Assembly: GCF_020149935.1 (NCBI RefSeq)
Contig: NZ_CP083757.1
Span: forward strand, 3,311,501-3,375,500
Reading direction: 5' to 3'
DNA length: 64,000 nt
DNA from: Marinilongibacter aquaticus
Lineage (GTDB): Bacteria > Bacteroidota > Bacteroidia > Cytophagales > Spirosomataceae
Shown here: piece by piece, positions 1 to 64,000 of the stretch
Numbering within the stretch: the first letter of the stretch is position 1
Layout: every line of letters begins with the position of its first letter
Position numbers and translations under genes: made by a program
The notes under the pieces: generated by a model
What the model saw: the letters and a program-made list of their open reading frames with translations, nothing else
Databases searched by the model: none
Told to the model about the DNA's origin: nothing

Positions 1-2
1 TC

Positions 3-2558
3 TCTCATGAGGCAAAAATTACGGGAGAAGTGCGGGTGCAGTCCACTTCTCAATTCATGTTTTATGTCCAGGCCGACACTATTCGTTATGCCGAAAATTC
101 ATTTTTTGACAACGAAATAGATTTTTATTCTTCAAAAAGTTGGCTGTCTCCAGAAGTGTTGACTTCGTTGGTTGTCCAGTCTGAAAATCAACGATTTGCG
201 AATAAAGTAGAAACCGAACAAATTGATATTGGTGCGGCTTGGGGTGAAGGCGGGACGATTGATTTCGACGGTGCGATTCGTCAAAAAGATGCCGAAAATA
301 AAGCACAACTTTTTGGGCGAATAACCTTTGATCATACCGGTTTCAATATCAAGATGAACCCAAGGAACAGCCTGGTCGACTTGCTGGATTATGAATGGCG
401 TTTCGATCCGGAAAACAGAATTATTATTGAGGGGCAGGAAATTCAGTTTGAAAATTTCCGAATTTCAAACGAAGAGCAGAGTATCGCCCTCAGTGGCTTT
501 GTGTCGCCAGACAGCACCAAACAACTTTTTGCGGCTATCAATCATTTTGATTTGCGGGCAATGAAAGCTTTGGCCGCCCTGGAAATCGAAGGGATTGCAG
601 ATGGAGACGTGTCCATGAGCAATTATTATGGCAATACCATTTTGCTGAGCAACGGTACCGTCACCGATTTCCGGTACAAGAATATTTTGGTGGGCAATGT
701 GAGTGCGGTTGTCGATTGGGACAATGCCATCAATAAAATGAAGATACGCTCGAAAGTGGACCGTCTGGGTGTTGAGATCATGAATGTAAACGGCACCTAC
801 GATCCCGGAGAAGAAGATGGTGTTCGACTGACGGGCAAACTCGACGATGCCGATTTGGAAATTTTCGGGACTTTTGTCGATGATATTTTCTCCGATATAC
901 AAGGTTTGGCCGATGGTGAACTGAAGATTTCTGGAAACCCAAGAGACTTGGTGACACGCGGACAAGTGGCCATTCGAAACGGAAGGCTTCGCATTCGCTC
1001 TACAGGAGCCTATTTGTATTTCGAAGATACAATTCTGTTTACAGAAGAAGGTTTCGTAGCCAAGCCGGGCGGTTTCAAGGTGTACGATGCTCCCGTCAAT
1101 GGGCACGAGGCCTACCTTACGGGAGGTATTTTCAATGGAGGGCAAGGATTGTATATGTTGGGGCTTCATGCCTATATGAAAGATCCCGAAGGCTTTTTGC
1201 TCTTAAATACGAATGACCAAGACAACGATACTTTTTATGGACGAGCGTATGTGAGTGGAGATTTGCATATTTTGGGTGGATTGAGCGATGTGCTGATAAC
1301 GGCCAATTTGGAAAGCAAACGCAACACTAAAATTTCTATTCCTTTGGATGGCGATGCCAGTATAGATACAGAAAAGGAGGCGATTCCTTTTGCCGAAAAA
1401 CCACAGGAGCTCAGCGATGAAGAAAACGAAGAAAAGAAGGAAAGTAGGAATACCGGAACTGCCGGATTAAAACTGGCATTCAATTTGACTTTCACCCCCG
1501 ATGCAGAGTGTGAAATTTTGATCGACAGGCGAAACAACGACCAGTTGAACGTGTTTGGAAATGGGCGATTGAGTTTGGAATACGATACCCGCGACGACAA
1601 TTTTACCTTGAGCGGCCCGTATACGGTAACCTCTGGGAAGTATAATTTCAGTTTTCAAAACTTGGCTTCCTTACGCAAATTCGACATCCTCAATGGCAGT
1701 TCGATTACATGGAATGGAAACCCCTATAATGCCACGCTCGACATAAAAGCGGCCTACACCGCAAATGTGGACATGAGCTCCATTTGGAGTACTTCGGCGG
1801 GCCAAACGAGTGCGGATCTCGACCATACCCGATATCCGGTAGAGGTGGTGTTGGACATTACAGATCAGCTCGAAAGCCCCACGATCGGCTACGATTTGAA
1901 TTTTGATCAAAACAGGATACCGAATGCTCACCATACCGATTTGTTTGCTTTCGAACAAAGGTTACGCGACGACGAGCAATACCTGAGCAAGAATGTGAGC
2001 TTTTTGATTGCCTTCAATAGTTTGTACTCCGAGAATACGGCGTTTAACGTGCAAAATGAATTGCTGTTCGAAAACCTCAGTAGCCTGCTTTCCAATCAAA
2101 TCGGCAATTTGGCAAACAAACTCGATCCCAATCTGGAACTTGGGGTTTCTCTTGGCGATTTTCGGCAAAATGTGCTTACCAATATGCAGGTGAATGTGAG
2201 CTATAAATTCTTAAACAACCGGGCGAAATTCAGTGGAAGGAGTTCGTATTCCAATGGTTTTTCCGATCAGTACAGTACGTATATCAATCAAGGGCAGCTT
2301 ACTGTAGGCGGTGAACTTGAATATATGCTTTCGGCAGATGGCGTTTGGCGATTGAAAGTGCATTCACGCAGTGTGCCCAGTTCGAACTATTCCTACACAC
2401 TTACAAACTCGGCTTCTGGAAATGTGCTGGTATCGGGTGTCAACCTTTTCTTTTCCCGCAATTTCAATCATTTGTTTCGAAGAGACAGGAATTTCCCCAA
2501 AGGTGTAGGTCGGAAAGAAGAGGAAGAAGAAAGCGAGGCTGTTCCGATGCGGAAATAA
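3..2558 (+). CDS. tamB: TamB-like translocation/assembly protein, C-terminal part (5' end outside window)
   Basis: The reading frame is already open at base 3, so the real start lies upstream; the GTG at 30 is internal. The visible 851 residues are a long run of amphipathic beta strands, as in the AsmA/TamB (DUF490) family of elongated envelope proteins that span from inner to outer membrane and help in outer-membrane protein insertion or lipid movement. The conserved C-terminal TamB domain covers roughly the last 350 residues, and the protein ends in a charged tail (KEEEEESEAVPMRK). An acidic, low-complexity linker lies near residues 450-480. A full family member is usually 1300-1700 residues, so about half is seen. 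The assignment rests on overall character and the C-terminal block and is fairly secure. No TamA partner is visible. Confidence 0.8.
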   Translation, partial: SHEAKITGEVRVQSTSQFMFYVQADTIRYAENSFFDNEIDFYSSKSWLSPEVLTSLVVQSENQRFANKVETEQIDIGAAWGEGGTIDFDGAIRQKDAENKAQLFGRITFDHTGFNIKMNPRNSLVDLLDYEWRFDPENRIIIEGQEIQFENFRISNEEQSIALSGFVSPDSTKQLFAAINHFDLRAMKALAALEIEGIADGDVSMSNYYGNTILLSNGTVTDFRYKNILVGNVSAVVDWDNAINKMKIRSKVDRLGVEIMNVNGTYDPGEEDGVRLTGKLDDADLEIFGTFVDDIFSDIQGLADGELKISGNPRDLVTRGQVAIRNGRLRIRSTGAYLYFEDTILFTEEGFVAKPGGFKVYDAPVNGHEAYLTGGIFNGGQGLYMLGLHAYMKDPEGFLLLNTNDQDNDTFYGRAYVSGDLHILGGLSDVLITANLESKRNTKISIPLDGDASIDTEKEAIPFAEKPQELSDEENEEKKESRNTGTAGLKLAFNLTFTPDAECEILIDRRNNDQLNVFGNGRLSLEYDTRDDNFTLSGPYTVTSGKYNFSFQNLASLRKFDILNGSSITWNGNPYNATLDIKAAYTANVDMSSIWSTSAGQTSADLDHTRYPVEVVLDITDQLESPTIGYDLNFDQNRIPNAHHTDLFAFEQRLRDDEQYLSKNVSFLIAFNSLYSENTAFNVQNELLFENLSSLLSNQIGNLANKLDPNLELGVSLGDFRQNVLTNMQVNVSYKFLNNRAKFSGRSSYSNGFSDQYSTYINQGQLTVGGELEYMLSADGVWRLKVHSRSVPSSNYSYTLTNSASGNVLVSGVNLFFSRNFNHLFRRDRNFPKGVGRKEEEEESEAVPMRK

Positions 2559-2591
2559 AAAAACTCCTTCCAAGTTTTTGCTTAAAAGGAG
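2555..2591 (-). terminator. Rho-independent terminator of the 118-aa gene
   Basis: On the minus strand CTCCTT and AAGGAG (2591-2586 and 2569-2564) pair around a 16-nt loop and are followed by seven T and an AT-rich run. It lies just beyond the stop of the convergent tamB-like gene and may serve both. Confidence 0.5.
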
Positions 2592-2632
2592 CCTGTCATG
2601 TCGGTCTAAATGAATTTCTTCTAGTCGTACGC

Positions 2633-2989
2633 TTAAATTCTGACAACTTCGGCTTGAGTAAGCTGAGCAGAATCTACAAGTTCTTTTGTGTATTTCAGGT
2701 TTCCGGTTGGAGCCATTAAATACAATCTGCTGTTTTTGATTTTTGCCAATTCGTTCAATAAAGTCAATTTAGTGGTATTGCGTTGGCCATCCATGGCTTT
2801 CAGAACAACTTCAAAGAAGCATTTCTTAGAGTAGCTTACTCCAGTAACATCCGGAACGAACTTTTGCTGATCTGCGGCTCGTTCATAGGCAAAAGGTTGC
2901 TCATAACCTTCCAAGTCCGCCTTTATGTTGTCAAACCCATTTTTCTTAGCCCAAGCAATAGTTTTTTCGATATGTTTGGTTTTGTCCAT
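2633..2989 (-). CDS. conserved hypothetical protein, 118 aa
   Basis: A small soluble protein with no signal peptide or membrane segment. It is rich in Lys and Glu (N-terminus MDKTKHIEKTIAWAKKNGF) and predicted mixed alpha/beta. I do not recognise a named family. Support for a real gene comes from an ATG start, a full promoter-like element 59 nt upstream (TTG, 20-nt spacer, TACCTTTG) and a terminator hairpin just after the stop. It stands alone between the tamB-like gene and ornithine aminotransferase and is likely cytoplasmic. Its function is unknown. Confidence 0.75.
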   Translation of the reverse strand: MDKTKHIEKTIAWAKKNGFDNIKADLEGYEQPFAYERAADQQKFVPDVTGVSYSKKCFFEVVLKAMDGQRNTTKLTLLNELAKIKNSRLYLMAPTGNLKYTKELVDSAQLTQAEVVRI

Positions 2990-3047
2990 TATAGGTGATA
3001 AGAATTGTTACATTAGTTAATTTGACCACTATCTTGTGGACAAGACA

Positions 3048-3078
3048 CAAAGGTACTAAAAATCTGACCTTTAAGCAA
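3048..3078 (-). promoter_or_regulatory. Bacteroidota-type promoter for the 118-aa gene
   Basis: Reading the minus strand, TTG (3078-3076), a 20-nt spacer and TACCTTTG (3055-3048) fit the Bacteroidota -33/-7 consensus TTG-N17-23-TAnnTTTG. It lies 59 nt before the ATG at 2989. The remaining intergenic sequence to 3239 shows nothing else. Confidence 0.5.
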
Positions 3079-3239
3079 TCGAAATACGGATTTCGGAAGG
3101 ATAAATTATTGGAAAAATACAATTTGATGTATTCCGTCCGAGAGAACATCTCCGTGCATTAAAATCGGTTCAAAGTGCAAAGGGCTTTGTTCACAGTACT
3201 ATACGTAAAGCAAGCCTGCGGTTACTTTTCATTACAGCC

Positions 3240-4484
3240 TTAAAATGAAGCCATTTCACTTTCGAATTTATTTATCGATTCCGCAATGATTTTTATTGAT
3301 TCGCGGAGTTGTTTCGCATCAATGACCAGCGGCGGAGCGAAACGGATTTTATTGCCGTGGGTCGGTTTGGCCAAAAGTCCACGGTCGCGAAGTTCCAGGC
3401 AAATCTCCCAAGCCAATTTCGATTCTTCATCGGTGTTTATTTCTACGGCATTCAATAATCCCTTGCCTCGAATTTCTTTTACGAGTTCAGAATCGCTGAG
3501 CATTTCCTTTAATTCAGTTCTGAATATCTCTCCGAGTTTTTCGGCCTTTTCGGCAAGCTTCTCATCCAGAACCACTTCCAAAGCTGCCTGAGCCACTGCA
3601 CAGGCCAAAGGATTTCCGCCGAAAGTTGAGCCGTGTTCGCCCGGTTTAATGCAGAGCATGATTTTGTCATTGGCCAAAACGGCCGAAACGGGCAATACAC
3701 CTCCAGAAAGGGCTTTGCCCAGAATGAGAATGTCGGGTTTTACTTCGGCGTGGTCCACGCAAAGCATTTTGCCAGTTCGGGCAATTCCCGTTTGGATTTC
3801 ATCGGCAATAAACAGGACATTTGCCTTTTTGCAGATCGCGGCAACTTCCTTCAAGTAATTTTCGTGAGGAACGATCACTCCAGCCTCGCCCTGAATGGGC
3901 TCCACGATAAAGCCCGCTATTTTGTCATCCTTCGCAATGATTTGGCTCAGAGCCTCTGTGTCATTATACGAAATGATTTCGATTCCGGGCAGATATGGAC
4001 CGAATTCGGCTTTGCTTTGCGGGTCAGTGGAGGCAGAAACTGCCGCCAACGTACGGCCATGAAAATTGTGTTTGGCAAAAACGATTTTAGCCTCATTTTG
4101 CGGGATTCCTTTTTTCTGGTAAGCCCATTTGCGGCAGAGTTTAATGGCGGTTTCTACAGCTTCTACGCCCGAATTCATCATCAGTACTTTATCGAAACCA
4201 AAGAGTTTGGTGATGAATTGTTCGAATTCTCCGAGTTTTGAATTGTAGAAAGCCCGAGAAGTGAGGGTCATTTTTTCGGCTTGCGTTTTCAACGCTCCGA
4301 TTATTTTTGGATGGCAATGTCCTTGATTGACAGCGGAATAGGCAGAAAGGAAGTCGAAGTAACGTTTGCCTTCTACATCCCAAACGAAAGGACCTTCGCC
4401 TTTGTCGAGCACAACCGGCAATGGGTGATAATTGTGTGCTCCGTATTGGTTTTCCAAGTCGATAAGTTCATTCGTTCTGCTCAT
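3240..4484 (-). CDS. rocD: ornithine--oxo-acid aminotransferase
   Basis: A PLP-dependent class III aminotransferase that converts ornithine and 2-oxoglutarate to glutamate semialdehyde and glutamate, linking arginine/ornithine breakdown to proline. The 414-residue length is typical. The N-terminal block [12 protein letters not shown] and the following [14 protein letters not shown] are hallmarks of ornithine aminotransferase rather than acetylornithine aminotransferase. The PLP-binding Asp is D228 in ADEIQTG and the Schiff-base lysine is K257 in LGKALSGG. It is cytoplasmic. It stands alone, with the terminator of the upstream esterase/lectin gene between them. There is no sign of an arginine-deiminase or proline operon around it. 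Confidence 0.93.
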
Positions 4485-4534
4485 TACTTTCTGAATTTAA
4501 GCCACAAAATTCGCGATTTTGAAACGGATTGGCA

Positions 4535-4578
4535 AAATATTATAATTAAAGCCTCCACGCCATAGACGTAGAGGCTTT
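4535..4578 (-). terminator. terminator after the esterase/lectin gene
   Basis: AAAGCCTC (4548-4555) and GAGGCTTT (4571-4578) form an 8-bp stem. On the minus strand it follows the stop at 4600 and is followed by an AT-rich run, so it separates this gene from rocD. Confidence 0.55.
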
Positions 4579-4599
4579 CGAATTTATTGGATTTTAAAA

Positions 4600-7500
4600 T
4601 TAGTGTATAATTACTCTTGTGCTTTCTTGTTTGCCATCATGTTCGGCTCGCATAAAAAATATTCCAGAGCCGATCTGCCTAGCATTTATACTTTGCCTGT
4701 TTTCTCCTTTTCGTCCAATGAAGCTGTGTTCCAGCAATTTTCTTCCTAAAACATCAATTAGTTGGAGCGAAACAGCACCATCGGTTTCTAGATATACGGA
4801 AACTTCGAAAATGCCGGAGTTAGGGTTGGGAAGGATGCTCAAGAATGGGTGGCTCTCTTCTTTTGGCTTGGTTTCTAAATTGCCCATTCGGGCTCCGGAA
4901 GGACAGCCAACGCTGGTTAATTTGAAAAGACGCCAATTTTGAAATCCTTGAGAATTGTCACCACAGACCTGCAAATTGGTTAACGTGCCTGCTCCTTCGT
5001 GGTCCCATGTGATACCCTCAGGTGTGAAAAACCGAAAATCACCACCATTGTTTTGATCAAAACGCCAAGTTTGATTGCTTTGAGCACTATTGGTCGTACG
5101 ACGGATACGAGCACCACAGTAGCTTGTGGCTTCGGCATACAAATATTTGCTGCTGCCATCTGCCGCTTTTATTTTCCAATTTATATTGTCATTTGTACTA
5201 AACTTCCATTTTTGATTGTTGGCATTGTTTGCCACTTTGAACTCATTGTAATCATTTGCTGTGGCCTCCAAGTAATAGTTGTTGGCCAGGGATTGTATTG
5301 TATAACAACCGTTGTTAGTGATGGGTCCATTTCCAGATCCGCCTCCTGTTCCGGTGCCATATGTTGAATAGTAAGGAGTGCCATCTTGGGCATTGTAGAG
5401 ATGATAGCCCACTGGTGTTGCGAACGGTACAGTGCTGGCATGGTTGGGCCCTAAAAGGCCCCCATAATCTGAATACTTCAGAGCGTAGCAATCTGTGAGC
5501 TGACTGTATGTGCTGTTACTTAAATTGACATCACCTCTTTGTAGCATTTCTCCCGCTCTTACTACGAATTCATCGTATTGGCTCCCGTTGACATTGACTT
5601 TTTGTGTCAGCCAATACTGGCTGTGGAAATATCGTGTCAATAACTGATCATTGGTCACGGTCCAAGTTCCCATATTCAACCCATCGCTTAGTACCGCACA
5701 TGGTGACGAAGTACCAGAGACTTGAACTGTCACAGTACGAGGGTCACTTTGCTGAGAACCACTAACACATCTTACTGTATAGTTAGTTGTGGAAGCTGGA
5801 CTTACTGAGATGGGAGACCCAGTGTTGCCATTGCTCCAGGTTACTGTACCGGTATTGCAGGTTGCAGAAAGCGAGCGTGAGCTATTCGGACTGCCACTAG
5901 CTGGATTTGCGGAGTAGTTGATAGGTGCAGGTATATTGTTTGAAGTCCCGCTGCTAGATCCGCTTAAGTACACGTTCATCCAATCGGCCCAGTCGCCAAA
6001 ATTGGTGCCGTCTGATCCGGTATCGGCAATCAATTCTAGGGTGCCGCCTTGTCCGTTCAAGGGTACGCTGAAATCTTGGGCATAGTCATTGATGCCAAGA
6101 TCATTGCTGGTCCATTTGGTTACCCCATTGAGCTTTATTATAAAATTGATTTTCATTGAACCGCAGGCACAGTTGTCGGAGCCATCGTCGCGACCAACTT
6201 TGCCGTTGAAATACTGATAGCCCGAGGGTATATTGTAGCTTATATTGCTGAATACATGAGTGCCAATGCCCTGAGTGTATTTTATGCCTTGCACATACAT
6301 ATCATTGCCCACACAGTTAAGTCCATCGTAATGGATGTCTGCCCAGCCGCTGGATGCGGAAGTGGGAGTGAGAGAGGTGAGGGAAAGTTGTCCCGAATTC
6401 GGCTCTTGGGAGATATTTACTGTTTTTGTTTCAACCGCCCCTTGTGGTGAATAGCCAGTAACTGTTAGAGTGGCAGTTCTAAAATTCGATCCGCTGTTAG
6501 GCTGTGCGGTCAATGTCAGGTTGTAATCTCCCGAACCTCCATTTGATTGAGATAGGTTAAGCCAGCCAGAGCCGGAGTTATTGTAATTGATGGATGCATT
6601 CCAAGACATGTTTGCGGACTCTAATGCAATTGTTTTGGATTGCCCAGTAGAATTGTAATCCACATTAAAAACATCTAAGCCAACAAAACTTTGTTGATCG
6701 TAATAATTGGGTACGATAAAGGGTTGAAACATTAAATAGTAGGAGCCTGATCCGCCTTTGAAATAGCAGGTCCAAACAGTGCGGTCGTTTGATTCAAAAG
6801 CTTTAACGGTTAAGGAGCCATCCCCAGACTTTATTTGTGTAGAGGGGTGTCCAATCTCATTTTCATTTTTTACCCAATAATAAGTTCCTTTATTAGCTCC
6901 TACTCCTGAGGGGGTTAGTGTATATTGTTGAGTTTGAGCCTGATATGTTATAGAGAGATCGAACAAGCCAGTTTGGGCTAATTTGCCGCTTACAGAGCTG
7001 ATATTTTTGCTTAAAGAGTTCCAGGCGTTGGCGACTTCTCCATGGGTAGGGCCCGTAAAGTGTATTTTTAACGTTTGCCCACGCTTGTTTTGCCCAAAAA
7101 CGTCACTGTTGATCCCTTCATACCTATTCGATAGATTCGGGCTTGCACTGGTTTGAGCACCTTTAATGTTGTTGGGGTCGTTTAAAATAACTGGACTCGA
7201 ACCGCCAGTGGTTGAATAACCTACCTTTGACACAAACCAATTTAAAGGGTTCCAAAAGGTTGGAGGTATTGTGTTTTGGTCTGGATCAAAGTCGTTCTGG
7301 ATATTATTGATAAGGTTTTCCAGTTTTGTTTTGTAGGTGTTGCTGCTCATTCCGTCGGTCACGTCTCTTTCTCCCTGATGCCAGAGTATGGCCTTAAAGC
7401 CCATTACACTTCCCTGAAAATTGATAAAATTGGAAAGCCCTTTGTAGTGATTTTCAAGGGTGTTTCCGAATTGTGTGTTTTCCACATCTGGATAATCCTT

Positions 7501-8394
7501 TTGCCAGTGCTCGATGGATGAGTTATCAATGGCGAAATTGAAGAATTGCACGGGGATGTTGTTTTTTTCTACATACTTTTTGCCCAAAGGAGCCCAACAC
7601 CAAGAAGCTAGTCCCAAGGGATATATGGGTCGTTCGTACCAAAAAATTTGAGGGACATTGATAGATTTGGTTTTTGTGAGCTTTTCAAAGGCATGAAAAT
7701 GAGGCATACCGCCAGGGATTGAATAGGCAAGCTTAGAGGATAGCTTTTCATTCAGGAATTCGGTTTCTTTTTGGACTTTCGGCTTTATTGCTCCTAAAAC
7801 CCTACAAGCATCGGGCAATTGTGAGTCCTCAAGGCTATTGTCATAAGATATTAGGCCAGCATCCCAAGCTGCGGGAAAGCCTCTTGCATTCGATTGTCCC
7901 GCTATAAGGAAAGTGTCGCCCACCCCAAAATTAATGTGTGCGGCTATGGTTTCTATTCCAGTATTTTTATTTTTAATCCGAAGGCTGGCGGAATACCAAC
8001 CTTTATCGATCGAAACGAATTGGTTAATGGTTCCAACATTGTGTACTTTATTGTTTAAACTTAGATTCCAGTATTTGTACCCAAGGGCCGTATTTTCGTT
8101 TCCAGTGAATAAATCCAAAGGGAAAACGTAGAGCGTATATTCATAAGTGTTGGAATCCTCCAGCCCGTAGCCCACCTGAATGGCAAAACTAAACTGGGCC
8201 TTATCCCCGCCGTTTCTTTGGATTACCGAGCCTTCAAATGGGTACAGGAATGAGGCATTCCCGTAATAGTTTCCAGTGCCCACACTTAGCTTGCCCAGCA
8301 GGTTGGAATCGTATTTTTGTGCTTGGATTGTCAAGGTAGGGCATAGGCAGCACAGCACAGCGGCTGCACGCAGTGCATTAAATAAACTTTTCAT
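4600..8394 (-). CDS. secreted multidomain SASA-like esterase with BACON, NPCBM, ricin-type lectin and T9SS sorting domain
   Basis: A 1264-residue exported protein. A signal peptide covers residues 1-26 (cleavage after QAQ). The region about 155-460 resembles sialate O-acetylesterase/SGNH carbohydrate esterases: GQSN with Ser168, WHQGE at 338-342, and a late His451 in FTGPTHG. Then come a BACON-like domain (about 590-670), an NPCBM-like carbohydrate-binding domain (about 675-845), a short Ig-like segment (about 850-925), a ricin-B-like lectin with QKW/QTW/QNW repeats (about 1060-1190), and a type A T9SS C-terminal domain from about 1195 with the block LPNPNSGIFEVSV. It should be moved across the outer membrane by T9SS and act on decorated polysaccharides at the surface. 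It starts 21 nt after a GDSL-like lipoprotein gene, so the two were probably co-transcribed. The exact esterase substrate is not readable. Confidence 0.82.
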   Translation of the reverse strand: MKSLFNALRAAAVLCCLCPTLTIQAQKYDSNLLGKLSVGTGNYYGNASFLYPFEGSVIQRNGGDKAQFSFAIQVGYGLEDSNTYEYTLYVFPLDLFTGNENTALGYKYWNLSLNNKVHNVGTINQFVSIDKGWYSASLRIKNKNTGIETIAAHINFGVGDTFLIAGQSNARGFPAAWDAGLISYDNSLEDSQLPDACRVLGAIKPKVQKETEFLNEKLSSKLAYSIPGGMPHFHAFEKLTKTKSINVPQIFWYERPIYPLGLASWCWAPLGKKYVEKNNIPVQFFNFAIDNSSIEHWQKDYPDVENTQFGNTLENHYKGLSNFINFQGSVMGFKAILWHQGERDVTDGMSSNTYKTKLENLINNIQNDFDPDQNTIPPTFWNPLNWFVSKVGYSTTGGSSPVILNDPNNIKGAQTSASPNLSNRYEGINSDVFGQNKRGQTLKIHFTGPTHGEVANAWNSLSKNISSVSGKLAQTGLFDLSITYQAQTQQYTLTPSGVGANKGTYYWVKNENEIGHPSTQIKSGDGSLTVKAFESNDRTVWTCYFKGGSGSYYLMFQPFIVPNYYDQQSFVGLDVFNVDYNSTGQSKTIALESANMSWNASINYNNSGSGWLNLSQSNGGSGDYNLTLTAQPNSGSNFRTATLTVTGYSPQGAVETKTVNISQEPNSGQLSLTSLTPTSASSGWADIHYDGLNCVGNDMYVQGIKYTQGIGTHVFSNISYNIPSGYQYFNGKVGRDDGSDNCACGSMKINFIIKLNGVTKWTSNDLGINDYAQDFSVPLNGQGGTLELIADTGSDGTNFGDWADWMNVYLSGSSSGTSNNIPAPINYSANPASGSPNSSRSLSATCNTGTVTWSNGNTGSPISVSPASTTNYTVRCVSGSQQSDPRTVTVQVSGTSSPCAVLSDGLNMGTWTVTNDQLLTRYFHSQYWLTQKVNVNGSQYDEFVVRAGEMLQRGDVNLSNSTYSQLTDCYALKYSDYGGLLGPNHASTVPFATPVGYHLYNAQDGTPYYSTYGTGTGGGSGNGPITNNGCYTIQSLANNYYLEATANDYNEFKVANNANNQKWKFSTNDNINWKIKAADGSSKYLYAEATSYCGARIRRTTNSAQSNQTWRFDQNNGGDFRFFTPEGITWDHEGAGTLTNLQVCGDNSQGFQNWRLFKLTSVGCPSGARMGNLETKPKEESHPFLSILPNPNSGIFEVSVYLETDGAVSLQLIDVLGRKLLEHSFIGRKGENRQSINARQIGSGIFFMRAEHDGKQESTRVIIH

Positions 8395-8415
8395 CTGTTG
8401 TGATTTTTAAGGATT

Positions 8416-9873
8416 TTACTGATTCAAATAGGCCGAGGTGGGTACAAGCGGAATGGCCAACTTATAGTGTTTGTTCAGGGTACGGATAAACTCATTGGCG
8501 ATGACAGCATTGCCAAAAGGGGTGGGGTAAAGGCCGTCGTTCGAGAAGAAGTTGCCCTTGGGATAGCTGGGGTCCACAAGGTTGCCATCGTGAGTGGTAT
8601 AGTTGCCGGCCAGTATTTTCTCGTACAGGTTGTATAAGTCAACAATGGGGATGTCGATATCTTTGAGAATGTAATCAAAGAATGCCCCATTCGTAGTATT
8701 AATAGAATTACTACGAATATTTCCAGAAAAGACATCAGAGAATGCCTCCAGGTATAAGTTCTTAAGTGCAATATTGACTTTGGGGCTCATAAGAGAGTCG
8801 AGCTTACCATTTGGTACGAAACAAATGTTGGTAAGGTCCTCAAAGGGGAATTGAATGGGTGTATTGAAAGTGGCCTTTTTCATTTCGGCAAAGGTAACCT
8901 GATGGTAGACGGGGAATTTGCTGTAGTCTGGGATATTGGAGATGCAGCCCTTTGCCCCCGCGGCCAATTGCTTTTTGATGAACTTTGTCATGGGGTGTTC
9001 GTACCCGTTAGGACCACCGCCGATTTCGGGTACATTGGGCACAAATCCTTGGCTGCCGAGCTCAATGGTGAATATGTCGGCGTCCTTCTCCATGAGGGCA
9101 CTGAAAGGTGCCTTGCCGCCCCTGGAGGCCACGCGTGCTTCGAAAAGCTTGCTGGGTTTAGAGGTGTTGAACTCAAAGAGTTCCATTATCAATCCGGGAA
9201 AGGCGACTACGTCGAGGTCTTCCATATGCCCCCTGTACTTTTTCAACAGGGGCCTTTCCACGGGCTTTTTCACCGTGCTTCCTGTTGTTTGGTCGTAGAC
9301 ATCCTCCATGGACTGCTCAAAGCCCTGTATGCCAAGATTGTTGGAAGAGATGTTGAACTTCTGGAAGGGGCCACCGCTGGGGTTGAAATCCGTAGGTATC
9401 TTCCGGCCTGTACCGTTGTAGTCCTGCGGGTCGAAAAGGGGCATTTTCAGGTCGGCTATTCCCAGTTGCCTGGCGATGATATTGGGGTAACTGGTCAGCA
9501 TGCCTTCGTTGAAATAGCCGCCGTCACGCACACCGGCGGTGAGGCTGCTGCCCACGGCCAAGTATTTCACTTTTGGGTTCAGTGGGTTTCCTTTTACTTT
9601 CTTCAGGAAACCGAGATTGAGGGGCACGCCATGCAACGGGATGGCCTTGGGCGTGTAGGGCTGGCTTCCGACCACAAGCTGCTCGATGGTCTGGAATTTC
9701 TTTCCCACTTTCTGTATTTCTTGAAAGGGCCTGAAAATGCTTGTGTCGGGGTATACGATCTCGGGGTTTGAATAGACCGTTTCCGGTTCCGTTTCTATGG
9801 GTTGGTTGCAGCCCATCAGACAGGCTGCCGCAAAAGCAAAGGATAGTATGCTCATTTTTGTGTTTCTTTTCAT
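8416..9873 (-). CDS. GDSL-like (SGNH-fold) lipoprotein, copy 1
   Basis: A 485-residue lipoprotein with signal peptide and lipobox ending at Cys22 (ACLMGC). It matches the Bacteroidota SGNH/GDSL lipoprotein family: block I is GSSLTAG with Ser110 in the nucleophile position, and the C-terminal block V reads DGLYPTPFGNAVIANEF. In related esterases the block V position is His (DGVHP); here it is Tyr449, so the catalytic triad appears incomplete. It lies 21 nt upstream of the secreted esterase/lectin gene, suggesting a shared operon. Its paralog at 10317-11765 is nearly identical except in a few concentrated patches. It is GC-rich apart from those patches. It may be a binding or structural surface protein rather than an active esterase; that is inference. 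Confidence 0.8.
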   Translation of the reverse strand: MKRNTKMSILSFAFAAACLMGCNQPIETEPETVYSNPEIVYPDTSIFRPFQEIQKVGKKFQTIEQLVVGSQPYTPKAIPLHGVPLNLGFLKKVKGNPLNPKVKYLAVGSSLTAGVRDGGYFNEGMLTSYPNIIARQLGIADLKMPLFDPQDYNGTGRKIPTDFNPSGGPFQKFNISSNNLGIQGFEQSMEDVYDQTTGSTVKKPVERPLLKKYRGHMEDLDVVAFPGLIMELFEFNTSKPSKLFEARVASRGGKAPFSALMEKDADIFTIELGSQGFVPNVPEIGGGPNGYEHPMTKFIKKQLAAGAKGCISNIPDYSKFPVYHQVTFAEMKKATFNTPIQFPFEDLTNICFVPNGKLDSLMSPKVNIALKNLYLEAFSDVFSGNIRSNSINTTNGAFFDYILKDIDIPIVDLYNLYEKILAGNYTTHDGNLVDPSYPKGNFFSNDGLYPTPFGNAVIANEFIRTLNKHYKLAIPLVPTSAYLNQ

Positions 9874-10082
9874 TGTGTTAAAAGGATTTAGTCTTGGATA
9901 AATTAACCTTTCCTAAGAGTCAGGTGAATCTAGTATTTTCGAGTACTTCTTTTTCAATCGATTGACGAATTTATGGAGATTGGTGGTGACTGACAAGTTT
10001 CCAGGAAATGTTTTTTGTGCGGCCAGGTATTTCGAATTTCAAGAGGAGCATGGCTACGGGCAACAAATTGTGATCAATTCTG

Positions 10083-10090
10083 TAAATTTG
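10083..10090 (+). promoter_or_regulatory. -7 element (TAAATTTG), duplicated copy before the desulfurase pseudogene
   Basis: Same TAAATTTG as in front of the intact cysteine desulfurase at 11975-11982, carried along by the duplication. It lies 17 nt before the ATG. No good -33 element is at the standard distance. Confidence 0.3.
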
Positions 10091-10107
10091 CGACTCAATT
10101 GAAAATC

Positions 10108-10301
10108 ATGAAGCAAACGGTATATTTTGACAATGCGGCAACGACCGCACTCGATCCTTTGGTGTTGGAGGCGATGATGCCTTTTTTACAGAGGGTGGTA
10201 CGGAGGCAAACAATACGGTGCTCAGGGCTGCGGTAGAAAGTTTGGGTGTGGGGCGGATCATTACTTCCGATCTTGAGCATCATGCGGTCTTGCATCCATT
10301 G
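10108..10301 (+). pseudogene. 5' fragment of cysteine desulfurase gene, frameshifted and deleted
   Basis: The first 24 codons match the intact gene at 12000 (MKQTVYFDNAATTALDPLVL...). A run of seven T in the intact gene is six T here, which shifts the frame, and about 123 bp (equivalent to 12088-12210) are missing. In the shifted frame translation ends at 10236. Homology stops abruptly at 10301, the duplication junction, so the PLP lysine and active-site cysteine regions are absent. It cannot make an active enzyme. Confidence 0.92.
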
Positions 10302-10316
10302 TGATTTTTAAGGATT

Positions 10317-11765
10317 TTACCGATTCAAATAGGCCGAGGTGGGTACAAGCGGAATGGCCAACTTATAGTGTTTGTTCAGGGTACGGATAAACTCATTGGC
10401 GATGACAGCATTGCCAAAGGGGGTGGGGTAAAGGCCGTCGTTCGAGAAGAAGTTGCCCTTGGGATAGCTGGGGTCCACAAGGTTGCCATCGTGAGTGGTA
10501 TAGTTGCCGGCCAGTATTTTCTCGTACAGGTTGTATAAGTCAACAATGGGGATGTCGATATCTTTGAGAATGTAATCAAACAAATCATTGTTAAGCCTTT
10601 TTATTAGGGGTTCTGCGTTATCTATAATTTCATCTATTAGATAGCGGTTTTTCATTGCGATATTCACTTTGGGGCTCATTAATGAATCCAGTTTACCATT
10701 CGGCACGAGACCAACCTTGTCCTCTCTCACCCCTGAGGTTGTTTCTATTGGTGCATTGAAGACGGCCCTTTGGATTTCGGCAAAGGTAACCTGATGGTAG
10801 ACGGGGAATTTGCTGTAGTCTGGGATATTGGAGATGCAGCCCTTTGCCCCCGCGGCCAATTGCTTTTTGATGAACTTTGTCATGGGGTGTTCGAATCCAA
10901 TGGGCATTGAACCGATTACGGGTACATTGGGCACAAACCCCTGGCTGCCAAGCTCAATGGTGAATATGTCGGCGTCCTTCTCCATGAGGGCACTGAAAGG
11001 TGCCTTGTCGCTCCTGGAGGCCACGCGTGCTTCGAAAAGTTTGCTGGGTTTCCAGTTGTTGAGTTCGATACGTTCAAGAGCCATACCGGGAAAGGCGACT
11101 ACGTCGAGGTCTTCCATATGCCCCCTGTACTTTTTCAACAGGGGCCTTTCCACGGGCTTTTTCACCGTACTTCCTGTTGTTTGGTCGTAGACATCCTCCA
11201 TGGACTGCTCAAAGCCCTGTATGCCAAGATTGTTGGAAGAGATGTTGAACTTCTGGAAGGGGCCACCGCTGGGGTTGAAATCCGTAGGTATCTTCCGGCC
11301 TGTACCGTTGTAGTCCTGCGGGTCGAAAAGGGGCATTTTCAGGTCGGCTATTCCCAGTTGCCTGGCGATGATATTGGGGTAACTGGTCAGCATGCCTTCG
11401 TTGAAATAGCCGCCGTCACGCACACCGGCGGTGAGGCTGCTGCCCACGGCCAAGTATTTCACTTTTGGGTTCAGCGGGTTTCCTTTTACTTTCTTCAGGA
11501 AGCCGAGATTGAGGGGCACGCCATGCAACGGGATGGCCTTGGGCGTGTAGGGCTGGTTTCCGACTACAAGCTGCTCGATGGTCTGGAATTTTTTTTCCAC
11601 TTTCTGTATTTCTTGAAAGGGCCTGAAAATGCTTGTGTCGGGGTATACGATCTCGGGGTTTGAATAGACCGTTTCCGGTTCCGTTTCTATGGGTTGGTTG
11701 CAGCCCATCAGACAGGCTGCCGCAAAAGCAAAGGATAGTATGCTCGTTTTTGTGTTTCTTTTCAT
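10317..11765 (-). CDS. GDSL-like (SGNH-fold) lipoprotein, copy 2
   Basis: A 482-residue paralog of the 8416-9873 lipoprotein with the same lipobox (Cys22), block I Ser110 and the same His-to-Tyr change in block V (Tyr446). The first 225 or so residues are almost identical to copy 1. Differences cluster at about residues 228-240, 255-258, 285-295, 325-350 and 365-395, with near-perfect identity between the clusters. Unlike copy 1 it is not followed by the esterase/lectin gene but by the desulfurase pseudogene in the opposite orientation, so it probably lost its original downstream partner in the duplication. It is anchored in the envelope as a lipoprotein. Function is unproven. Confidence 0.8.
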   Translation of the reverse strand: MKRNTKTSILSFAFAAACLMGCNQPIETEPETVYSNPEIVYPDTSIFRPFQEIQKVEKKFQTIEQLVVGNQPYTPKAIPLHGVPLNLGFLKKVKGNPLNPKVKYLAVGSSLTAGVRDGGYFNEGMLTSYPNIIARQLGIADLKMPLFDPQDYNGTGRKIPTDFNPSGGPFQKFNISSNNLGIQGFEQSMEDVYDQTTGSTVKKPVERPLLKKYRGHMEDLDVVAFPGMALERIELNNWKPSKLFEARVASRSDKAPFSALMEKDADIFTIELGSQGFVPNVPVIGSMPIGFEHPMTKFIKKQLAAGAKGCISNIPDYSKFPVYHQVTFAEIQRAVFNAPIETTSGVREDKVGLVPNGKLDSLMSPKVNIAMKNRYLIDEIIDNAEPLIKRLNNDLFDYILKDIDIPIVDLYNLYEKILAGNYTTHDGNLVDPSYPKGNFFSNDGLYPTPFGNAVIANEFIRTLNKHYKLAIPLVPTSAYLNR

Positions 11766-11974
11766 TGTGTTAAAAGGATTTAGTCTTGGATAAATTAACC
11801 TTTGCTAATAGCCAGGTGAATCTAGTATTTTCGAGTACTTCTTTTTCAATCGATTGACGAATTTATGGAGATTGGTGGTGACTGACAAGTTTCCACAAAA
11901 TGTTTTTTGGGCGGTCAGGTATTTCGAATTTCAAGAGGAGCATGGCTACGGGCAACAAATTGTGAGCAATTCTG

Positions 11975-11982
11975 TAAATTTG
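11975..11982 (+). promoter_or_regulatory. -7 element (TAAATTTG) of the cysteine desulfurase gene
   Basis: TAAATTTGCGG lies 17 nt before the ATG at 12000 and matches the Bacteroidota -7 motif. A TTG/TTTG at the usual 17-23 nt distance is not clear. Confidence 0.35.
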
Positions 11983-11999
11983 CGGCTCAATTGAAAATC

Positions 12000-13139
12000 A
12001 TGAAGCAAACGGTATATTTTGACAATGCGGCAACGACCGCACTCGATCCTTTGGTGTTGGAGGCGATGATGCCTTTTTTTACAGAGGTCTATGGAAATGG
12101 CTCTTCTATTCACGGCATGGGCCGAAAGGCGAAAGTGGCGATTGAGAATTCGAGGAAAAAAATTGCCCACGCTTTGAAAACGTCTCCGGCCGAAGTCTTT
12201 TTTACTTCGGGTGGTACAGAGGCAAACAATACGGTGCTCAGGGCTGCGGTAGAAAGTTTGGGTGTGGTGCGGATCATTACTTCCGATCTTGAGCATCATG
12301 CGGTCTTGCATCCATTGGAATACATGGAAAAACTTGGGCAGGTAAAGGTGGAGAAGGTGCGTTTGAAAGAGCGAGGAGAAATTGATCTTGGACACCTTGA
12401 AGACTTGTTGCAAAACGAGCAGAAAACATTGGTTTGCCTCATGCATGGAAACAACGAAATCGGCAATGTGCTTGATCTTATTGCGGTGAGCGGCCTCTGC
12501 CGGAAATACGGAGCGTATTTCCATTCGGATACCGTACAGACTATGGGTAAATATCCCATCGATTTGCAGGTGATCGATATCGATTTCCTTTCGGGATCTG
12601 CCCATAAGTTTCATGGACCCAAAGGCGTCGGTTTCCTGTATATCAACGCCAAGAACAAAATCAGCCCTTTATTGCACGGAGGTGCACAGGAACGAAATAT
12701 GCGAGGGGGCACAGAGAACGTGCCCGCGATCGTGGGTTTGGCCAAGGCTTTGGAGTTGGCCATTGAAGAGCAAGACAGTAGGCGAGAGAAGATTGCCAGT
12801 TTGAAACAACACATGAAGACGCAATTGCTCGCTCAAATCCCGGGCTTGGAGTTCAACGGCATGTCGGGTGATTTGGAAAACAGTCTATACAATGTGCTGA
12901 ACGTGTGTTTTCCGGCACACCCCGACAACGAGATGCTTTTGTTCAACTTGGATATCGAAGGCATTTGTGCTTCGGGCGGTTCGGCTTGCAGCAGCGGAAC
13001 AGACATCGGTTCACACGTTTTGCGTGCTTTGGGTACCGAAGACGACCGAGCGAATGTGCGTTTTTCGTTCAGCAGCCAAAATACGATGGAAGAGATTGAC
13101 CGCACAGTGGAGGTTTTGAGAAGGATTTTCGTACAATAG
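12000..13139 (+). CDS. cysteine desulfurase (NifS/IscS-like)
   Basis: A PLP enzyme that takes sulfur from cysteine as an enzyme-bound persulfide for Fe-S clusters and thiolation; cytoplasmic. The start is ATG at 12000, giving 379 residues and the family N-terminus YFDNAATTALDP; an upstream in-frame extension to 11907 is not conserved family sequence. The PLP lysine is K203 in GSAHKFHGPKG and the nucleophilic cysteine is C330 in GGSACSSGTD. Its 5' third was duplicated (see pseudogene at 10108). No scaffold gene (iscU/sufU) is next to it, so whether it serves Fe-S assembly or tRNA thiolation cannot be told from context. Confidence 0.9.
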   Translation: MKQTVYFDNAATTALDPLVLEAMMPFFTEVYGNGSSIHGMGRKAKVAIENSRKKIAHALKTSPAEVFFTSGGTEANNTVLRAAVESLGVVRIITSDLEHHAVLHPLEYMEKLGQVKVEKVRLKERGEIDLGHLEDLLQNEQKTLVCLMHGNNEIGNVLDLIAVSGLCRKYGAYFHSDTVQTMGKYPIDLQVIDIDFLSGSAHKFHGPKGVGFLYINAKNKISPLLHGGAQERNMRGGTENVPAIVGLAKALELAIEEQDSRREKIASLKQHMKTQLLAQIPGLEFNGMSGDLENSLYNVLNVCFPAHPDNEMLLFNLDIEGICASGGSACSSGTDIGSHVLRALGTEDDRANVRFSFSSQNTMEEIDRTVEVLRRIFVQ

Positions 13140-13277
13140 TGGCCGTTCAGGTTGGATATCGCTAGATTAAGCCTGTATTGTTTTCAAGCAATAACTTTAA
13201 GAAAGTATAATATGCCCAGTCTTTCGGTTTTTGCTCGCAATTTGTGAAATTGCAGAGTATTACTTGGATTTCGCGAC

Positions 13278-15539
13278 ATGACTGAAAAAACTGGGATTTT
13301 AAATTATATACGATCATTAATCAAGACAGAAAAAGTTTCTGAGGTTAAGATTTTGGACAATACAATTCCGAATAAACTCGATCGACAATTGGAGAGCATT
13401 GTGAAATCTCCACTTTTGAGCCGAGACCTGAGTTGGCTTACATTCAACGAGCGGGTCTTGGATCAGGCTCGTCGGCCTGAGCTCAGCATTTTCGAAAAAT
13501 TGAAGTTTTTGGCCATCACGGCTTCAAACCTCGACGAGTTTTTCAACGTGCGGATCGGGAGTTTGTACAACTATATCGATTACGGAAAAGAACGTGTCGA
13601 TTATTCCGGATTGCGGGAAAGGCCCTTCAGGATAAAACTGCTTTCGGATATAAACACCTTCTATGAAGAACGAAATCGCCTGTACCGCGAAACCTTGGCT
13701 CCGCAATTCAGGGAAAACGATTTTGATATTGTAGAATACGACACCCTGAGCAAAGAGCAAAAGAAAGAGGCCGATGCCTTTTTTGACAATGACGTCTTTC
13801 CGATGCTTACGCCTATGATTTACGATCAAACGCACGCATTCCCGATATTGCTGGCCAAAAATTTGATCTTGGGTGTGGTCACCAAAAACAAGAAGAAGTT
13901 TTCGAAAACCGGTCAGGATGAGGCTTTTCGTCTTTCGTTTGTGCAGATTCCCAACAACTTGCCCAAGTTTTACACTTTTATCGAGGGCGATATGCTTCTT
14001 TTTGTGCCCATCGAAAGGGTGATCATGGCCAATGTGCAGAAACTTTACCGAAACATCAAAATCGAGTCTGTCGACCTTTTCCGTATTCTACGAAATGCGG
14101 ATTTTACTTTGGAAGAGACCGATGATATGGAGGCCGACTTTGTAGATGAGATCAAGCAGAAGATTAAGGAAAGAAAAGTAGGGCGATTGGTGAGTATGGT
14201 TATCGAGAACGAGCCTTCGGAATGGATGATGGAAATCCTGAAGAAAAAGTGGGAAATCGACGACTACAACATTTTTGTGAACAAGGAGCTCATCGACTTT
14301 ACCCGACTGTGGCAAATCGTGAATCATCCAGAGTTTAAAGATGAGATGTCGGCCAATCATCAATCCATTTATCCTCTGAATTTCGACCGTCTTAAGCTCA
14401 GTGCCATTTTCAGAACCATGCGGGAGCAAGATGTGCTTTTGCATCATCCGTACAATAATTTTGAGCCCGTACTGCAGTTGATTGAAAGAGCGGCCGAAGA
14501 CCCTCAGGTGATGTCGATTAAGCTCACTATTTACCGTTTGGCCAAAAACTCAAGGATTACCAAAGCTTTGCTTAGGGCGGTAGAAAACGGGAAACACGTT
14601 TCTGCTCTTTTTGAAATCAAGGCCAGGTTTGACGAAGAAAACAACATCAAGGAAGCGGAGAAACTGCAAAAGGCAGGGTGTTTTGTGATCTACGGTATTG
14701 GTGGATTTAAAACGCACACCAAATTGATGTTGATTGTGCGAAAAGAAGGCGATGAAGTAGTGAGGTACGCCCACATGGCTTCCGGAAATTACAACGAAGA
14801 CACCGCCAAACTGTATACAGATATTGGGATTTTGACCTCGAATCCCGTGTACACCAAAGACATTTCCGAGTTTTTCAATGTAATAACTGGCCACTCAGAA
14901 CCACAAGATTATCAAAACCTGATTACTTCGCCGCGGGATATGCGGAAAAGTGTCATCGAATTGATTCGTCAAGAAACAGCCAATGCGAAAGCGGGCAAGG
15001 AAGCCGGAGTGTGTATCAAAGTGAATTCGCTTGAAGATAAAGAAACGATTTTTGAGCTGTACGAAGCGTCGAAAGCGGGTGTGAAAGTCGAGTTGATCGT
15101 ACGCGGCATTTGCTGCCTTCGTCCTGGAAGAGTGGGTTTGAGCGAGAATATCCGCGTGAAATCCATTGTGGGGCATTATTTGGAACATGCCCGTATATTC
15201 TATTTCCACAACGACGGCCAGCCCAAGGTTTTCGGCAGTTCAGCGGATATAATGGTACGAAGTTTCGATCGTCGCATCGAGTCCATGTTCGAAATTTTGG
15301 ATGACCATTTGAAGAAGCAAATGATCCTGATTTTGAAATACAACTTGAAAGATAACGTAAACTCCTATGTGCTGAACCAATCGGGAGAATACCATAAAGT
15401 GGATGCCGGAGGAGCGGAGTTCAATTTACACGAGGAGTTCTTCAATGTGAGTCAGGATGCGTTGAAAGGGGTGACTTTGGATGTGTTTTTTTGCAAGAAT
15501 GAAGCTGGCAAAACTGCAAAGGAAAACGAGCAGGATTAA
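13278..15539 (+). CDS. ppk1: polyphosphate kinase 1
   Basis: Makes inorganic polyphosphate from ATP, reversibly. The length of 753 residues is slightly above the usual 690-730 because of an N-terminal extension of about 40 residues before the conserved start of the N domain (LSRDLSWLTFNERVL). Downstream are FNVRIGSLYN, the histidine autophosphorylated in the reaction (His480 in FKTHTKLMLIVR) and the second conserved histidine (His637 in EHARIFYF). The two phospholipase-D-like C-terminal domains are complete. The stop codon shares TTAA with the stop of the convergent gene at 15536. No exopolyphosphatase (ppx) is adjacent. Confidence 0.95.
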   Translation: MTEKTGILNYIRSLIKTEKVSEVKILDNTIPNKLDRQLESIVKSPLLSRDLSWLTFNERVLDQARRPELSIFEKLKFLAITASNLDEFFNVRIGSLYNYIDYGKERVDYSGLRERPFRIKLLSDINTFYEERNRLYRETLAPQFRENDFDIVEYDTLSKEQKKEADAFFDNDVFPMLTPMIYDQTHAFPILLAKNLILGVVTKNKKKFSKTGQDEAFRLSFVQIPNNLPKFYTFIEGDMLLFVPIERVIMANVQKLYRNIKIESVDLFRILRNADFTLEETDDMEADFVDEIKQKIKERKVGRLVSMVIENEPSEWMMEILKKKWEIDDYNIFVNKELIDFTRLWQIVNHPEFKDEMSANHQSIYPLNFDRLKLSAIFRTMREQDVLLHHPYNNFEPVLQLIERAAEDPQVMSIKLTIYRLAKNSRITKALLRAVENGKHVSALFEIKARFDEENNIKEAEKLQKAGCFVIYGIGGFKTHTKLMLIVRKEGDEVVRYAHMASGNYNEDTAKLYTDIGILTSNPVYTKDISEFFNVITGHSEPQDYQNLITSPRDMRKSVIELIRQETANAKAGKEAGVCIKVNSLEDKETIFELYEASKAGVKVELIVRGICCLRPGRVGLSENIRVKSIVGHYLEHARIFYFHNDGQPKVFGSSADIMVRSFDRRIESMFEILDDHLKKQMILILKYNLKDNVNSYVLNQSGEYHKVDAGGAEFNLHEEFFNVSQDALKGVTLDVFFCKNEAGKTAKENEQD

Positions 15540-16135
15540 ATTGAAAAACCGATAGCAAAGCCGCCGAAGAAATTCTTGCCGCCGTATATTGTTTTTTCGT
15601 AAAATTTAAGCCCGTCTTTGTAGACCCTCGGATTGACGGAAACTTTGAAGGTGATTACACGAAGCTTTGGAGGAATATCGATAAACATTTGTCCTTTTAA
15701 AGCCAACAGGGCGTTGAAATAGTTGCGATTGGTATTTGTGCTGGGGTATATGACATGCGAATAGCCCGGGCCCATTTCTACAAAATATTCCATAGCCACT
15801 TTGGCCGGCATGCTTTTGCATTTGTTCATCATGCGGCTGCGTATGGCCTTCAGGTTGTTGAGCATGAAATTGTACGAAACACCAACAGGAAACGAAATCC
15901 CTGCCCCATTTCCCAAGCTGGCGGGCATATAGCCCAAGCCTACACGTCCTGAAATATAGCTTTTGTGATAACGCAAAGGAACGGCTTCGTAGTTGACGGA
16001 CATAATGGGGCTCAACCCAAAACCTTCCAAGAGCAAAGCAGATTTGTACCTCGACCTGTACATGATTTGGGCATGGGCAGCCGAAGCGAAAAGAAGAAAA
16101 AGTAGACCAATAAATATGCTCTTATTCTTGATCAA
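15536..16135 (-). CDS. exported outer-membrane-like hypothetical protein
   Basis: About 199 residues when started at the TTG at 16135, which gives a classic signal peptide (MIKNKSIFIGLLFLLFASAAHAQ in two parts: basic start, hydrophobic core, AHAQ end). A longer frame to 16195 also begins with TTG but puts 20 polar residues before the signal. The mature part has alternating polar/aromatic strands (GVSYNFML, GPGYSHVIY, GGFAIGFSI) and ends in Ile, resembling small beta-barrel proteins of Bacteroidota. It is convergent with ppk1 and overlaps its stop codon. No family name can be given. Confidence 0.65.
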   Translation of the reverse strand: MIKNKSIFIGLLFLLFASAAHAQIMYRSRYKSALLLEGFGLSPIMSVNYEAVPLRYHKSYISGRVGLGYMPASLGNGAGISFPVGVSYNFMLNNLKAIRSRMMNKCKSMPAKVAMEYFVEMGPGYSHVIYPSTNTNRNYFNALLALKGQMFIDIPPKLRVITFKVSVNPRVYKDGLKFYEKTIYGGKNFFGGFAIGFSI

Positions 16136-16238
16136 AAAATGGATGTTTAGGTTATCAGCACGTAATTCGTCCGCAAAATAAGCTTTGTCTTGCAAAATTC
16201 ATTTACTTTAAGCGAAAATTCAAAACAAATACCTATAA

Positions 16239-17456
16239 ATGGAACGTTTTACAGGCTTTCTTGGTATTCTCGTCTTGCTCGGGATTGCTTTTTTGATGAG
16301 TAATAATCGAAAGAAAATAAATATCCGATTGGTTTTGTGGGGTTTGGGCTTGCAGATTGGTTTTGCCTTGTTGATTTTGAAAACGCCGATCGGCCTTCCA
16401 TTTTTCAGGTTTTTTGATGTGCTGATTTCCACTTTGCTTTCGTATGCCGATAAGGGTGGAGATTTCTTGTTCAAGGCTTTTGGGAGTGGGGTGGTTGAGC
16501 CAGCCAACCTCAATTTTGCCATACGTGTTTTACCCACCGTCATCTTCTTTTCTTCTTTGGTTTCGCTGCTTTATTATTTGGGAGTATTGCAAAGGGTAGT
16601 AAAAGCCATTGCTTGGGTGGTACAGAAAACCATGGGCACGAGTGGTTCTGAAACGCTGAGCGTAGCCGGAAGTATATTTGTGGGGCAAACCGAGGCTCCA
16701 TTGTTGGTTAAGCCGTATGTGAAAGGCATGACGAAATCGGAATTGATGACGATAATGGTCGCGGGTTTTGCCACAATTGCGGGCGGCGTAATGGCATTGT
16801 ATGTGAAAATGCTGGAAGATATACCCGATATCGCTGGACACCTCATGGCTGCGTCGATCATGAACGCTCCGGCAGCTTTGATCATCGCGAAAATCATGAT
16901 GCCGGAAACGGAAGAGTCTGAAACAAAGGGCTCATTGAACATCACCGTGGAACGCACGGCAGGCAATGTTATAGAGGCGGTAGGCGATGGAGCAATCGAC
17001 GGCCTGAAATTGGCGGCAAATATTGGGGCCATGCTGATTGCCATTGTCGCCATTGTCGCGATGATAGATGGAGGACTGGCTTATTTGGATACATCTTTCT
17101 CCGATATTTTGGGTAAAGTATTGAAACCCTTGGCCTGGACAATGGGTGTCCCTTGGGACGAGGCGGGCACTGTGGGCGGTTTGATGGGTGAAAAGATTGT
17201 GTTGACTGAATTGATTGCGTATTCCGATTTGCAATCGGTTTTGGCCAATGAAGGATTGACAGAACGCTCGGCAATTATCGCGAGCTACGCTTTGTGCGGT
17301 TTTGCAAATTTTGCGTCTATCGGTATTCAATTGGGCGGGATTGGTGGAATTGCCCCGACACGTAAAAAAGATATTGCCAAATTGGCGACTAAGGCGATGA
17401 TTGGAGGAGCGATAGCCTCAAACCTCACGGCTTGCATCGCGGGTATTTTGATATAA
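16239..17456 (+). CDS. concentrative nucleoside transporter (NupC/CNT family)
   Basis: An inner-membrane cation-coupled nucleoside importer of 405 residues with about ten hydrophobic segments. The CNT signatures are visible: the gate region LGVLQRVVKAIAWVVQKTMG, GQTEAPLLVKPY (the conserved QTEAPL near residues 149-154), and the C-terminal ALCGFANFASIGIQLGG containing the nucleoside-binding FANF/SIGI block. The ATG start at 16239 lies 103 nt from the divergent gene. A terminator follows at 17527. It could feed the purine salvage/GMP route in which guaB (3 kb downstream) acts, but they are separate transcription units. Confidence 0.9.
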   Translation: MERFTGFLGILVLLGIAFLMSNNRKKINIRLVLWGLGLQIGFALLILKTPIGLPFFRFFDVLISTLLSYADKGGDFLFKAFGSGVVEPANLNFAIRVLPTVIFFSSLVSLLYYLGVLQRVVKAIAWVVQKTMGTSGSETLSVAGSIFVGQTEAPLLVKPYVKGMTKSELMTIMVAGFATIAGGVMALYVKMLEDIPDIAGHLMAASIMNAPAALIIAKIMMPETEESETKGSLNITVERTAGNVIEAVGDGAIDGLKLAANIGAMLIAIVAIVAMIDGGLAYLDTSFSDILGKVLKPLAWTMGVPWDEAGTVGGLMGEKIVLTELIAYSDLQSVLANEGLTERSAIIASYALCGFANFASIGIQLGGIGGIAPTRKKDIAKLATKAMIGGAIASNLTACIAGILI

Positions 17457-17526
17457 TTTTTTCGGCCCTTACAACCTTTTCGGCTTTTGCGTACTCTTAG
17501 TTATTGAAAAGGGTTTTAGGGTTATG

Positions 17527-17574
17527 AAAGGTTGGTGGAATTCTATTACGAGGCCCGCCAACCTTTCTCTTTTT
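17527..17574 (+). terminator. terminator after the nucleoside transporter
   Basis: AAAGGTTGG (17527-17535) pairs with CCAACCTTT (17558-17566) and is followed by a T-rich run CTCTTTTT. Confidence 0.6.
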
Positions 17575-17591
17575 AACATCACTCACTAGCT

Positions 17592-18788
17592 ATGAAAAAA
17601 TTGATCTTTCTATCAACCATTCTATTCGTATCTCTCAGCCAATGTACCAGCACTGCACCAAAACCTCAAGAAATACATATTGATTCCGCTTTTCAGCAAG
17701 CCACAAGTCAATTCGCTTTCGATTTTATAAGAGAGTTGAACAATGAAAAAAAGGAGGAAAACTATTTCGTCTCCCCTCTGAGCTTGCACATGGCTTTGGG
17801 TATGTTGCTCAACGGTACGGATGGTGAATCGCGTGTGGCTTTGGGCAAAACCCTGAATTTGGATCAAATGGATATGGAAACCATCAATTCGAATTATTAT
17901 GAATTGATCAAGAACCTGCCGAAGGTAGACACAAAAGTTAAAAACACTTTGGCCAACTCGGTTTGGCAACGCGACAATTTCCCTGTCGAAAAGGATTTCA
18001 ACCAGACTTTGAAAAATTATTTTAGTGCAGAAGTGCACGATGTGCCTTTTGACCAAACAACTGTCGACAATATTAACAAATGGGCCAAGGACAACACAAA
18101 TGGTAAAATCGACCATGTGTTGGACGACGTGGAGCCCAGTTCGGTCATGTTTTTGTTGAATGCCCTTTATTTCAAAGGCGATTGGACGCAACAATTTGAT
18201 ACGGACAAAACCCAAAAAGGCTTGTTCGCAGGTAGCCAGAAAACGGCTCAGGTCGAAATGATGCACATTATGGATGATTTTGCGTATGCAGAATTGGACG
18301 ACTATAAGGTTCTTGAAATGGATTATGGACAGGGCATGTACAGCATGCGTGTCATTTTGCCTGAATCTGGAGATTTGAACGAGCTGATTTCTGGAATGGA
18401 CCAGAATAGTTGGCGAGCCGCAACGCAGAGTTTGGGAGAGCACGAAGTGGATGTGGCTTTTCCGAAAATGAAAATGGTGAATAAAGTGGATTTGAAAAAT
18501 GTACTCAGTGCAATGGGTGTAGGCGATTTGTTTACCGACAAGGCCAATTTGAGTAAAATTTCAAGTGTGGATGGCCTTTATGTCGAAAAGGTGTACCAAG
18601 ATGCCTTGATCGAAGTGGATGAAAAGGGCAGTGAAGCTGCAGCGGTGACTACAATAGAAGTGGGCGTTACATCCGTAGGGCCCGATCAGCAGAAGACTTT
18701 CCATTGCGATAAACCATTCATGTTCTTCATTTATGAAAAAAGTTCAGGAACGATTCAATTCGTGGGAAAAGTTGAAAATTTAGACTGA
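17592..18788 (+). CDS. serpin-family protease inhibitor, exported
   Basis: A 398-residue serpin. Serpins trap serine or cysteine proteases by cleavage of a reactive-centre loop. The N-terminal signal sequence ends near Cys19 (LSQC), possibly a lipobox but with an unusual Gln at -1. The serpin core begins at about residue 40 with the FVSPLSLHMALGMLLNG block. The hinge EKGSEAAAV (344-352) has the small residues of inhibitory serpins. Aligning the loop to alpha-1-antitrypsin puts P1-P1' at Thr360-Ser361. The C-terminal KPFMFFIY and FVGKV match the family signature. It likely protects the cell surface from foreign or own proteases. It overlaps the next gene by one base (TGATG), pointing to coupled translation. 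Confidence 0.93.
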   Translation: MKKLIFLSTILFVSLSQCTSTAPKPQEIHIDSAFQQATSQFAFDFIRELNNEKKEENYFVSPLSLHMALGMLLNGTDGESRVALGKTLNLDQMDMETINSNYYELIKNLPKVDTKVKNTLANSVWQRDNFPVEKDFNQTLKNYFSAEVHDVPFDQTTVDNINKWAKDNTNGKIDHVLDDVEPSSVMFLLNALYFKGDWTQQFDTDKTQKGLFAGSQKTAQVEMMHIMDDFAYAELDDYKVLEMDYGQGMYSMRVILPESGDLNELISGMDQNSWRAATQSLGEHEVDVAFPKMKMVNKVDLKNVLSAMGVGDLFTDKANLSKISSVDGLYVEKVYQDALIEVDEKGSEAAAVTTIEVGVTSVGPDQQKTFHCDKPFMFFIYEKSSGTIQFVGKVENLD

Positions 18789-19222
18789 TGAGAAAAATTG
18801 CAATATTACTTGGTTTTACCCTGCTCTTTTACTCTTGCAACAAGAGGAATTTAGACTGTTGCGAGCCGCCTCCAAATTCAGAGTTGAGCGAATTCCATGG
18901 CGAATGGGAGCTTGTTCGTGTGGTAAATGGGTTTACACAAACCGAAGAGGCGGGCGAAGATTTGGGTTTTGAGGAGCGTGTATTGATCGACGCGGAACAA
19001 AAAACGTTTACACGTATGCGAGATAATGTGCGAAAGGAATATTCAAAGATTGAAAAGGGGATACAGCACAATTTGGATGCCTTGGTTTTGGTCGATACCC
19101 AAATGTATTATACATATTCTTTCGAGGAGTGGGAAGGAAAACACTGTTTAGTTCTTGGGCAAGAGGCCGTGGTGGGGCAAGTGCTCTACGATGGGGCTGC
19201 ACATTATTATTCGAAGAGATGA
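18788..19222 (+). CDS. small lipoprotein, 144 aa, coupled to the serpin gene
   Basis: The ATG overlaps the serpin stop (TGATG). The signal peptide ends in a lipobox at Cys17 (LFYSC). The mature chain resembles small lipocalin-like lipoproteins of Bacteroidota: a GEWELVRVVNGF opening, then alternating strands and a YTFSFEEWEGK-type region near 110-120. No family is certain. The tight coupling to the serpin suggests they are made together and may share a location in the envelope, but a joint function is inference. Confidence 0.7.
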   Translation: MRKIAILLGFTLLFYSCNKRNLDCCEPPPNSELSEFHGEWELVRVVNGFTQTEEAGEDLGFEERVLIDAEQKTFTRMRDNVRKEYSKIEKGIQHNLDALVLVDTQMYYTYSFEEWEGKHCLVLGQEAVVGQVLYDGAAHYYSKR

Positions 19223-19267
19223 TATAATCTTTGCCAAGTAAAAGCTGAATAATCCAACTATTCTCCG

Positions 19268-19275
19268 TAGCTTTG
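19268..19275 (+). promoter_or_regulatory. -7 element (TAGCTTTG) of guaB
   Basis: TAGCTTTGCG matches TAnnTTTG and lies 32 nt before the chosen ATG (19308). No TTG at the standard upstream distance. Confidence 0.3.
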
Positions 19276-19307
19276 CGTGGCAAATAATAAATCTTAATTA
19301 TTTGCTC

Positions 19308-20774
19308 ATGCAGGATTCATCAAAGCTTCTTTTCGAAGCACTTACCTACGACGACGTTCTTCTTGTTCCGGCTTATTCGGAGGTTTTACCAAGAGATTGT
19401 GATACACAAACCAAGCTTACGCGTAATGTTTCGTTGAACATTCCATTGATTTCGGCGGCCATGGATACCGTGACGGAATTCGAGATGGCAATTGCCGTGG
19501 CCCAAGAAGGGGGCATTGGTATGATCCACAAAAACATGAGTATTGAGGCTCAGGCCGACCAAGTACGAAAAGTAAAACGTTCGGAAAGCGGCATGATCAT
19601 CGACCCCATTACTTTGCCCAAAGGGGCTTTAGTGGGCGATGCTCTCAAAATCATGAAAGAGTTCAGTGTGGGCGGCATTCCAGTGGTCACCGAAGACGAT
19701 AAGCTCTACGGTATCGTAACCAACCGCGACCTGCGTTTCCAAACAGACTTGAGCAGACCGATTGAGGAAGTAATGACCAAGGAAAACTTGATTACGGCCA
19801 ATTTGGGTGTGGGTTTGTTTGAGGCAGAGGCGATTCTTCGTGATCATAAAATCGAGAAACTGCCCATCGTGGACAAGGACTACAAACTCGTTGGTTTGAT
19901 TACGTATAAAGATATTTTAAAGAAGAAAGATAGGCCCAACGCGGCAAAAGACACACACGGTCGTTTGATTGTGGGAGCGGCGGTAGGCGTAACTGCAGAC
20001 ATCGACGAGCGTGTGAGTGCTTTGGTGAAGGCGGGAGTGGATGTGATCAGTATTGATACGGCACACGGGCATTCGAAAGGAGTGATTGATACTTTGTCGA
20101 GAATTAAGAAAAGCTTTTCGAATGTGGATGTAATCTGCGGGAATATTGCCACTGGAGAGGCGGCCAAAGCTCTTGCCGATGCGGGAGCCGATGGAATAAA
20201 AGTCGGTGTAGGGCCTGGAAGTATTTGTACAACGCGAATAATTGCAGGTATCGGCATGCCGCAGCTTTCGGCGGTTTACGAGTCGGCGAAAGCAATTGAA
20301 GGCTCTGGAGTGCCCATAATCGCTGATGGGGGAATTCGGTTCTCTGGAGATATCGTGAAGGCCTTGGCGGGCGGAGCTTCCTCAGTAATGATTGGTAGCT
20401 TGTTGGCAGGTACCGACGAGGCTCCTGGCGAGATGGTGCTTTTCGAGGGACGTAAATTTAAAACTTACCGGGGAATGGGCTCTGTAGAGGCTATGGAGAC
20501 CGGTTCGAAAGACCGTTATTTCCAAGATGCCGAAGCCGACGTTAAAAAATTGGTGCCCGAGGGCATCGTGGGCCGGGTAGCGTACAAAGGAAAAGCCAGC
20601 GAGGTGTTGTATCAGCTTACGGGCGGACTCCGGGCTGGGATGGGCTATTGCGGAGCCAAGGATGTTGAGGCTTTGAAAAAAGCCCGATTTGTAAAAATAA
20701 CCTCTTCGGGGATTGTGGAAAGCCACCCGCACGATGTGCAGGTCACCCGGGAGGCTCCAAATTACTCGAGATAA
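19308..20774 (+). CDS. guaB: IMP dehydrogenase
   Basis: Oxidises IMP to XMP with NAD, the committed step to guanine nucleotides; cytoplasmic. ATG at 19308 gives 488 residues, the usual length; a TTG two codons earlier is possible but less likely. The catalytic barrel begins at [19 protein letters not shown], is interrupted by two CBS domains at about 95-205, and resumes with the active-site Cys307 in GPGSICTTR and the RYFQD flap. A clear terminator follows at 20781. Confidence 0.97.
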
Positions 20775-20780
20775 GAAATC

Positions 20781-20810
20781 AAGGCTTGGCAGTTTGTCAA
20801 GCCTTTTTTG
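20781..20810 (+). terminator. terminator after guaB
   Basis: AAGGCTTG (20781-20788) pairs with CAAGCCTT (20798-20805), followed by a T run. Confidence 0.7.
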
Positions 20811-20826
20811 TTTAAATAAACTATTC

Positions 20827-22011
20827 ATGACTGAAAACACGAAAATTTTCACAGGTCAGTACATTCTTCTTTGTTTGAGTTCGCTGCTCTTTTTTTCCAG
20901 CTTCAATATGCTAATACCCGAACTACCCGATTACATTACAAAAATGGGCGGGGAAGAATACAAGGGGCTGATTATTGGCATTTTCACACTGACCGCTGGC
21001 TTTTCGAGACCCTTCAGTGGGCAATTGACCGATCGCTGGGGACGTATCCCTGTCATGATGGTTGGGGCAATGGTTTGCGTGGTCTGCGGTTTTTTCTATC
21101 CTTTGGTCAATACCGTATTCTTGTTTTTGGCCTTGCGACTGGTTCATGGCTTTTCGACAGGATTCAAACCCACCGCCACGGCGGCTTATATTGCCGATAT
21201 TGTGCCCACGCAAAGAAGGGGTGAAGCGATGGGTATTTACGGCTTCGTGACAAGTCTTGGTATGGCCATGGGGCCTTTTGTGGGCAGTTGGATTGCCCGC
21301 CTTTTCGATTTGAATGTGCTCTTCTATGCCTCTTCTGTTTTTGCTTTCTTGTCTGTGGCCATTTTATTTTCCATGAGTGAAACCCTTTTGCCTCAGAAGC
21401 GGGAACCTTTCTCCTTGTCGATGTTCAAGGTAAAGTGGAAAGATGTGTTTTATCCCAATGTGTGGCCCGTTACGGTGATTGTGTTCACCTCGGCCTTTGC
21501 GTATGGCACGGTGATTACATTGGCTCCAGACCTGACCAAGATTGTAGGTTTGACCAATAAGGGGATTTATTATTTGGTTTTCACATTGTCTTCATTGCTA
21601 ATCCGAATTCTGGCTGGGAAATTGTCGGATAAGCAGGGCAGAGTTAATGTCTTGATTGCGGGAGCAACTTGCTTGATCATGGCTTTGCTGAGCACCTCGA
21701 TAGCCCAAGTCCATTTTTTCTATTTCGGCAGTTTCCTGTTTGGGGTAGCCTGGGGTATTATCTCGCCTTCTTACCAAGCGTGGACAATCGATTTGTGTAC
21801 AGAAGAAACGCGTGGACGGGCAGTTGCTACTATGTATATTGCTTTGGAAGCTGGAATCGGAGCTGGGGCGGTTTTGCCCATGCTTTTGTACAACAACAGA
21901 GCCGATAGAATCGGTTGGGCTTTCCAAAGTGCGGCAATTGTGGCGGTCTTGGGTTTGGCGTTTTTGCTTTGGTACAAAAGGAAAGTCGAGACAAAATGGG
22001 CAAGAGCCTAA
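20827..22011 (+). CDS. MFS transporter (drug/sugar-efflux type)
   Basis: A 394-residue inner-membrane protein with about twelve hydrophobic segments. ATG at 20827 is preferred to a longer frame that runs back into guaB. The motif between segments 2 and 3, GQLTDRWGRIPVM, is the classic MFS motif A, and GKLSDKQGRVNVL repeats it in the second half. It resembles the DHA1-type exporters commonly found in Bacteroidota. The substrate cannot be inferred. It lies 52 nt after guaB but behind a strong terminator, so probably has its own promoter. Confidence 0.85.
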   Translation: MTENTKIFTGQYILLCLSSLLFFSSFNMLIPELPDYITKMGGEEYKGLIIGIFTLTAGFSRPFSGQLTDRWGRIPVMMVGAMVCVVCGFFYPLVNTVFLFLALRLVHGFSTGFKPTATAAYIADIVPTQRRGEAMGIYGFVTSLGMAMGPFVGSWIARLFDLNVLFYASSVFAFLSVAILFSMSETLLPQKREPFSLSMFKVKWKDVFYPNVWPVTVIVFTSAFAYGTVITLAPDLTKIVGLTNKGIYYLVFTLSSLLIRILAGKLSDKQGRVNVLIAGATCLIMALLSTSIAQVHFFYFGSFLFGVAWGIISPSYQAWTIDLCTEETRGRAVATMYIALEAGIGAGAVLPMLLYNNRADRIGWAFQSAAIVAVLGLAFLLWYKRKVETKWARA

Positions 22012-22070
22012 GGCGTATATAAGTATAGGGCATTATCCTTATATTGCATTTGAAACGCTAACAATTGACT

Positions 22071-23423
22071 ATGAAACGAAGAGAATTTATCGAAAAGGGT
22101 GCCATGCTCGGTGCCTCTCCTTTTTTAATCAAACCTTTCAATATCCTTAATTCTTCAAAGTTCTCGCCCAACGACAAGATTCGCTTGGCTACGATTGGTA
22201 TGGGAATTCAAGGACACTACGACACAAATGCGGCTTTGGCCAATGAAGGTGTGGAACATGTGGCCGTGGCCGATCTGTATCAAGGCAGATTAAACCACAT
22301 GAAGGAGCTGCACGGCAATAAAATCGATACCTACCGCGATTACCGTGAATTGTTGCAAAGAAAGGATATCGACGCGGTAATTATTGCAACAACCGACCTG
22401 TGGCACGATACTATCACGAAGGATGCCTTGAAAGCCGGAAAGCACGTGTATTGCGAAAAGCCCATGGTACACAAAATTGAACAAGGCTCTTCGGTAATTG
22501 AGGCTTGGAAAAAGTCGGGAAAAACGATGCAAGTGGGCAGTCAGCGAGTGAGCGGATCCGATTTTGCCGAGGCCAGAAGGCTTATTTCTGAGGGTGCAAT
22601 TGGAGAAATAAACTATATAGAGGCTTCTTACGATCGTTTCAGCTCAATTGGAGCCTGGAATTACAGCATTCCTTTGGATGCATCGCCCGAAACCATCGAT
22701 TGGGACACCTATTTGAAAGACACGGCGAAGGTTCCGTTCGATCCAAAGAAATTTTTCAGATGGAGAGCCTATAAAGATTTTGGTACTGGCGTGGCCGGCG
22801 ACCTTTTCGTGCATTTGATTTCGGGCGTGCACTATGCGGTACAGTCCAATGGTCCCAGCCGTATTTTCGCTTCAGGCGGTTTGCGTTATTGGAAAGATGG
22901 CCGAAATATGCCCGACGTAATGGTGGGGATTTTGGATTACGAGAAATCGGCAAATCATCCTGCGTTTCAATTGGTGATGCGGGTCGATTTTGCCAATGCC
23001 GGAACGATAAACAACACTACCCGCATTATTGGCTCGGAAGGTCAAATCGAATTTATTCGTGGAGGTTTGAAATTGACCAAACATAAATTGCCCAAAGCTC
23101 CTGGCATGGGTGGCTACGATAGCCTTTTCACCATCGAAGAAAAACAGCAAAAGGCCTACGAAGAAATGTACAATGCCAAGTATTCCGAAGCCGACAGAAA
23201 AGCAGAGCCGATTGAAGAAGTGGTGTTTAAAAATCCGGAAGGGCCGAGCGAACACGTAAGGCACTTCGGCAACTTTTTCGAAAACGCCAGAAAGGGCAGC
23301 CAAAACACGATAGAAGATCCCGTTTTTGGTTTCAGGGCGGCCGCTCCCGTATTGGCTTGCAACAAGAGCTATTTTGAACGCAAGCCTGTAGAATGGGATG
23401 CGGAAAAAATGAAATTGAAGTAA
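22071..23423 (+). CDS. Gfo/Idh/MocA-family oxidoreductase with Tat-like leader
   Basis: A 450-residue NAD(P)-dependent sugar or glycoside oxidoreductase. The N-terminus MKRREFIEKGAMLGASP carries twin arginines followed by a hydrophobic stretch, as in exported Bacteroidota members of this family. The Rossmann fold starts near residue 38 (IRLATIGMGIQGHYD) and the conserved HVYCEKPM lies at about 124-131. The C-terminal domain is complete. ATG at 22071 is chosen over a TTG two codons earlier. It stands 60 nt after the MFS gene, possibly co-transcribed. Family relatives act on ketosugar or glycoside intermediates in the periplasm; the substrate here is unknown. Confidence 0.85.
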   Translation: MKRREFIEKGAMLGASPFLIKPFNILNSSKFSPNDKIRLATIGMGIQGHYDTNAALANEGVEHVAVADLYQGRLNHMKELHGNKIDTYRDYRELLQRKDIDAVIIATTDLWHDTITKDALKAGKHVYCEKPMVHKIEQGSSVIEAWKKSGKTMQVGSQRVSGSDFAEARRLISEGAIGEINYIEASYDRFSSIGAWNYSIPLDASPETIDWDTYLKDTAKVPFDPKKFFRWRAYKDFGTGVAGDLFVHLISGVHYAVQSNGPSRIFASGGLRYWKDGRNMPDVMVGILDYEKSANHPAFQLVMRVDFANAGTINNTTRIIGSEGQIEFIRGGLKLTKHKLPKAPGMGGYDSLFTIEEKQQKAYEEMYNAKYSEADRKAEPIEEVVFKNPEGPSEHVRHFGNFFENARKGSQNTIEDPVFGFRAAAPVLACNKSYFERKPVEWDAEKMKLK

Positions 23424-23429
23424 CAAATA

Positions 23430-23456
23430 AACCTGTGTATGCATGCAGGTTTTATA
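23430..23456 (+). terminator. weak terminator after the oxidoreductase
   Basis: AACCTG and CAGGTT form a 6-bp stem with a loop of about 10 nt, followed by TTATAG. Modest stem and short T run. Confidence 0.35.
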
Positions 23457-23566
23457 GAATTTTATAGATACTCAAAACGCATTTGAGGTTTTTGTCGATA
23501 GAATATTCTTTAAAATGTGTATTGAGAAAAATTTGCTATTCTTTTAGGAAATGACTCATTGATCCT

Positions 23567-23574
23567 TATTTTTG
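23567..23574 (+). promoter_or_regulatory. -7 element (TATTTTTG) of amt
   Basis: TATTTTTGCC matches TAnnTTTG and lies 62 nt before the ATG of the ammonium transporter. No good TTG at the usual -33 position. Confidence 0.35.
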
Positions 23575-23636
23575 CCCCCCGTTATTGAGTAAATCAACAA
23601 AACACAGGGTTTAAAAGAAATCAACTTTAAGGATTT

Positions 23637-24980
23637 ATGAGTCATCTTCCTACACAAAAACCGGCCTATGCCCCTTTGGCAATTTTGGCCGCGGTTACAA
23701 TTGCTGCACTTTTTATACCTTCTCTTCCGGCAACGATCAATTCAGAGGGCATCGATACCGGTGACACAGCATGGATGCTGGTGGCCTCGGCTTTTGTTTT
23801 GTTGATGACCCCCGGTTTGGCTTATTTTTATGGCGGCATGGTGAACGCCAAAAATGTGATTTCGACCATGTTGCAGAGCTTTATTGCCATGGGTGTGGTG
23901 TCTATCGTATGGATTGTGGTCGGTTATAGCTTGGCTTTTGGAGAAGACATTGGCGGAGTGATCGGGAATCCGATGACGCACTTCATGTTCAAAGGTGTGC
24001 TGGATGGCGAGCCTGTGGGTACGATTCCCGCGGTGGTGTTCGCTTTTTTTCAATTGAAATTTGCGGTGATCACTCCGGCTTTGGTGACGGGCTCGATGGC
24101 CGAACGTGTCAATTTTAAGTCTTATGTATTGTTCATGGTGCTTTTTTGCATCTTCATTTATTGTCCCTTGGCTCATATGACTTGGGGCGAAGGCGGCATT
24201 CTTTTGAATAAAGGCATTTTGGATTTCGCCGGTGGAACAGTCGTGCATATGTCTGCTGGTTGGGCCGCTTTGGCTGGGGCCATCTATTTGAAGAGAAGAA
24301 GATCGCATATGTCAGGAGATTTTCAGCCCCCGGCCAATATTCCTTATGTTTTGTTGGGCACGGGCCTTTTGTGGTTCGGTTGGTTTGGCTTCAATGCGGG
24401 TTCGGCTTTGGGAGCCAATATGTTGGCCGCTTCGGCCTTTGCCACGACCAATACAGCTGCGGCCGCGGCAGGTATTGCTTGGGTTTTGTTCGATGTGGCT
24501 CGCGGAAAGAAAGTTTCGGCTTTGGGTTTTAGCATTGGTGTGGTTGTCGGTTTGGTGGCCATTACGCCTGCTGCGGGCTTTGTGTCTATTCCGCATTCGT
24601 TGGTTATCGGTGTGGTAGCGGCCGTAATTTCAAATGTATTGGCCCATATTAAAACCAAAACAGCCTTAGACGACACGCTCGATGTGTTCCCTTGTCACGG
24701 CGTTGGTGGTATGGTGGGGATGGTGCTTACAGGCGTATTTGCCTCTTCGGCGATTAATTCGGCAGTAACAGAGCAAGGGTTGTATTTCGGCGAAACGGCT
24801 TTATTTTTCAAACACATTATCGCACTTGTGGGCGTATCGCTTTTTGCATTTGTGGCTTCCATTGTGGTCTTCAAAATCACCGATTTGGTTGAACCGCTAC
24901 GCGTAGACGAAAAAGATGAAACGATGGGCTTGGACAAAAGTCAGCACGACGAGTCTTTGTATTACGAAATTGGAGCCTGA
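23637..24980 (+). CDS. amt: ammonium transporter (Amt/Rh family)
   Basis: A trimeric inner-membrane channel for ammonium. The 447 residues carry about eleven or twelve hydrophobic segments; the first, at about 10-32, may act as a signal or extra helix. The two pore histidines are visible: His204 in TVVHMSAGWAAL and His354 in FPCHGVGG. The short cytoplasmic tail ends in ESLYYEIGA. A P-II (glnK) gene, often paired with amt, is not adjacent on either side. A strong terminator follows directly. Confidence 0.95.
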   Translation: MSHLPTQKPAYAPLAILAAVTIAALFIPSLPATINSEGIDTGDTAWMLVASAFVLLMTPGLAYFYGGMVNAKNVISTMLQSFIAMGVVSIVWIVVGYSLAFGEDIGGVIGNPMTHFMFKGVLDGEPVGTIPAVVFAFFQLKFAVITPALVTGSMAERVNFKSYVLFMVLFCIFIYCPLAHMTWGEGGILLNKGILDFAGGTVVHMSAGWAALAGAIYLKRRRSHMSGDFQPPANIPYVLLGTGLLWFGWFGFNAGSALGANMLAASAFATTNTAAAAAGIAWVLFDVARGKKVSALGFSIGVVVGLVAITPAAGFVSIPHSLVIGVVAAVISNVLAHIKTKTALDDTLDVFPCHGVGGMVGMVLTGVFASSAINSAVTEQGLYFGETALFFKHIIALVGVSLFAFVASIVVFKITDLVEPLRVDEKDETMGLDKSQHDESLYYEIGA

Positions 24981-25001
24981 ACAGAAGTTTCGGGATAAAT
25001 G

Positions 25002-25040
25002 AATAAGCCAACCTTGCTATGCAGGGTTGGCTTATTTTTT
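25002..25040 (+). terminator. strong terminator after amt
   Basis: AATAAGCCAACC (25002-25013) pairs with GGTTGGCTTATT (25025-25036), a 12-bp stem followed by TTTT. It lies between convergent genes. Confidence 0.85.
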
Positions 25041-25057
25041 GGACAAGAACAGCTCTT

Positions 25058-25720
25058 TTATTTTACTACAGCTTTCCACATCAGGTCGGCCACAAAGCGA
25101 TTGCCCGTATCGTTGAGGTGCACGCGGTCTACGGTTAAAATGCCGCGGTCTTTGTTTTCGGGGTTGTGCTCAAGATTATAGGCTCTAAACTCTTTACGTA
25201 GGTCGATCAAATCAAGGTTGAATTTTTTCGCTAAATCGCGTATTTGTTTCGAATATTGATTCAAGTCGCCATCTTGCTGATTCGAGTAGTCTGTTTTTTC
25301 GCCAATTGCAGCGGGTGTACAAAGAATGACTTCGATATTTTGAGCTTGCAACTTTTTAATGATGGCTTCGTAAAAACGGTCGAATTTATCGGGATCTGTT
25401 CCTGTACCGTGGCTGGCTTTGTGCCACACATCATTTACGCCAATAAAAATGACCACCACATCGGGGTTTTGGGCCAACACGTCATCCTCCATACGTAGGT
25501 ATAGATCGTAGACTTTGTTTCCGCCAATACCCGCACCGACAAACTCGTAGTCATTGGTGAGGTTCTTTTTTTTCAGGTCTTCTTGCATGAGCGTAATGTA
25601 GCCGCCGGGCCTTACACCGGCTTGCGTAATGGAATCGCCAAAAAAGACCACTTTTTTGGGCTTAATGAATGTAAAACTTGCCATGGCCAATGCAAGGCAA
25701 AGAGGAAGGATAAACTTCAT
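25058..25720 (-). CDS. exported SGNH/GDSL hydrolase
   Basis: A 220-residue esterase/lipase-type enzyme with a signal peptide (about residues 1-18). All SGNH blocks are present: VVFFGDSITQAGVRPGG (block I Ser), the block II Gly in GAGIGGNKVYDL, IFIGVNDVWH (block III Asn), and DRVHLNDTGN (block V Asp and His). It is likely periplasmic and acts on acylated sugars or lipids. It starts 27 nt after the stop of the upstream lipoprotein gene (25748), so the two form an operon on the minus strand. Confidence 0.88.
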   Translation of the reverse strand: MKFILPLCLALAMASFTFIKPKKVVFFGDSITQAGVRPGGYITLMQEDLKKKNLTNDYEFVGAGIGGNKVYDLYLRMEDDVLAQNPDVVVIFIGVNDVWHKASHGTGTDPDKFDRFYEAIIKKLQAQNIEVILCTPAAIGEKTDYSNQQDGDLNQYSKQIRDLAKKFNLDLIDLRKEFRAYNLEHNPENKDRGILTVDRVHLNDTGNRFVADLMWKAVVK

Positions 25721-25747
25721 ATTTCGATAGGCTTGGTTTGATAAATA

Positions 25748-26488
25748 TTAATTGTCGAGCAATTTACAATTTTCGTTTACAATTTCAGAAAGCAAAGGCA
25801 AATCCCCACTTTCAAACTCTTTGGGCAATTCTTCCAAATCGATATTTTCGTCTTCGTAACCGTAATTGTCGTAATCTTGGAATTGGAATGGCCCTATTTT
25901 GTATCTTTTTTTCACGCTTCTGAAACGTACGCCACCGCCGTCGGTAGCGTATGAGTACGCCAAGTAGTCGAGCGTCTTGCTTGCATTGTTAATCCAAAAC
26001 ATGAATACGTCTTGATGATCTTGGCCACCCTCTTTTTGGTCGAAAGTCACTTTGATTTGGCTGTATTCTTTCCCTTTGATTTTAAGGTTTCCTAGCTCTT
26101 CAAAGTTTACGGCGGGGTCGTTCAGCACGAAAGGCAATTGAAAGAAATAGGCCACAGAATTTACGGATTGGCTGTATTTCGAAACCAGGCTGTCGGCCAA
26201 GGGGCTTTCTTCGCCATTGATATAGCGTGTAAAATCCTTGTTGTTGAGCTCATCGCGAATGACATTTCCCAAGTGGTCGACTTGCGTCCGTGTATAAGTG
26301 AAAAGGCCATCGTGCCTTTTGATCGCATAGCTCATATCTCTAAACTTGAAGAGTACATTGAGCTCTTCGAAAGCTTTCTGTCCGCCGTGGGCTGCAATGC
26401 AATCTTTGATAATGGACGGTGTTTTGTCGTTTTCGCAGGAGTAGAAAAAGAGAGTAGCAAAAAGGAAAAGGATGAAATGTTTTGTTTT
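25748..26488 (-). CDS. lipoprotein, DUF6503-like, about 246 aa
   Basis: Started at the TTG at 26488, the protein opens with a textbook lipoprotein leader (MKTKHFILFLFA... FFYSC, Cys19). A frame running back to 26545 exists but starts with TTG and buries the signal behind 19 polar residues. The mature domain has the AAHGGQKAFEELNVLFKFRD region and YLAYSYATDGGGVRFR, a pattern seen in Bacteroidota lipoproteins annotated as DUF6503; that match is from memory. It is probably the first gene of an operon with the SGNH hydrolase. Role unknown. Confidence 0.7.
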   Translation of the reverse strand, partial: KTKHFILFLFATLFFYSCENDKTPSIIKDCIAAHGGQKAFEELNVLFKFRDMSYAIKRHDGLFTYTRTQVDHLGNVIRDELNNKDFTRYINGEESPLADSLVSKYSQSVNSVAYFFQLPFVLNDPAVNFEELGNLKIKGKEYSQIKVTFDQKEGGQDHQDVFMFWINNASKTLDYLAYSYATDGGGVRFRSVKKRYKIGPFQFQDYDNYGYEDENIDLEELPKEFESGDLPLLSEIVNENCKLLDN

Positions 26489-26555
26489 CAAGAGCTCGTG
26501 TATTTTTTGCAAAATACGGGCTTTTCTTTGAAAAAGTTTGCCCAATCGGTCTTTC

Positions 26556-26588
26556 CAAATCTATGAATGCAATGAATGAGCCGACCAA
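26556..26588 (-). promoter_or_regulatory. promoter for the DUF6503-like/SGNH operon
   Basis: On the minus strand TTG (26588-26586), a 22-nt spacer and TAGATTTG (26563-26556) fit the Bacteroidota consensus. It lies 67 nt before the TTG start at 26488 but only 10 nt before the longer alternative start, which supports the shorter protein. Confidence 0.45.
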
Positions 26589-26657
26589 TGCAAACGTGCC
26601 TATCTCTTTGGTTGTTTTCGCCTTTCATCCCAGCAATTTTCAATGCATATTTGTTTG

Positions 26658-27326
26658 ATGGAAGAAATTTTCGATGTGCAACAAGTGGCCTTCAGCCTTT
26701 TGGGTTATGAAATGAGTTTTCTCGAGCTGTTGGCTACGCTTACAGGCGGCGTGGCGGTATGGTTGTCGGCAAAAGAAAATGTATGGAGTTGGATTGTCGG
26801 AATTGTAAACGTGACTTTGGCCTTTTGGATGTTCTACCAAATTCAGTTGTACCCCGATATGCTGCTGCAAGTTTTTTTCTTCATTACCAACATCATCGGT
26901 TTTTGGCAATGGAAGTTTCCTAAAGCCCACGAAGCCAATGCCAAAAACGAATTGAGAATAAGCAAAACAAGCCGAAGAGATCTCCTGATTCTTGTTTCTG
27001 CCGGATTGCTAAGTACTGTGGTTTTGGGTACATTTGCCAAGAACCTTCACGAGCTTTTTCCGAAAGTTTTCCAACTGCCCTCGGGTTTTCCGTATATGGA
27101 TTCATTCACCACGGTGATGAGCGTGGTGGCTACTTTTATGTTGATTCGGAAGAAAGTGGAGGCGTGGTGGCTGTGGTTGCTGGTCGATGTGATTGCCACT
27201 TATATGTACTATGTGAAAGAAGTGAAGCTTTATGCCTTGCTCTATTTTATTTTTGTGATTATTGCGGCTTTTGGAGCCATCGAATGGACCAAAACATATT
27301 TTAAGCAGAAAGAAGAATTGGGCTAA
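26658..27326 (+). CDS. pnuC: PnuC-type nicotinamide riboside transporter
   Basis: An inner-membrane facilitator for the NAD precursor nicotinamide riboside (some relatives carry thiamine or riboflavin). The length is 222 residues from ATG 26658; an ATG five codons earlier is also in frame. The family core is visible: GGVAVWLSAKENVWSWIVGI, the aromatic substrate-binding helix around IIGFWQWKFP, and a C-terminal half with WWLWLLVDVIATYMYYVKE. No TPP or NAD riboswitch is apparent upstream, and no thiamin kinase gene adjoins, so substrate specificity is open. Confidence 0.88.
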   Translation: MEEIFDVQQVAFSLLGYEMSFLELLATLTGGVAVWLSAKENVWSWIVGIVNVTLAFWMFYQIQLYPDMLLQVFFFITNIIGFWQWKFPKAHEANAKNELRISKTSRRDLLILVSAGLLSTVVLGTFAKNLHELFPKVFQLPSGFPYMDSFTTVMSVVATFMLIRKKVEAWWLWLLVDVIATYMYYVKEVKLYALLYFIFVIIAAFGAIEWTKTYFKQKEELG

Positions 27327-27447
27327 AGCCCTTGATTTTTAATGGAATACTGCAAGCAAAACCTCTTCTAGTGATATCGAATCTGGAATTAAAAGGTCAA
27401 ATTTGCGGTTCTGAAAATTTTACCGAAACCTTGAAGATATTTTTTTG

Positions 27448-28515
27448 ATGGAGATTTCGAATGAACTGTTGTTTTTTGGTGGCTTTGCCATTTTTGTGAT
27501 TTTCGTAATGTTGCTCGATTTGGGGGCCTTTTCCAAGAGTGAGTCGCATGTGGTGAAATTCAAAGAAGCAGCATTTTGGTCAGCCGTATGGGTGGCTTTG
27601 GCGGTTGTTTTTTATTTTTTCCTGAAAAACTACGCCTATTTGATTCACGACATAAGTACGCCCGAAGCCTTGAACAAAGTGGCCTCGAAATACCATAAAG
27701 GACTTAAGCTTCCTGAAGCTTTTGAAGATGCCCGCATTGTGTTGCAGAAAAACATGGCATTGGAATATTTGACGGGTTATTTGGTGGAATACTCTTTGTC
27801 TGTCGACAATATTTTTGTGTTCATTCTGATTTTTACCTCATTCGGTGTTCGCGAGAAATTCTACAAAAAAGTATTGGTTTGGGGGATTCTCGGCTCCATT
27901 ATTCTGCGTTTTATCTTCATTTTCTTAGGAGCAGCTTTGATTCAGCGTTTCGATTGGATTCTCTATATTTTCGGAGCATTTCTGGTTTACACAGGAATCA
28001 AAATTCTGCTCACCGATGACGAGGATGAAGAAATCGACACCAAAAATCATCCTGCGGTAAAATTCACTTCGCGGTATTTCAACGTGTACGAGAAATATGT
28101 CTCCGACCATTTCTTGATTCGCCACAGGTATCGCGGAAATAAGATGTATGTGACACCGCTTTTTGTGGTCATTGTGGTGATCGCCTTCACCGATGTGATA
28201 TTTGCGGTAGACTCAATTCCGGCTATATTTTCGATTACGAAAGATCCTTATATTGTCTTTTTCTCCAATGTGTTTGCCATAATGGGCTTGCGTTCGATGT
28301 TCTTTTTCTTGGTGAACATCATCAATATGTTTGCCTACCTCAAATACGGCTTGGGTGTCTTGCTTTCGTTTATCGGGCTCAAAATGCTCGGTCATCATTG
28401 GCTTTCTGAATGGGGTTTCACCAATCAGCATTCATTGATGGTCATCGTAGGCATATTGGCCATTAGTATTATTTTGTCTTGGCTGTTCCCTCCGAAAGAA
28501 GAGAAGGCCTCTTAA
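27448..28515 (+). CDS. TerC-family integral membrane protein (Alx-like)
   Basis: A 355-residue membrane protein with about eight to nine hydrophobic segments, of the TerC/Alx family linked to metal (manganese) export and pH or tellurite stress. ATG at 27448 is preferred to a TTG one codon earlier. Conserved acidic membrane motifs are visible: the first-half EYSLSVDNIFVF and second-half FTDVIFAVDSIPAIF, both with the Asp residues proposed to handle metal ions. The insert around residues 55-95 (KYHKGLKLPEAFEDAR) between segments is longer than in short relatives. Its last 47 nt overlap the end of the convergent helicase gene. No yybP-ykoY riboswitch is visible upstream. Confidence 0.9.
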   Translation: MEISNELLFFGGFAIFVIFVMLLDLGAFSKSESHVVKFKEAAFWSAVWVALAVVFYFFLKNYAYLIHDISTPEALNKVASKYHKGLKLPEAFEDARIVLQKNMALEYLTGYLVEYSLSVDNIFVFILIFTSFGVREKFYKKVLVWGILGSIILRFIFIFLGAALIQRFDWILYIFGAFLVYTGIKILLTDDEDEEIDTKNHPAVKFTSRYFNVYEKYVSDHFLIRHRYRGNKMYVTPLFVVIVVIAFTDVIFAVDSIPAIFSITKDPYIVFFSNVFAIMGLRSMFFFLVNIINMFAYLKYGLGVLLSFIGLKMLGHHWLSEWGFTNQHSLMVIVGILAISIILSWLFPPKEEKAS

Positions 28516-31500
28516 CCTGCTGCCACCAATTTCGGCTCCAAGCTCGTTCCAATTCCCAGCCTTTTTGTTTCAGTATTAAAGGGGAATATGCAAACGATTC
28601 TTTCACCGATTGTGCGGAATAGAAGTGGTCGTCGTCGGTGAACAGCAAACGGCCGTATTGTTGTCCGTTTTTTTCGGCCAAATCGGCAAAGGGCAACTCC
28701 GTGGTTAAAGATTGGTTTTCGGCGAGAATGTCGTTTTTCAATTGCATCGACCAATTGTTGGGCAAAACGCTGGCAGGCGTAGGTACAAAATCCTTTGCGG
28801 CAACCTTTTGGGCATATTGCAGATATGCTTTCAGCATTTTCGGTCCTTCGTTTGCGGAATTCTCAGTGTTCAGCTTGTCTGGCGAAATGCTGCACACCAC
28901 AATAACCCTTTCGCGAGCCCGAGTAATGGCCACATTCAAACGGTTTTCGCCACCTTTTTGGCTCAGTGAGCCGAAATTCAACTTCATTTTTCCACTGCTG
29001 TCTGGGGCATAACCCACCGAAAAAATGACGAGATCAAATTCGTCGCCTTGAATGTTTTCGATGTTTTTGATCGTCACGTTGGGGCTCTCTTCCAGCAGTT
29101 CTGAAATGTATTCGGCCTGATGAAAATTGAAGGTCACGATGCCAATACTTTTGTGATTGCCCGCAGACTTGAATAGGCGAACCAGCTCTTGCACTCGCTG
29201 AGCTTCTTTTCGGTTTACTTGCTTTTCCCATACACCGTCCACTTCGATGTATTCGATGGCCGGTTCGCCATCGTTCAATTCTTTGAAATCCGGCAGTAGT
29301 TTGAGTTGGTTGTTGTAAAAGGTTTTGTTTGCAAAGTCGATCAAATCGATTGATTTGCTTCGGTAATGTCCCTTCAGAATGGTTTGCGGCAAAAATTGCG
29401 AAGCCAAATCGAGCAAAGATTCAACTTCCAAAAGCACTTCTTCGTCTTTTTCTTCCTCAAAACGAATCCGGTAAAGGTCGTTGGGCTGCAATTGTTGTTT
29501 GTCGCCGACAATGACTACCTGTTTTCCTCTCAGCATCGCGGTCAGCCCGTTTTCCGAGAAACATTGTGAAGCTTCGTCAAAAACCACAAGATCAAAAATG
29601 GGCTCTTTTTTCAAAGGGAAAATGGCCGAAACGGTTTCTGGAGAAGCCATCCAGCAAGGCAACAGATCGAAAAGCTCGTGGTCGAATTCCTCGATCAGTT
29701 TACGCACAGGCCATATTTGCCTTTTTTTACTGACTTGATGTTTGAGCTCCCGGTATGTGGTGGGATTGCCCAAACGGTTTTTCTCAATGTTTTTGTAAGT
29801 GTGTTCCCGCAGTTTGAGCAAAAGGTGATCTGTACTGAATTTCCTTTTTTTCATGATAAGCTCTTGCAATTCTTTTTCCAGAATTTCCAATTGCAGACTG
29901 CTGACCTGCCGTAGTTTCGGATTTTTCGATTCAAGATCGTCGATCATATAAAGCATCAGGTTTTGCTCAAAATTGCGAGCAAATTGGCTTTCGTAATGTG
30001 CGGTTGTTTCGCGATAGCAATATTTCTGGACATCGCTCAACGACTTGAACAGGGCGTCGCGGGCTTGAATATTATCGAATTCGGTATCCAAATATTGGTT
30101 TATTTGGTCGAGGTTTCTGCTTTCAATTTCCTCAATTTGCTGAAACGAAAAAAGTTGCAGCCAGTGTGCATGATGTTCACGGATGAAATCTATGCAGCTT
30201 TTACGGTTTTGTATCCATTGGTCGAAGCCCGGTTTCGTATTCGAAACGAGCGGTTCTTTGAAGAAATCACAATGCGTATCGATATCCGCCCAGAGCATAG
30301 CCACTGCAATTTGAGCATTCAGTTCATCCCGTACTTCGGTTATGGTCGGCTTTTCCTGTTTCATCCCAATTGAGCGGGCAATGTCTCGTAATGCAATGAC
30401 CTGCTTCAAATCCAGCTGAAGGGGTTCCAGTTGGTCTTCGTCTTCTGGCAAACCCAAGGTATGCAGCAAATGATAAATTTGCTTTTTCTCTTTGGAAAGG
30501 AGTTTCCAAGAAATGGAACCCAAAAGGCTGTTGTTTTTATTCCAAGCAGTTTCTACCTGTTCCAAAGCCTCCTCGGGTTGGTCGATGGCTAAAATGGCCT
30601 CTTTGAGGCTTATTTGTTCAATCTGATTGGCTAGATTTCTTTTCTGATTCAGGTTTTCAGGATCTTGTGCCGCAAATTTCAGAAGAGCGAACATCTTATC
30701 ATCAGAAATGAGCTTTTGGTACAGTTCGATCAATTCCAATTCTTTCTCTACTTCGAGTGTGAACGGAGAGTGCAGGGCTTCGGCCTGTGTTTTTACCTCT
30801 GTGATGGAATAAAGAGAGGTTTTGAGGTCTTTGAGCTCATTGAGCGTATGCGTGCTGAAATCTTTTCTTTTAGTCCAGAATCTCGCTTCTTCTGTGCCAT
30901 TTTCCAAATGATCGCGGTAACGTTCCAAGGTTTCGAGGTCTTGCAAGAAGCTGCCAAGCGTATCGAAATGAAAAAAGGAATATTGTTGGTCGAGATTTAA
31001 TGTTTTTTCTTTGACGCCCTTGCAAAGCAAATAGAGCTCTTTTATAGGTTTTCCGAACGTAGAATCATCAAATAAGGCCGATTTGAAAATTTCCAACTCT
31101 TCTACAACTTTGTCGATTTTTCGGCATACGGCATCGAATTCCCTTTCCAGAAAAATGGCATTGAGGCTTTGGTTTTCGTGCTTATAGGCCAAAATACCTT
31201 CGATCTGTCTGTGCAAGAGGTCGTAAAGGCCGCGTCTGTCGCTTTTGAAATCGTGCACCAAAGCCAAAAAAGATTGCATGCCGACTTCGCTTAGGCGTGT
31301 GTAAACGGTGTCGATGGCAGCTCGTTTTTGGCAAACCAAAAGCACCCGTTTGCCTTCGGCGGCGTAATCGGCCATGAGGTTACAGATCATTTGCGATTTT
31401 CCTGTGCCGGGAGGGCCTTGAATGACCATCGATTTTCCCGCTTTGATTTGCCGAATGGCGTCTTCTTGTGAGGCGTCTACGGGCAAAGGAAGTCTCAGGT

Positions 31501-32338
31501 TTTCTTCTTTAATGTCGCGTGAAGGCACCTGGTGTTTGTCGAGATAGGCTTCAAGGTCTTGGTATTTCTCGGAAAAGCCGTTTTGAATCAATTCGCTGTA
31601 ATCCGAAGAAATATAGGAGCCTGCTTGTGGAAAAATGCCCAACACAGCCTGTGGGAACAGTTTGAGTTCGCCGATGGCGGTTTCGTCAAAGTCCTTTTTC
31701 TTTTTGTGCGGAAAGGCTTCTATTTTCGTTTGGAACAGCTCGGAATTGAAATTTAAAACAACTTTGCTTTCTTTCAGCAATTCATAAAGTTCGGTCAAAA
31801 AAGCTTGGTGTCCGGTTCCGAGTTCGTCGAGGCTTTTTTCAATGAGCTCGTCTTCAATGGTCACTTTGTTGAAATAAGCGAAGGCGAGTAAAAAACTTCT
31901 GTTCAAAAAAGCGGGATTGTCTTTCCGTACCAAAAACCAATGGTTGTTTTCCAGCCGGAGTTCATATGGAAAAAAGGCCAAGGGGCAACGCACGAGCGTA
32001 CCGTCCAGCAATTTCCCTTCAACAAAAGGATAGCCCAAGTAAAGGTCTTCGGCTCCTCTTTCGTTTTTGAGTGTCTCGTTGGTTTTCGACAGAAGTTTCA
32101 AGTCTTGGGCAAGAGCATTGCTTTTTCCGTCTCGTGGATCAATATTAGGGCATAGTTTTATTTTATTTTGAGCATTCAGCACCTGGTCTACATATTGGAA
32201 AGCCGGGTTTCCGTCCACAAAATCCAGACTATATAAATCAAAGAATTGTCTTCTGAAAGGTTTCAGGAGCAACAAAGAACGATTTCCAGAGGTAAGGTTT
32301 GTGAGCCGCTTTTGGTATGTTTTTAGCAGGTTTATCAT
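28469..32338 (-). CDS. large SF1 (UPF1-like) DNA/RNA helicase with DUF4011-like N-terminus
   Basis: A 1289-residue protein. The N-terminal 280 residues begin with a leucine/arginine-rich block (KTYQKRLTNLTSGNRSLLL) reminiscent of DUF4011. Walker A is GPPGTGKS at about 308-315, Walker B is DLVVFDEASQ near 925, with helicase motifs IVGDKQQLQP, GHYRSKS, NIQGDEFDLVIFSVGY and LNVAITRARERVIVV following in order. A long, helical, poorly conserved insert separates the two RecA halves. The last 70 residues (KGWELERAWSRNWW region) resemble the end of Vsr/REase-like domains, but catalytic acids are not evident. ATG at 32338 is chosen over a TTG three codons upstream. It follows the LuxE-like gene by 42 nt and overlaps terC by 47 nt at its 3' end. 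Confidence 0.85.
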   Translation of the reverse strand: MINLLKTYQKRLTNLTSGNRSLLLLKPFRRQFFDLYSLDFVDGNPAFQYVDQVLNAQNKIKLCPNIDPRDGKSNALAQDLKLLSKTNETLKNERGAEDLYLGYPFVEGKLLDGTLVRCPLAFFPYELRLENNHWFLVRKDNPAFLNRSFLLAFAYFNKVTIEDELIEKSLDELGTGHQAFLTELYELLKESKVVLNFNSELFQTKIEAFPHKKKKDFDETAIGELKLFPQAVLGIFPQAGSYISSDYSELIQNGFSEKYQDLEAYLDKHQVPSRDIKEENLRLPLPVDASQEDAIRQIKAGKSMVIQGPPGTGKSQMICNLMADYAAEGKRVLLVCQKRAAIDTVYTRLSEVGMQSFLALVHDFKSDRRGLYDLLHRQIEGILAYKHENQSLNAIFLEREFDAVCRKIDKVVEELEIFKSALFDDSTFGKPIKELYLLCKGVKEKTLNLDQQYSFFHFDTLGSFLQDLETLERYRDHLENGTEEARFWTKRKDFSTHTLNELKDLKTSLYSITEVKTQAEALHSPFTLEVEKELELIELYQKLISDDKMFALLKFAAQDPENLNQKRNLANQIEQISLKEAILAIDQPEEALEQVETAWNKNNSLLGSISWKLLSKEKKQIYHLLHTLGLPEDEDQLEPLQLDLKQVIALRDIARSIGMKQEKPTITEVRDELNAQIAVAMLWADIDTHCDFFKEPLVSNTKPGFDQWIQNRKSCIDFIREHHAHWLQLFSFQQIEEIESRNLDQINQYLDTEFDNIQARDALFKSLSDVQKYCYRETTAHYESQFARNFEQNLMLYMIDDLESKNPKLRQVSSLQLEILEKELQELIMKKRKFSTDHLLLKLREHTYKNIEKNRLGNPTTYRELKHQVSKKRQIWPVRKLIEEFDHELFDLLPCWMASPETVSAIFPLKKEPIFDLVVFDEASQCFSENGLTAMLRGKQVVIVGDKQQLQPNDLYRIRFEEEKDEEVLLEVESLLDLASQFLPQTILKGHYRSKSIDLIDFANKTFYNNQLKLLPDFKELNDGEPAIEYIEVDGVWEKQVNRKEAQRVQELVRLFKSAGNHKSIGIVTFNFHQAEYISELLEESPNVTIKNIENIQGDEFDLVIFSVGYAPDSSGKMKLNFGSLSQKGGENRLNVAITRARERVIVVCSISPDKLNTENSANEGPKMLKAYLQYAQKVAAKDFVPTPASVLPNNWSMQLKNDILAENQSLTTELPFADLAEKNGQQYGRLLFTDDDHFYSAQSVKESFAYSPLILKQKGWELERAWSRNWWQQVKRPSLLSEGTAKTK

Positions 32339-32380
32339 GGTGTTCAAAATCGGAAAGAGCCAAAATGAAAGATTTAATTT

Positions 32381-33436
32381 TTAAGAGATTGCCATCAAAT
32401 TACACCCACGAATATCGGAATTGTCGAAGCGGCCTACAACTCTAAAGTGCTGATAATCGTCGGAGTAGCTTCCGAGGTCTTGCGTTTCTATAAAACAGCA
32501 GGAATCTATATTGGCGAGATCAAATACATTGATGCCACCGGTTTGGTTGCGTTTATGCTTTGGCCCATCGCCCAATTGGAAACTCGGTAAATAGCTGAAA
32601 GGATCGTTTACATCGCGTAGTAAAATACGCATACTTGGGGCAGATTGAAAAAGCCCATCGGTTTGAGCATAGGCCTGAGAAAGTAATTCGGTCATACCGT
32701 ATTCCGAATGAATGGATTTTACACCGAAAGCATTTTTTAGTTTGTCGTGCACTTCTTCTCTAAGCATTTCTTTTTTACGGCCTTTCATGCCCCCTGTTTC
32801 CATAACGATCAAGCGGTCGCTAAATTCTTTCAGGAACCCAAGCTCTGCTGTTTTTTCAGACAAATCGAGTAGGGCAAAAGTCACACCCCAGAGCAATATT
32901 TTTCTGCTGCTGTTGCGTAGCAAAGCCTCGAGTTGCCGCAAGAGTTCGTCTATATTGTCGAGGTAAAAGCCCGATTCCTGCGAGAAGCTGTTGTGAATAA
33001 AACCTTGAACCATATAGACAAGCGACGACTGCCCCTTTTCCAGATAATTGGGCAAGAGTGCCAAAATGTGGTAGTTGTTCAGTGGGCCATAGAGCCATTC
33101 GAAAGCTTTTATGCTCGAAAACTCGTAAAAGGGTAAGTCGGCGATGTAGTGTTTGGCGTTCAGGCTCGAAGTGGTGCCGCTGCTTTCGAATACATGCTGG
33201 ATTTCTATTTGGCCGCTGACGATTTCCTGTGTCTTGAAAAATTGAATGGGTAAACAGGGTATTTTTTCAAGATGTGTGACTTTCAAAGGGTCGATTTGGA
33301 GGTTTTTTAAAAATGCTTTGTAAATTGGATTTTGCTCGGCTTGATACCTGAAAATTTCCAATGCCAAAGGTTCAAAATTGGGGTCATTGGGTTTTAAGGA
33401 AAGAACAGCAGCCTTTAATTCGTCTTTGATGTTCAC
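32381..33436 (-). CDS. LuxE-like acyl-protein synthetase/acyl transferase
   Basis: About 351 residues from GTG 33436 (NIKDELKAAVLSL follows); an upstream TTG at 33475 would add 13 residues that include no family sequence. It belongs to the adenylate-forming LuxE family, with ESSGTTS near residue 85 (the SSGTT phosphate loop), METGGMKGR near 215, HSEYGMTEL near 250 and a C-terminal GRFDNSDIRGCN block. LuxE activates fatty acids as AMP esters; non-luminous relatives in Bacteroidota have no proven substrate. It lies upstream of the helicase in the same direction and divergent from the lipoprotein at 33503. Confidence 0.82.
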   Translation of the reverse strand: MNIKDELKAAVLSLKPNDPNFEPLALEIFRYQAEQNPIYKAFLKNLQIDPLKVTHLEKIPCLPIQFFKTQEIVSGQIEIQHVFESSGTTSSLNAKHYIADLPFYEFSSIKAFEWLYGPLNNYHILALLPNYLEKGQSSLVYMVQGFIHNSFSQESGFYLDNIDELLRQLEALLRNSSRKILLWGVTFALLDLSEKTAELGFLKEFSDRLIVMETGGMKGRKKEMLREEVHDKLKNAFGVKSIHSEYGMTELLSQAYAQTDGLFQSAPSMRILLRDVNDPFSYLPSFQLGDGPKHKRNQTGGINVFDLANIDSCCFIETQDLGSYSDDYQHFRVVGRFDNSDIRGCNLMAIS

Positions 33437-33502
33437 AAGTGCGACAGGAAAAAATTGAGATGAAATATAAACCAAAAGAACGGGTGATTCGTTCTTCTAA
33501 AA

Positions 33503-34036
33503 ATGCTTTTCAACTTGGTAAATTTCGGTAAAACTATTCTGATTATTGCAATCTTGGGTACATTGGTTTCTTGTTTCAAGGAGCCCAATTTTTCTATGAC
33601 CCCGAATATCAAATACAAGGATTTTTCGAAAGACCTCATTCTCGACGAATTCACGGGCGGTACCAAAGATACCATAGTGGTGAATATCGAGTTTCAGGAT
33701 GGCGACGGCGACCTTGGATTGGGCGAGGATGATAAAGCCGATGCTGTGGCCAACAACAATTTCAACTATATTGTGAAGGCGTACCGTAAAAAGAACGGCA
33801 GTTTCACGGCATACGAACCTTTGGAGCCGATTTCCGGCTTTTTCCCGAAACTTGCCGACGACACAAAACCAGGGCCAATTGAGGGCACTTTAAGCTACGG
33901 GATGGATTTTTACCATGCCTTTACACCGAAATTTGACACGCTCAAATTTGAAATTCAGATCAAGGACAGAGCAGGAAACCTGAGCAATACAGTCGAAACC
34001 GACGACATTGTATTGAATGCCATCGAGAGCAATTGA
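33503..34036 (+). CDS. lipoprotein, 177 aa
   Basis: A signal peptide with lipobox at Cys24 (TLVSC), so membrane-anchored. The mature region has an Asp/Gly-rich segment FQDGDGDLGLGEDDKAD that looks like a calcium-binding loop, followed by beta strands ending LKFEIQIKDRAGNLSNTVETDDI. This resembles conserved Bacteroidota lipoproteins of unknown function. It is divergent from the LuxE-like gene and convergent with a sensor kinase whose stop lies 9 nt away. No function can be assigned. Confidence 0.75.
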   Translation: MLFNLVNFGKTILIIAILGTLVSCFKEPNFSMTPNIKYKDFSKDLILDEFTGGTKDTIVVNIEFQDGDGDLGLGEDDKADAVANNNFNYIVKAYRKKNGSFTAYEPLEPISGFFPKLADDTKPGPIEGTLSYGMDFYHAFTPKFDTLKFEIQIKDRAGNLSNTVETDDIVLNAIESN

Positions 34037-34045
34037 TCGATATCC

Positions 34046-35236
34046 CTAAATGATGATCCGGAATGTTGTGCCTTGCCCGGGCTCCGACTCTTTGACGAAC
34101 AGTTTGCCTTTGTGATACGTTTCGATAATGCGTTTGGCAAGGGTAAGGCCCAGTCCCCAACCACGCTTTTTGGTAGAATAGCCCGGATTGAAAACCTTGA
34201 TTTGTTGGGCTTTGGTCATGCCTTTTCCCGAATCTTTGAGGTCGATAAAAACTTTGTCCTTTACTTCGAAAATATGCACACTAAGTTGGCCGACCCCCGC
34301 CATTGCATCGACCGCGTTCTTGCATAAGTTTTCAATCACCCATTCAAACAAATTCTTGTTTATTTTGCTCATGTGATCGGGTGGCAGTTCATTTTTTACA
34401 GTCCATTGGATTTTTGTAGAAATTCGCCTTTCGAGGTAGAGGATGGTCTGTTCAACGAATTGGCCGATATTTTCCTCTTTCATGCTCGGGATCGAGCCAA
34501 TATTCGAGAAACGCGTGGTAATGGTTTCCAAGCGGTGAATGTCTTTTTCCATTTCATCGCCAATCGAATCGTCGAAGTTTTCTTGGGTTCTCAATACGGC
34601 AATCCAGCCCAACAGCCCAGAAATCGGCGTACCCAGTTGGTGGGCCGTTTCTTTGGCAAGCCCAACCCAAACGCGGTTTTGTTCTGCTCTTCGCGAAGAG
34701 TTGTAGGCAATGTAAGCCAATGAGCCGAATATCAGGAAGGTGGTCAGGATGATGTAGGGAAAGAAGCGGAGCTGTTTCAGTACTTCTGAACTGGAATAAT
34801 AAAGGTTGAGTTTAATGCCCTCTTGTTCGATCAAAATGGGGGCATGTTCTTCGGCCATGAGGGCTATACGATCCATAAGAATGGCATCCCTTTCTTCGAG
34901 GCTGTAATTTTTGGTGGTGTCTGCGAGCTCTTCGACATTCACGTAGTTCACGGGTTTTCCGTCGATAACAACAATGGCGGGTATGGTTTTGTTGGCTTCT
35001 ACCACCTCCGAAACGAAAGTGTAGTCGCAAGAGGCGTCCACTTCCTGTTCGATGAAAAAGCGGAGGCTTTCGGCATAAAGTCGGGCGTATACTTCTTCAC
35101 GATCTTCCAGTTCTTTTCCAATCAAATTGAAATAGAAAATCACCCCTGCACCGATAACCAACAATATGGCAATGACGCTGATTCGCCACACCGAAAATTG
35201 CTGGTAAATATTGAAAAACATTTTGTTGGAAGCCAT
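34046..35236 (-). CDS. sensor histidine kinase
   Basis: A 396-residue inner-membrane kinase: transmembrane segments at about 19-40 and 159-178 flank a periplasmic sensor domain of about 120 residues. The phospho-acceptor histidine is His199 in KETAHQLGTPISGLLGW, a variant H-box of a Bacteroidota family, with an N-box NLCKNAVDAM, G1 DSGKGM and G2 GWGLGLTLAKRII. No response regulator is adjacent, so its partner is elsewhere. It is divergent from hemA with a 201-nt gap. Confidence 0.92.
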   Translation of the reverse strand: MASNKMFFNIYQQFSVWRISVIAILLVIGAGVIFYFNLIGKELEDREEVYARLYAESLRFFIEQEVDASCDYTFVSEVVEANKTIPAIVVIDGKPVNYVNVEELADTTKNYSLEERDAILMDRIALMAEEHAPILIEQEGIKLNLYYSSSEVLKQLRFFPYIILTTFLIFGSLAYIAYNSSRRAEQNRVWVGLAKETAHQLGTPISGLLGWIAVLRTQENFDDSIGDEMEKDIHRLETITTRFSNIGSIPSMKEENIGQFVEQTILYLERRISTKIQWTVKNELPPDHMSKINKNLFEWVIENLCKNAVDAMAGVGQLSVHIFEVKDKVFIDLKDSGKGMTKAQQIKVFNPGYSTKKRGWGLGLTLAKRIIETYHKGKLFVKESEPGQGTTFRIII

Positions 35237-35416
35237 AATGATTCGTCAGCTAAAAGGGGAACTTTATTCAACCCCTGATGTTGTTTTTAGGTGTTCGCAG
35301 TATAACGAATGCCCTTTGGGCAGACGTGATATTGGGGAGATAATTCACCTAATTTAGAAACTTTATAAATTGGAACATAAAGATTTCTGGGTGATAATTT
35401 TATGCTAATATAGGTG

Positions 35417-35424
35417 TAAATTTG
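35417..35424 (+). promoter_or_regulatory. -7 element (TAAATTTG) of hemA
   Basis: TAAATTTGCAG lies 13 nt before the ATG at 35438 and matches TAnnTTTG. No clear TTG at the usual -33 distance. Confidence 0.35.
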
Positions 35425-35437
35425 CAGTCGATTTTTA

Positions 35438-36703
35438 ATGGGGATGGCAGAACAATTTAAAGCATTTTCGATTTCACATAAACTCGCTCCACTCGATTTG
35501 AGAGAGCGGATTGCTCTTTCTGAGGAAGAATCGAAATCCTTGTTGCTCAAAATTCGGGATGTCTTCCACCTTCAAGAAGCTTTGGTGCTTTCAACCTGCA
35601 ATCGCACAGAGATTTATTACACCTCTCTCGAAGACCAAAGCGAAGCCCTTGTCAAGCTGCTCTCGGCCGAGAAAGGGATTTCTTCAGAGCAAATCATGCC
35701 TTTCGTGGAATCGTATACGGCCGAACAGGAAGCAGTGAATTATTTGTTCGAAGTGGCTGTCGGCTTGCATTCTCAAGTGGTAGGGGACTTGCAGATTCCC
35801 AATCAAATCAAAAATGCGTATCAGTGGTGTGCCGATATGGAAATGGCCGGGCCTTTTCTCCATCGTCTCATGCATACGGTATTTTTTGTGAATAAACGTG
35901 TGTTTCAAGAAACGGCGTTTCGCGACGGAGCAGCCTCAACGAGCTATGCTGCAGTTGATACCATAGAGTCGTTTTTGCCCTTATTGCCGGATCCTAAAAT
36001 CTTGGTTTTGGGTTTGGGTGAAATCGGGCAAGATGTGGTGCGTACTTTGTGCGATAAAGGCTATACGAATTTTGTGATTTCCAACCGTACATTGACGAAA
36101 TCGCAGAACATTGCAGATGAACTTGGTTTGGCGGTGATGCCTTTTGAGGAAGTGAGGGAGAAACTGAGCGATTTCGATATCGTAATATCTTCTGTACGTG
36201 CCGACGAACCTGTGATCGATATAGAGCTTGTGCGTTCGCTGACGCAGAAGAGCGTAAAATACTTCATTGACTTATCGGTGCCGCGAAGCATTGCCCGTGG
36301 AATCGAACACCTGCCGGGTATGGTGGTTTACGATTTGGATGATATCCAAAAGAAAACCAACGAGGCATTGGAAAAACGCATGGCCTCTGTGGCAGATGTG
36401 AAAAGAATTATAGTGGAAGCTGAAGCCGATTTTGCAGACTGGTCTGATCAAATGGTGGTTTCGCCAACTATCCAAAAGCTAAAAGGGGCTTTGGAAACGA
36501 TCCGCAAACAAGAAATGGCGAAATACATGAAAAGCCTTTCTGAAGAAGAAGCGGTAAAGATGGATAAGATCACTGCCAGCATGATGCAAAAGGTGATCAA
36601 GCTGCCTATTCTACAACTTAAGGCCGCCTGTAAACGTGGAGAAGCAGAAACCTTGATCGACGTACTCAACGATCTCTTCAATTTAGAAAAGGTAGAGGCC
36701 TAA
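35438..36703 (+). CDS. hemA: glutamyl-tRNA reductase
   Basis: First committed enzyme of C5 tetrapyrrole synthesis; reduces glutamyl-tRNA to glutamate semialdehyde with NADPH. The length of 421 residues is normal; ATG 35438 or ATG 35444 are both possible. The catalytic cysteine is Cys54 in LSTCNRTEIYY, a GLGEIGQDV NADPH-binding loop starts the middle domain, and the C-terminal dimerisation domain is complete. The usual partners hemC or hemD are not adjacent. Confidence 0.96.
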   Translation: MGMAEQFKAFSISHKLAPLDLRERIALSEEESKSLLLKIRDVFHLQEALVLSTCNRTEIYYTSLEDQSEALVKLLSAEKGISSEQIMPFVESYTAEQEAVNYLFEVAVGLHSQVVGDLQIPNQIKNAYQWCADMEMAGPFLHRLMHTVFFVNKRVFQETAFRDGAASTSYAAVDTIESFLPLLPDPKILVLGLGEIGQDVVRTLCDKGYTNFVISNRTLTKSQNIADELGLAVMPFEEVREKLSDFDIVISSVRADEPVIDIELVRSLTQKSVKYFIDLSVPRSIARGIEHLPGMVVYDLDDIQKKTNEALEKRMASVADVKRIIVEAEADFADWSDQMVVSPTIQKLKGALETIRKQEMAKYMKSLSEEEAVKMDKITASMMQKVIKLPILQLKAACKRGEAETLIDVLNDLFNLEKVEA

Positions 36704-36800
36704 TTTCCATTTTTTCCTTCAAGAGAATTCCATAGATTTGTTAGGTTGATTTTTCAGTTCCCTGAAGATATTTGTCTTTATCACCTTAACACAATAAACT

Positions 36801-37487
36801 ATGCGGAAATATATGGCCTTTGGGGCTTTGCTCGTCATGTGCATTGCGGCCTGCTCGCCCTATAAAAAGTATGCCGAAACCGAAGAACCCTGGGAAGATG
36901 AAGTGTATGGCCTTGAGCTGCTCGACGATCAAGAAACGTATTCAGACGATGCCGTGCTTTTTATCGGTAGCTCCAGTATTCGGCTTTGGAAAACCATAAA
37001 AGAAGATATGGCACCCTACGAGCCAATTCGACGCGGCTACGGTGGGGCACATTTTTCCGATCTCATCCATTTTACCAAGCGTTTGGTCTATCCCCATCAT
37101 TTCCGTGCCTTGTGTATTTTTGTAGCCAACGACATTACTGGGGGCAAAGATGACCTTTCTGTTCACGAAACGATGCGTTTGTTCAAAGAAGTGGTGAACA
37201 CTGTTCGTGTAAAATATCCAGATGTGCCGATTTTCCCTATTGCGGTTACGCCAACCAATAGCCGCTGGAAAGTGTGGCCTACAGTGGAAAAATTGAATGC
37301 CAAAATGGCTTCATATTGCCAAAGCCATGCCAACATGTATTTTATCAATCCAGGAGAGGCCTATATCGGAGAAGACGGAAAGCCGATTTCTGCTTTGTTC
37401 AGAGAAGATCAGTTGCACCAAAACGAGGAAGGCTATGACATCTGGGCCAAATACATCAAAGCGGAGCTGGATAGAGTATTGAAATAA
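36801..37487 (+). CDS. SGNH/GDSL-hydrolase lipoprotein
   Basis: A 228-residue lipoprotein with lipobox Cys18 (CIAAC). SGNH blocks: LFIGSSSIRLWKTI (block I, Ser in GSSS), RGYGGAHFSDL (block II Gly), FVANDITGG (block III Asn), and EDQLHQNEEGY (block V Asp and His). Such proteins act as esterases on acylated carbohydrates. It starts 97 nt after hemA and is followed 23 nt later by the lactonase-like lipoprotein, likely the same operon. Confidence 0.85.
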   Translation: MRKYMAFGALLVMCIAACSPYKKYAETEEPWEDEVYGLELLDDQETYSDDAVLFIGSSSIRLWKTIKEDMAPYEPIRRGYGGAHFSDLIHFTKRLVYPHHFRALCIFVANDITGGKDDLSVHETMRLFKEVVNTVRVKYPDVPIFPIAVTPTNSRWKVWPTVEKLNAKMASYCQSHANMYFINPGEAYIGEDGKPISALFREDQLHQNEEGYDIWAKYIKAELDRVLK

Positions 37488-37510
37488 AAAACAAGCTTGA
37501 ATTATACAAA

Positions 37511-38668
37511 ATGAAAAAAAACAAAATAAAAGGACTGGCTTTGGGCTTGTCTTTGCTTGCAATGTACGGATGTACGCCTTCTGGCAATAAAGAAGAAACC
37601 GAATCGGAAACCAAAACAGAAACAGAGGAAGTGAAAGACATCGAATTGTTTGTGGGTACATACACCAAGCGTGACAGCAAAGGGATTTACCGTTTCACGT
37701 TTAATCCAGAGACGGCCGAAACCAGTTTAGTCTCTGTGACCGAAGGAATCGAAGACCCTTCTTTTCTGGCCTTGTCTCCCGATCAGAAATATTTGTATTC
37801 CGTGAGTGAATTGAAAACGGGTTCTGTTTTTGCCTATTCAATTGGCGACAGCAGCCTTACCGAAATCGACAATGCCTTGTCTGGTGGTGTGCACCCTTGT
37901 CATGTGGCGGTAGACAAAACAGGCAAATGGGTGATTGCGGCCAATTACTCAAGCGGTAGCTTGGCTGTGCTTCCCGTGCTCGAAAACGGCGGAGTAGGCG
38001 AGGCTGTTCAGGTGATTCAGCATGAAGGGCATGGACCAGACAAGGGAAGACAGGCTGGGCCTCATGTGCACTCTGTGAACATTGCTCCGAACAATAAAGA
38101 TGTGTTTGTTTGCGATTTGGGAATCGATAAAATCATGGCCTACCGTTTGGACGAAGCCACAGGGCAATTGACCGAAGGGAATTCGGTGGATGTGAAGCCG
38201 GGTTCTGGGCCAAGGCATTTTGCTTTTCACCCCAATGGCGAGTATGCTTATCTAATTCAGGAAATGGGCAATCTGGTGACGGCCTATAAATACAGCGACG
38301 GAAAACTGGAGGAAATCCAGGAAGTAAATACCCTGCCCGAAGGCTTTGAAGAGCGAAGTGCTTGTGCGGATATTCACATCTCGAACGACGGGAAATTCTT
38401 GTACGGCTCGAATCGCTTCCACGATTCCATCGTCATTTTTGCCATCGATCCAGAAACGGGAGAATTGAACTTGGTGAGCCACCATTCGGTAATGGGGCAA
38501 GTGCCTCGTAATTTTGCTTTGACTCCCGACAATAAATACCTTTTGGTGGCCAATCAGGAGAGCGACGATATCATTGTGTTCAGCCGTGATGCGGATACAG
38601 GGAAAATCACACCCACTGGCCAAAAGATTGCCGTTTCTATGCCGGTATGCCTTATTTTTAGAAAATAA
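37511..38668 (+). CDS. lactonase-family (YbhE-type) beta-propeller lipoprotein
   Basis: A 385-residue protein of the 6-phosphogluconolactonase/YbhE seven-bladed beta-propeller family, but with a lipoprotein leader (Cys21, AMYGC) followed by an acidic linker (about 25-45), so it acts in the envelope rather than on cytosolic 6-phosphogluconolactone. Typical blades: LFVGTYTKRDSKGIYRF, HPCHVAVDKTGKWVIAANY, GPRHFAFHPNGEYAYLIQE, VPRNFALTPDNKYLLVANQ. It sits 23 nt after an SGNH lipoprotein, both probably handling sugar derivatives. A strong terminator follows. Confidence 0.85.
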   Translation: MKKNKIKGLALGLSLLAMYGCTPSGNKEETESETKTETEEVKDIELFVGTYTKRDSKGIYRFTFNPETAETSLVSVTEGIEDPSFLALSPDQKYLYSVSELKTGSVFAYSIGDSSLTEIDNALSGGVHPCHVAVDKTGKWVIAANYSSGSLAVLPVLENGGVGEAVQVIQHEGHGPDKGRQAGPHVHSVNIAPNNKDVFVCDLGIDKIMAYRLDEATGQLTEGNSVDVKPGSGPRHFAFHPNGEYAYLIQEMGNLVTAYKYSDGKLEEIQEVNTLPEGFEERSACADIHISNDGKFLYGSNRFHDSIVIFAIDPETGELNLVSHHSVMGQVPRNFALTPDNKYLLVANQESDDIIVFSRDADTGKITPTGQKIAVSMPVCLIFRK

Positions 38669-38684
38669 AGACTTTGGTTTGAAG

Positions 38685-38716
38685 AAGAATGCCCAATTTT
38701 GGGCGTTCTTTTTTCA
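38685..38716 (+). terminator. terminator after the lactonase-like gene
   Basis: AAGAATGCCC (38685-38694) pairs with GGGCGTTCTT (38701-38710; one G-T pair) and runs into TTTT. The next gene starts right after it. Confidence 0.7.
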
Positions 38717-38734
38717 GAACTTTACCAAAACTTT

Positions 38735-39652
38735 ATGTTCAGACAATTCCTAGTGTTGGTTTTGGCAATGACTTGCCTCTCATGCGACTGGTTTTCCGAT
38801 CCGAGTCCAAATCCACGTAACGAACTTCCAAGTTTTTCGAGCACGCCTACGATGGTTCCAATCAGTCCGGGACCGCTCAACGAGGCTTCAGGAATGGTTT
38901 CTTCCTTGAATTTCCCTGGAGCTTTGTGGTTAATCAACGACAGCGGAAACAATACCGATGTGCACCTGCTCAATGCCGATGGAACTTATATGGGCAATGT
39001 GAAATTGATCAATGTAACCAATAGAGATTGGGAAGATATTGCGATGGGACCAGGGCCTGATGAAGGAAAGAATTATTTGTATGTATCGAATACGGGCGAT
39101 AATCTCGAGGTGTATTCAGATTACAGCATTTTGCGTTTCCCAGAACCCCAATCTTTGGGTGAAAATATAAACCCAGAGCCTATACGTTTTGTGTACAGCG
39201 ACGGGAAAAGCTACGATACAGAGGCTTTGTTTGTAGATCCCAGTTCTCTTGATTTGTATCTGGTGACCAAGAGGCAGTTTTATGCTGTAAGGCTTTATCG
39301 AATTGCTTATCCATACAGTATTCTGGACGAAAACGTGGCCGAGTTTTTGGGTACTTTACCGCTGAGTTCGATTACCGCTGCAGACATCAGTAAAAATGGG
39401 AATGAAATTCTGCTCAAAGATTACAATGCCATTTTCTATTGGAAACGAGCAGATGGAGAAAGTATAGAGGATGCTCTTTTGAGAAAGCGAGATTTGTCTC
39501 TGCCTTATTCCAAGGAAGTGCAAGGAGAAAGCCTCTGTTTTGACAGCAATGATATGGGATATTTCACGATTTCGGAAAAGGCCGATAGTGTGGACCCCAT
39601 CACATTGAATTATTATGCTCGCGAAAGCGAGGCTGTATCTACGGGCAATTGA
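38735..39652 (+). CDS. lipoprotein, 305 aa, beta-propeller-like
   Basis: ATG at 38735 gives a lipoprotein leader ending at Cys14 (LAMTCLSC region; the second Cys is the likely modified one). A frame back to 38699 would overlap the terminator. The mature part reads like a beta-propeller (LWLINDSGNNTDVHLLNADG, WEDIAMGPGPDEGKNYLYVS, SYDTEALFVDP), as in secreted SdiA-regulated/esterase-like phytase-fold proteins of Bacteroidota. Enzymatic role unknown. Followed by a strong terminator shared with the convergent ffh. Confidence 0.75.
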   Translation: MFRQFLVLVLAMTCLSCDWFSDPSPNPRNELPSFSSTPTMVPISPGPLNEASGMVSSLNFPGALWLINDSGNNTDVHLLNADGTYMGNVKLINVTNRDWEDIAMGPGPDEGKNYLYVSNTGDNLEVYSDYSILRFPEPQSLGENINPEPIRFVYSDGKSYDTEALFVDPSSLDLYLVTKRQFYAVRLYRIAYPYSILDENVAEFLGTLPLSSITAADISKNGNEILLKDYNAIFYWKRADGESIEDALLRKRDLSLPYSKEVQGESLCFDSNDMGYFTISEKADSVDPITLNYYARESEAVSTGN

Positions 39653-39659
39653 AAGAGAG

Positions 39660-39703
39660 CCATTGACCTTGTGCTGTATTGAAAACAAGGTCAATGGTTT
39701 TTT
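39660..39703 (+). terminator. strong terminator between the lipoprotein and ffh
   Basis: CCATTGACCTTGT (39660-39672) pairs with ACAAGGTCAATGG (39685-39697), 13 bp, followed by six T. Confidence 0.85.
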
Positions 39704-39706
39704 ATT

Positions 39707-41026
39707 TTATCGCATCATCTTGCCTAATTTGCCCACACCCTGCATCTGATTCATTTTCTTCATCATTTTACGCATTTGGTCAAATTGTTTAAGGAGATTG
39801 TTCACTTGTTGGATAGATGTTCCGCTTCCGTTTGCAATACGTTTGCGGCGAGAGCCATTGATCATGTCCGGATTTTCACGCTCGGCCGGAGTCATAGATT
39901 GGATAACCGCTTCTATCGGTTTGAATGAATCGTTGTCGATGTCTATATCTTTGATGGCTTTGCCCATTCCGGGAATCATGCCCATCAAATCTTTCACATT
40001 ACCCATTTTTTTGATCTGCTGAAGCTGGCTCAAAAAGTCGTTGAGGTCAAATTTATTTTCCCTCATTTTTTTGTTCAACTTCTTGGCCTCTTCCTCATCG
40101 TAGGCCTGTTGGGCCCGTTCTACCAATGAGATGACATCGCCCATTCCCAAGATACGGTTGGCCATGCGGTCGGGGTGGAACACGTCGAGGTCTTCCATTT
40201 TTTCGCCCGTACTGATGAACTTGATGGGCTTATCGACCACGGCCTTTACAGAAAGAGCAGCACCACCACGCGAGTCCCCATCGAGTTTGGTCAAGACCAC
40301 CCCGTCAAAATCCAAGCGATCGTTGAAAGTCTTGGCTGTGTTCACCGCATCTTGTCCTGTCATTGAATCGACAACGAATAGGATTTCGGAAGGAGAAACG
40401 GCTTTCTTGATGTTTTCAACCTCTTGCATCATCGCCTCGTCCACGGCTAAACGCCCGGCCGTATCGATAATGACTATATTCTTGCCTTTTGTTTTGGCTT
40501 CCTTGATGGCATTTTCGGCAATTTTTACAGCATCTTTGCTTTCGGGCTCGGCATAGACATCCACACCGATTTGCTCGCCCAATACTTGAAGCTGTGTGAT
40601 GGCCGCGGGGCGGTAGATATCGCCAGCGACAAGCATCACCTGTTTGCCTTGTTTTTTCAGGTTGCGGGCGAATTTCCCTGTAAAAGTTGTTTTACCCGAA
40701 CCTTGCAAACCGGCAATCAAAACCACGGCGGGCGAGCCGGTTAGCGAAACGGGCTCGGCCTTGCTTCCCATCAGTTTGGTAAGCTCTTCTTGCACAATTT
40801 TGGTGAACAATTGACCCGGTTCTACGGCAATCTTCACTTTGCGGTCTAAAGCCTCTTGTTTGACGCGGTCTGTGACCTCTTTGGCAATTTTATAGTTCAC
40901 GTCGGCGTCCATCAGGGCTCGCCTAATTTCCTTTACCGTTGCGGCAATGTTGACGTCTGTGATTCGACCCTGACCTTTCAGGACCTTAAATGCACCGGCT
41001 AATTTATCTTGTAAGCTTTCAAACAT
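39707..41026 (-). CDS. ffh: signal recognition particle protein Ffh
   Basis: GTPase that binds signal sequences with SRP RNA and delivers ribosomes to FtsY at the inner membrane. The 439 residues are normal length. N domain, then the G domain with GLQGSGKTTF, DTAGRLAVDE and TKLDGDSRGG, and the methionine-rich M domain from about 330 ending KKMNQMQGVGKLGKMMR. It is a single gene on the minus strand with a TAAATTTG element in front. The SRP RNA gene is not seen nearby. Confidence 0.97.
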   Translation of the reverse strand: MFESLQDKLAGAFKVLKGQGRITDVNIAATVKEIRRALMDADVNYKIAKEVTDRVKQEALDRKVKIAVEPGQLFTKIVQEELTKLMGSKAEPVSLTGSPAVVLIAGLQGSGKTTFTGKFARNLKKQGKQVMLVAGDIYRPAAITQLQVLGEQIGVDVYAEPESKDAVKIAENAIKEAKTKGKNIVIIDTAGRLAVDEAMMQEVENIKKAVSPSEILFVVDSMTGQDAVNTAKTFNDRLDFDGVVLTKLDGDSRGGAALSVKAVVDKPIKFISTGEKMEDLDVFHPDRMANRILGMGDVISLVERAQQAYDEEEAKKLNKKMRENKFDLNDFLSQLQQIKKMGNVKDLMGMIPGMGKAIKDIDIDNDSFKPIEAVIQSMTPAERENPDMINGSRRKRIANGSGTSIQQVNNLLKQFDQMRKMMKKMNQMQGVGKLGKMMR

Positions 41027-41056
41027 TTGATTTTAAGGCTTTTCTTTTTTGGATCG

Positions 41057-41064
41057 CAAATTTA
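41057..41064 (-). promoter_or_regulatory. -7 element (TAAATTTG on minus) of ffh
   Basis: Reads TAAATTTGCG on the minus strand, 30 nt before the ffh ATG at 41026. No TTG at standard -33 spacing. Confidence 0.35.
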
Positions 41065-41081
41065 GTCAAATGAATCTAGGA

Positions 41082-41126
41082 TTGAAATAAAAATAAAAAG
41101 TCGCCGCATTTCAAATGCGGCGACTT
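41082..41126 (-). terminator. strong terminator of the 120-aa secreted protein gene
   Basis: AAGTCGCCGCATT (41098-41110) pairs with AATGCGGCGACTT (41114-41126), 13 bp with a 3-nt loop, followed on the minus strand by CTTTTTATTTTTATT. Confidence 0.85.
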
Positions 41127-41183
41127 CGTGCCAAAGTTTTCGATATCATTCCTCGTTTTGGTAGAAATGCCTCTCCATAGCAA

Positions 41184-41546
41184 TTACTTCTTTGGAGATG
41201 CTACACGGGTAACCTCTGTCGAGATTTTGAAAGGTTCTTTGTAAACTTGATCGCCAGTCGACAATTCAAAAGAGTACTCACCATCGGGAAGAGAAGTGAG
41301 GTTGAACACTTTTGCAAAAGCGAACTGTGCTACGCTTTCCTTATATAAAGTATTTCCTTGTTTGTCTTTGATCGCAATCACAGACTGGTCAAGAAGATTT
41401 GTTGCTGTTACTCTGAATTTCAAACCGTTCAGGGTCTTCACTTTCAAATCGGAAGCCGCAAGGTTGTTGAAATAAAGGTCATCATGTGCGAAAGTTGAGG
41501 TGCAAACTGCTGCAAACATCAACGCGGTCAATACTAACTTTTTCAT
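41184..41546 (-). CDS. small exported protein, 120 aa (Ig-like fold)
   Basis: A signal peptide (residues 1-20, cleaved after TFA) precedes a single small beta-sandwich-like domain of about 95 residues (DLYFNNLAASDLKVKTLNG, LPDGEYSFELSTGDQVYKEPF), resembling DUF3244-type secreted proteins of Bacteroidota. Support is strong: own promoter (41619-41650), long leader and a very strong terminator. It ends in a basic tail (SPKK). It may be an abundant periplasmic or surface protein. Function unknown. Confidence 0.75.
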   Translation of the reverse strand: MKKLVLTALMFAAVCTSTFAHDDLYFNNLAASDLKVKTLNGLKFRVTATNLLDQSVIAIKDKQGNTLYKESVAQFAFAKVFNLTSLPDGEYSFELSTGDQVYKEPFKISTEVTRVASPKK

Positions 41547-41618
41547 AATTTTCGTTTGTTTAAATTTTCTTCGAAATCAATTTTCTGGAACTGTATCGTT
41601 GAAAACCTTTTGACATGA

Positions 41619-41650
41619 CAAACATAGTGAGCTGCGGACCTTATACGCAA
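41619..41650 (-). promoter_or_regulatory. Bacteroidota-type promoter of the 120-aa exported protein
   Basis: On the minus strand TTG (41650-41648), a 21-nt spacer and TATGTTTG (41626-41619) fit TTG-N17-23-TAnnTTTG. It is 72 nt before the ATG at 41546. Confidence 0.5.
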
Positions 41651-41869
41651 TAGGCTGATAGCCAGTACTTGAATATTCATAACAGGATACCACGATAATG
41701 TTTGAATAATACCATGATTATAGGATTTATTCTAGAAGTGCCTATTTTAATACAATGCGTATTAACAAATGCTTAATATATTGATTGTGAGATTTCTACG
41801 AAATATGTAGGAGCTCGAGAGTGCAGAAGTAAAATCGAAATAAGAATTGTACAAAAAGTAAAATTCATA

Positions 41870-41913
41870 CTTTTGGCGAAAATGAAAAGACCTCCATTTT
41901 GGAGGTCTTTTCA
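41870..41913 (-). terminator. strong terminator after fructose-bisphosphate aldolase
   Basis: TGAAAAGACCTCC (41883-41895) and GGAGGTCTTTTCA (41901-41913) form a 13-bp stem with loop ATTTT. On the minus strand it follows the stop at 41936 and runs into TTTTCGCC. Confidence 0.75.
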
Positions 41914-41935
41914 TGGAAAAATATGTGGAGGAGGT

Positions 41936-43018
41936 TTAGATCAAACCTTCCAATTTGTTCAAGCAATTGAGGTCTTCGAAAGCCACTTTCAAACGATCAA
42001 CCATACTTTGTTCTCCTTTTCTCAACCACACGCGTGGGTCGTAGAATTTCTTGTTAGGAGAGTCGGGCCCTTCAGGGTTGCCGAGTTGAGATTGCAAATA
42101 AGCTTCGTTGGCTTTGTAATAGTTCAACACGCCTTCCCATGTGCTCCATTGCATATCGGTATCGATGTTCATTTTTACGGCACCGTACTCAATGGCTTCA
42201 CGGATTTCTTCGCGAGACGATCCAGAACCTCCGTGGAATACGAAGTTTACGGGCAGTTCGCCAGTGTTGTATTTTTCTTGAATATAATCTTGTGAGTTTT
42301 TCAAGATGATCGGCTGAAGCGATACGTTTCCTGGTTTGTATACGCCGTGTACATTACCGAATGCCGCTGCGATAGTGAAGTTTGGAGAAATCTTCAACAG
42401 GCTTTCGTATACATAGGCTACTTCAGAAGGTTGCGTATAAAGCTTTGAGCTGTCTACATCCGAGTTGTCGACACCGTCTTCTTCACCGCCAGTAATACCC
42501 AGTTCGATTTCGAGTGTCATGCCCATTTTGGCCATACGCTCTAGGTATTTGGCACAGATTTCCACGTTTTCTTCAAGAGGTTCTTCAGAAAGGTCGATCA
42601 TGTGCGAGCTGAAAAGCGGCTTTCCTGTTTTCTCGAAATGCTTTTCGCCAGCATCCAAAAGGCCGTCGATCCAGGGAAGAAGTTTTTTGGCACAGTGATC
42701 GGTGTGCAAAATCACAGGTACGCCGTAGTGTTCGGCCATGTGATGCACGTGCAATGCACCTGAAATGGAGCCTGCAATAGCAGCCTTTTGTCCATCGTTG
42801 GAAAGGCTTTTGCCAGCGTAGAAAACACCTCCACCGTTCGAAAATTGAATGATCACAGGAGAATTCACTGCTGCGGCTGTTTCCAAAACGGCATTGATGG
42901 AGTTAGTTCCGACCACATTGACCGCTGGAAGTGCGAAATTGTTTTTGTTAGCGTAGTTCAACAATTCGGTAACGGCTTGGCCGGTCACCACGCCTGGCTG
43001 AATCAAGGATTGGCTCAT
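41936..43018 (-). CDS. fbaA: class II fructose-bisphosphate aldolase
   Basis: A zinc-dependent glycolytic and gluconeogenic aldolase, cytoplasmic, 360 residues, the size of the E. coli FbaA group. Catalytic Asp107 and zinc ligand His108 lie in VILHTDHCAKK; further zinc ligands lie in GNVHGVYKPGN and FVFHGGSGSS. Monocistronic, with its own strong terminator. The position between unrelated genes gives no further hint. Confidence 0.96.
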   Translation of the reverse strand: MSQSLIQPGVVTGQAVTELLNYANKNNFALPAVNVVGTNSINAVLETAAAVNSPVIIQFSNGGGVFYAGKSLSNDGQKAAIAGSISGALHVHHMAEHYGVPVILHTDHCAKKLLPWIDGLLDAGEKHFEKTGKPLFSSHMIDLSEEPLEENVEICAKYLERMAKMGMTLEIELGITGGEEDGVDNSDVDSSKLYTQPSEVAYVYESLLKISPNFTIAAAFGNVHGVYKPGNVSLQPIILKNSQDYIQEKYNTGELPVNFVFHGGSGSSREEIREAIEYGAVKMNIDTDMQWSTWEGVLNYYKANEAYLQSQLGNPEGPDSPNKKFYDPRVWLRKGEQSMVDRLKVAFEDLNCLNKLEGLI

Positions 43019-43248
43019 GAATAGATGTTTTTGGTATAATTTTAAGAAATTCTTTTCAAAATCAATCTAGGGGCATATCCCCAAAATGAATAAGGCTCAA
43101 AACTACTGTTTTTATATCGAATAGTGCAAATCTGCTTTCTCTTTCATGATATAAAATCCATTTGGTGAAAGAATTAGGTAATTTTGAACGCATAACGTAC
43201 GGATTACTGTTTAAATCCTACTTGTACAACGAGAAAATCGAATTGGAA

Positions 43249-43776
43249 ATGAAAATCGGACTGTTGGTAGGCACAAACAGGCGAACGGCCATGTCGCTGG
43301 AAATGGCAAAGTACTACGGTAAAAAACTGAACGAAAGAGGAGTGGAGTACGAGGTGCTGGATTTGGCCACACTTCCCGAAGATTTCGCTTTTTCTGCCTT
43401 ATACCACAACAAAGGGAAGAATCCGCATTACAATACATTTCAAGAACGAATCGATGGCATTGACAAGTGGTTTGTTTTTGTGCCCGAATACAACGGCTCT
43501 TTTCCAGGAGTTTTGAAGACTTTCTTCGATGGCTTGCGTTATCCTGATTCTTTGACGGATAAAAAAGTGGCGATGGTGGGGCTTGCAAACGGTACATTGG
43601 GCAATGCAGTGGGCTTAGGGCATTTGAATGATATCCTTTCTTATATGGGAGCAAACGTGCTGGGTCTACGGGTGAAATTAGGCGAAATTGGCAAGTATTT
43701 CGATGGAGTGCACCTTGCACATCCGGTTTACGAACGATTTATTACAGAACAGATCGATAAGCTTATTCATTTCTAA
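43249..43776 (+). CDS. NADPH-dependent FMN reductase family protein
   Basis: A 175-residue flavodoxin-fold oxidoreductase from ATG 43249. A frame running back to 43162 would add 29 residues without family resemblance. The FMN phosphate loop is GTNRRTAMSLEMA near residues 8-20, and the second FMN contact is VPEYNGSFPGVLK, the family signature. It probably reduces quinones, azo compounds or FMN in the cytoplasm. A TAATTTTG element lies at 43179-43186, 62 nt before the start. Confidence 0.9.
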   Translation: MKIGLLVGTNRRTAMSLEMAKYYGKKLNERGVEYEVLDLATLPEDFAFSALYHNKGKNPHYNTFQERIDGIDKWFVFVPEYNGSFPGVLKTFFDGLRYPDSLTDKKVAMVGLANGTLGNAVGLGHLNDILSYMGANVLGLRVKLGEIGKYFDGVHLAHPVYERFITEQIDKLIHF

Positions 43777-43784
43777 ATATTTTC

Positions 43785-43792
43785 TATTTTTG
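43785..43792 (+). promoter_or_regulatory. -7 element (TATTTTTG) of tRNA-Arg
   Basis: TATTTTTGCATG matches TAnnTTTG and lies 52 nt before the tRNA 5' end, right after the reductase stop codon. Confidence 0.35.
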
Positions 43793-43844
43793 CATGTCCT
43801 TTTGCGGGGTGGTCCAAATCTAATGTGGATTGACTCGTCATACT

Positions 43845-43916
43845 GGCTCCGTAGTTTAATGGATAGAACGAAGGTTTCCGGTACCTTTGGTGGGGGTTCG
43901 ATTCCCTCCGGAGCTA
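43845..43916 (+). tRNA. tRNA-Arg, anticodon CCG (codon CGG)
   Basis: A 72-nt cloverleaf: acceptor GGCTCCG/CGGAGCT with a first G-U pair, D arm GTTTAATGGATAGAAC, anticodon stem AAGGT/ACCTT with loop TTCCGGT, 4-nt variable loop and T arm GGGGGTTCGATTCCCTC. Discriminator base A; CCA is not encoded. Followed by a terminator at 43943. Confidence 0.93.
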
Positions 43917-43942
43917 CTCTTCCCCAGCAGATTGAAACTGTA

Positions 43943-43972
43943 AAAAAAGCCTACAATTTGTAGGCTTTTTTG
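43943..43972. terminator. bidirectional terminator between tRNA-Arg and the giant surface protein
   Basis: GCCTACA (43949-43955) pairs with TGTAGGC (43959-43965), flanked by an A run before and a T run after, so it works in both directions for these convergent units. Confidence 0.8.
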
Positions 43973-43997
43973 GTTTTAGGTAATCACATTGGATTTA

Positions 43998-46900
43998 TCA
44001 GTTCTCACAGGCATTTTGTATAGTTGCCCTGAATGTGGATCCGTTTTCGGCTTCGAATCCTGGCCTCAGGGTGATGCTCTTTCCAGAGAGGAGGTCGGAT
44101 CTCGCCCCTTCTCCAATACGGTGGGTGGCCCTTATGGTGTTGATGGCCTTGTGGTTAGCAATGCTGCCCCCGTTCAGGTCGTCCTGTGGCGATTCCAGTA
44201 ACAGGTCTGTGGCGACGATGGACAGAATTTGTGCCGAGGCGTCCGAGCTGACTACCGGTGAGGTGGAGGAGACCTTTATGCGGTATCCGTCCCCGCTCTT
44301 GAGGTAGTTCGGCAGCTGACAAGGTATGTTTGCCGGATCCGTTGACGTGCCGATCAGGATGGAGTTGGCAAAGCTTCCCTGTTCGTCCGAAAGGTAGACC
44401 TGATAGGCGTTGCCGGCATGGAAGTCGCCGTCGGCTGCGGTGCTGACCGTAAAGGACGCGGCCCCACAGAGAGCGGTTGCCGATGCGGTGGGCACATCGA
44501 CGGTCCTTTGGCCGTCGACTATCCAGAACTGGAACACATCCGGCCCCACAAGCACTTCACCCTGCACGTTGTCCTCGGAATATCCTCTGGCAATGAAGGT
44601 GTACAGGTTAGAGTGGAGCACGTCGCCATCGGGTACATCGTCTACTTCATGCAGGTAGAAGGGCATGTTGCTGTCTTCGTGGTACTGCAGGTCTGTGGTG
44701 CCCGATAGCTGGAGCTTAACGCTCTCTATGACGGGGTACGCACAGGTGGTGATGGCTACCACGGTCATCTTCCTGTCGGAACGCTGTACCTGTAGGTTGT
44801 TGGCCACGGGGGCAATGAGTTCTAGCCCAGGTTCGGTGTAGGCTAGGTAGTAGTCCATGCCGGGGTTGGAGCAAGCTACCGATACCTGCGTGGAGGCCGT
44901 CGCGGAACAGGCCCCCTCTGAAACGGTTACGGTGTAGGTGCCGGACATGGCTACCGTGGCATTCGCAATGGTGGGGTTTTGTAGGGTACTGGCAAAGCCA
45001 TTCGGGCCGGTCCAGTTGTAGGAGCTCCCGCCGGAAGCCATGAGCTGGATCAGGTGTCCTTCCTCGAAGGGGCCAGAATTGGAGGCCGCGGCTATAATCT
45101 CGGATTCCGTACTGGTCACCTCTGTGCTCGCGGTCGACGAGCAGCCGTTGGCGTCCGTGGCTTTGACAGTGTACACGCCTGGGGTGGATATGCTTACGGT
45201 GGCTGTATTGCCTAGTCCGCCAGACCATGAATATACACTGCCGCCTGAAGCGGTCCGGATAACGCTGGACACCAAGCAACTAATATTTTCTTCCCCGCTT
45301 ATCGAAACCGAGGGCAAATCGTTGACGGTGAGGGGAACGTTGGAGCTGCTGCCGCAGGTTCCTGCGGTGGCGTATGTGACGGTGTACGTCCCTGGCGTGC
45401 TGAGTGAAAGGTCCACGGTCCCGGTGGCGGGGTCTATTTCGAGTCCCGCGGGGGAAGCCGAGAATGTGCCCCCCGCCAGCCCTGTCACGCTGGGCGTGGG
45501 GTCCTGGTCCCCGGTGCAGTAGGCCTGGGCGGGGTACTGGAATCCGGCGTCGTCGGGGGCGTTGATGGTGAGGGGGGCGTTGGAGCTGCTGCCGCAGGTT
45601 CCTGCGGTGGCGTATGTGACGGTGTACGTCCCTGGCGTGCTGAGTGAAAGGTCCACGGTCCCGGTGGCGGGGTCTATTTCGAGTCCCGCCGGGGAAGCCG
45701 AGAATGTGCCCCCCGCCAGTCCTGTCACGCTGGGCGTAGGGTCCTGGCCCCCGGTGCAGTAGGCCTGGGCGGGGTACTGGAATCCTGCGTCGTCGGGGGC
45801 GTTGACGGTGAGGGGAACGTTGGAGCTGCTGCCGCAGGTTCCTGCGGTGGCGTATGTGACGGTGTACGTCCCTGGCGTGCTGAGTGAAAGGTCCACGGTC
45901 CCGGTGGCGGGGTCTATTTCGAGTCCCGCCGGGGAAGCCGAGAATGTGCCCCCCGCCAGTCCTGTCACGCTGGGCGTGGGGTCTTGGCCCCCGGTGCAGT
46001 AGGCCTGGGCGGGGTACTCGAATCCTGCGTCGTCTGGGGCGTTGACTGTGAGGGGGGCGTTGGAGCTGCTGCCGCAGGTTCCGGCGGTGGCGTATGCGAC
46101 GGTGTACGTTCCTGGCGTGCTGAGTGAAAGGTCCACGGTTCCGGTGGCGGGGTCTATTTCGAGTCCCGCCGGGGAAGCCGAGAATGTGCCCCCCGCCAGT
46201 CCTGTCACGCTGGGCGTGGGGTCTTGGCCCCCGGTGCAGTAGGCCTGGGCGGGGTACTCGAATCCTGCGTCGTCTGGGGCGTTGACAGTGAGGGGGGCGT
46301 TGGAGCTGCTGCCGCAGGTTCCGGCGGTGGCGTATGCGACGGTGTACGTTCCTGGCGTGCTGAGTGAAAGGTCCACGGTTCCGGTGGCGGGGTCTATTTC
46401 GAGTCCAGCGGGGGAAGCCGAGAATGTGCCCCCCGCCAGTCCTGTCACGCTGGGCGTGGGGTCTTGGCCCCCGGTGCAGTAGGCCTGGGCGGGGTACTCG
46501 AATCCGGCGTCGTCCAATGCCGTGACATTGACGGTTACCGTGCCGCAGGAACTCGGTGCGGTGCAGCCGCCCTCTCCGCGGATATAATAGGTGGTCGAGG
46601 GAGAGGAGGGTGTGACCTCAAAGGATGAGGTTGCCGTGGTTCCGATCAGGGTTCCTCCGCAAGAGCCCGTATATATGGCCCAGTGGGAGGCGTCGTTCAA
46701 CGTTCCTGTGATGTTCAGGGTCGCCGTGCCTCCGTTGCATACGGTTGCTGGGCTGTGGGTCACTGTGGGGACCGTAGGTGGCGTACAAGGTATAACCCCT
46801 GTTCCCTGGATGGCAAAGGTGTAGGGGTTTTCGTCAGCATCGTTGTTGGCAATGCTGACTTCCGCTGTCCGGAGTCCGGCGGCGGAAGGGTCGAAAGTGA

Positions 46901-49900
46901 TTTGGAAAGTGGTGTTCCCGCTGGGTGGCAGTGGAGAGTCCGGTTGGCTGCCGACCGTGAAATCTGCAGCATTGGTGCCGCCGATTTCGACTTTGGGGTT
47001 CCCAGACAGGGCAAGCGAGGCCGTCCCCGTGTTTTCAATGCTGAAGGTTCTTGTCACCGTCCCCGAGGAAACGTTTTGTGAACCGAAGTCCGTATGCTTT
47101 GCCGAGCTGGGGGCGGTGTCGCCGTTCGCTATGTCCATGCCGTTGCCCTTCAGACCGATCTCGGGCACGGCATCGATAATGGTGAGGGTGACCTGTTGCA
47201 CGCTCCCCGTGCTTGCATTTGTGGGGGTGCCCATGGTTATTATAATCGTTTCGTCGCCTTCTTCAAGGTTGTCGTACAGCGAGGTGACTCGGATACTGTC
47301 AGAGGTTTGGCCGTACGGTATGGAGATGGTACTGCCTGTAATGGCGTAGTCCGTGCCGCCTCCCACAGCCGTGCCGGCGAAGGTGAGCGGGATGCTGACC
47401 GTCACGCCTGCCGGGGCGTCGATCTCCCCTACGATATAGGCCTGCCCCCCCGATTCATTGGTGATCGGGTTGTACATCGTTCGGAGGAGTAGGTTGGCGA
47501 TGGGTTTTGGGTCGTCGTCTCCGATGGTGTAGGTCACATGGTCGTCCGTGCCCTTGGTGCCGTTCTGCACGGAGGTTATGCTCACCGTCAGCTGTTCGTT
47601 GCCCTCGTACAGGTTGTCCTGTTTATTGGAAAGGGTGATGCTTCCCGTAAGGCTGCCCGGTGCGATGTCTATCGTTGTGCCCGACCTGTCGTAATCGAAT
47701 GTATTCATCGGACTGCCCGTAAAGCCGAGGCTGATCTGTACGTTTGCCCCAAAGCTGTGAGACAGTGTGGCCGTCACGGTTGCTGGGCCCGCGTCCGCCT
47801 CGCTCAGCATGTTTTGGTCAATACTCAATTCGACGCTTGGTTTGGCCGTCAGGTTTAGGCTTGTCGTGTAGTTGCCCGAACTGTAATCCGTCCCGTCGTT
47901 CACCTCGAACTGAAAACTGCTGTTGGTGCTGCCGTTTTGGTAGTATTTAAGTCTGCCCGAGTCAAGGTCGGCCTTGCTTATTTGGTCGTTGTCGCCCAGT
48001 TCTTCGCCAGTATCCAAAAGATTGTTCCCGTTGGCGTCGAGATAGAGAACGCCTTCTGCGGGAACGGATTCGATGAGCAGGTGATCCAGCGGGTCGCTGT
48101 CTGGGTCGGCATAGCTGAAGTCTGCGGTGGCGAACACATAGGAAATCCCTTCATAGATAGTCGCCGAGAAAGAAGAGGCCGTTGGCAACTCGTTGGCCAT
48201 AATGCCCTCGCCCTTTATAGCAAAGGTGTAGGGGTTTTCGTCAGCATCGTTGTTGGCAATGCTGACTTCCGCTGTCCGGAGTCCGGCGGCGGAAGGGTCG
48301 AAAGTGATTTGGAAAGTGGTGTTCCCGCTGGGTGGCAGTGGAGAGTCCGGTTGGCTGCCGACCGTGAAATCTGCAGCATTGGTGCCGCCGATTTCGACTT
48401 TGGGGTTCCCAGACAGGGCAAGCGAGGCCGTCCCCGTGTTTTCAATGCTGAAGGTTCTTGTCACCGTCCCCGAGGAAACGTTTTGTGAACCGAAGTCCGT
48501 ATGCTTTGCCGAGCTGGGGGCGGTGTCGCCGTTCGCTATGTCCATGCCGTTGCCCTTCAGACCGATCTCGGGCACGGCATCGATAATGGTGAGGGTGACC
48601 TGTTGCACGCTCCCCGTGCTTGCATTTGTGGGGGTGCCCATGGTTATTATAATCGTTTCGTCGCCTTCTTCAAGGTTGTCGTACAGCGAGGTGACTCGGA
48701 TACTGTCAGAGGTTTGGCCGTACGGTATGGAGATGGTACTGCCTGTAATGGCGTAGTCCGTGCCGCCTCCCACAGCCGTGCCGGCGAAGGTGAGCGGGAT
48801 GCTGACCGTCACGCCTGCCGGGGCGTCGATCTCCCCTACGATATAGGCCTGCCCCCCCGATTCATTGGTGATCGGGTTGTACATCGTTCGGAGGAGTAGG
48901 TTGGCGATGGGTTTTGGGTCGTCGTCTCCGATGGTGTAGGTCACATGGTCGTCCGTGCCCTTGGTGCCGTTCTGCACGGAGGTTATGCTCACCGTCAGCT
49001 GTTCGTTGCCCTCGTACAGGTTGTCCTGTTTATTGGAAAGGGTGATGCTTCCCGTAAGGCTGCCCGGTGCGATGTCTATCGTTGTGCCCGACCTGTCGTA
49101 ATCGAATGTATTCATCGGACTGCCCGTAAAGCCGAGGCTGATCTGTACGTTTGCCCCAAAGCTGTGAGACAGTGTGGCCGTCACGGTTGCTGGGCCCGCG
49201 TCCGCCTCGCTCAGCATGTTTTGGTCAATACTCAATTCGACGCTTGGTTTGGCCGTCAGGTTTAGGCTTGTCGTGTAGTTGCCCGAACTGTAATCCGTCC
49301 CGTCGTTCACCTCGAACTGAAAACTGCTGTTGGTGCTGCCGTTTTGGTAGTATTTAAGTCTGCCCGAGTCAAGGTCGGCCTTGCTTATTTGATCGTTGTC
49401 GCCCAGTTCTTCGCCAGTATCCAAAAGATTGTTCCCGTTGGCGTCGAGATAGAGAACGCCTTCTGCGGGAACGGATTCGATGAGCAGGTGATCCAGCGGG
49501 TCGCTGTCTAGGTCGGCATAGCCGAAGTCTGCGGTGGCGAACACATAGGAAACCCCTTCATAGATAGTCGCCGAGAAAGAAGAGGCCGTTGGCAACTCGT
49601 TGGCCATAATGCCCTCGCCCTTAATAGCAAACGTGTAGGGGTTCTCGTCAGCGTCATTGCTTGAAATCTGAAGGGTAGCTGTTTTTATACCTACTGTAGA
49701 GGGGTTGAAAGTGACCTGAAACGTGGTGCTTCCTGCGGCAGGAACACTTGAAAGGCTAGGTTGTGAAATGGAGAAGTCAGCTGCATTTGTGCCACTTTTT
49801 GTTACAGGATTGGCTCCCAAAATTAAGGAAGCGGTACCCGAATTTTGAATTGTAAAGGTGCGTATTACCGAACCAGAACTTACATCTGTACTGCCAAAAT

Positions 49901-52900
49901 CTGTATGATCTGCCAACGAAGGGCTGTTGTCATTCGAAGAGATGGGCGTATTGTTGAACCCAAGTATATCGATTTCGGCTTCTTCAATAATGAAACCGTT
50001 GCCGCCATTGAAATCGTCTGGTGTTATTGGAAAGGGTGTATTGTCGTCACGGCTCCAGTTTGTGTAATCGTTGATAGCCAAAGCAAGCTCTTCCTTACTG
50101 CCTTGAAAGGGGCCATTGTATTTGTAATTATCGACTTCCTGAGTGGGTGAGGGGTTCAGCATTACTGCATTTGTTGCATTGGTAAGGCCAGGGGCGATGG
50201 TACTTGTGGACACACTAGACAGTGGAGCAACGAGTACGGAGGCACAGCTTGTCACGTCGGCGGCTTCGGTAAACCATTTGGTGCTTACATTGTCGCAACC
50301 GGTATTGTGGGCATAATTGTCGTCTGATTGAATACCCGTGAGAAAGGTTGGACTCCGTGAGCCGATAATTCCTTGATAGGCAAAGAGGTTGTCCGACAAC
50401 AGGTTGAAAGGGTGCGGGGTAATGCCATCGGCTTGGAGCAATGGGCCCACGCTTCCGCCTCCCGTAACTGTCAAAACATCCGTACTGGTTTCGATGATCG
50501 ATACAATACTTCCGGCGGCTAATCCCCCAGCTGGAGCTGTCCATGCAAAATGTGCTTCAGTTCCGGCATTCCAAGTGTTGGTCGAACCTTTGGACCAACC
50601 TTGATCAGTGAAATTGATCACCTCATTTGCAGGGATATTTGTGAGAGCCACAAAAGCAAAGCCATCGTCTGTATCGTTGTTGATGGCCACGAAAGCGATA
50701 TCTCCTGCGGCCAACGAACCGGGATTGGGAATCAGCACTTCAAAGGTGCTCAAGTTGTTACAGCCTTGTCCGTTGTTGGCCCATGTGCCTACGCCCAAGT
50801 TTGGAGGGTTCGGAGCCGAATTGTTTGTGTTGTAGTGCGTAAGCACTTCATATACGCCATCATGGTTGGCATCCAAACGCAATTCCCATCTCGAATTGGC
50901 GGTAGACCACTTTACCTGATAAGGGTTGTTTCCATTTGCTGCGGTGCCGGTAAAAATATTTCTTGATGTCGCTTGAGAATCATCTCCTGTATGCCACATG
51001 TCAATGTCAGCCGCAAAGAAACAGTTGTCGCTGTCTCCCACATTGACGCGTAAATCAGAACTGACGACAATCAATCGAGCAGGATCTGAATTTGTGTTTC
51101 CTTCCGTATTCGAGACCACGCAGCGGTATTGTTTGTCGTTCAGGCCATTTACACTGCTTATGGACAGGATATCGCTGAAAACTCCAGAGTAGATACTGGA
51201 GTTGGATAGGTCGGTCCATGAGCCATTCGAAAGCACTTGCCAGCGGTATGAACTTGCATCATTTGATTTTACCCAAAAAACAGTACTGTTGTCTTCGGCC
51301 AATGTAATGCTTTGTGGATGGTGATTGATTGTTGGAGGGGAAGCCGTGGCTGTGCCTTGAATTGAAAATGTATACGGTGCTTCGTCATAATCGTCGTTTT
51401 CAATGCTGACCACAGCTTCTTTTGCTCCAGAAGAGGAAGGATTGAAAGTGATTTGGAAGTTTGAGCTTCCCGAAGCTGACACGCCTGATGAGGGCTGTGA
51501 ACTGACACTGAAACCTACATTGTCAGGGTCGATTGTCACGCGTGGGCTCGAAGTGTTAAGGTTGAGTGTCGTGGTACCGGTATTCTGTATGGTGAATGTG
51601 TGCTGCGTAGAGCCAGAACCCACGGCTTGACTTCCAAAATCGGTCCCGTTTGAGCTCGATGGACTGTTACTGCCATTGGTTATATTGTTGCCCGATCCGG
51701 TTAGATTGATTTCTGGGCAACCCGGATTGCTTTGGTATTCGTAGGCTCCTAAGTCGAGTGTAGCACCGTAGATTCTTGCGTTCCCGTCCAAATCATACGA
51801 AGCGGCTTGGCCGTTCAGTCCTGTGTTGATTGCAGGAGAGCAGCCGTATAGGCGAAGGTCGCCGAGTGTGTTTACTTCAATTTTGGGTTGATCGAGAAAC
51901 ATCGGGTTGGTGCTGAGGTTGCCTGTGCCCGAATGGCCATTCTCCACAATTGAGTAGGTGACACTCACAGTACTCGACAGATTGTTGATTTCACTGTCGT
52001 TGCCCCAAATTATAGAGTTGACCATATTGAGGGTGCTGTTTTCTGCCGTTATGGTACCTTCTGTACCTATAGTTCTGTTTCCGGAGAAGCTGCAACTTTT
52101 AATGTTTGCCGTACCCCCGTACCGTATATTGATGGCTCCGCCCCCGAAGGTGCTCGATGTGTTTCCAATGAATTCGGTGTTTTCGATAGTGGCTTCACCT
52201 GCGTTGACAAATATTGCACCTCCAAAACCGGTATGATTACCCTTGAAGCTGCAATTTTTAATTAAATATGAACCGCCTCCAATACGCATTGCACCCGAGT
52301 TGAAATAAGATGAGTTGCTTTCGAATGTACAATCGGAATACGTGCAAAAGGTGGCTCCTTCGTGAAATATAGCCCCGCCGATCAATGAAAAGTTGTCTCG
52401 AAAGGTGCAGTTCGAAATGACGGCATTGTTCGGGGTATATTGGAAATATATCGCTCCTCCTCTGTCTTTTGGGGCGTCGCTATCTGAAGCTTGGCCGTCT
52501 ACAAATGTCAGGCCATCGAAAGTGGTGCTGCCGCTTACACCCGAAGGGACGGTCATGATGTGATAGCAGTTGTCTGCGTCGTCGCCGTTGTTCCCAATAT
52601 CGCCCGAAAGGATTGTCTCGTTTAAGGCAATATTTCTGTTGTTGATCGCCCCTTCATTACCGGCGAAGCCGCCGTAGAGTTTGATGCCCCTGTCTACTGT
52701 AAAAGTAGCATTTCTGCCCGAACCACTGGTTGGGGTATACGTGCCTGCGGCTATCCAAATTTCATCTCCCGCTACCGAGGCATCGATCATGTTTTGCAGG
52801 CTTCCCGAGGCATTTGCCCAAGACGAGCCGTTTCCCGATCCACTTGCCGTGGGCTTGACGTAGCGAATGGTGGCAAAAGAGTAAAGGTGTGCCATTAGAA

Positions 52901-52928
52901 GTGTACACAGAAGTAGAACTCTTTTCAT
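43998..52928 (-). CDS. giant secreted repeat protein (beta-helix, choice-of-anchor D, Calx-beta, cadherin-like, 80-aa repeats)
   Basis: 2976 residues. Signal peptide 1-19. A right-handed beta-helix covers about 20-400 (repeated GGAIF..., NCTF... turns). A first choice-of-anchor D (ASPM/SPD-2/Hydin-like) domain is at about 405-530, an Ig-like domain to about 630, a lamin-tail/extracellular region to about 980 and a second anchor D domain to about 1100. Residues 1100-2038 are two near-identical 469-residue units, each with cadherin-like, two Calx-beta and one anchor D domain. Five 80-residue units follow (about 2137-2537), then two Ig-like/PKD-like domains and a C-terminal 3-coathanger-type module (SGKSITLRPGFEAENGS). 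No typical T9SS tail is seen. It is presumably an adhesin or matrix protein on the cell surface. GC rises sharply in the C-terminal two thirds. Confidence 0.88.
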   Translation of the reverse strand: MKRVLLLCTLLMAHLYSFATIRYVKPTASGSGNGSSWANASGSLQNMIDASVAGDEIWIAAGTYTPTSGSGRNATFTVDRGIKLYGGFAGNEGAINNRNIALNETILSGDIGNNGDDADNCYHIMTVPSGVSGSTTFDGLTFVDGQASDSDAPKDRGGAIYFQYTPNNAVISNCTFRDNFSLIGGAIFHEGATFCTYSDCTFESNSSYFNSGAMRIGGGSYLIKNCSFKGNHTGFGGAIFVNAGEATIENTEFIGNTSSTFGGGAINIRYGGTANIKSCSFSGNRTIGTEGTITAENSTLNMVNSIIWGNDSEINNLSSTVSVTYSIVENGHSGTGNLSTNPMFLDQPKIEVNTLGDLRLYGCSPAINTGLNGQAASYDLDGNARIYGATLDLGAYEYQSNPGCPEINLTGSGNNITNGSNSPSSSNGTDFGSQAVGSGSTQHTFTIQNTGTTTLNLNTSSPRVTIDPDNVGFSVSSQPSSGVSASGSSNFQITFNPSSSGAKEAVVSIENDDYDEAPYTFSIQGTATASPPTINHHPQSITLAEDNSTVFWVKSNDASSYRWQVLSNGSWTDLSNSSIYSGVFSDILSISSVNGLNDKQYRCVVSNTEGNTNSDPARLIVVSSDLRVNVGDSDNCFFAADIDMWHTGDDSQATSRNIFTGTAANGNNPYQVKWSTANSRWELRLDANHDGVYEVLTHYNTNNSAPNPPNLGVGTWANNGQGCNNLSTFEVLIPNPGSLAAGDIAFVAINNDTDDGFAFVALTNIPANEVINFTDQGWSKGSTNTWNAGTEAHFAWTAPAGGLAAGSIVSIIETSTDVLTVTGGGSVGPLLQADGITPHPFNLLSDNLFAYQGIIGSRSPTFLTGIQSDDNYAHNTGCDNVSTKWFTEAADVTSCASVLVAPLSSVSTSTIAPGLTNATNAVMLNPSPTQEVDNYKYNGPFQGSKEELALAINDYTNWSRDDNTPFPITPDDFNGGNGFIIEEAEIDILGFNNTPISSNDNSPSLADHTDFGSTDVSSGSVIRTFTIQNSGTASLILGANPVTKSGTNAADFSISQPSLSSVPAAGSTTFQVTFNPSTVGIKTATLQISSNDADENPYTFAIKGEGIMANELPTASSFSATIYEGVSYVFATADFGYADLDSDPLDHLLIESVPAEGVLYLDANGNNLLDTGEELGDNDQISKADLDSGRLKYYQNGSTNSSFQFEVNDGTDYSSGNYTTSLNLTAKPSVELSIDQNMLSEADAGPATVTATLSHSFGANVQISLGFTGSPMNTFDYDRSGTTIDIAPGSLTGSITLSNKQDNLYEGNEQLTVSITSVQNGTKGTDDHVTYTIGDDDPKPIANLLLRTMYNPITNESGGQAYIVGEIDAPAGVTVSIPLTFAGTAVGGGTDYAITGSTISIPYGQTSDSIRVTSLYDNLEEGDETIIITMGTPTNASTGSVQQVTLTIIDAVPEIGLKGNGMDIANGDTAPSSAKHTDFGSQNVSSGTVTRTFSIENTGTASLALSGNPKVEIGGTNAADFTVGSQPDSPLPPSGNTTFQITFDPSAAGLRTAEVSIANNDADENPYTFAIKGEGIMANELPTASSFSATIYEGISYVFATADFSYADPDSDPLDHLLIESVPAEGVLYLDANGNNLLDTGEELGDNDQISKADLDSGRLKYYQNGSTNSSFQFEVNDGTDYSSGNYTTSLNLTAKPSVELSIDQNMLSEADAGPATVTATLSHSFGANVQISLGFTGSPMNTFDYDRSGTTIDIAPGSLTGSITLSNKQDNLYEGNEQLTVSITSVQNGTKGTDDHVTYTIGDDDPKPIANLLLRTMYNPITNESGGQAYIVGEIDAPAGVTVSIPLTFAGTAVGGGTDYAITGSTISIPYGQTSDSIRVTSLYDNLEEGDETIIITMGTPTNASTGSVQQVTLTIIDAVPEIGLKGNGMDIANGDTAPSSAKHTDFGSQNVSSGTVTRTFSIENTGTASLALSGNPKVEIGGTNAADFTVGSQPDSPLPPSGNTTFQITFDPSAAGLRTAEVSIANNDADENPYTFAIQGTGVIPCTPPTVPTVTHSPATVCNGGTATLNITGTLNDASHWAIYTGSCGGTLIGTTATSSFEVTPSSPSTTYYIRGEGGCTAPSSCGTVTVNVTALDDAGFEYPAQAYCTGGQDPTPSVTGLAGGTFSASPAGLEIDPATGTVDLSLSTPGTYTVAYATAGTCGSSSNAPLTVNAPDDAGFEYPAQAYCTGGQDPTPSVTGLAGGTFSASPAGLEIDPATGTVDLSLSTPGTYTVAYATAGTCGSSSNAPLTVNAPDDAGFEYPAQAYCTGGQDPTPSVTGLAGGTFSASPAGLEIDPATGTVDLSLSTPGTYTVTYATAGTCGSSSNVPLTVNAPDDAGFQYPAQAYCTGGQDPTPSVTGLAGGTFSASPAGLEIDPATGTVDLSLSTPGTYTVTYATAGTCGSSSNAPLTINAPDDAGFQYPAQAYCTGDQDPTPSVTGLAGGTFSASPAGLEIDPATGTVDLSLSTPGTYTVTYATAGTCGSSSNVPLTVNDLPSVSISGEENISCLVSSVIRTASGGSVYSWSGGLGNTATVSISTPGVYTVKATDANGCSSTASTEVTSTESEIIAAASNSGPFEEGHLIQLMASGGSSYNWTGPNGFASTLQNPTIANATVAMSGTYTVTVSEGACSATASTQVSVACSNPGMDYYLAYTEPGLELIAPVANNLQVQRSDRKMTVVAITTCAYPVIESVKLQLSGTTDLQYHEDSNMPFYLHEVDDVPDGDVLHSNLYTFIARGYSEDNVQGEVLVGPDVFQFWIVDGQRTVDVPTASATALCGAASFTVSTAADGDFHAGNAYQVYLSDEQGSFANSILIGTSTDPANIPCQLPNYLKSGDGYRIKVSSTSPVVSSDASAQILSIVATDLLLESPQDDLNGGSIANHKAINTIRATHRIGEGARSDLLSGKSITLRPGFEAENGSTFRATIQNACEN
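45319..46517 (-). repeat. five tandem 240-bp (80-aa) repeats in the giant surface protein
   Basis: Five in-frame units of 240 bp, more than 90% alike by eye, each reading from DDAGFEYPAQAYCTGG through TPSVTGLAGGTFSASPAG to SSNAPLTVNAP. Two conserved cysteines per unit suggest one disulfide per Ig-like domain. Such arrays can expand or shrink by recombination. Confidence 0.95.
46814..48220 (-). repeat. 1407-bp tandem unit, copy nearer the C-terminus
   Basis: Matches 48221-49627 base for base over most of its length, with a handful of substitutions near its high-coordinate end. 1407 bp is 469 codons, so the frame is kept. Confidence 0.95.
48221..49627 (-). repeat. 1407-bp tandem unit, copy nearer the N-terminus
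   Basis: Partner of 46814-48220. Beyond 49627 similarity falls to that of an ordinary anchor D paralog and the base composition changes. Confidence 0.95.
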
Positions 52929-53136
52929 AGTTTTTTTCGAATAAATAGGTTGACAGATTCAAGTGGATAATTGATAAGGTAAAGCTCAGCATTGTGCCTG
53001 CGAGTGCTTAACGTATATCAATCATTCTTTAACACATTTCGAACAAAGCCCTTTGGGCGATGCATTTTGTGGGAAAATTGAGCCGAAAGAAGCCTACGTC
53101 TAGGTGTTTGCACGTAGCCCGATTGTGTGGCTTGGC

Positions 53137-53487
53137 TCAGCTCACAGACAGACGTTTTTTATCTTTTTGCGAAAAAATGGATTTCATGACATCCACGGTT
53201 CTTCTTCTGGATGTGCGGCAAAGCGGGCCGTTTCTGAGCTGGATATTGAGAAAGCCTTTTTCGCCCCAAAAGTCACCGATCATGTTTATGTTGATCACCT
53301 GTCTTCTGTTGATACGAATAAAATCCAAAGGGTTCAGGCCCTCTTGTATATAGCAAAGGCTTTTGGCAGCGATCACTTTTTTGGGAGAATTGGTTTTGTG
53401 AATTATGGTGTAATTGCTTTCACTTTCCAGATACAGGATTTTGTCTGCTTCCACTCTTTCTTGCCCAGGAAGTATAAGTGTACCCAT
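53137..53487 (-). CDS. stand-alone LytTR DNA-binding regulator
   Basis: 116 residues made almost only of a LytTR domain (ILYLESESNYTIIHKT, FIRINRRQVININMI, the usual DNA-binding beta-fold), with no receiver or membrane part. It binds DNA, probably as a transcription factor. It lies 208 nt upstream of the giant surface protein and 118 nt downstream of a hybrid kinase, all on the minus strand. It could regulate the surface protein; this is inference from position. Confidence 0.88.
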   Translation of the reverse strand: MGTLILPGQERVEADKILYLESESNYTIIHKTNSPKKVIAAKSLCYIQEGLNPLDFIRINRRQVININMIGDFWGEKGFLNIQLRNGPLCRTSRRRTVDVMKSIFSQKDKKRLSVS

Positions 53488-53604
53488 CGATAGCTTTTAT
53501 AGGATTGATGAAACAAATTTTCTCAAATTTCCCTTAAATCGCTCGCGAATGCTTAATCCAAATCGAACAAAGTTTAGCTTATATCAGACATCGGGCAGAG
53601 AAAA

Positions 53605-56355
53605 TTAGGCGTTTTGGTATTCCGAAGGCAGTTGCCCGAATTCTGTTTGGAAAGTTTTGGAAAAATAGGAGAGGTTTTCAAAGCCCACTTCAAAAGCCAC
53701 TTCCGAAACCGATTTGTCGGTATGTTTAAAAAGGCTTTCGGCTTTCTGTAGCCTGAATTTCCTGAGGTATTCGTTTGGTGTATGTTTGGTCAGGTACTTG
53801 AGTTTTCTTCGCAATTGTGTGTCGCTTATGTGCATATGATTCGCCATATCGCTGACAGTCAGCGTAGAGTTCCCGTGGTTTTCTTCGAGGTAAGTTCTCA
53901 GTTTTTGAATGAAGTCCTTTTCACTTTTTTGCTCGGGGGCCGTCTGGTCTACCGTACCTTTTTCAAACGCTTTTCTGCTGCGTTCGCGGTTTTCCAGGCA
54001 CATAGAAAGTACAACTTTAAGCTCTTCCGCATCAAAAGGTTTGGTGAGGTATTGGTCAATGCCAGTTTTCAAGTTTTCCAACCGCGATTCTTTGTCAGAC
54101 CGTGCAGTAAGCATCACAATCGGAATATGGCTCGTGGCCTCGTTGGCTCTGATTCTACGGGCCAGTTCGGTGCCGTGCATTTCGGGCATCATCAAATCGG
54201 TGATGATAATATCGGGTACTTGAAGGTTTGCTTTTTCCAGCCCTTCCAGTCCGTTGGCGGCTTCGGTCAGATCGTATGTCGATTTAAGCAATTCGCTGAT
54301 GTAAAGACGCATCTCCGTATTGTCTTCAATGAGCAAAATTTTGGCTTTGTCGTCATCGGCTTCTGTATTTGTATTTCGAGCGGATTGCGGGAGTACAGCT
54401 TGCTCGGTTTCGCTTTCCTGCGATACGACATAGCTTTTCCAGCTTTCAAAATCTACAGGTATTTCAACGACAAAACACGTGCCTTTTTTCAATTGGCTGT
54501 CGATCTCAATGTGTCCTTTGTGCTGCAAAACCAGCTCTTTTACAAGTGAGAGGCCAATGCCCGTGCCTTCCACAATTTCGCCCGAGCTGTCGGCCACCCG
54601 ATAGAAGCGATCGAAGACATAGGGCAAATGTGCTTTTCCAATGCCTTTTCCGTTGTCTTTTACCGTGAAGTGCAGCACGGTGTTTTTAAGTTTGGCCTGT
54701 GTAGATACGGTAACTTCACCGCCCGAAGGGGTGAATTTCAATGCATTGGAAATCAGGTTGTTCAGTATTTTTTCCAAACTTTCCTGATCGAAATAGCAGT
54801 CGAATTCGGTTTCTTTCGATTCGAAGAAAAGTGCAATGTTTTTGGATTGGGCATGGCTTTCGAACGAATCGACAATGCGTTTGGCGAAAATATTGAAATC
54901 GGAATGGATGATTTTTGGTCTGGCTTTACCGGCTTCCAGTTTTTGGATATCCAAAATTTCATTCACCAATTTCTGCAATTTCGAGACATTGCTTTTCAGT
55001 AATTTGACGAACTGGTCGCTTGGGTATTTTTTGGTGATCTCGGCGAGTGGGCCCGCGATCAATGTGAGCGGTGTGCGTAGTTCGTGCGAAATGGTGGTGA
55101 AGAATTTCGTTTTTAAATTGTCCAACTCCTTCAGTCGTTCTTTTTGCCGAGTTTCGAATTTCAATTGCTGTTCGGCTTCGATCTTTTCGCGTTCGAAACT
55201 CCTGAATATTTTTCCGATAAAGAATATGAAAACGAAGAATTCTGAGAGGAAAAAGAAGGAAGCCATGGCAAAGATTCCCGGAAAATGCAGCCAGCCGAGC
55301 AGGCGTGCATTCATGATGAAATAGCTGAGGTTGCCCAACAAAAAGGGCAGGGAATAAAAGAAATAGGTGTTTACTCTTTTGACAAAACAATAGATGTACA
55401 ATATATAAATGACCAGCGAACTGTAAACGATAAAGTAGATCGTGAATTTCATGTTCGCCGCACTGAAATCGTACAAAGTGTACGAAACTTGGAGCAGATT
55501 GCTCAACATTATGCCGTACATTGCCCAGCGGAAAATTCTGGGAATTTGTTTCATGGGCAGTATGGTGAGAATGAAAATGCTGCTGTAGAAAGGAGCTAAG
55601 CTGTAGCCCACGTAATTTATTTTTTCAACGGTTTCGGATACTTCCGAAAAGAATGGGCCAAAAATATTGAGCAAAGACCAATAGGCGATTGTTCGGCCAA
55701 TGATCACCACCGAATAGGCTTTTATTTTGTGTTCTCTGATTAGGAAAAGTGTGATGCTGAAGACCAAAATCAACCGCAAGATCATCATGCCGCTAACCAT
55801 GGCTCTGAAACTCAAATCCCGCATTTGAAACGCATGGAATTTCGAGGCCTCATAAATATGCAAGGAGCCGACATGGCTTCTTCGGCTTTTGATTTTAAGA
55901 AAGAAATGGTTGAGGCTATCCTTTGGCAATTGAAAACTGAAATGGGGTTCATGCCCTTGGAAAGCCGCCTCTTTCTGTTCGGCATAGGGCTCGAGCGAAT
56001 GGGTGGCAAGCGTATTGCCTGCCGCATCTACTCGGAAAATCGAAATTTCTTCAAGCAATGAGTTGTCCCAGAAAAAGACCCACTCGTTCCGGTCGGTTTC
56101 ATTCTTTACATCGAATTTCAGCCAAAGTGCGTCATTACTAAACGGCAGTATATATACGCCTCTTTTCCCCATAGGTCGAAAGGGCAGGTCGATGAGTGCT
56201 TTTGGTGTACTGGCTTGGCTACTGTCCTCAAAAAGAAGGCAATGGGAAGTGATGTTTCGGTGAGTGCTTCCCTCATTCAGCACAATGGGCTGAGCCATGC
56301 TTGCGGTGCATGTCAAAAAAAGTATAAAAGCTACAAAAGAATAGGATTTAGGCAA
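53605..56355 (-). CDS. hybrid sensor kinase / response regulator / AraC-type regulator (7TMR-DISM)
   Basis: 916 residues from a TTG start (an in-frame stop lies four codons further up). Signal peptide 1-21, 7TMR-DISM extracellular domain about 25-170, seven transmembrane helices about 185-385, a short coiled coil, HisKA with His424 in ISHELRTP, HATPase to about 635, a receiver domain with phospho-acceptor Asp720 in IITDLMMP, and an AraC DNA-binding domain at about 825-916 (SVSEVAFEVGFENLSYFSKTF). It senses a ligand outside and controls transcription directly. The 7TMR-DISM sensor replaces the periplasmic propeller of typical Bacteroides hybrid regulators. Target genes may be the minus-strand neighbours. 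Confidence 0.93.
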   Translation of the reverse strand: MPKSYSFVAFILFLTCTASMAQPIVLNEGSTHRNITSHCLLFEDSSQASTPKALIDLPFRPMGKRGVYILPFSNDALWLKFDVKNETDRNEWVFFWDNSLLEEISIFRVDAAGNTLATHSLEPYAEQKEAAFQGHEPHFSFQLPKDSLNHFFLKIKSRRSHVGSLHIYEASKFHAFQMRDLSFRAMVSGMMILRLILVFSITLFLIREHKIKAYSVVIIGRTIAYWSLLNIFGPFFSEVSETVEKINYVGYSLAPFYSSIFILTILPMKQIPRIFRWAMYGIMLSNLLQVSYTLYDFSAANMKFTIYFIVYSSLVIYILYIYCFVKRVNTYFFYSLPFLLGNLSYFIMNARLLGWLHFPGIFAMASFFFLSEFFVFIFFIGKIFRSFEREKIEAEQQLKFETRQKERLKELDNLKTKFFTTISHELRTPLTLIAGPLAEITKKYPSDQFVKLLKSNVSKLQKLVNEILDIQKLEAGKARPKIIHSDFNIFAKRIVDSFESHAQSKNIALFFESKETEFDCYFDQESLEKILNNLISNALKFTPSGGEVTVSTQAKLKNTVLHFTVKDNGKGIGKAHLPYVFDRFYRVADSSGEIVEGTGIGLSLVKELVLQHKGHIEIDSQLKKGTCFVVEIPVDFESWKSYVVSQESETEQAVLPQSARNTNTEADDDKAKILLIEDNTEMRLYISELLKSTYDLTEAANGLEGLEKANLQVPDIIITDLMMPEMHGTELARRIRANEATSHIPIVMLTARSDKESRLENLKTGIDQYLTKPFDAEELKVVLSMCLENRERSRKAFEKGTVDQTAPEQKSEKDFIQKLRTYLEENHGNSTLTVSDMANHMHISDTQLRRKLKYLTKHTPNEYLRKFRLQKAESLFKHTDKSVSEVAFEVGFENLSYFSKTFQTEFGQLPSEYQNA

Positions 56356-56683
56356 TGTTTTATAGCATTAATAGGGTGCAAAGTAGGAAGATTTTCTTTT
56401 TCAGAAAACTCCTTTAACAAATCTGTTCAGTAGGGTATCCGTCTTTAACAGTTACAAAATTACGACTAATGTAATCAAGGCAAATGTTTTTAATGATCAA
56501 TTTATTTCCATGGCAAAGACATTCGGGTTTGATACGCTTTGGAGTAGTATACGTAAGCGAGCTGAAAACGGTTGAGTGGAAAGAACATTTTCATGCATAC
56601 CTGTGGCCAATTTGGCATCGTATCTATTTCTGGAGTATTTAAGTCGTTGATATTGAGTTTCTTACAATTTAATGTGTAAAAAA

Positions 56684-56716
56684 TACGCTTAGTAAAGTGT
56701 AATTTGTACGCTAAGT
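56684..56716 (+). promoter_or_regulatory. candidate operator: two direct TACGCTWAGT boxes
   Basis: TACGCTTAGT (56684-56693) and TACGCTAAGT (56707-56716) repeat with a 23-nt period, about two helical turns, immediately upstream of the -7 motif at 56720. A natural place for autoregulation by the Nudix-like regulator; unproven. Confidence 0.4.
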
Positions 56717-56719
56717 GTA

Positions 56720-56727
56720 TATATTTG
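56720..56727 (+). promoter_or_regulatory. -7 element (TATATTTG) of the Nudix/ThuA/PTS operon
   Basis: TATATTTG matches TAnnTTTG, 35 nt before the GTG start. A TTTG lies at 56703-56706 but only 13 nt upstream, closer than usual. The second TACGCTAAGT box overlaps this spacer. Confidence 0.4.
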
Positions 56728-56762
56728 TTCAACATTGTGAAAGGAAATCAAAACCATAAGAA

Positions 56763-57479
56763 GTGGAAAGTTCATTAAAGGGTGTTTCGGTAGACTGCGT
56801 GATTTTCGGCTTTAGCGGCGAAGAACTGAAGGTCTTTTTGCTCAAGCCCAAGTATACCTCTTCGTGGTGTTTGCCACGTGGGCCAGTATATGAAAACGAG
56901 TTGCTTCATGCCGCTGCCGCTCGGGTGCTTAGAGAAACCACAGGTATGGACAATGTCTTCTTGCAGCAGTTTCAGGCCTACGGGGCGATTGGCCGCTATA
57001 AGTATTATTCGAAAAGGAGGACGAGAGAGCTTTTGGACAATTCGAGCGAATCAATGACGGGGCTTTCTTATGAAAGCGTCATTTCGGTTGGTTATTATGC
57101 CTTGGTGGATTTTGAACGGACGGGAAGTGAAATCCTCGAAGGTTCGCAATGGAGCGAGATATCTTGTATGCCCGATCTGCTTTTTGATCACAACGACATG
57201 ATCGATATGGCTCTGGTCACTTTAAGAAAAGACCTGCGTTACCTGCCAATTGCCAAGCTTTTGCCTGAGAAGTTTACGCTTCGAGAGATGCAGCAATTGT
57301 ACGAAACGATATTGGCCCGAAAGTTTGACAGGCGGAATTTCCACAAGCTTTTGATGGGCTATGACTTTTTGATCAAACTTCCCGAAAAGCGAATGGGTGT
57401 GGCCAATAAGCCGCCCAATTTGTACAAGATCGATTTTGATAAATATGAAGCGGCTTTGCAAGATGGTATTTCCTATTGA
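56763..57479 (+). CDS. Nudix-like transcriptional regulator (NrtR/AraR type) with winged helix
   Basis: 238 residues from GTG 56763. The N-terminal 140 residues are a Nudix fold, but the Nudix box (residues 40-62, beginning GPVYENE) has R54-V55-L56-R57-E58-T59 where active enzymes have RExxEE, so two of the metal-binding glutamates are missing. The C-terminal part (about 150-225, LREMQQLYETILARKFDRRNF) is the winged-helix domain of NrtR-type regulators. In Bacteroides a member of this group, AraR, controls arabinose use. It is the first gene of the operon, 21 nt before the ThuA-GH9 gene. Most likely it is a ligand-sensing repressor of the following genes. Confidence 0.85.
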   Translation: MESSLKGVSVDCVIFGFSGEELKVFLLKPKYTSSWCLPRGPVYENELLHAAAARVLRETTGMDNVFLQQFQAYGAIGRYKYYSKRRTRELLDNSSESMTGLSYESVISVGYYALVDFERTGSEILEGSQWSEISCMPDLLFDHNDMIDMALVTLRKDLRYLPIAKLLPEKFTLREMQQLYETILARKFDRRNFHKLLMGYDFLIKLPEKRMGVANKPPNLYKIDFDKYEAALQDGISY

Positions 57480-57500
57480 TTTATTCAATCCGATATAAAA

Positions 57501-60014
57501 ATGAAAACAAGGTACGGCAGCCTTTGGGCTACATTGATTTTTTTTGGGGCATGTTGCTTTGCTTTTGGGCAGCAAATGCCCAAGCCCAAGGTCTTTGTGA
57601 TTGGAGCGACAGACCAATACCATTCGCCTATGGTTTTGAAGGCCGAGGGTCTGTTTGCCCAGTTGGCGAAGGAGAATGGCTTTGAATTGCACTTTACCCA
57701 AAATCCTGAAGAATTGAGTTTGGCCAATTTGGCCCAATACGATGTACTTGTGCAATTGCACAAAGCTCCATTCGATTTAAATGCGGCCCAACAATTTGCT
57801 GTGCAACAGTTTATAGAAAAGGGAAAGGGTTGGATTGGCGTACATGCCGCAGGACTTACTGGGCGGCAGTTCAGTGGCAAAGGCGAAACCTATTGGCAGT
57901 GGTATCAAGATTTGCTTGGCGATGTGGTCTATTCGCCGCATCCTGCCTTGCAAGAGGGCGAAGTGGAGGTAATCAATAAAGAGCACGTTCTGATGAAAGA
58001 TTTGCCCTCTCGTTTTTCGATGCGAGACGAATGGTACGAATTTCTCGGGCCGGCGGTGCCTAAAGAAGATGCCTTGGCAAAGGCAGACGAAAGTACATAC
58101 ACACAAAATAAGCCAATGGGTTTTCATCCCGTGGTTTGGGTGAATCCAAATTACAATAGGGCGGTATACATCAGTATCGGGCACGATACCAGTGCCGTGC
58201 ACAATCCGAACTATGTGCAGCTGATGAAAAACGCTTTGCTTTGGGCGGCTGATCAGAAGGGCAAAGAAGAAAAGCAAATGGAGGCCTTTTTGGATGGAGG
58301 GCCAACGGTTTTGGTCAATCAGGTTGGATACAATCGGCTATTGAATAAAAGGGCTATGCTGAAAAGCAAAGAGCCTATTGGCGAGCAGACCACTTTCGAA
58401 TTGCTGGATGCTCGTACACTCGAGACCGTGTACCGCGGAAATGTGGGAAAATCGGAGCAGATGAAGGCTTGGGACGGCCATTGGTATAGCCCCATTGATT
58501 TCAGTGGGTTTCAGGGTGCAGGGTATTTTAAATTGGTGGTACGGGAGCACAACAGTTCTTATGTGTCTTTTGATTTCCAAATTGGCGATCAGTTGCTTTC
58601 ATCGCATTTGATTCCTGCAATTGCACGTTTTTTCAATGGTCAAAAGGCGAATTCGAAAGAAGAGTTGGCGGGCGATGCCCGGGTGAAGCTTTTCGGCAGT
58701 GAAAAAACGGTGGATTTACGCGGAGGTTGGTGCGATGCCTCGGGCGATGTCAGCAAGTATTTTTCGCATTTGGCCTATACCAATTACATGAATCCACAGC
58801 AAACGCCCCTTGTCGATTGGTCGATGATCGACGCGGTGGAATCCGTGCCCGAATTGCTGAGCAAAGCCAATGCGAAGGACTCGCTCGTGCAGGAGGCATT
58901 TTATGGGGCAGATTACATCATGAAATCGCTTTCGCCGGAAGGCTATTTCTACATGACTTTGTTCTCTTATTTCAAGAAAGACCCCAGCGAAAGAAGGGTT
59001 GTGGGCTTATTGGCCGACAGCAAGACGACTTCCGATTACCAGAGTGGCTATCGCGAAGGAGGCGGAATGGGCGTGGCGGCTCTTGCCCGCATTTCGCAAT
59101 GGAAGGCCAAGAGTGAATATTCGCCAGAAGAATATTTGTCTGCTGCCGAACGTGCTTTTGAGCATTTGCAGAAACACAGCATTGAATACATCGACGACCA
59201 CAAAGAGAACATTCTGGACGATTATTCGGCCTTGATGGCCAGCACCGAATTGTGGATTGCAACGGGCAAAGAAAAATATAAAGTGGAAGCTCGTAAAAGA
59301 GCAAATCGATTGACTGGAAGGATTTCGAACGAAGGCTTTTTCTGGAGCGATGACGAAAAAACGAGGCCTTTTTGGCATGCATCCGATGCCGGATTACCCT
59401 TGCTTTCACTTATTCGCTATTTGGATGTGGAGCAAGATTCTGGCCAAAGACAGAAGGCCTTAAAGACTATCAAGAAGTGGATAGATTATCAATTGCGTGT
59501 TTCCACGGAAGTGCCCAATCCTTTTGCTTATCCGAGGCAAACTTTCCGTTTCGAGCATAAAATTCAAAATGGATTTTTTATTCCCCACGAAAACGAGAGT
59601 GGATGGTGGTGGCAAGGGGAGAATGCCCGCATAGGGTCTTTGATCACGGTTTTGCTAAAAGGTGGACGTTTGGTTTATCCTGCTGAAGGGCCTTTGGGCC
59701 TACGCCAAGATATTGCCGAACGGGCGAGCACAATGGTCGATTGGATTTTGGGCTGCAATCCTTATCAAGTGTGCATGCTATACGGTTATGGGCAGGTAAA
59801 TGTGCCCTATATGGCCGCCATGTATGGGCACGGTTCCGGTATTGGGGGAATTTCGAATGGCATTACCGGGCACAAGGATAGTCCAGACGGCAGCGGGATC
59901 GATTTCAAGTACGAAGACAACGGAAACGAATGGAGATGGAGTGAGCAGTGGATTCCGCATACGGCATGGTTCTTACAGGCTTTGGTGGCATTGGAAACAA
60001 ATTCAGAAAAATGA
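57501..60014 (+). CDS. exported ThuA - GH9 fusion protein
   Basis: 837 residues with signal peptide (1-23). Residues about 28-255 are a ThuA-like domain (FVIGATDQYHSPMV, GKGWIGVHAAG). Then the N-terminal Ig-like domain of GH9 (about 268-360, VLVNQVGYN) and a GH9 catalytic domain (about 365-835). The GH9 base region reads GGWCDASGDVSKY at 408-420, with Asp412 and Asp416; the canonical form is DAGD, so one residue is inserted. Glu810 or Glu815 near the C-terminus is the likely catalytic acid. GH9 enzymes cut beta-1,4-glucans or glucosamine oligomers; ThuA domains are linked to sugar-derivative use. The protein acts in the periplasm or outside. Its stop overlaps the next start (ATGA). Confidence 0.85.
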   Translation: MKTRYGSLWATLIFFGACCFAFGQQMPKPKVFVIGATDQYHSPMVLKAEGLFAQLAKENGFELHFTQNPEELSLANLAQYDVLVQLHKAPFDLNAAQQFAVQQFIEKGKGWIGVHAAGLTGRQFSGKGETYWQWYQDLLGDVVYSPHPALQEGEVEVINKEHVLMKDLPSRFSMRDEWYEFLGPAVPKEDALAKADESTYTQNKPMGFHPVVWVNPNYNRAVYISIGHDTSAVHNPNYVQLMKNALLWAADQKGKEEKQMEAFLDGGPTVLVNQVGYNRLLNKRAMLKSKEPIGEQTTFELLDARTLETVYRGNVGKSEQMKAWDGHWYSPIDFSGFQGAGYFKLVVREHNSSYVSFDFQIGDQLLSSHLIPAIARFFNGQKANSKEELAGDARVKLFGSEKTVDLRGGWCDASGDVSKYFSHLAYTNYMNPQQTPLVDWSMIDAVESVPELLSKANAKDSLVQEAFYGADYIMKSLSPEGYFYMTLFSYFKKDPSERRVVGLLADSKTTSDYQSGYREGGGMGVAALARISQWKAKSEYSPEEYLSAAERAFEHLQKHSIEYIDDHKENILDDYSALMASTELWIATGKEKYKVEARKRANRLTGRISNEGFFWSDDEKTRPFWHASDAGLPLLSLIRYLDVEQDSGQRQKALKTIKKWIDYQLRVSTEVPNPFAYPRQTFRFEHKIQNGFFIPHENESGWWWQGENARIGSLITVLLKGGRLVYPAEGPLGLRQDIAERASTMVDWILGCNPYQVCMLYGYGQVNVPYMAAMYGHGSGIGGISNGITGHKDSPDGSGIDFKYEDNGNEWRWSEQWIPHTAWFLQALVALETNSEK

Positions 60015-60772
60015 GAATGGCAATAAAATTTGGACTTGCGTGTCTTTTTGCTTTGTGCCTCGGCACTTCGGCAATGGCTCAGCCACGCTTTAAGGCATTG
60101 GTATTGACCGAGCGGGGCGGTTTGCACGAAAGTTTTGCCGCGGCTTCTTTGGAATGGTTGGAATCGTTTAGCCAAAAGGAAAATTTCGAATTCACGGTAA
60201 TCAACAAGGCCGATACGATCACCAAGGATTTTTTGTCGCAATATGCCCTTTTCATTCAATTGGACTTTCCGCCTTACACTTGGCCGGATTATGCCAAAGA
60301 AGCCTTTGAAGAGTATATAGACGAAGGCAAAGGAGCTTGGATCGGCTTTCACCATGCTTCGCTCTTGGGCGAATTCGACGGTTACTCTATGTGGAATTGG
60401 TTTTCCGACTTTATGGGTGGAATCCGGTGGAAAGATTACATCGCCGAACGCGTGGATGGAGAAGTGGTTCTCGAAAAGCCCAAACATCCAATCTTTAAAG
60501 GTGTGCCGCGAAAATTTGTCCTACCCCGAGAAGAATGGTATACCTACGACCACAGTCCGCGAGGAGCCAAGGTGGAAGTGCTGGCCGTGGTAGACGAAAA
60601 TAGTTATAAGCCGGCTTCAGCAGTAAAAATGGGCGATCATCCGGTCATCTGGATTAACAAAGAGAAGAAGGCCAAGAATGTGTATTTCCAATTTGGCCAT
60701 CACGGTGGTTTGTATAAAGTAGAAGGATTTCAAACTCTTTTAGAAAATACTGTCCGTTGGGCAGTGGATTGA
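60011..60772 (+). CDS. exported ThuA-domain protein
   Basis: 253 residues from ATG 60011, which overlaps the previous stop. Signal peptide 1-24 (cleaved after AMA). One ThuA-like domain fills the rest (ALVLTERGGLHESFAAASLEW, EGKGAWIGFHHASLLGEF, HPIFKGVPRKF). It resembles the N-terminal domain of the upstream fusion protein but is not a close copy. ThuA proteins take part in disaccharide use in rhizobia; the exact chemistry is not settled. It sits between the GH9 fusion and the PTS genes, so likely processes the same sugar before uptake. Confidence 0.85.
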   Translation: MRMAIKFGLACLFALCLGTSAMAQPRFKALVLTERGGLHESFAAASLEWLESFSQKENFEFTVINKADTITKDFLSQYALFIQLDFPPYTWPDYAKEAFEEYIDEGKGAWIGFHHASLLGEFDGYSMWNWFSDFMGGIRWKDYIAERVDGEVVLEKPKHPIFKGVPRKFVLPREEWYTYDHSPRGAKVEVLAVVDENSYKPASAVKMGDHPVIWINKEKKAKNVYFQFGHHGGLYKVEGFQTLLENTVRWAVD

Positions 60773-60776
60773 GCTT

Positions 60777-61190
60777 ATGCGAAAATTTTTGATAGCCACT
60801 CACGGGCAATTGGCCTCGGGGCTGAAATCGGCACTTGATCTCATTATTGGCGAGCAAGAGGGTGTATTCACATTGAATGCCTATGCCAACGGGAACGAAT
60901 CGATCGGGAAAGCACTCGACGAGCTTCTGCTGAATGTACAAGAGGGGGAAGAACTTCTGGTTTTCACCGACATAATGGCCGGAAGCATTACCAATCAGGT
61001 AATACAGCGAACCGCTCATTTGCCCCATGTTCATACCGTTTCGGGTGTGAATTTGGCCTTACTTATTGAGCTGGTACTCAGCGACCAAGCTGAGCCGATA
61101 GTGGATACCATTGAACGGGCCGTAGAGCAGGCAAAAAAGCAAGTGGTGTACGTAGATAAGATGATAAATAAAGAAGAAGACAATGATTAA
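60777..61190 (+). CDS. PTS EIIA, mannose family
   Basis: 137-residue cytoplasmic EIIA of the mannose/fructose/sorbose family, phosphorylated by HPr on His9 (IATHGQLASGLK). The conserved TDIMAGSITNQV and GVNLALLIEL blocks are present. It starts 4 nt after the ThuA stop and overlaps EIIB by 8 nt, so it is translated from the same message. Confidence 0.92.
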   Translation: MRKFLIATHGQLASGLKSALDLIIGEQEGVFTLNAYANGNESIGKALDELLLNVQEGEELLVFTDIMAGSITNQVIQRTAHLPHVHTVSGVNLALLIELVLSDQAEPIVDTIERAVEQAKKQVVYVDKMINKEEDND

Positions 61191-61662
61191 ATTAACCCGA
61201 ATTGACGACCGGTTGGTGCATGGCCAAGTGGCCTTTACTTGGGTGCCTGCCTTGGGCATCGATTGTTTGTTGGTGGCCAATGACAGCATCGCCAAAGACG
61301 ATTTCCAAAAAATGACCTTGGGGCTGGCCAAACCCGCAAACGCCAAATTGGTGATTCGTGGAATAGACGAGGCCATACAGTTTTTAAATGATGGCAGAAA
61401 CGATGAATTCAAGACCCTTATTTTGGTCAATTCGGTAAACGATGCTTACGCCTTGGCCTTGGCCGTGGACGAAATAAAGTCGATCAATTTCGGCGGGATT
61501 CGCACGAGAGATGGAGCCCGGTTGATCTCGAAAGCGGTAGCCATCGACGGAAACGACGAGTTGATGATCAAGGATTTGGCTAGCCGTGGTGTGGAAATGG
61601 AGGTGCGACAGGTGCCCACCGACAAAAAACAGTTGATTCAGGGTTTGATGGAATCGAAATAG
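61183..61662 (+). CDS. PTS EIIB, mannose/fructose/sorbose family
   Basis: 159-residue cytoplasmic EIIB. The phosphorylated histidine is His13 in RIDDRLVHGQV, the family signature. FGGIRTRDGARLISKAV and a C-terminal VEMEVRQVPTDKK complete the fold. It passes phosphate from EIIA to the sugar bound by EIIC/D. Confidence 0.95.
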   Translation: MIKLTRIDDRLVHGQVAFTWVPALGIDCLLVANDSIAKDDFQKMTLGLAKPANAKLVIRGIDEAIQFLNDGRNDEFKTLILVNSVNDAYALALAVDEIKSINFGGIRTRDGARLISKAVAIDGNDELMIKDLASRGVEMEVRQVPTDKKQLIQGLMESK

Positions 61663-61671
61663 AAAAATAAA

Positions 61672-63231
61672 GTGATTGCAACGTACATACTGATTACGCT
61701 GGTTGCAGTGTTTGGGCACTCAGAAGATTTTTTGGGTACTTCCTTGCTCAGTCGGCCGCTGGTATTGGGGCCCTTGGTGGGCCTCATACTCGGCGACCCC
61801 GTGCAGGGGATTGTAATTGGAGCAACCCTCGAGCTCATTTTTATGGGCAATATAAAAGTGGGGGCGGCCATTCCGCCAGATGTAATTACGGGAGGCGTCT
61901 TGGGCACAGCCTTTGCTTTGCTATCGGGCAAAGGGGCGTCTGTGGCTTTGGGCTTGGCCGTTCCGATTTCCATTTTGGCCGAGATGATTTTGAGCGGTCT
62001 TTTTATTTTCCGATCGGGTTTCAATGCTCGCTTTGCTCATTTTGCAGAAGAAGGCGATTTTCGAAAATTCGAGCGTCTTCATGTCTTTTCGGGATTGCTA
62101 AAGCCGCTGCTGATGGGCCTTTTGGTGTTTTTGGCTTTGCAGTTGGGTGCCGAAACCATGAAAACATTCCTCGATAAAATTCCCGCATGGGTGAATCAAG
62201 GGCTGCAGGTCGGTGGCAATCTTCTTCCTGCTTTGGGTTTTGCTCTTTTGATGAATGTGATGTTCAACAACAAAGTGGCTCCATATTTCTTTTTGGGTTT
62301 TATTTTGAGCAGTTATTTGCAAATGCCGATGATTGCCATCGGAGGCTTGGGTATTGTTTTGGCCCTGATCTTGGGCGATTTCAAAGGGCAGGGTGGAGTG
62401 AAAAACGATTCCAATGAAATAGAAGAAAAGCCGCTGTTGTCGAAAAAGGATATTCGGGCAGTTTTTCTGAGGTCCTTTGCTCTTGAGGCCAATTTCAATT
62501 TCGAAACCTGCCAGAATACCGGATTTGCCTTTTCCTTGATTCCAGTTTTGCGTAAAATTTACAAAAAGCCCGAGCAAATGGCTTTGGCCTTGAAACGCCA
62601 TCTCCAGTTTTTCAATACCAGTCCTTACGGTTCAACGCTCATTTTGGGAATTGCCGCAGCCATGGAAGAAAGCAATGCCAAGTCTCAAGATTTCAATGCC
62701 GATTCGATCAACACGGTAAAATCGGGTTTAATGGGCCCTCTGGCGGGAGTTTTCGATTCGCTTTTTTGGGGTACTCTGAAAGTGATCGCCGCAGGTATTG
62801 GTGTTTCTTTGGCTCTTGAAGGCAGTTTTGTTGGGCCTGTTTTGTTTGTGCTCATATACAATGTGCCCAATATTTTTCTGAGGTATAAATTGGCCACGAT
62901 AGGATACGATCAGGGCAGTCGATTTTTGCAGCGTTTGTCCGGAAGTGCGTTGATGGACAGCCTCACGCATGGAGCCTCGATTGTGGGTCTGATGGTGGTG
63001 GGGGCTATGCCGCCATTGCTGATGTCGGTGTCTGTGCCTCTGGAAATCGGTTCGAATGGCACAGAGGTGGCTTTGCAAAGTGTGTTGGATCAGATCGCTC
63101 CGGGATTGATCCCACTACTCTTGACTTTTCTCGTGTATTATTTGCTCAAAAAGAATGTGAAAGTGGCGTATCTGCTGCTCGGTCTTTTGACTCTCGGTTT
63201 TGTTGGAAGTATGCTTAATGTGTTGGCCTAA
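61672..63231 (+). CDS. fused PTS EIIC-EIID, mannose family
   Basis: 519 residues from GTG 61672. Residues 1 to about 240 are EIIC (SRPLVLGPLVGLILGDPVQG, GAAIPPDVITGGVLGTAFAL, several membrane helices). After a polar linker of about 25 residues (KNDSNEIEEKPLLSKKD) follows EIID (about 255-519: ANFNFETCQNTGFAFSLIP, HLQFFNTSPYGSTLILGI). EIIC and EIID are normally separate proteins. Together they form the inner-membrane channel that phosphorylates the sugar during entry. Substrate unknown. The stop overlaps the Enzyme I start (TAATG). Confidence 0.93.
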   Translation: MIATYILITLVAVFGHSEDFLGTSLLSRPLVLGPLVGLILGDPVQGIVIGATLELIFMGNIKVGAAIPPDVITGGVLGTAFALLSGKGASVALGLAVPISILAEMILSGLFIFRSGFNARFAHFAEEGDFRKFERLHVFSGLLKPLLMGLLVFLALQLGAETMKTFLDKIPAWVNQGLQVGGNLLPALGFALLMNVMFNNKVAPYFFLGFILSSYLQMPMIAIGGLGIVLALILGDFKGQGGVKNDSNEIEEKPLLSKKDIRAVFLRSFALEANFNFETCQNTGFAFSLIPVLRKIYKKPEQMALALKRHLQFFNTSPYGSTLILGIAAAMEESNAKSQDFNADSINTVKSGLMGPLAGVFDSLFWGTLKVIAAGIGVSLALEGSFVGPVLFVLIYNVPNIFLRYKLATIGYDQGSRFLQRLSGSALMDSLTHGASIVGLMVVGAMPPLLMSVSVPLEIGSNGTEVALQSVLDQIAPGLIPLLLTFLVYYLLKKNVKVAYLLLGLLTLGFVGSMLNVLA

Positions 63232-64000
63232 TGGAAGAAGAGAATAAAATGGAGGTACTGAAAATTCAAGGGGTGCCGGCTTCTTTGGGCATCGGTATCG
63301 GGAAAGCTGTTTGGCTTAGAAGGGAGAATTTTGTGCAAAGCGAACAGTTTTTGGCTTCGGAAACAGAAAGACGTTTCGAGGTGGATAAGTTTCGCAATTC
63401 ACTGAAAGAAGCGTTGAAAGAGCTCGAGGGCGAATTGGAGCATCCCAAACGAAAATTGAACGAGGAGGAGCGGGCCATTTTGGATACGCAAATCGAATTT
63501 TTATTGGATCCTCAATTGGAAGAAGAGGTGCTCACGGAGATTGAAAAACAAGGCAAAACCGCTATGGATGCGGTGATTGAATGTGTGCAGAAATACGTGA
63601 ATGTATTTCGTCAGATGGACGATGCGTATATGAACGAACGTGCGTCCGATATTCAAGACGTGGGCAGCCGAATATTGAATCATGTAGCCTCGCAGAAAAG
63701 AGATGTATTGCATTTGGATGCTGAAGCGATCGTTCTCGCCGATGAGATATATCCTTCGGATGCTTTGGCGATGGATTTGCAAAATGTCAAAGGCTTTGCT
63801 ACGCAAGTGGGCGGTTTGACTTCCCATACGGCCATTTTGGCCAAATCGAAAGGTATTCCTGCTGTTTTGGGTTGTTCGCACGAATTGATGCAGGTAAAAG
63901 AAGGTCAATGCCTGATTTTGGATGGAGAACAGGGTTTAATCTATGTAAACCCGAATGAAGAGCTGCTTCGTGTGTTCCGGGCAAAGTTGGAGGAGGCCGA
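63231..64000 (+). CDS. ptsI: PTS Enzyme I, N-terminal part (runs off the window)
   Basis: 256 residues visible from ATG 63231; the 3' end is outside. Enzyme I transfers phosphate from PEP to HPr. It starts with VLKIQGVPASLGIGIGKA, has the helical HPr-binding insert (about 40-140) and the phosphorylated His199 in GGLTSHTAILAKSKGIPAVLG (two adjoining blocks). No HPr or EIIA domain is fused at the N-terminus. The one-base overlap with EIIC-D puts it in the same operon. HPr, if dedicated, must lie downstream or elsewhere. Confidence 0.95.
   Translation, partial: MEEENKMEVLKIQGVPASLGIGIGKAVWLRRENFVQSEQFLASETERRFEVDKFRNSLKEALKELEGELEHPKRKLNEEERAILDTQIEFLLDPQLEEEVLTEIEKQGKTAMDAVIECVQKYVNVFRQMDDAYMNERASDIQDVGSRILNHVASQKRDVLHLDAEAIVLADEIYPSDALAMDLQNVKGFATQVGGLTSHTAILAKSKGIPAVLGCSHELMQVKEGQCLILDGEQGLIYVNPNEELLRVFRAKLEEA

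Follow-up and report, generated by a model that had tools for sequence, protein, structure and literature searches.

Organization of the operon

The window, a 64,000-nucleotide stretch of the Marinilongibacter aquaticus genome, ends in seven intact, collinear genes, each of which was confirmed by Pfam. The unit continues past the window edge with HPr, a NagB-like gene and a second GH9 gene, giving ten genes with gaps of no more than 26 nt. The features are as follows (positions beyond the edge are those of locus record L002).

56670..56715, + strand: a tandem pair of 23-nt semi-palindromic repeats (repeat search), putative operators of the Nudix-type regulator, 47 nt before the GTG start of its gene
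56763..57479, + strand: NrtR/AraR-type transcription factor with a degenerate Nudix domain and a winged helix (Pfam NrtR_WHD 6e-20, AraR_C 1e-9, NUDIX 1.5e-5)
57501..60014, + strand: ThuA-GH9 fusion (ThuA, CelD_N and GH9; GH9a) with a signal-peptide-like N-terminus by eye (Pfam, PDB matches and residues)
60011..60772, + strand: ThuA protein with a signal-peptide-like N-terminus by eye (Pfam ThuA 7e-41; start codon choice)
60777..61190, + strand: PTS EIIA, mannose family (Pfam EIIA-man 2e-16)
61183..61662, + strand: PTS EIIB, mannose/sorbose family (Pfam PTSIIB_sorb 1e-44)
61672..63231, + strand: fused PTS EIIC-EIID, mannose family (Pfam EII-Sor 1e-71 and EIID 3e-96)
63231..64000, + strand: Enzyme I (EI), cut by the window edge, 579 aa when complete (Pfam; TIGR01417 582 bits, cut-off 342)
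L002:10468-10734: HPr, beyond the edge
L002:10750-11487: NagB-like gene, beyond the edge
L002:11514-13907: second GH9 (GH9b), beyond the edge

An initial annotation had described seven genes in one direction with gaps of up to 21 nt, and 21 nt was indeed the largest gap in the window. It also gave four overlaps; with likely start codons the window contains three (ThuA-GH9/ThuA, 4 nt, with the ATG at 60011; IIA/IIB, 8 nt; IICD/EI, 1 nt), and EI/HPr, just outside, adds a fourth. The ThuA-GH9 and ThuA proteins are predicted to be exported on the basis of their N-termini. A scan for consensus promoters and terminators gave no excess over shuffled sequences, and neither a SusC/SusD pair nor a chitinase was present among the ten genes.

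A complete mannose-family PTS

The operon encodes IIA, IIB, IIC and IID together with EI and HPr, the last directly after EI, where the initial annotation had suggested that it be sought. Among the copies covered in the 68 loci given, the phosphorylated histidines were retained in IIA (His9, 66/66), IIB (His13, 66/66), HPr (60/60) and EI (63 of 64, with one gap), and the stops flagged in six HSPs were all at HSP ends. Escherichia coli ManXYZ and AgaFBCD are PTS of the mannose family (TC 4.A.6). The four EII families and their phospho-histidines are shared with those systems; in contrast to them, IIC and IID are fused here, EI and HPr are encoded in the operon, and the proteins fell below the cut-offs of all man, aga and sor models matched. 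The best NCBIfam scores of IIA and IIC were with AgaF and AgaW, and those of IIB and IID with general mannose/fructose/sorbose models.

The operon also differs from the E. coli systems in its phylum, as genes for PTS transport components are genuinely scarce in Bacteroidota. Among 395 sampled genomes of the phylum, a mannose-type IID exceeded the cut-off in one, the window's own, and a glucose/fructose-type IIC (PTS_EIIC) likewise in one, in line with the earlier statement that complete sugar PTS are uncommon there. A 2008 survey reported that Bacteroidetes lack the PTS (PMC2405797). This scarcity does not apply to PTS proteins as a whole, and a blanket claim to that effect was rejected, since the EI N-domain was found in 278 of the 395 genomes. 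In six such EI regions, EI was called in five and HPr adjoined it in two, and no matches to the window's EII proteins were detected. Ser46 of HPr was retained in 60/60 copies covered; control through this residue by HPr kinase was nevertheless rejected for the window's genome, which had no PF07475 match. The operon is of interest as a conserved, complete sugar PTS in Bacteroidota that carries its own EI and HPr.

Conservation across loci

A scan whose reach is limited to close relatives yielded 65 loci, which together with L002 make up the counts of 66; residue counts and ORF clusters add L012 and L016, for 68. Loci L013-L015, L017 and L018 were taken as repeats of L048, L037, L034, L030 and L038 and were not counted. 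Because the simple gene caller behind the clustered ORFs missed some short genes, gene presence was scored by tblastn (>35 bits). Clusters were named from Pfam matches of one member each, with SusC and GH20 assigned by eye.

The core IIA-IIB-IICD-EI-HPr-NagB was complete in 57/66 loci, so the arrangement is not due to chance. It occurs beyond this strain, and its PTS genes are not degraded. IICD was present in all 66 (the loci were fetched by IICD) and the NagB-like gene in 59; two incomplete loci, L063 and L083, have no contig end to account for the gap. GH9 and ThuA genes were close by in most long loci, such that their association with the PTS, pointed out initially, recurs in other lineages; a GH9a-like gene was absent within reach in 8 of 45 long loci. 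The operon has apparently moved horizontally between lineages of the phylum (35 of 65 sequences were included in the IICD tree). Its slowest-changing gene is the NagB-like one, with a median identity to the window copy of 79%, compared with 65% for IICD and 45% for EI.

The neighbors of other operon copies include a GH18 family (13/68 loci), the sole tested member of which matches chitinases, a NagX-like family (8/68) and, by eye, GH20-like genes (2/68). A SusD family was found in at least 6/68 loci, and at least 8/68 have a family judged by eye to be SusC-like. A GH5 (Pfam Cellulase) family adjoins two loci, L023 and L083. No description of this operon was found by title or abstract in a literature search whose coverage excluded most subscription papers.

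The GH9 enzymes and ThuA

By sequence comparison, the fused GH9 belongs to the exo-glucosaminidase/exo-glucosidase clade: its best PDB matches were 3h7l, 5dgq and 6gdt (E of 1e-114 to 1e-126), the structures of the Vibrio-type enzymes VP2484, PBPRA0520 and VC0615, respectively. A second GH9a type (Mucilaginibacter type) also matched this clade best by far, and across both types the whole-domain similarity lay at E of 1e-114 to 1e-135. The catalytic residues Asp140, Asp144 and Glu546 were retained wherever covered in the GH9a copies. Unlike the three characterized proteins, the window's GH9a is fused to ThuA behind a signal-peptide-like N-terminus. No cellulase in the PDB matched the fused GH9 at E up to 1e-3; assignment as a cellulase was rejected, and the initial description of a glucanase does not hold for this protein. 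For VC0615 of Vibrio cholerae, (GlcN)2 is a much better substrate than cellobiose; the enzyme has some beta-glucosidase activity and does not cleave (GlcNAc)2 (PMC6096475).

The -1 subsite is another matter. In VC0615, Tyr148, Trp220 and Tyr232 lie near the 2-amino group of the sugar, and the set of residues around this group (Tyr148, Trp220 and Tyr/Phe232) is not conserved as a whole in GH9a. Trp220 and Tyr232 (VC0615 numbering) were replaced in 52/52 copies, by Phe/Leu in 21 and by Gly with Ala, Pro or Thr in 31; Tyr148 was His in 31/52 copies, all of one type.

GH9b was most similar to endoglucanase 3x17 (2e-10), followed by the exo clade (9e-10 for 3h7l, and 8e-9), all of these matches being weak. 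It thus resembles endoglucanases and the exo clade about equally weakly, a point for the initial annotation. The AlphaFold model of the ThuA protein encoded at 60011..60772 (pLDDT 89; alignment of 25 ThuA sequences) had 4jqs as its best PDB match; on ThuA biochemistry, the literature search returned fold comparisons only.

The initial annotation linked the operon to beta-glucans or oxidized glycosides; in such a model, beta-glucan or cellobiose would be degraded and the PTS would take up glucose or an oxidized glycoside. The beta-glucosidase activity of VC0615, the GH5 family beside two loci, the best match of GH9b and the "trehalose utilisation" Pfam family name of ThuA are consistent with this. 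We consider it improbable: the beta-glucan idea lacks support because the fused GH9 falls in the exo-glucosaminidase clade and other operon copies adjoin chitinase and NagX-like genes. In addition, the PTS core ends with a NagB-like gene, and glucose-6-phosphate would need no such enzyme. As for oxidized glycosides, no oxidoreductase family was found among the ten genes.

The NagB-like enzyme

The AlphaFold model of the NagB-like protein (pLDDT 93; alignment of 25 operon copies, one outsider and the window's own) has the NagB fold, with a TM-score of 0.91 to 2bkv and of about 0.9 across the NagB structures 2bkv, 1dea and 2ri1. PDB ranks 1 to 21 were GlcN-6-P deaminases, and ranks 22 to 26 were chains of 6nbg, titled hypothetical in one search and deaminase in another. 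The active-site Asp and His positions of NagB are kept.

Despite this fold, the protein forms a clade separate from NagB and reached the cut-off of none of the GlcN-6-P deaminase models that it matched in NCBIfam (NF001684, a subfamily model, 188 of 326 bits; TIGR00502, the nagB equivalog, 132 of 236.9). Members of the clade were 74 to 84% identical to the window copy, with the next best match listed at 37%. Identity to any other protein in the 395 phylum genomes was at most 36% (E cut-off 1e-30). In a plasmid search, no clade member was among the matches listed; all 52 records were below 60% identity, and the best listed was 37%. NQP replaces NEP, and DELTNL replaces a DEYVGL-type motif. The partner of the catalytic His in E. 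coli NagB, Glu148, was Gln in 60/60 covered copies (one more was gapped; for the E. coli R state, see PMC4008608). Glu148 may not be universal, because Giardia NagB does not keep all of the activator-site residues to which it belongs (PMC4281351). What is new here is a NagB-like clade with an invariant Glu-to-Gln change alongside GH9 enzymes that lack two residues near the C2 amine. So tightly conserved an uncharacterized relative of NagB makes a clean enzyme family.

These features bear on two further interpretations. One is that the pathway handles some other sugar, 2-substituted or otherwise modified, with a GH9 pocket widened at C2 and a NagB-like protein that acts as a sugar-phosphate isomerase or deaminase on something other than GlcN-6-P. 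The replaced Trp220 and Tyr232, the Gln substitution, the distance of the clade from other proteins in both searches and its slow change favor this interpretation; the retained GH9 catalytic residues and NagB fold, and neighbors of the chitinase, NagX-like and GH20-like families that point to ordinary amino sugars, argue against it, and we regard it as rather unlikely. The other, an aga-like PTS for galactosamine or N-acetylgalactosamine, is suggested by the AgaF and AgaW scores, both below cut-off, and by a GalN-6-P isomerase model with which the NagB-like protein scored 146 bits (cut-off 271), above the nagB equivalog. However, the GlcN-6-P deaminase subfamily model scored higher still, no kinase or aldolase family was found among the ten genes, and the substrates of the GH9 clade have the gluco configuration (PMC6096475), which makes the aga-like assignment very improbable.

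The regulator and its candidate operators

The regulator shows the features of the AraR type, namely a winged helix, a degenerate Nudix box and tandem sites. It resembles AraR (BT0354), the Nudix-type arabinose regulator of Bacteroides, in domain composition and in having a pair of semi-palindromic sites arranged in tandem ahead of the operon. BtAraR also has tandem operators (PMC4666351). No arabinose-gene family was found among the ten genes. Similar tandem sites precede the regulator gene in all five loci that have one. In contrast to AraR, exact sites occurred in the window's genome only before this operon, where the two repeats were the sole exact pattern matches, and a broader regulon was rejected, as matches with two mismatches (2) did not exceed those in a reversed control (8). 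Regulation by the Nudix-type protein, as first proposed, is plausible in the window's genome, but the regulator is present in only 5/66 loci.

Proposed function

Taken together, the operon probably, though by no means surely, serves to scavenge an amino sugar from chitin/chitosan-type oligosaccharides with beta linkages; glucosamine or a closely related N-substituted sugar is the likeliest. Exported GH9 exo-glycosidases would release the monosaccharide in the periplasm, where ThuA domains may bind the chain and help them. The mannose-type IICD would move the sugar through the inner membrane, and EI, HPr, IIA and IIB, whose phosphorylation sites are in place, would at the same time phosphorylate it from PEP. 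The NagB-like enzyme would then convert the sugar 6-phosphate to a product of the fructose-6-phosphate type; with GlcN as the sugar, ammonia would be set free. Where the Nudix-type repressor is encoded (the window's genome and four more of the loci compared), it might, by analogy with AraR, occupy the two operators until the sugar or its phosphate releases it.

This amino-sugar interpretation is favored by the complete PTS with its phospho-histidines, by GH9a matches confined to the exo-glucosaminidase clade in the PDB, by the NagB-like gene in most loci, by the GH18, NagX-like and GH20-like neighbors and by operators resembling those of BtAraR. Against it stand the altered GH9a residues near the 2-amino group, the subthreshold deaminase scores and Gln substitution of the NagB-like protein, a 641-aa ORF with a NagB domain elsewhere in the genome, the lack of a chitinase in the window's operon, the endoglucanase match of GH9b, the failure of VC0615 to cleave (GlcNAc)2 and the long loci that lack a GH9a-like gene. 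It is conceivable, if doubtful, that the NagB-like protein is a new NagB-family enzyme and that both GH9 types represent a new specificity among glycosidases. They would act jointly on an amino sugar, or a sugar N-substituted at C2, that has no described PTS route, and ThuA domains would be their partners for binding or processing in the periplasm. NagX has been tied to periplasmic GlcN use (PMC9007349), and the operon offers a direct test of amino-sugar use in Bacteroidota besides the NagX route.

Organization of the operon

The operon is an ordinary kind of machine in an unexpected phylum: a mannose-type phosphotransferase system (PTS) combined with glycosidase and a NagB relative. A Pfam profile search recovered the seven in-window genes as described in the initial annotation, namely, a Nudix-type (NrtR/AraR) regulator, a ThuA-GH9 fusion, a lone ThuA, IIA, IIB, fused IICD, and enzyme I (EI). 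EI ends beyond the window edge (full length, 579 aa) and is followed outside the window, on the same strand, by genes for HPr, a NagB-like enzyme, and another GH9 (GH9b), with intergenic distances across the ten genes of −8 to +26 nt. A small minus-strand ORF separates GH9b from an additional ThuA gene located ∼0.9 kb farther downstream. The 4.64-Mb genome is a single contig (window at 3311501-3375500); two of its three GH9 genes are in the operon, and three of its 11 ThuA matches (10 above cut-off) are at the operon locus.

The PTS-NagB core is conserved and probably mobile

Scanning genome_contigs with IICD yielded 65 loci, which were compared together with the window's own locus (L002), for a total of 66. 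IIA, IIB, IICD, EI, HPr, and NagB-like genes were complete in 57/66. Seven of the nine incomplete loci reach a contig end near the absent genes (L025, L027, L033, L057, L075, L077, and L082); at L027, the stretch from EI to the contig end resembled, by eye, the start of a copper amine oxidase and not HPr. A contig end does not explain the other two. L063:10001-12321 carries IICD and the NagB-like gene only, next to a GH9 and a gene of the thioredoxin family; IIA, IIB, EI, and HPr are not present nearby. At L083:10001-10450, the IICD frame stops after ∼130 codons and the extreme 3′ end of a NagB-like gene follows directly (by eye), reflecting either a deletion within the locus or an assembly join. 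For loci exceeding 21 kb in length (n = 45), a gene like the GH9 domain of the fusion (GH9a) was within reach in 37, a ThuA gene in 28, and neither in 6.

In a tree of 35 of the 65 IICD sequences, the window IICD grouped with Flagellimonas/Allomuricauda (support, 99/97) and not with Dyadobacter, a genus of its own family; its exact position is less sure because its terminal branch is long (0.58). The order NrtR-ThuA-GH9-ThuA-PTS is common to a five-locus clade (L002 and L019 to L022). From tree placement and shared gene order, the operon most likely moved between orders. No IID match was found in the two other searched genomes of the window's genus.

Two loci showed irregularities. The GH9 reading frame at L019:6504-8229 aligned as two pieces in different frames and is thus broken or misassembled. 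Both the PTS-NagB core and a GH9 also occur in a record titled Beijerinckiaceae (Pseudomonadota; L074), whose IICD sits on a long branch; this record represents either a mis-binned contig or transfer out of the phylum.

Transport PTS is rare in the phylum

IID (PF03613) was above cut-off in 1/395 phylum genomes, the window's own, with one further match below cut-off, and in 8/222 family genomes, the window's own included. PTS_EIIC (glucose/fructose superfamily) was above cut-off in 1/395, with four more below, and the EI N-domain was above cut-off in 278/395. Transport PTS, as judged by these two EII profiles, is therefore rare in the phylum, yet EI is common. Among the EI-matching genomes listed, the window's own was the only one inside its class. 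In six EI regions elsewhere in the phylum (L129 to L134), the gene caller found EI in five and an adjoining HPr in two; The surrounding genes are housekeeping genes, and none of the six regions gave a hit to the window's EII proteins, leaving a PTS chain without evident transporter. A passage in PMC2405797 states that PTS is absent from Bacteroidetes; that statement no longer holds.

Operon enzymes differ from characterized relatives

The NagB-like enzyme was 74 to 84% identical to the window copy over 57 loci; median identities were 65% for IICD and 45% for EI. Other NagB relatives in the phylum (matches at E up to 1e-30, 395 genomes) were at most 36% identical to the operon enzyme, and plasmid relatives reached 37% at best among the matches listed. 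The operon clade has NQP in 60/60 covered copies and the consensus VDELTNL. The motif was caught in 10 of the 19 other phylum NagB loci that were retrieved, and all 10 read NEP and LDEY. By alignment to 2bkv, we take the Gln of NQP to be the equivalent of Glu148 in E. coli NagB, an enzyme covered in PMC4008608. The predicted structure (pLDDT 93) was closest to GlcN-6-P deaminases and then to 6-phosphogluconolactonases. Three PF01182 matches occur elsewhere in the genome, so the NagB-like enzyme is not simply its sole NagB: one adjoins a glucose-6-phosphate-dehydrogenase-like ORF and, by eye, is probably the 6-phosphogluconolactonase, and the others lie in ORFs of 641 and 237 aa.

The best PDB matches of the fusion GH9 were 3h7l (V. 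parahaemolyticus), 5dgq (P. profundum), and 6gdt (V. cholerae), at E values of 3e-126 to 2e-114, and no cellulase matched at an E value of 1e-3 or below. A Mucilaginibacter GH9 copy, ∼36% identical to the fusion GH9, matched the same three at 1e-121 to 1e-135 and other GH9s at 4e-10 at best. GH9b was only weakly similar to PDB GH9s, with an endoglucanase ranking first.

Passages of PMC6096475 describe VC0615 as an exo-enzyme that far prefers (GlcN)2 over cellobiose, with no activity on (GlcNAc)2; Asp140 (base), Glu546 (acid), and Asp144 (helper) are its postulated catalytic residues. Tyr148, Trp220, and Tyr232 are placed near the 2-amino group and, in those passages, are not seen as the cause of the GlcN preference. 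Asp140 and Asp144 are retained in 51/52 GH9a copies (one gap) and Glu546 in 48/52 (four gaps). In contrast, Trp220 is replaced by Phe in 21/52 and Gly in 31/52, Tyr232 by Leu in 21/52 and Ala/Pro/Thr in 31/52, and Tyr148 by His in 31/52. These replacements indicate two distinct alterations of the C2 pocket; GlcN specificity is consequently not transferable from VC0615. The trend would fit a larger C2 group, e.g., N-acetyl. Two enzyme families of the operon are altered at substrate-facing positions.

The lone ThuA model (pLDDT 89) was nearest to a putative ThuA-like protein (4jqs/4pxy). ThuA-like folds serve in carbohydrate binding in two other proteins: PMC7229062 reports that the closest structural relatives of the Agd3 N-terminal domain, which was assayed for polysaccharide binding, are GATase1- and ThuA-like proteins, and PMC7618045 describes a ThuA-like fold as a carbohydrate-binding part of a levan SGBP. 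From these folds, a carbohydrate-binding role for ThuA beside GH9 is a fair guess. No support was found for a possible enzymatic role of ThuA on 3-keto sugars.

Neighboring genes and the putative substrate

Neighbors were counted in 68 loci (the 66 plus L012 and L016); these counts are not independent events because many loci are from Mucilaginibacter. A GH18 family occurred in 13/68, including Flagellimonas, Hufsiella, Ferruginibacter, and Mucilaginibacter; the single member tested had a chitinase match at 8e-121. A NagX-like family (DUF5009 above cut-off, HGSNAT_cat just below) occurred in 8/68, GH20-like genes (by eye) in 2/68, a thioredoxin/AhpC family in 30/68, SusC-like genes (by eye) in 8/68, and a copper amine oxidase family in 11/68. 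NagX has been proposed, in part of PMC9007349, to acetylate periplasmic GlcN.

Positions of copper amine oxidase genes following EI
L012:6003-7997, between EI and HPr (Dyadobacter-group genome)
L016:5854-7881, between EI and HPr (Dyadobacter-group genome)
L027:13300-13919, apparently (by eye) following EI as far as the contig end

Neighbors in other loci favor chitin-type amino sugars. The operon had initially been read as a route for beta-glucans or oxidised glycosides; we lean modestly instead toward scavenging of some amino sugar as its best reading.

Regulation and flanking genes

The window regulator has a degenerate Nudix box, with two of the core Glu residues of the motif replaced. A tandem pair of 23-nt semi-palindromic repeats lies upstream of the regulator gene, ending 47 nt before the start codon. 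AraR proteins likewise have a degenerate Nudix box, and BtAraR operons have two tandem semi-palindromic sites, as described in part of PMC4666351. A similar repeat pair precedes the regulator gene in 5/5 loci having one (start-to-start spacing, 23 to 36 nt); the strict pattern matched both sites in three and one site in two. Across the window's genome, the pattern matched exactly at the window's own two sites only. Loci without the Nudix-type regulator must be under other control; a Y_Y_Y/Reg_prop regulator family occurred in 22/68 loci.

Two minus-strand genes were observed upstream of the operon. The first is divergent from it, ∼400 bp away; the second, from the ORF list, resembles by eye an adhesin or surface protein.

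53605-56355 (−), hybrid histidine kinase that combines a 7TMR-DISM extracellular domain with a response regulator and an AraC-type output
43998-52928 (−), 2976-aa predicted protein whose N terminus resembles a signal peptide and which contains long, near-identical internal repeats
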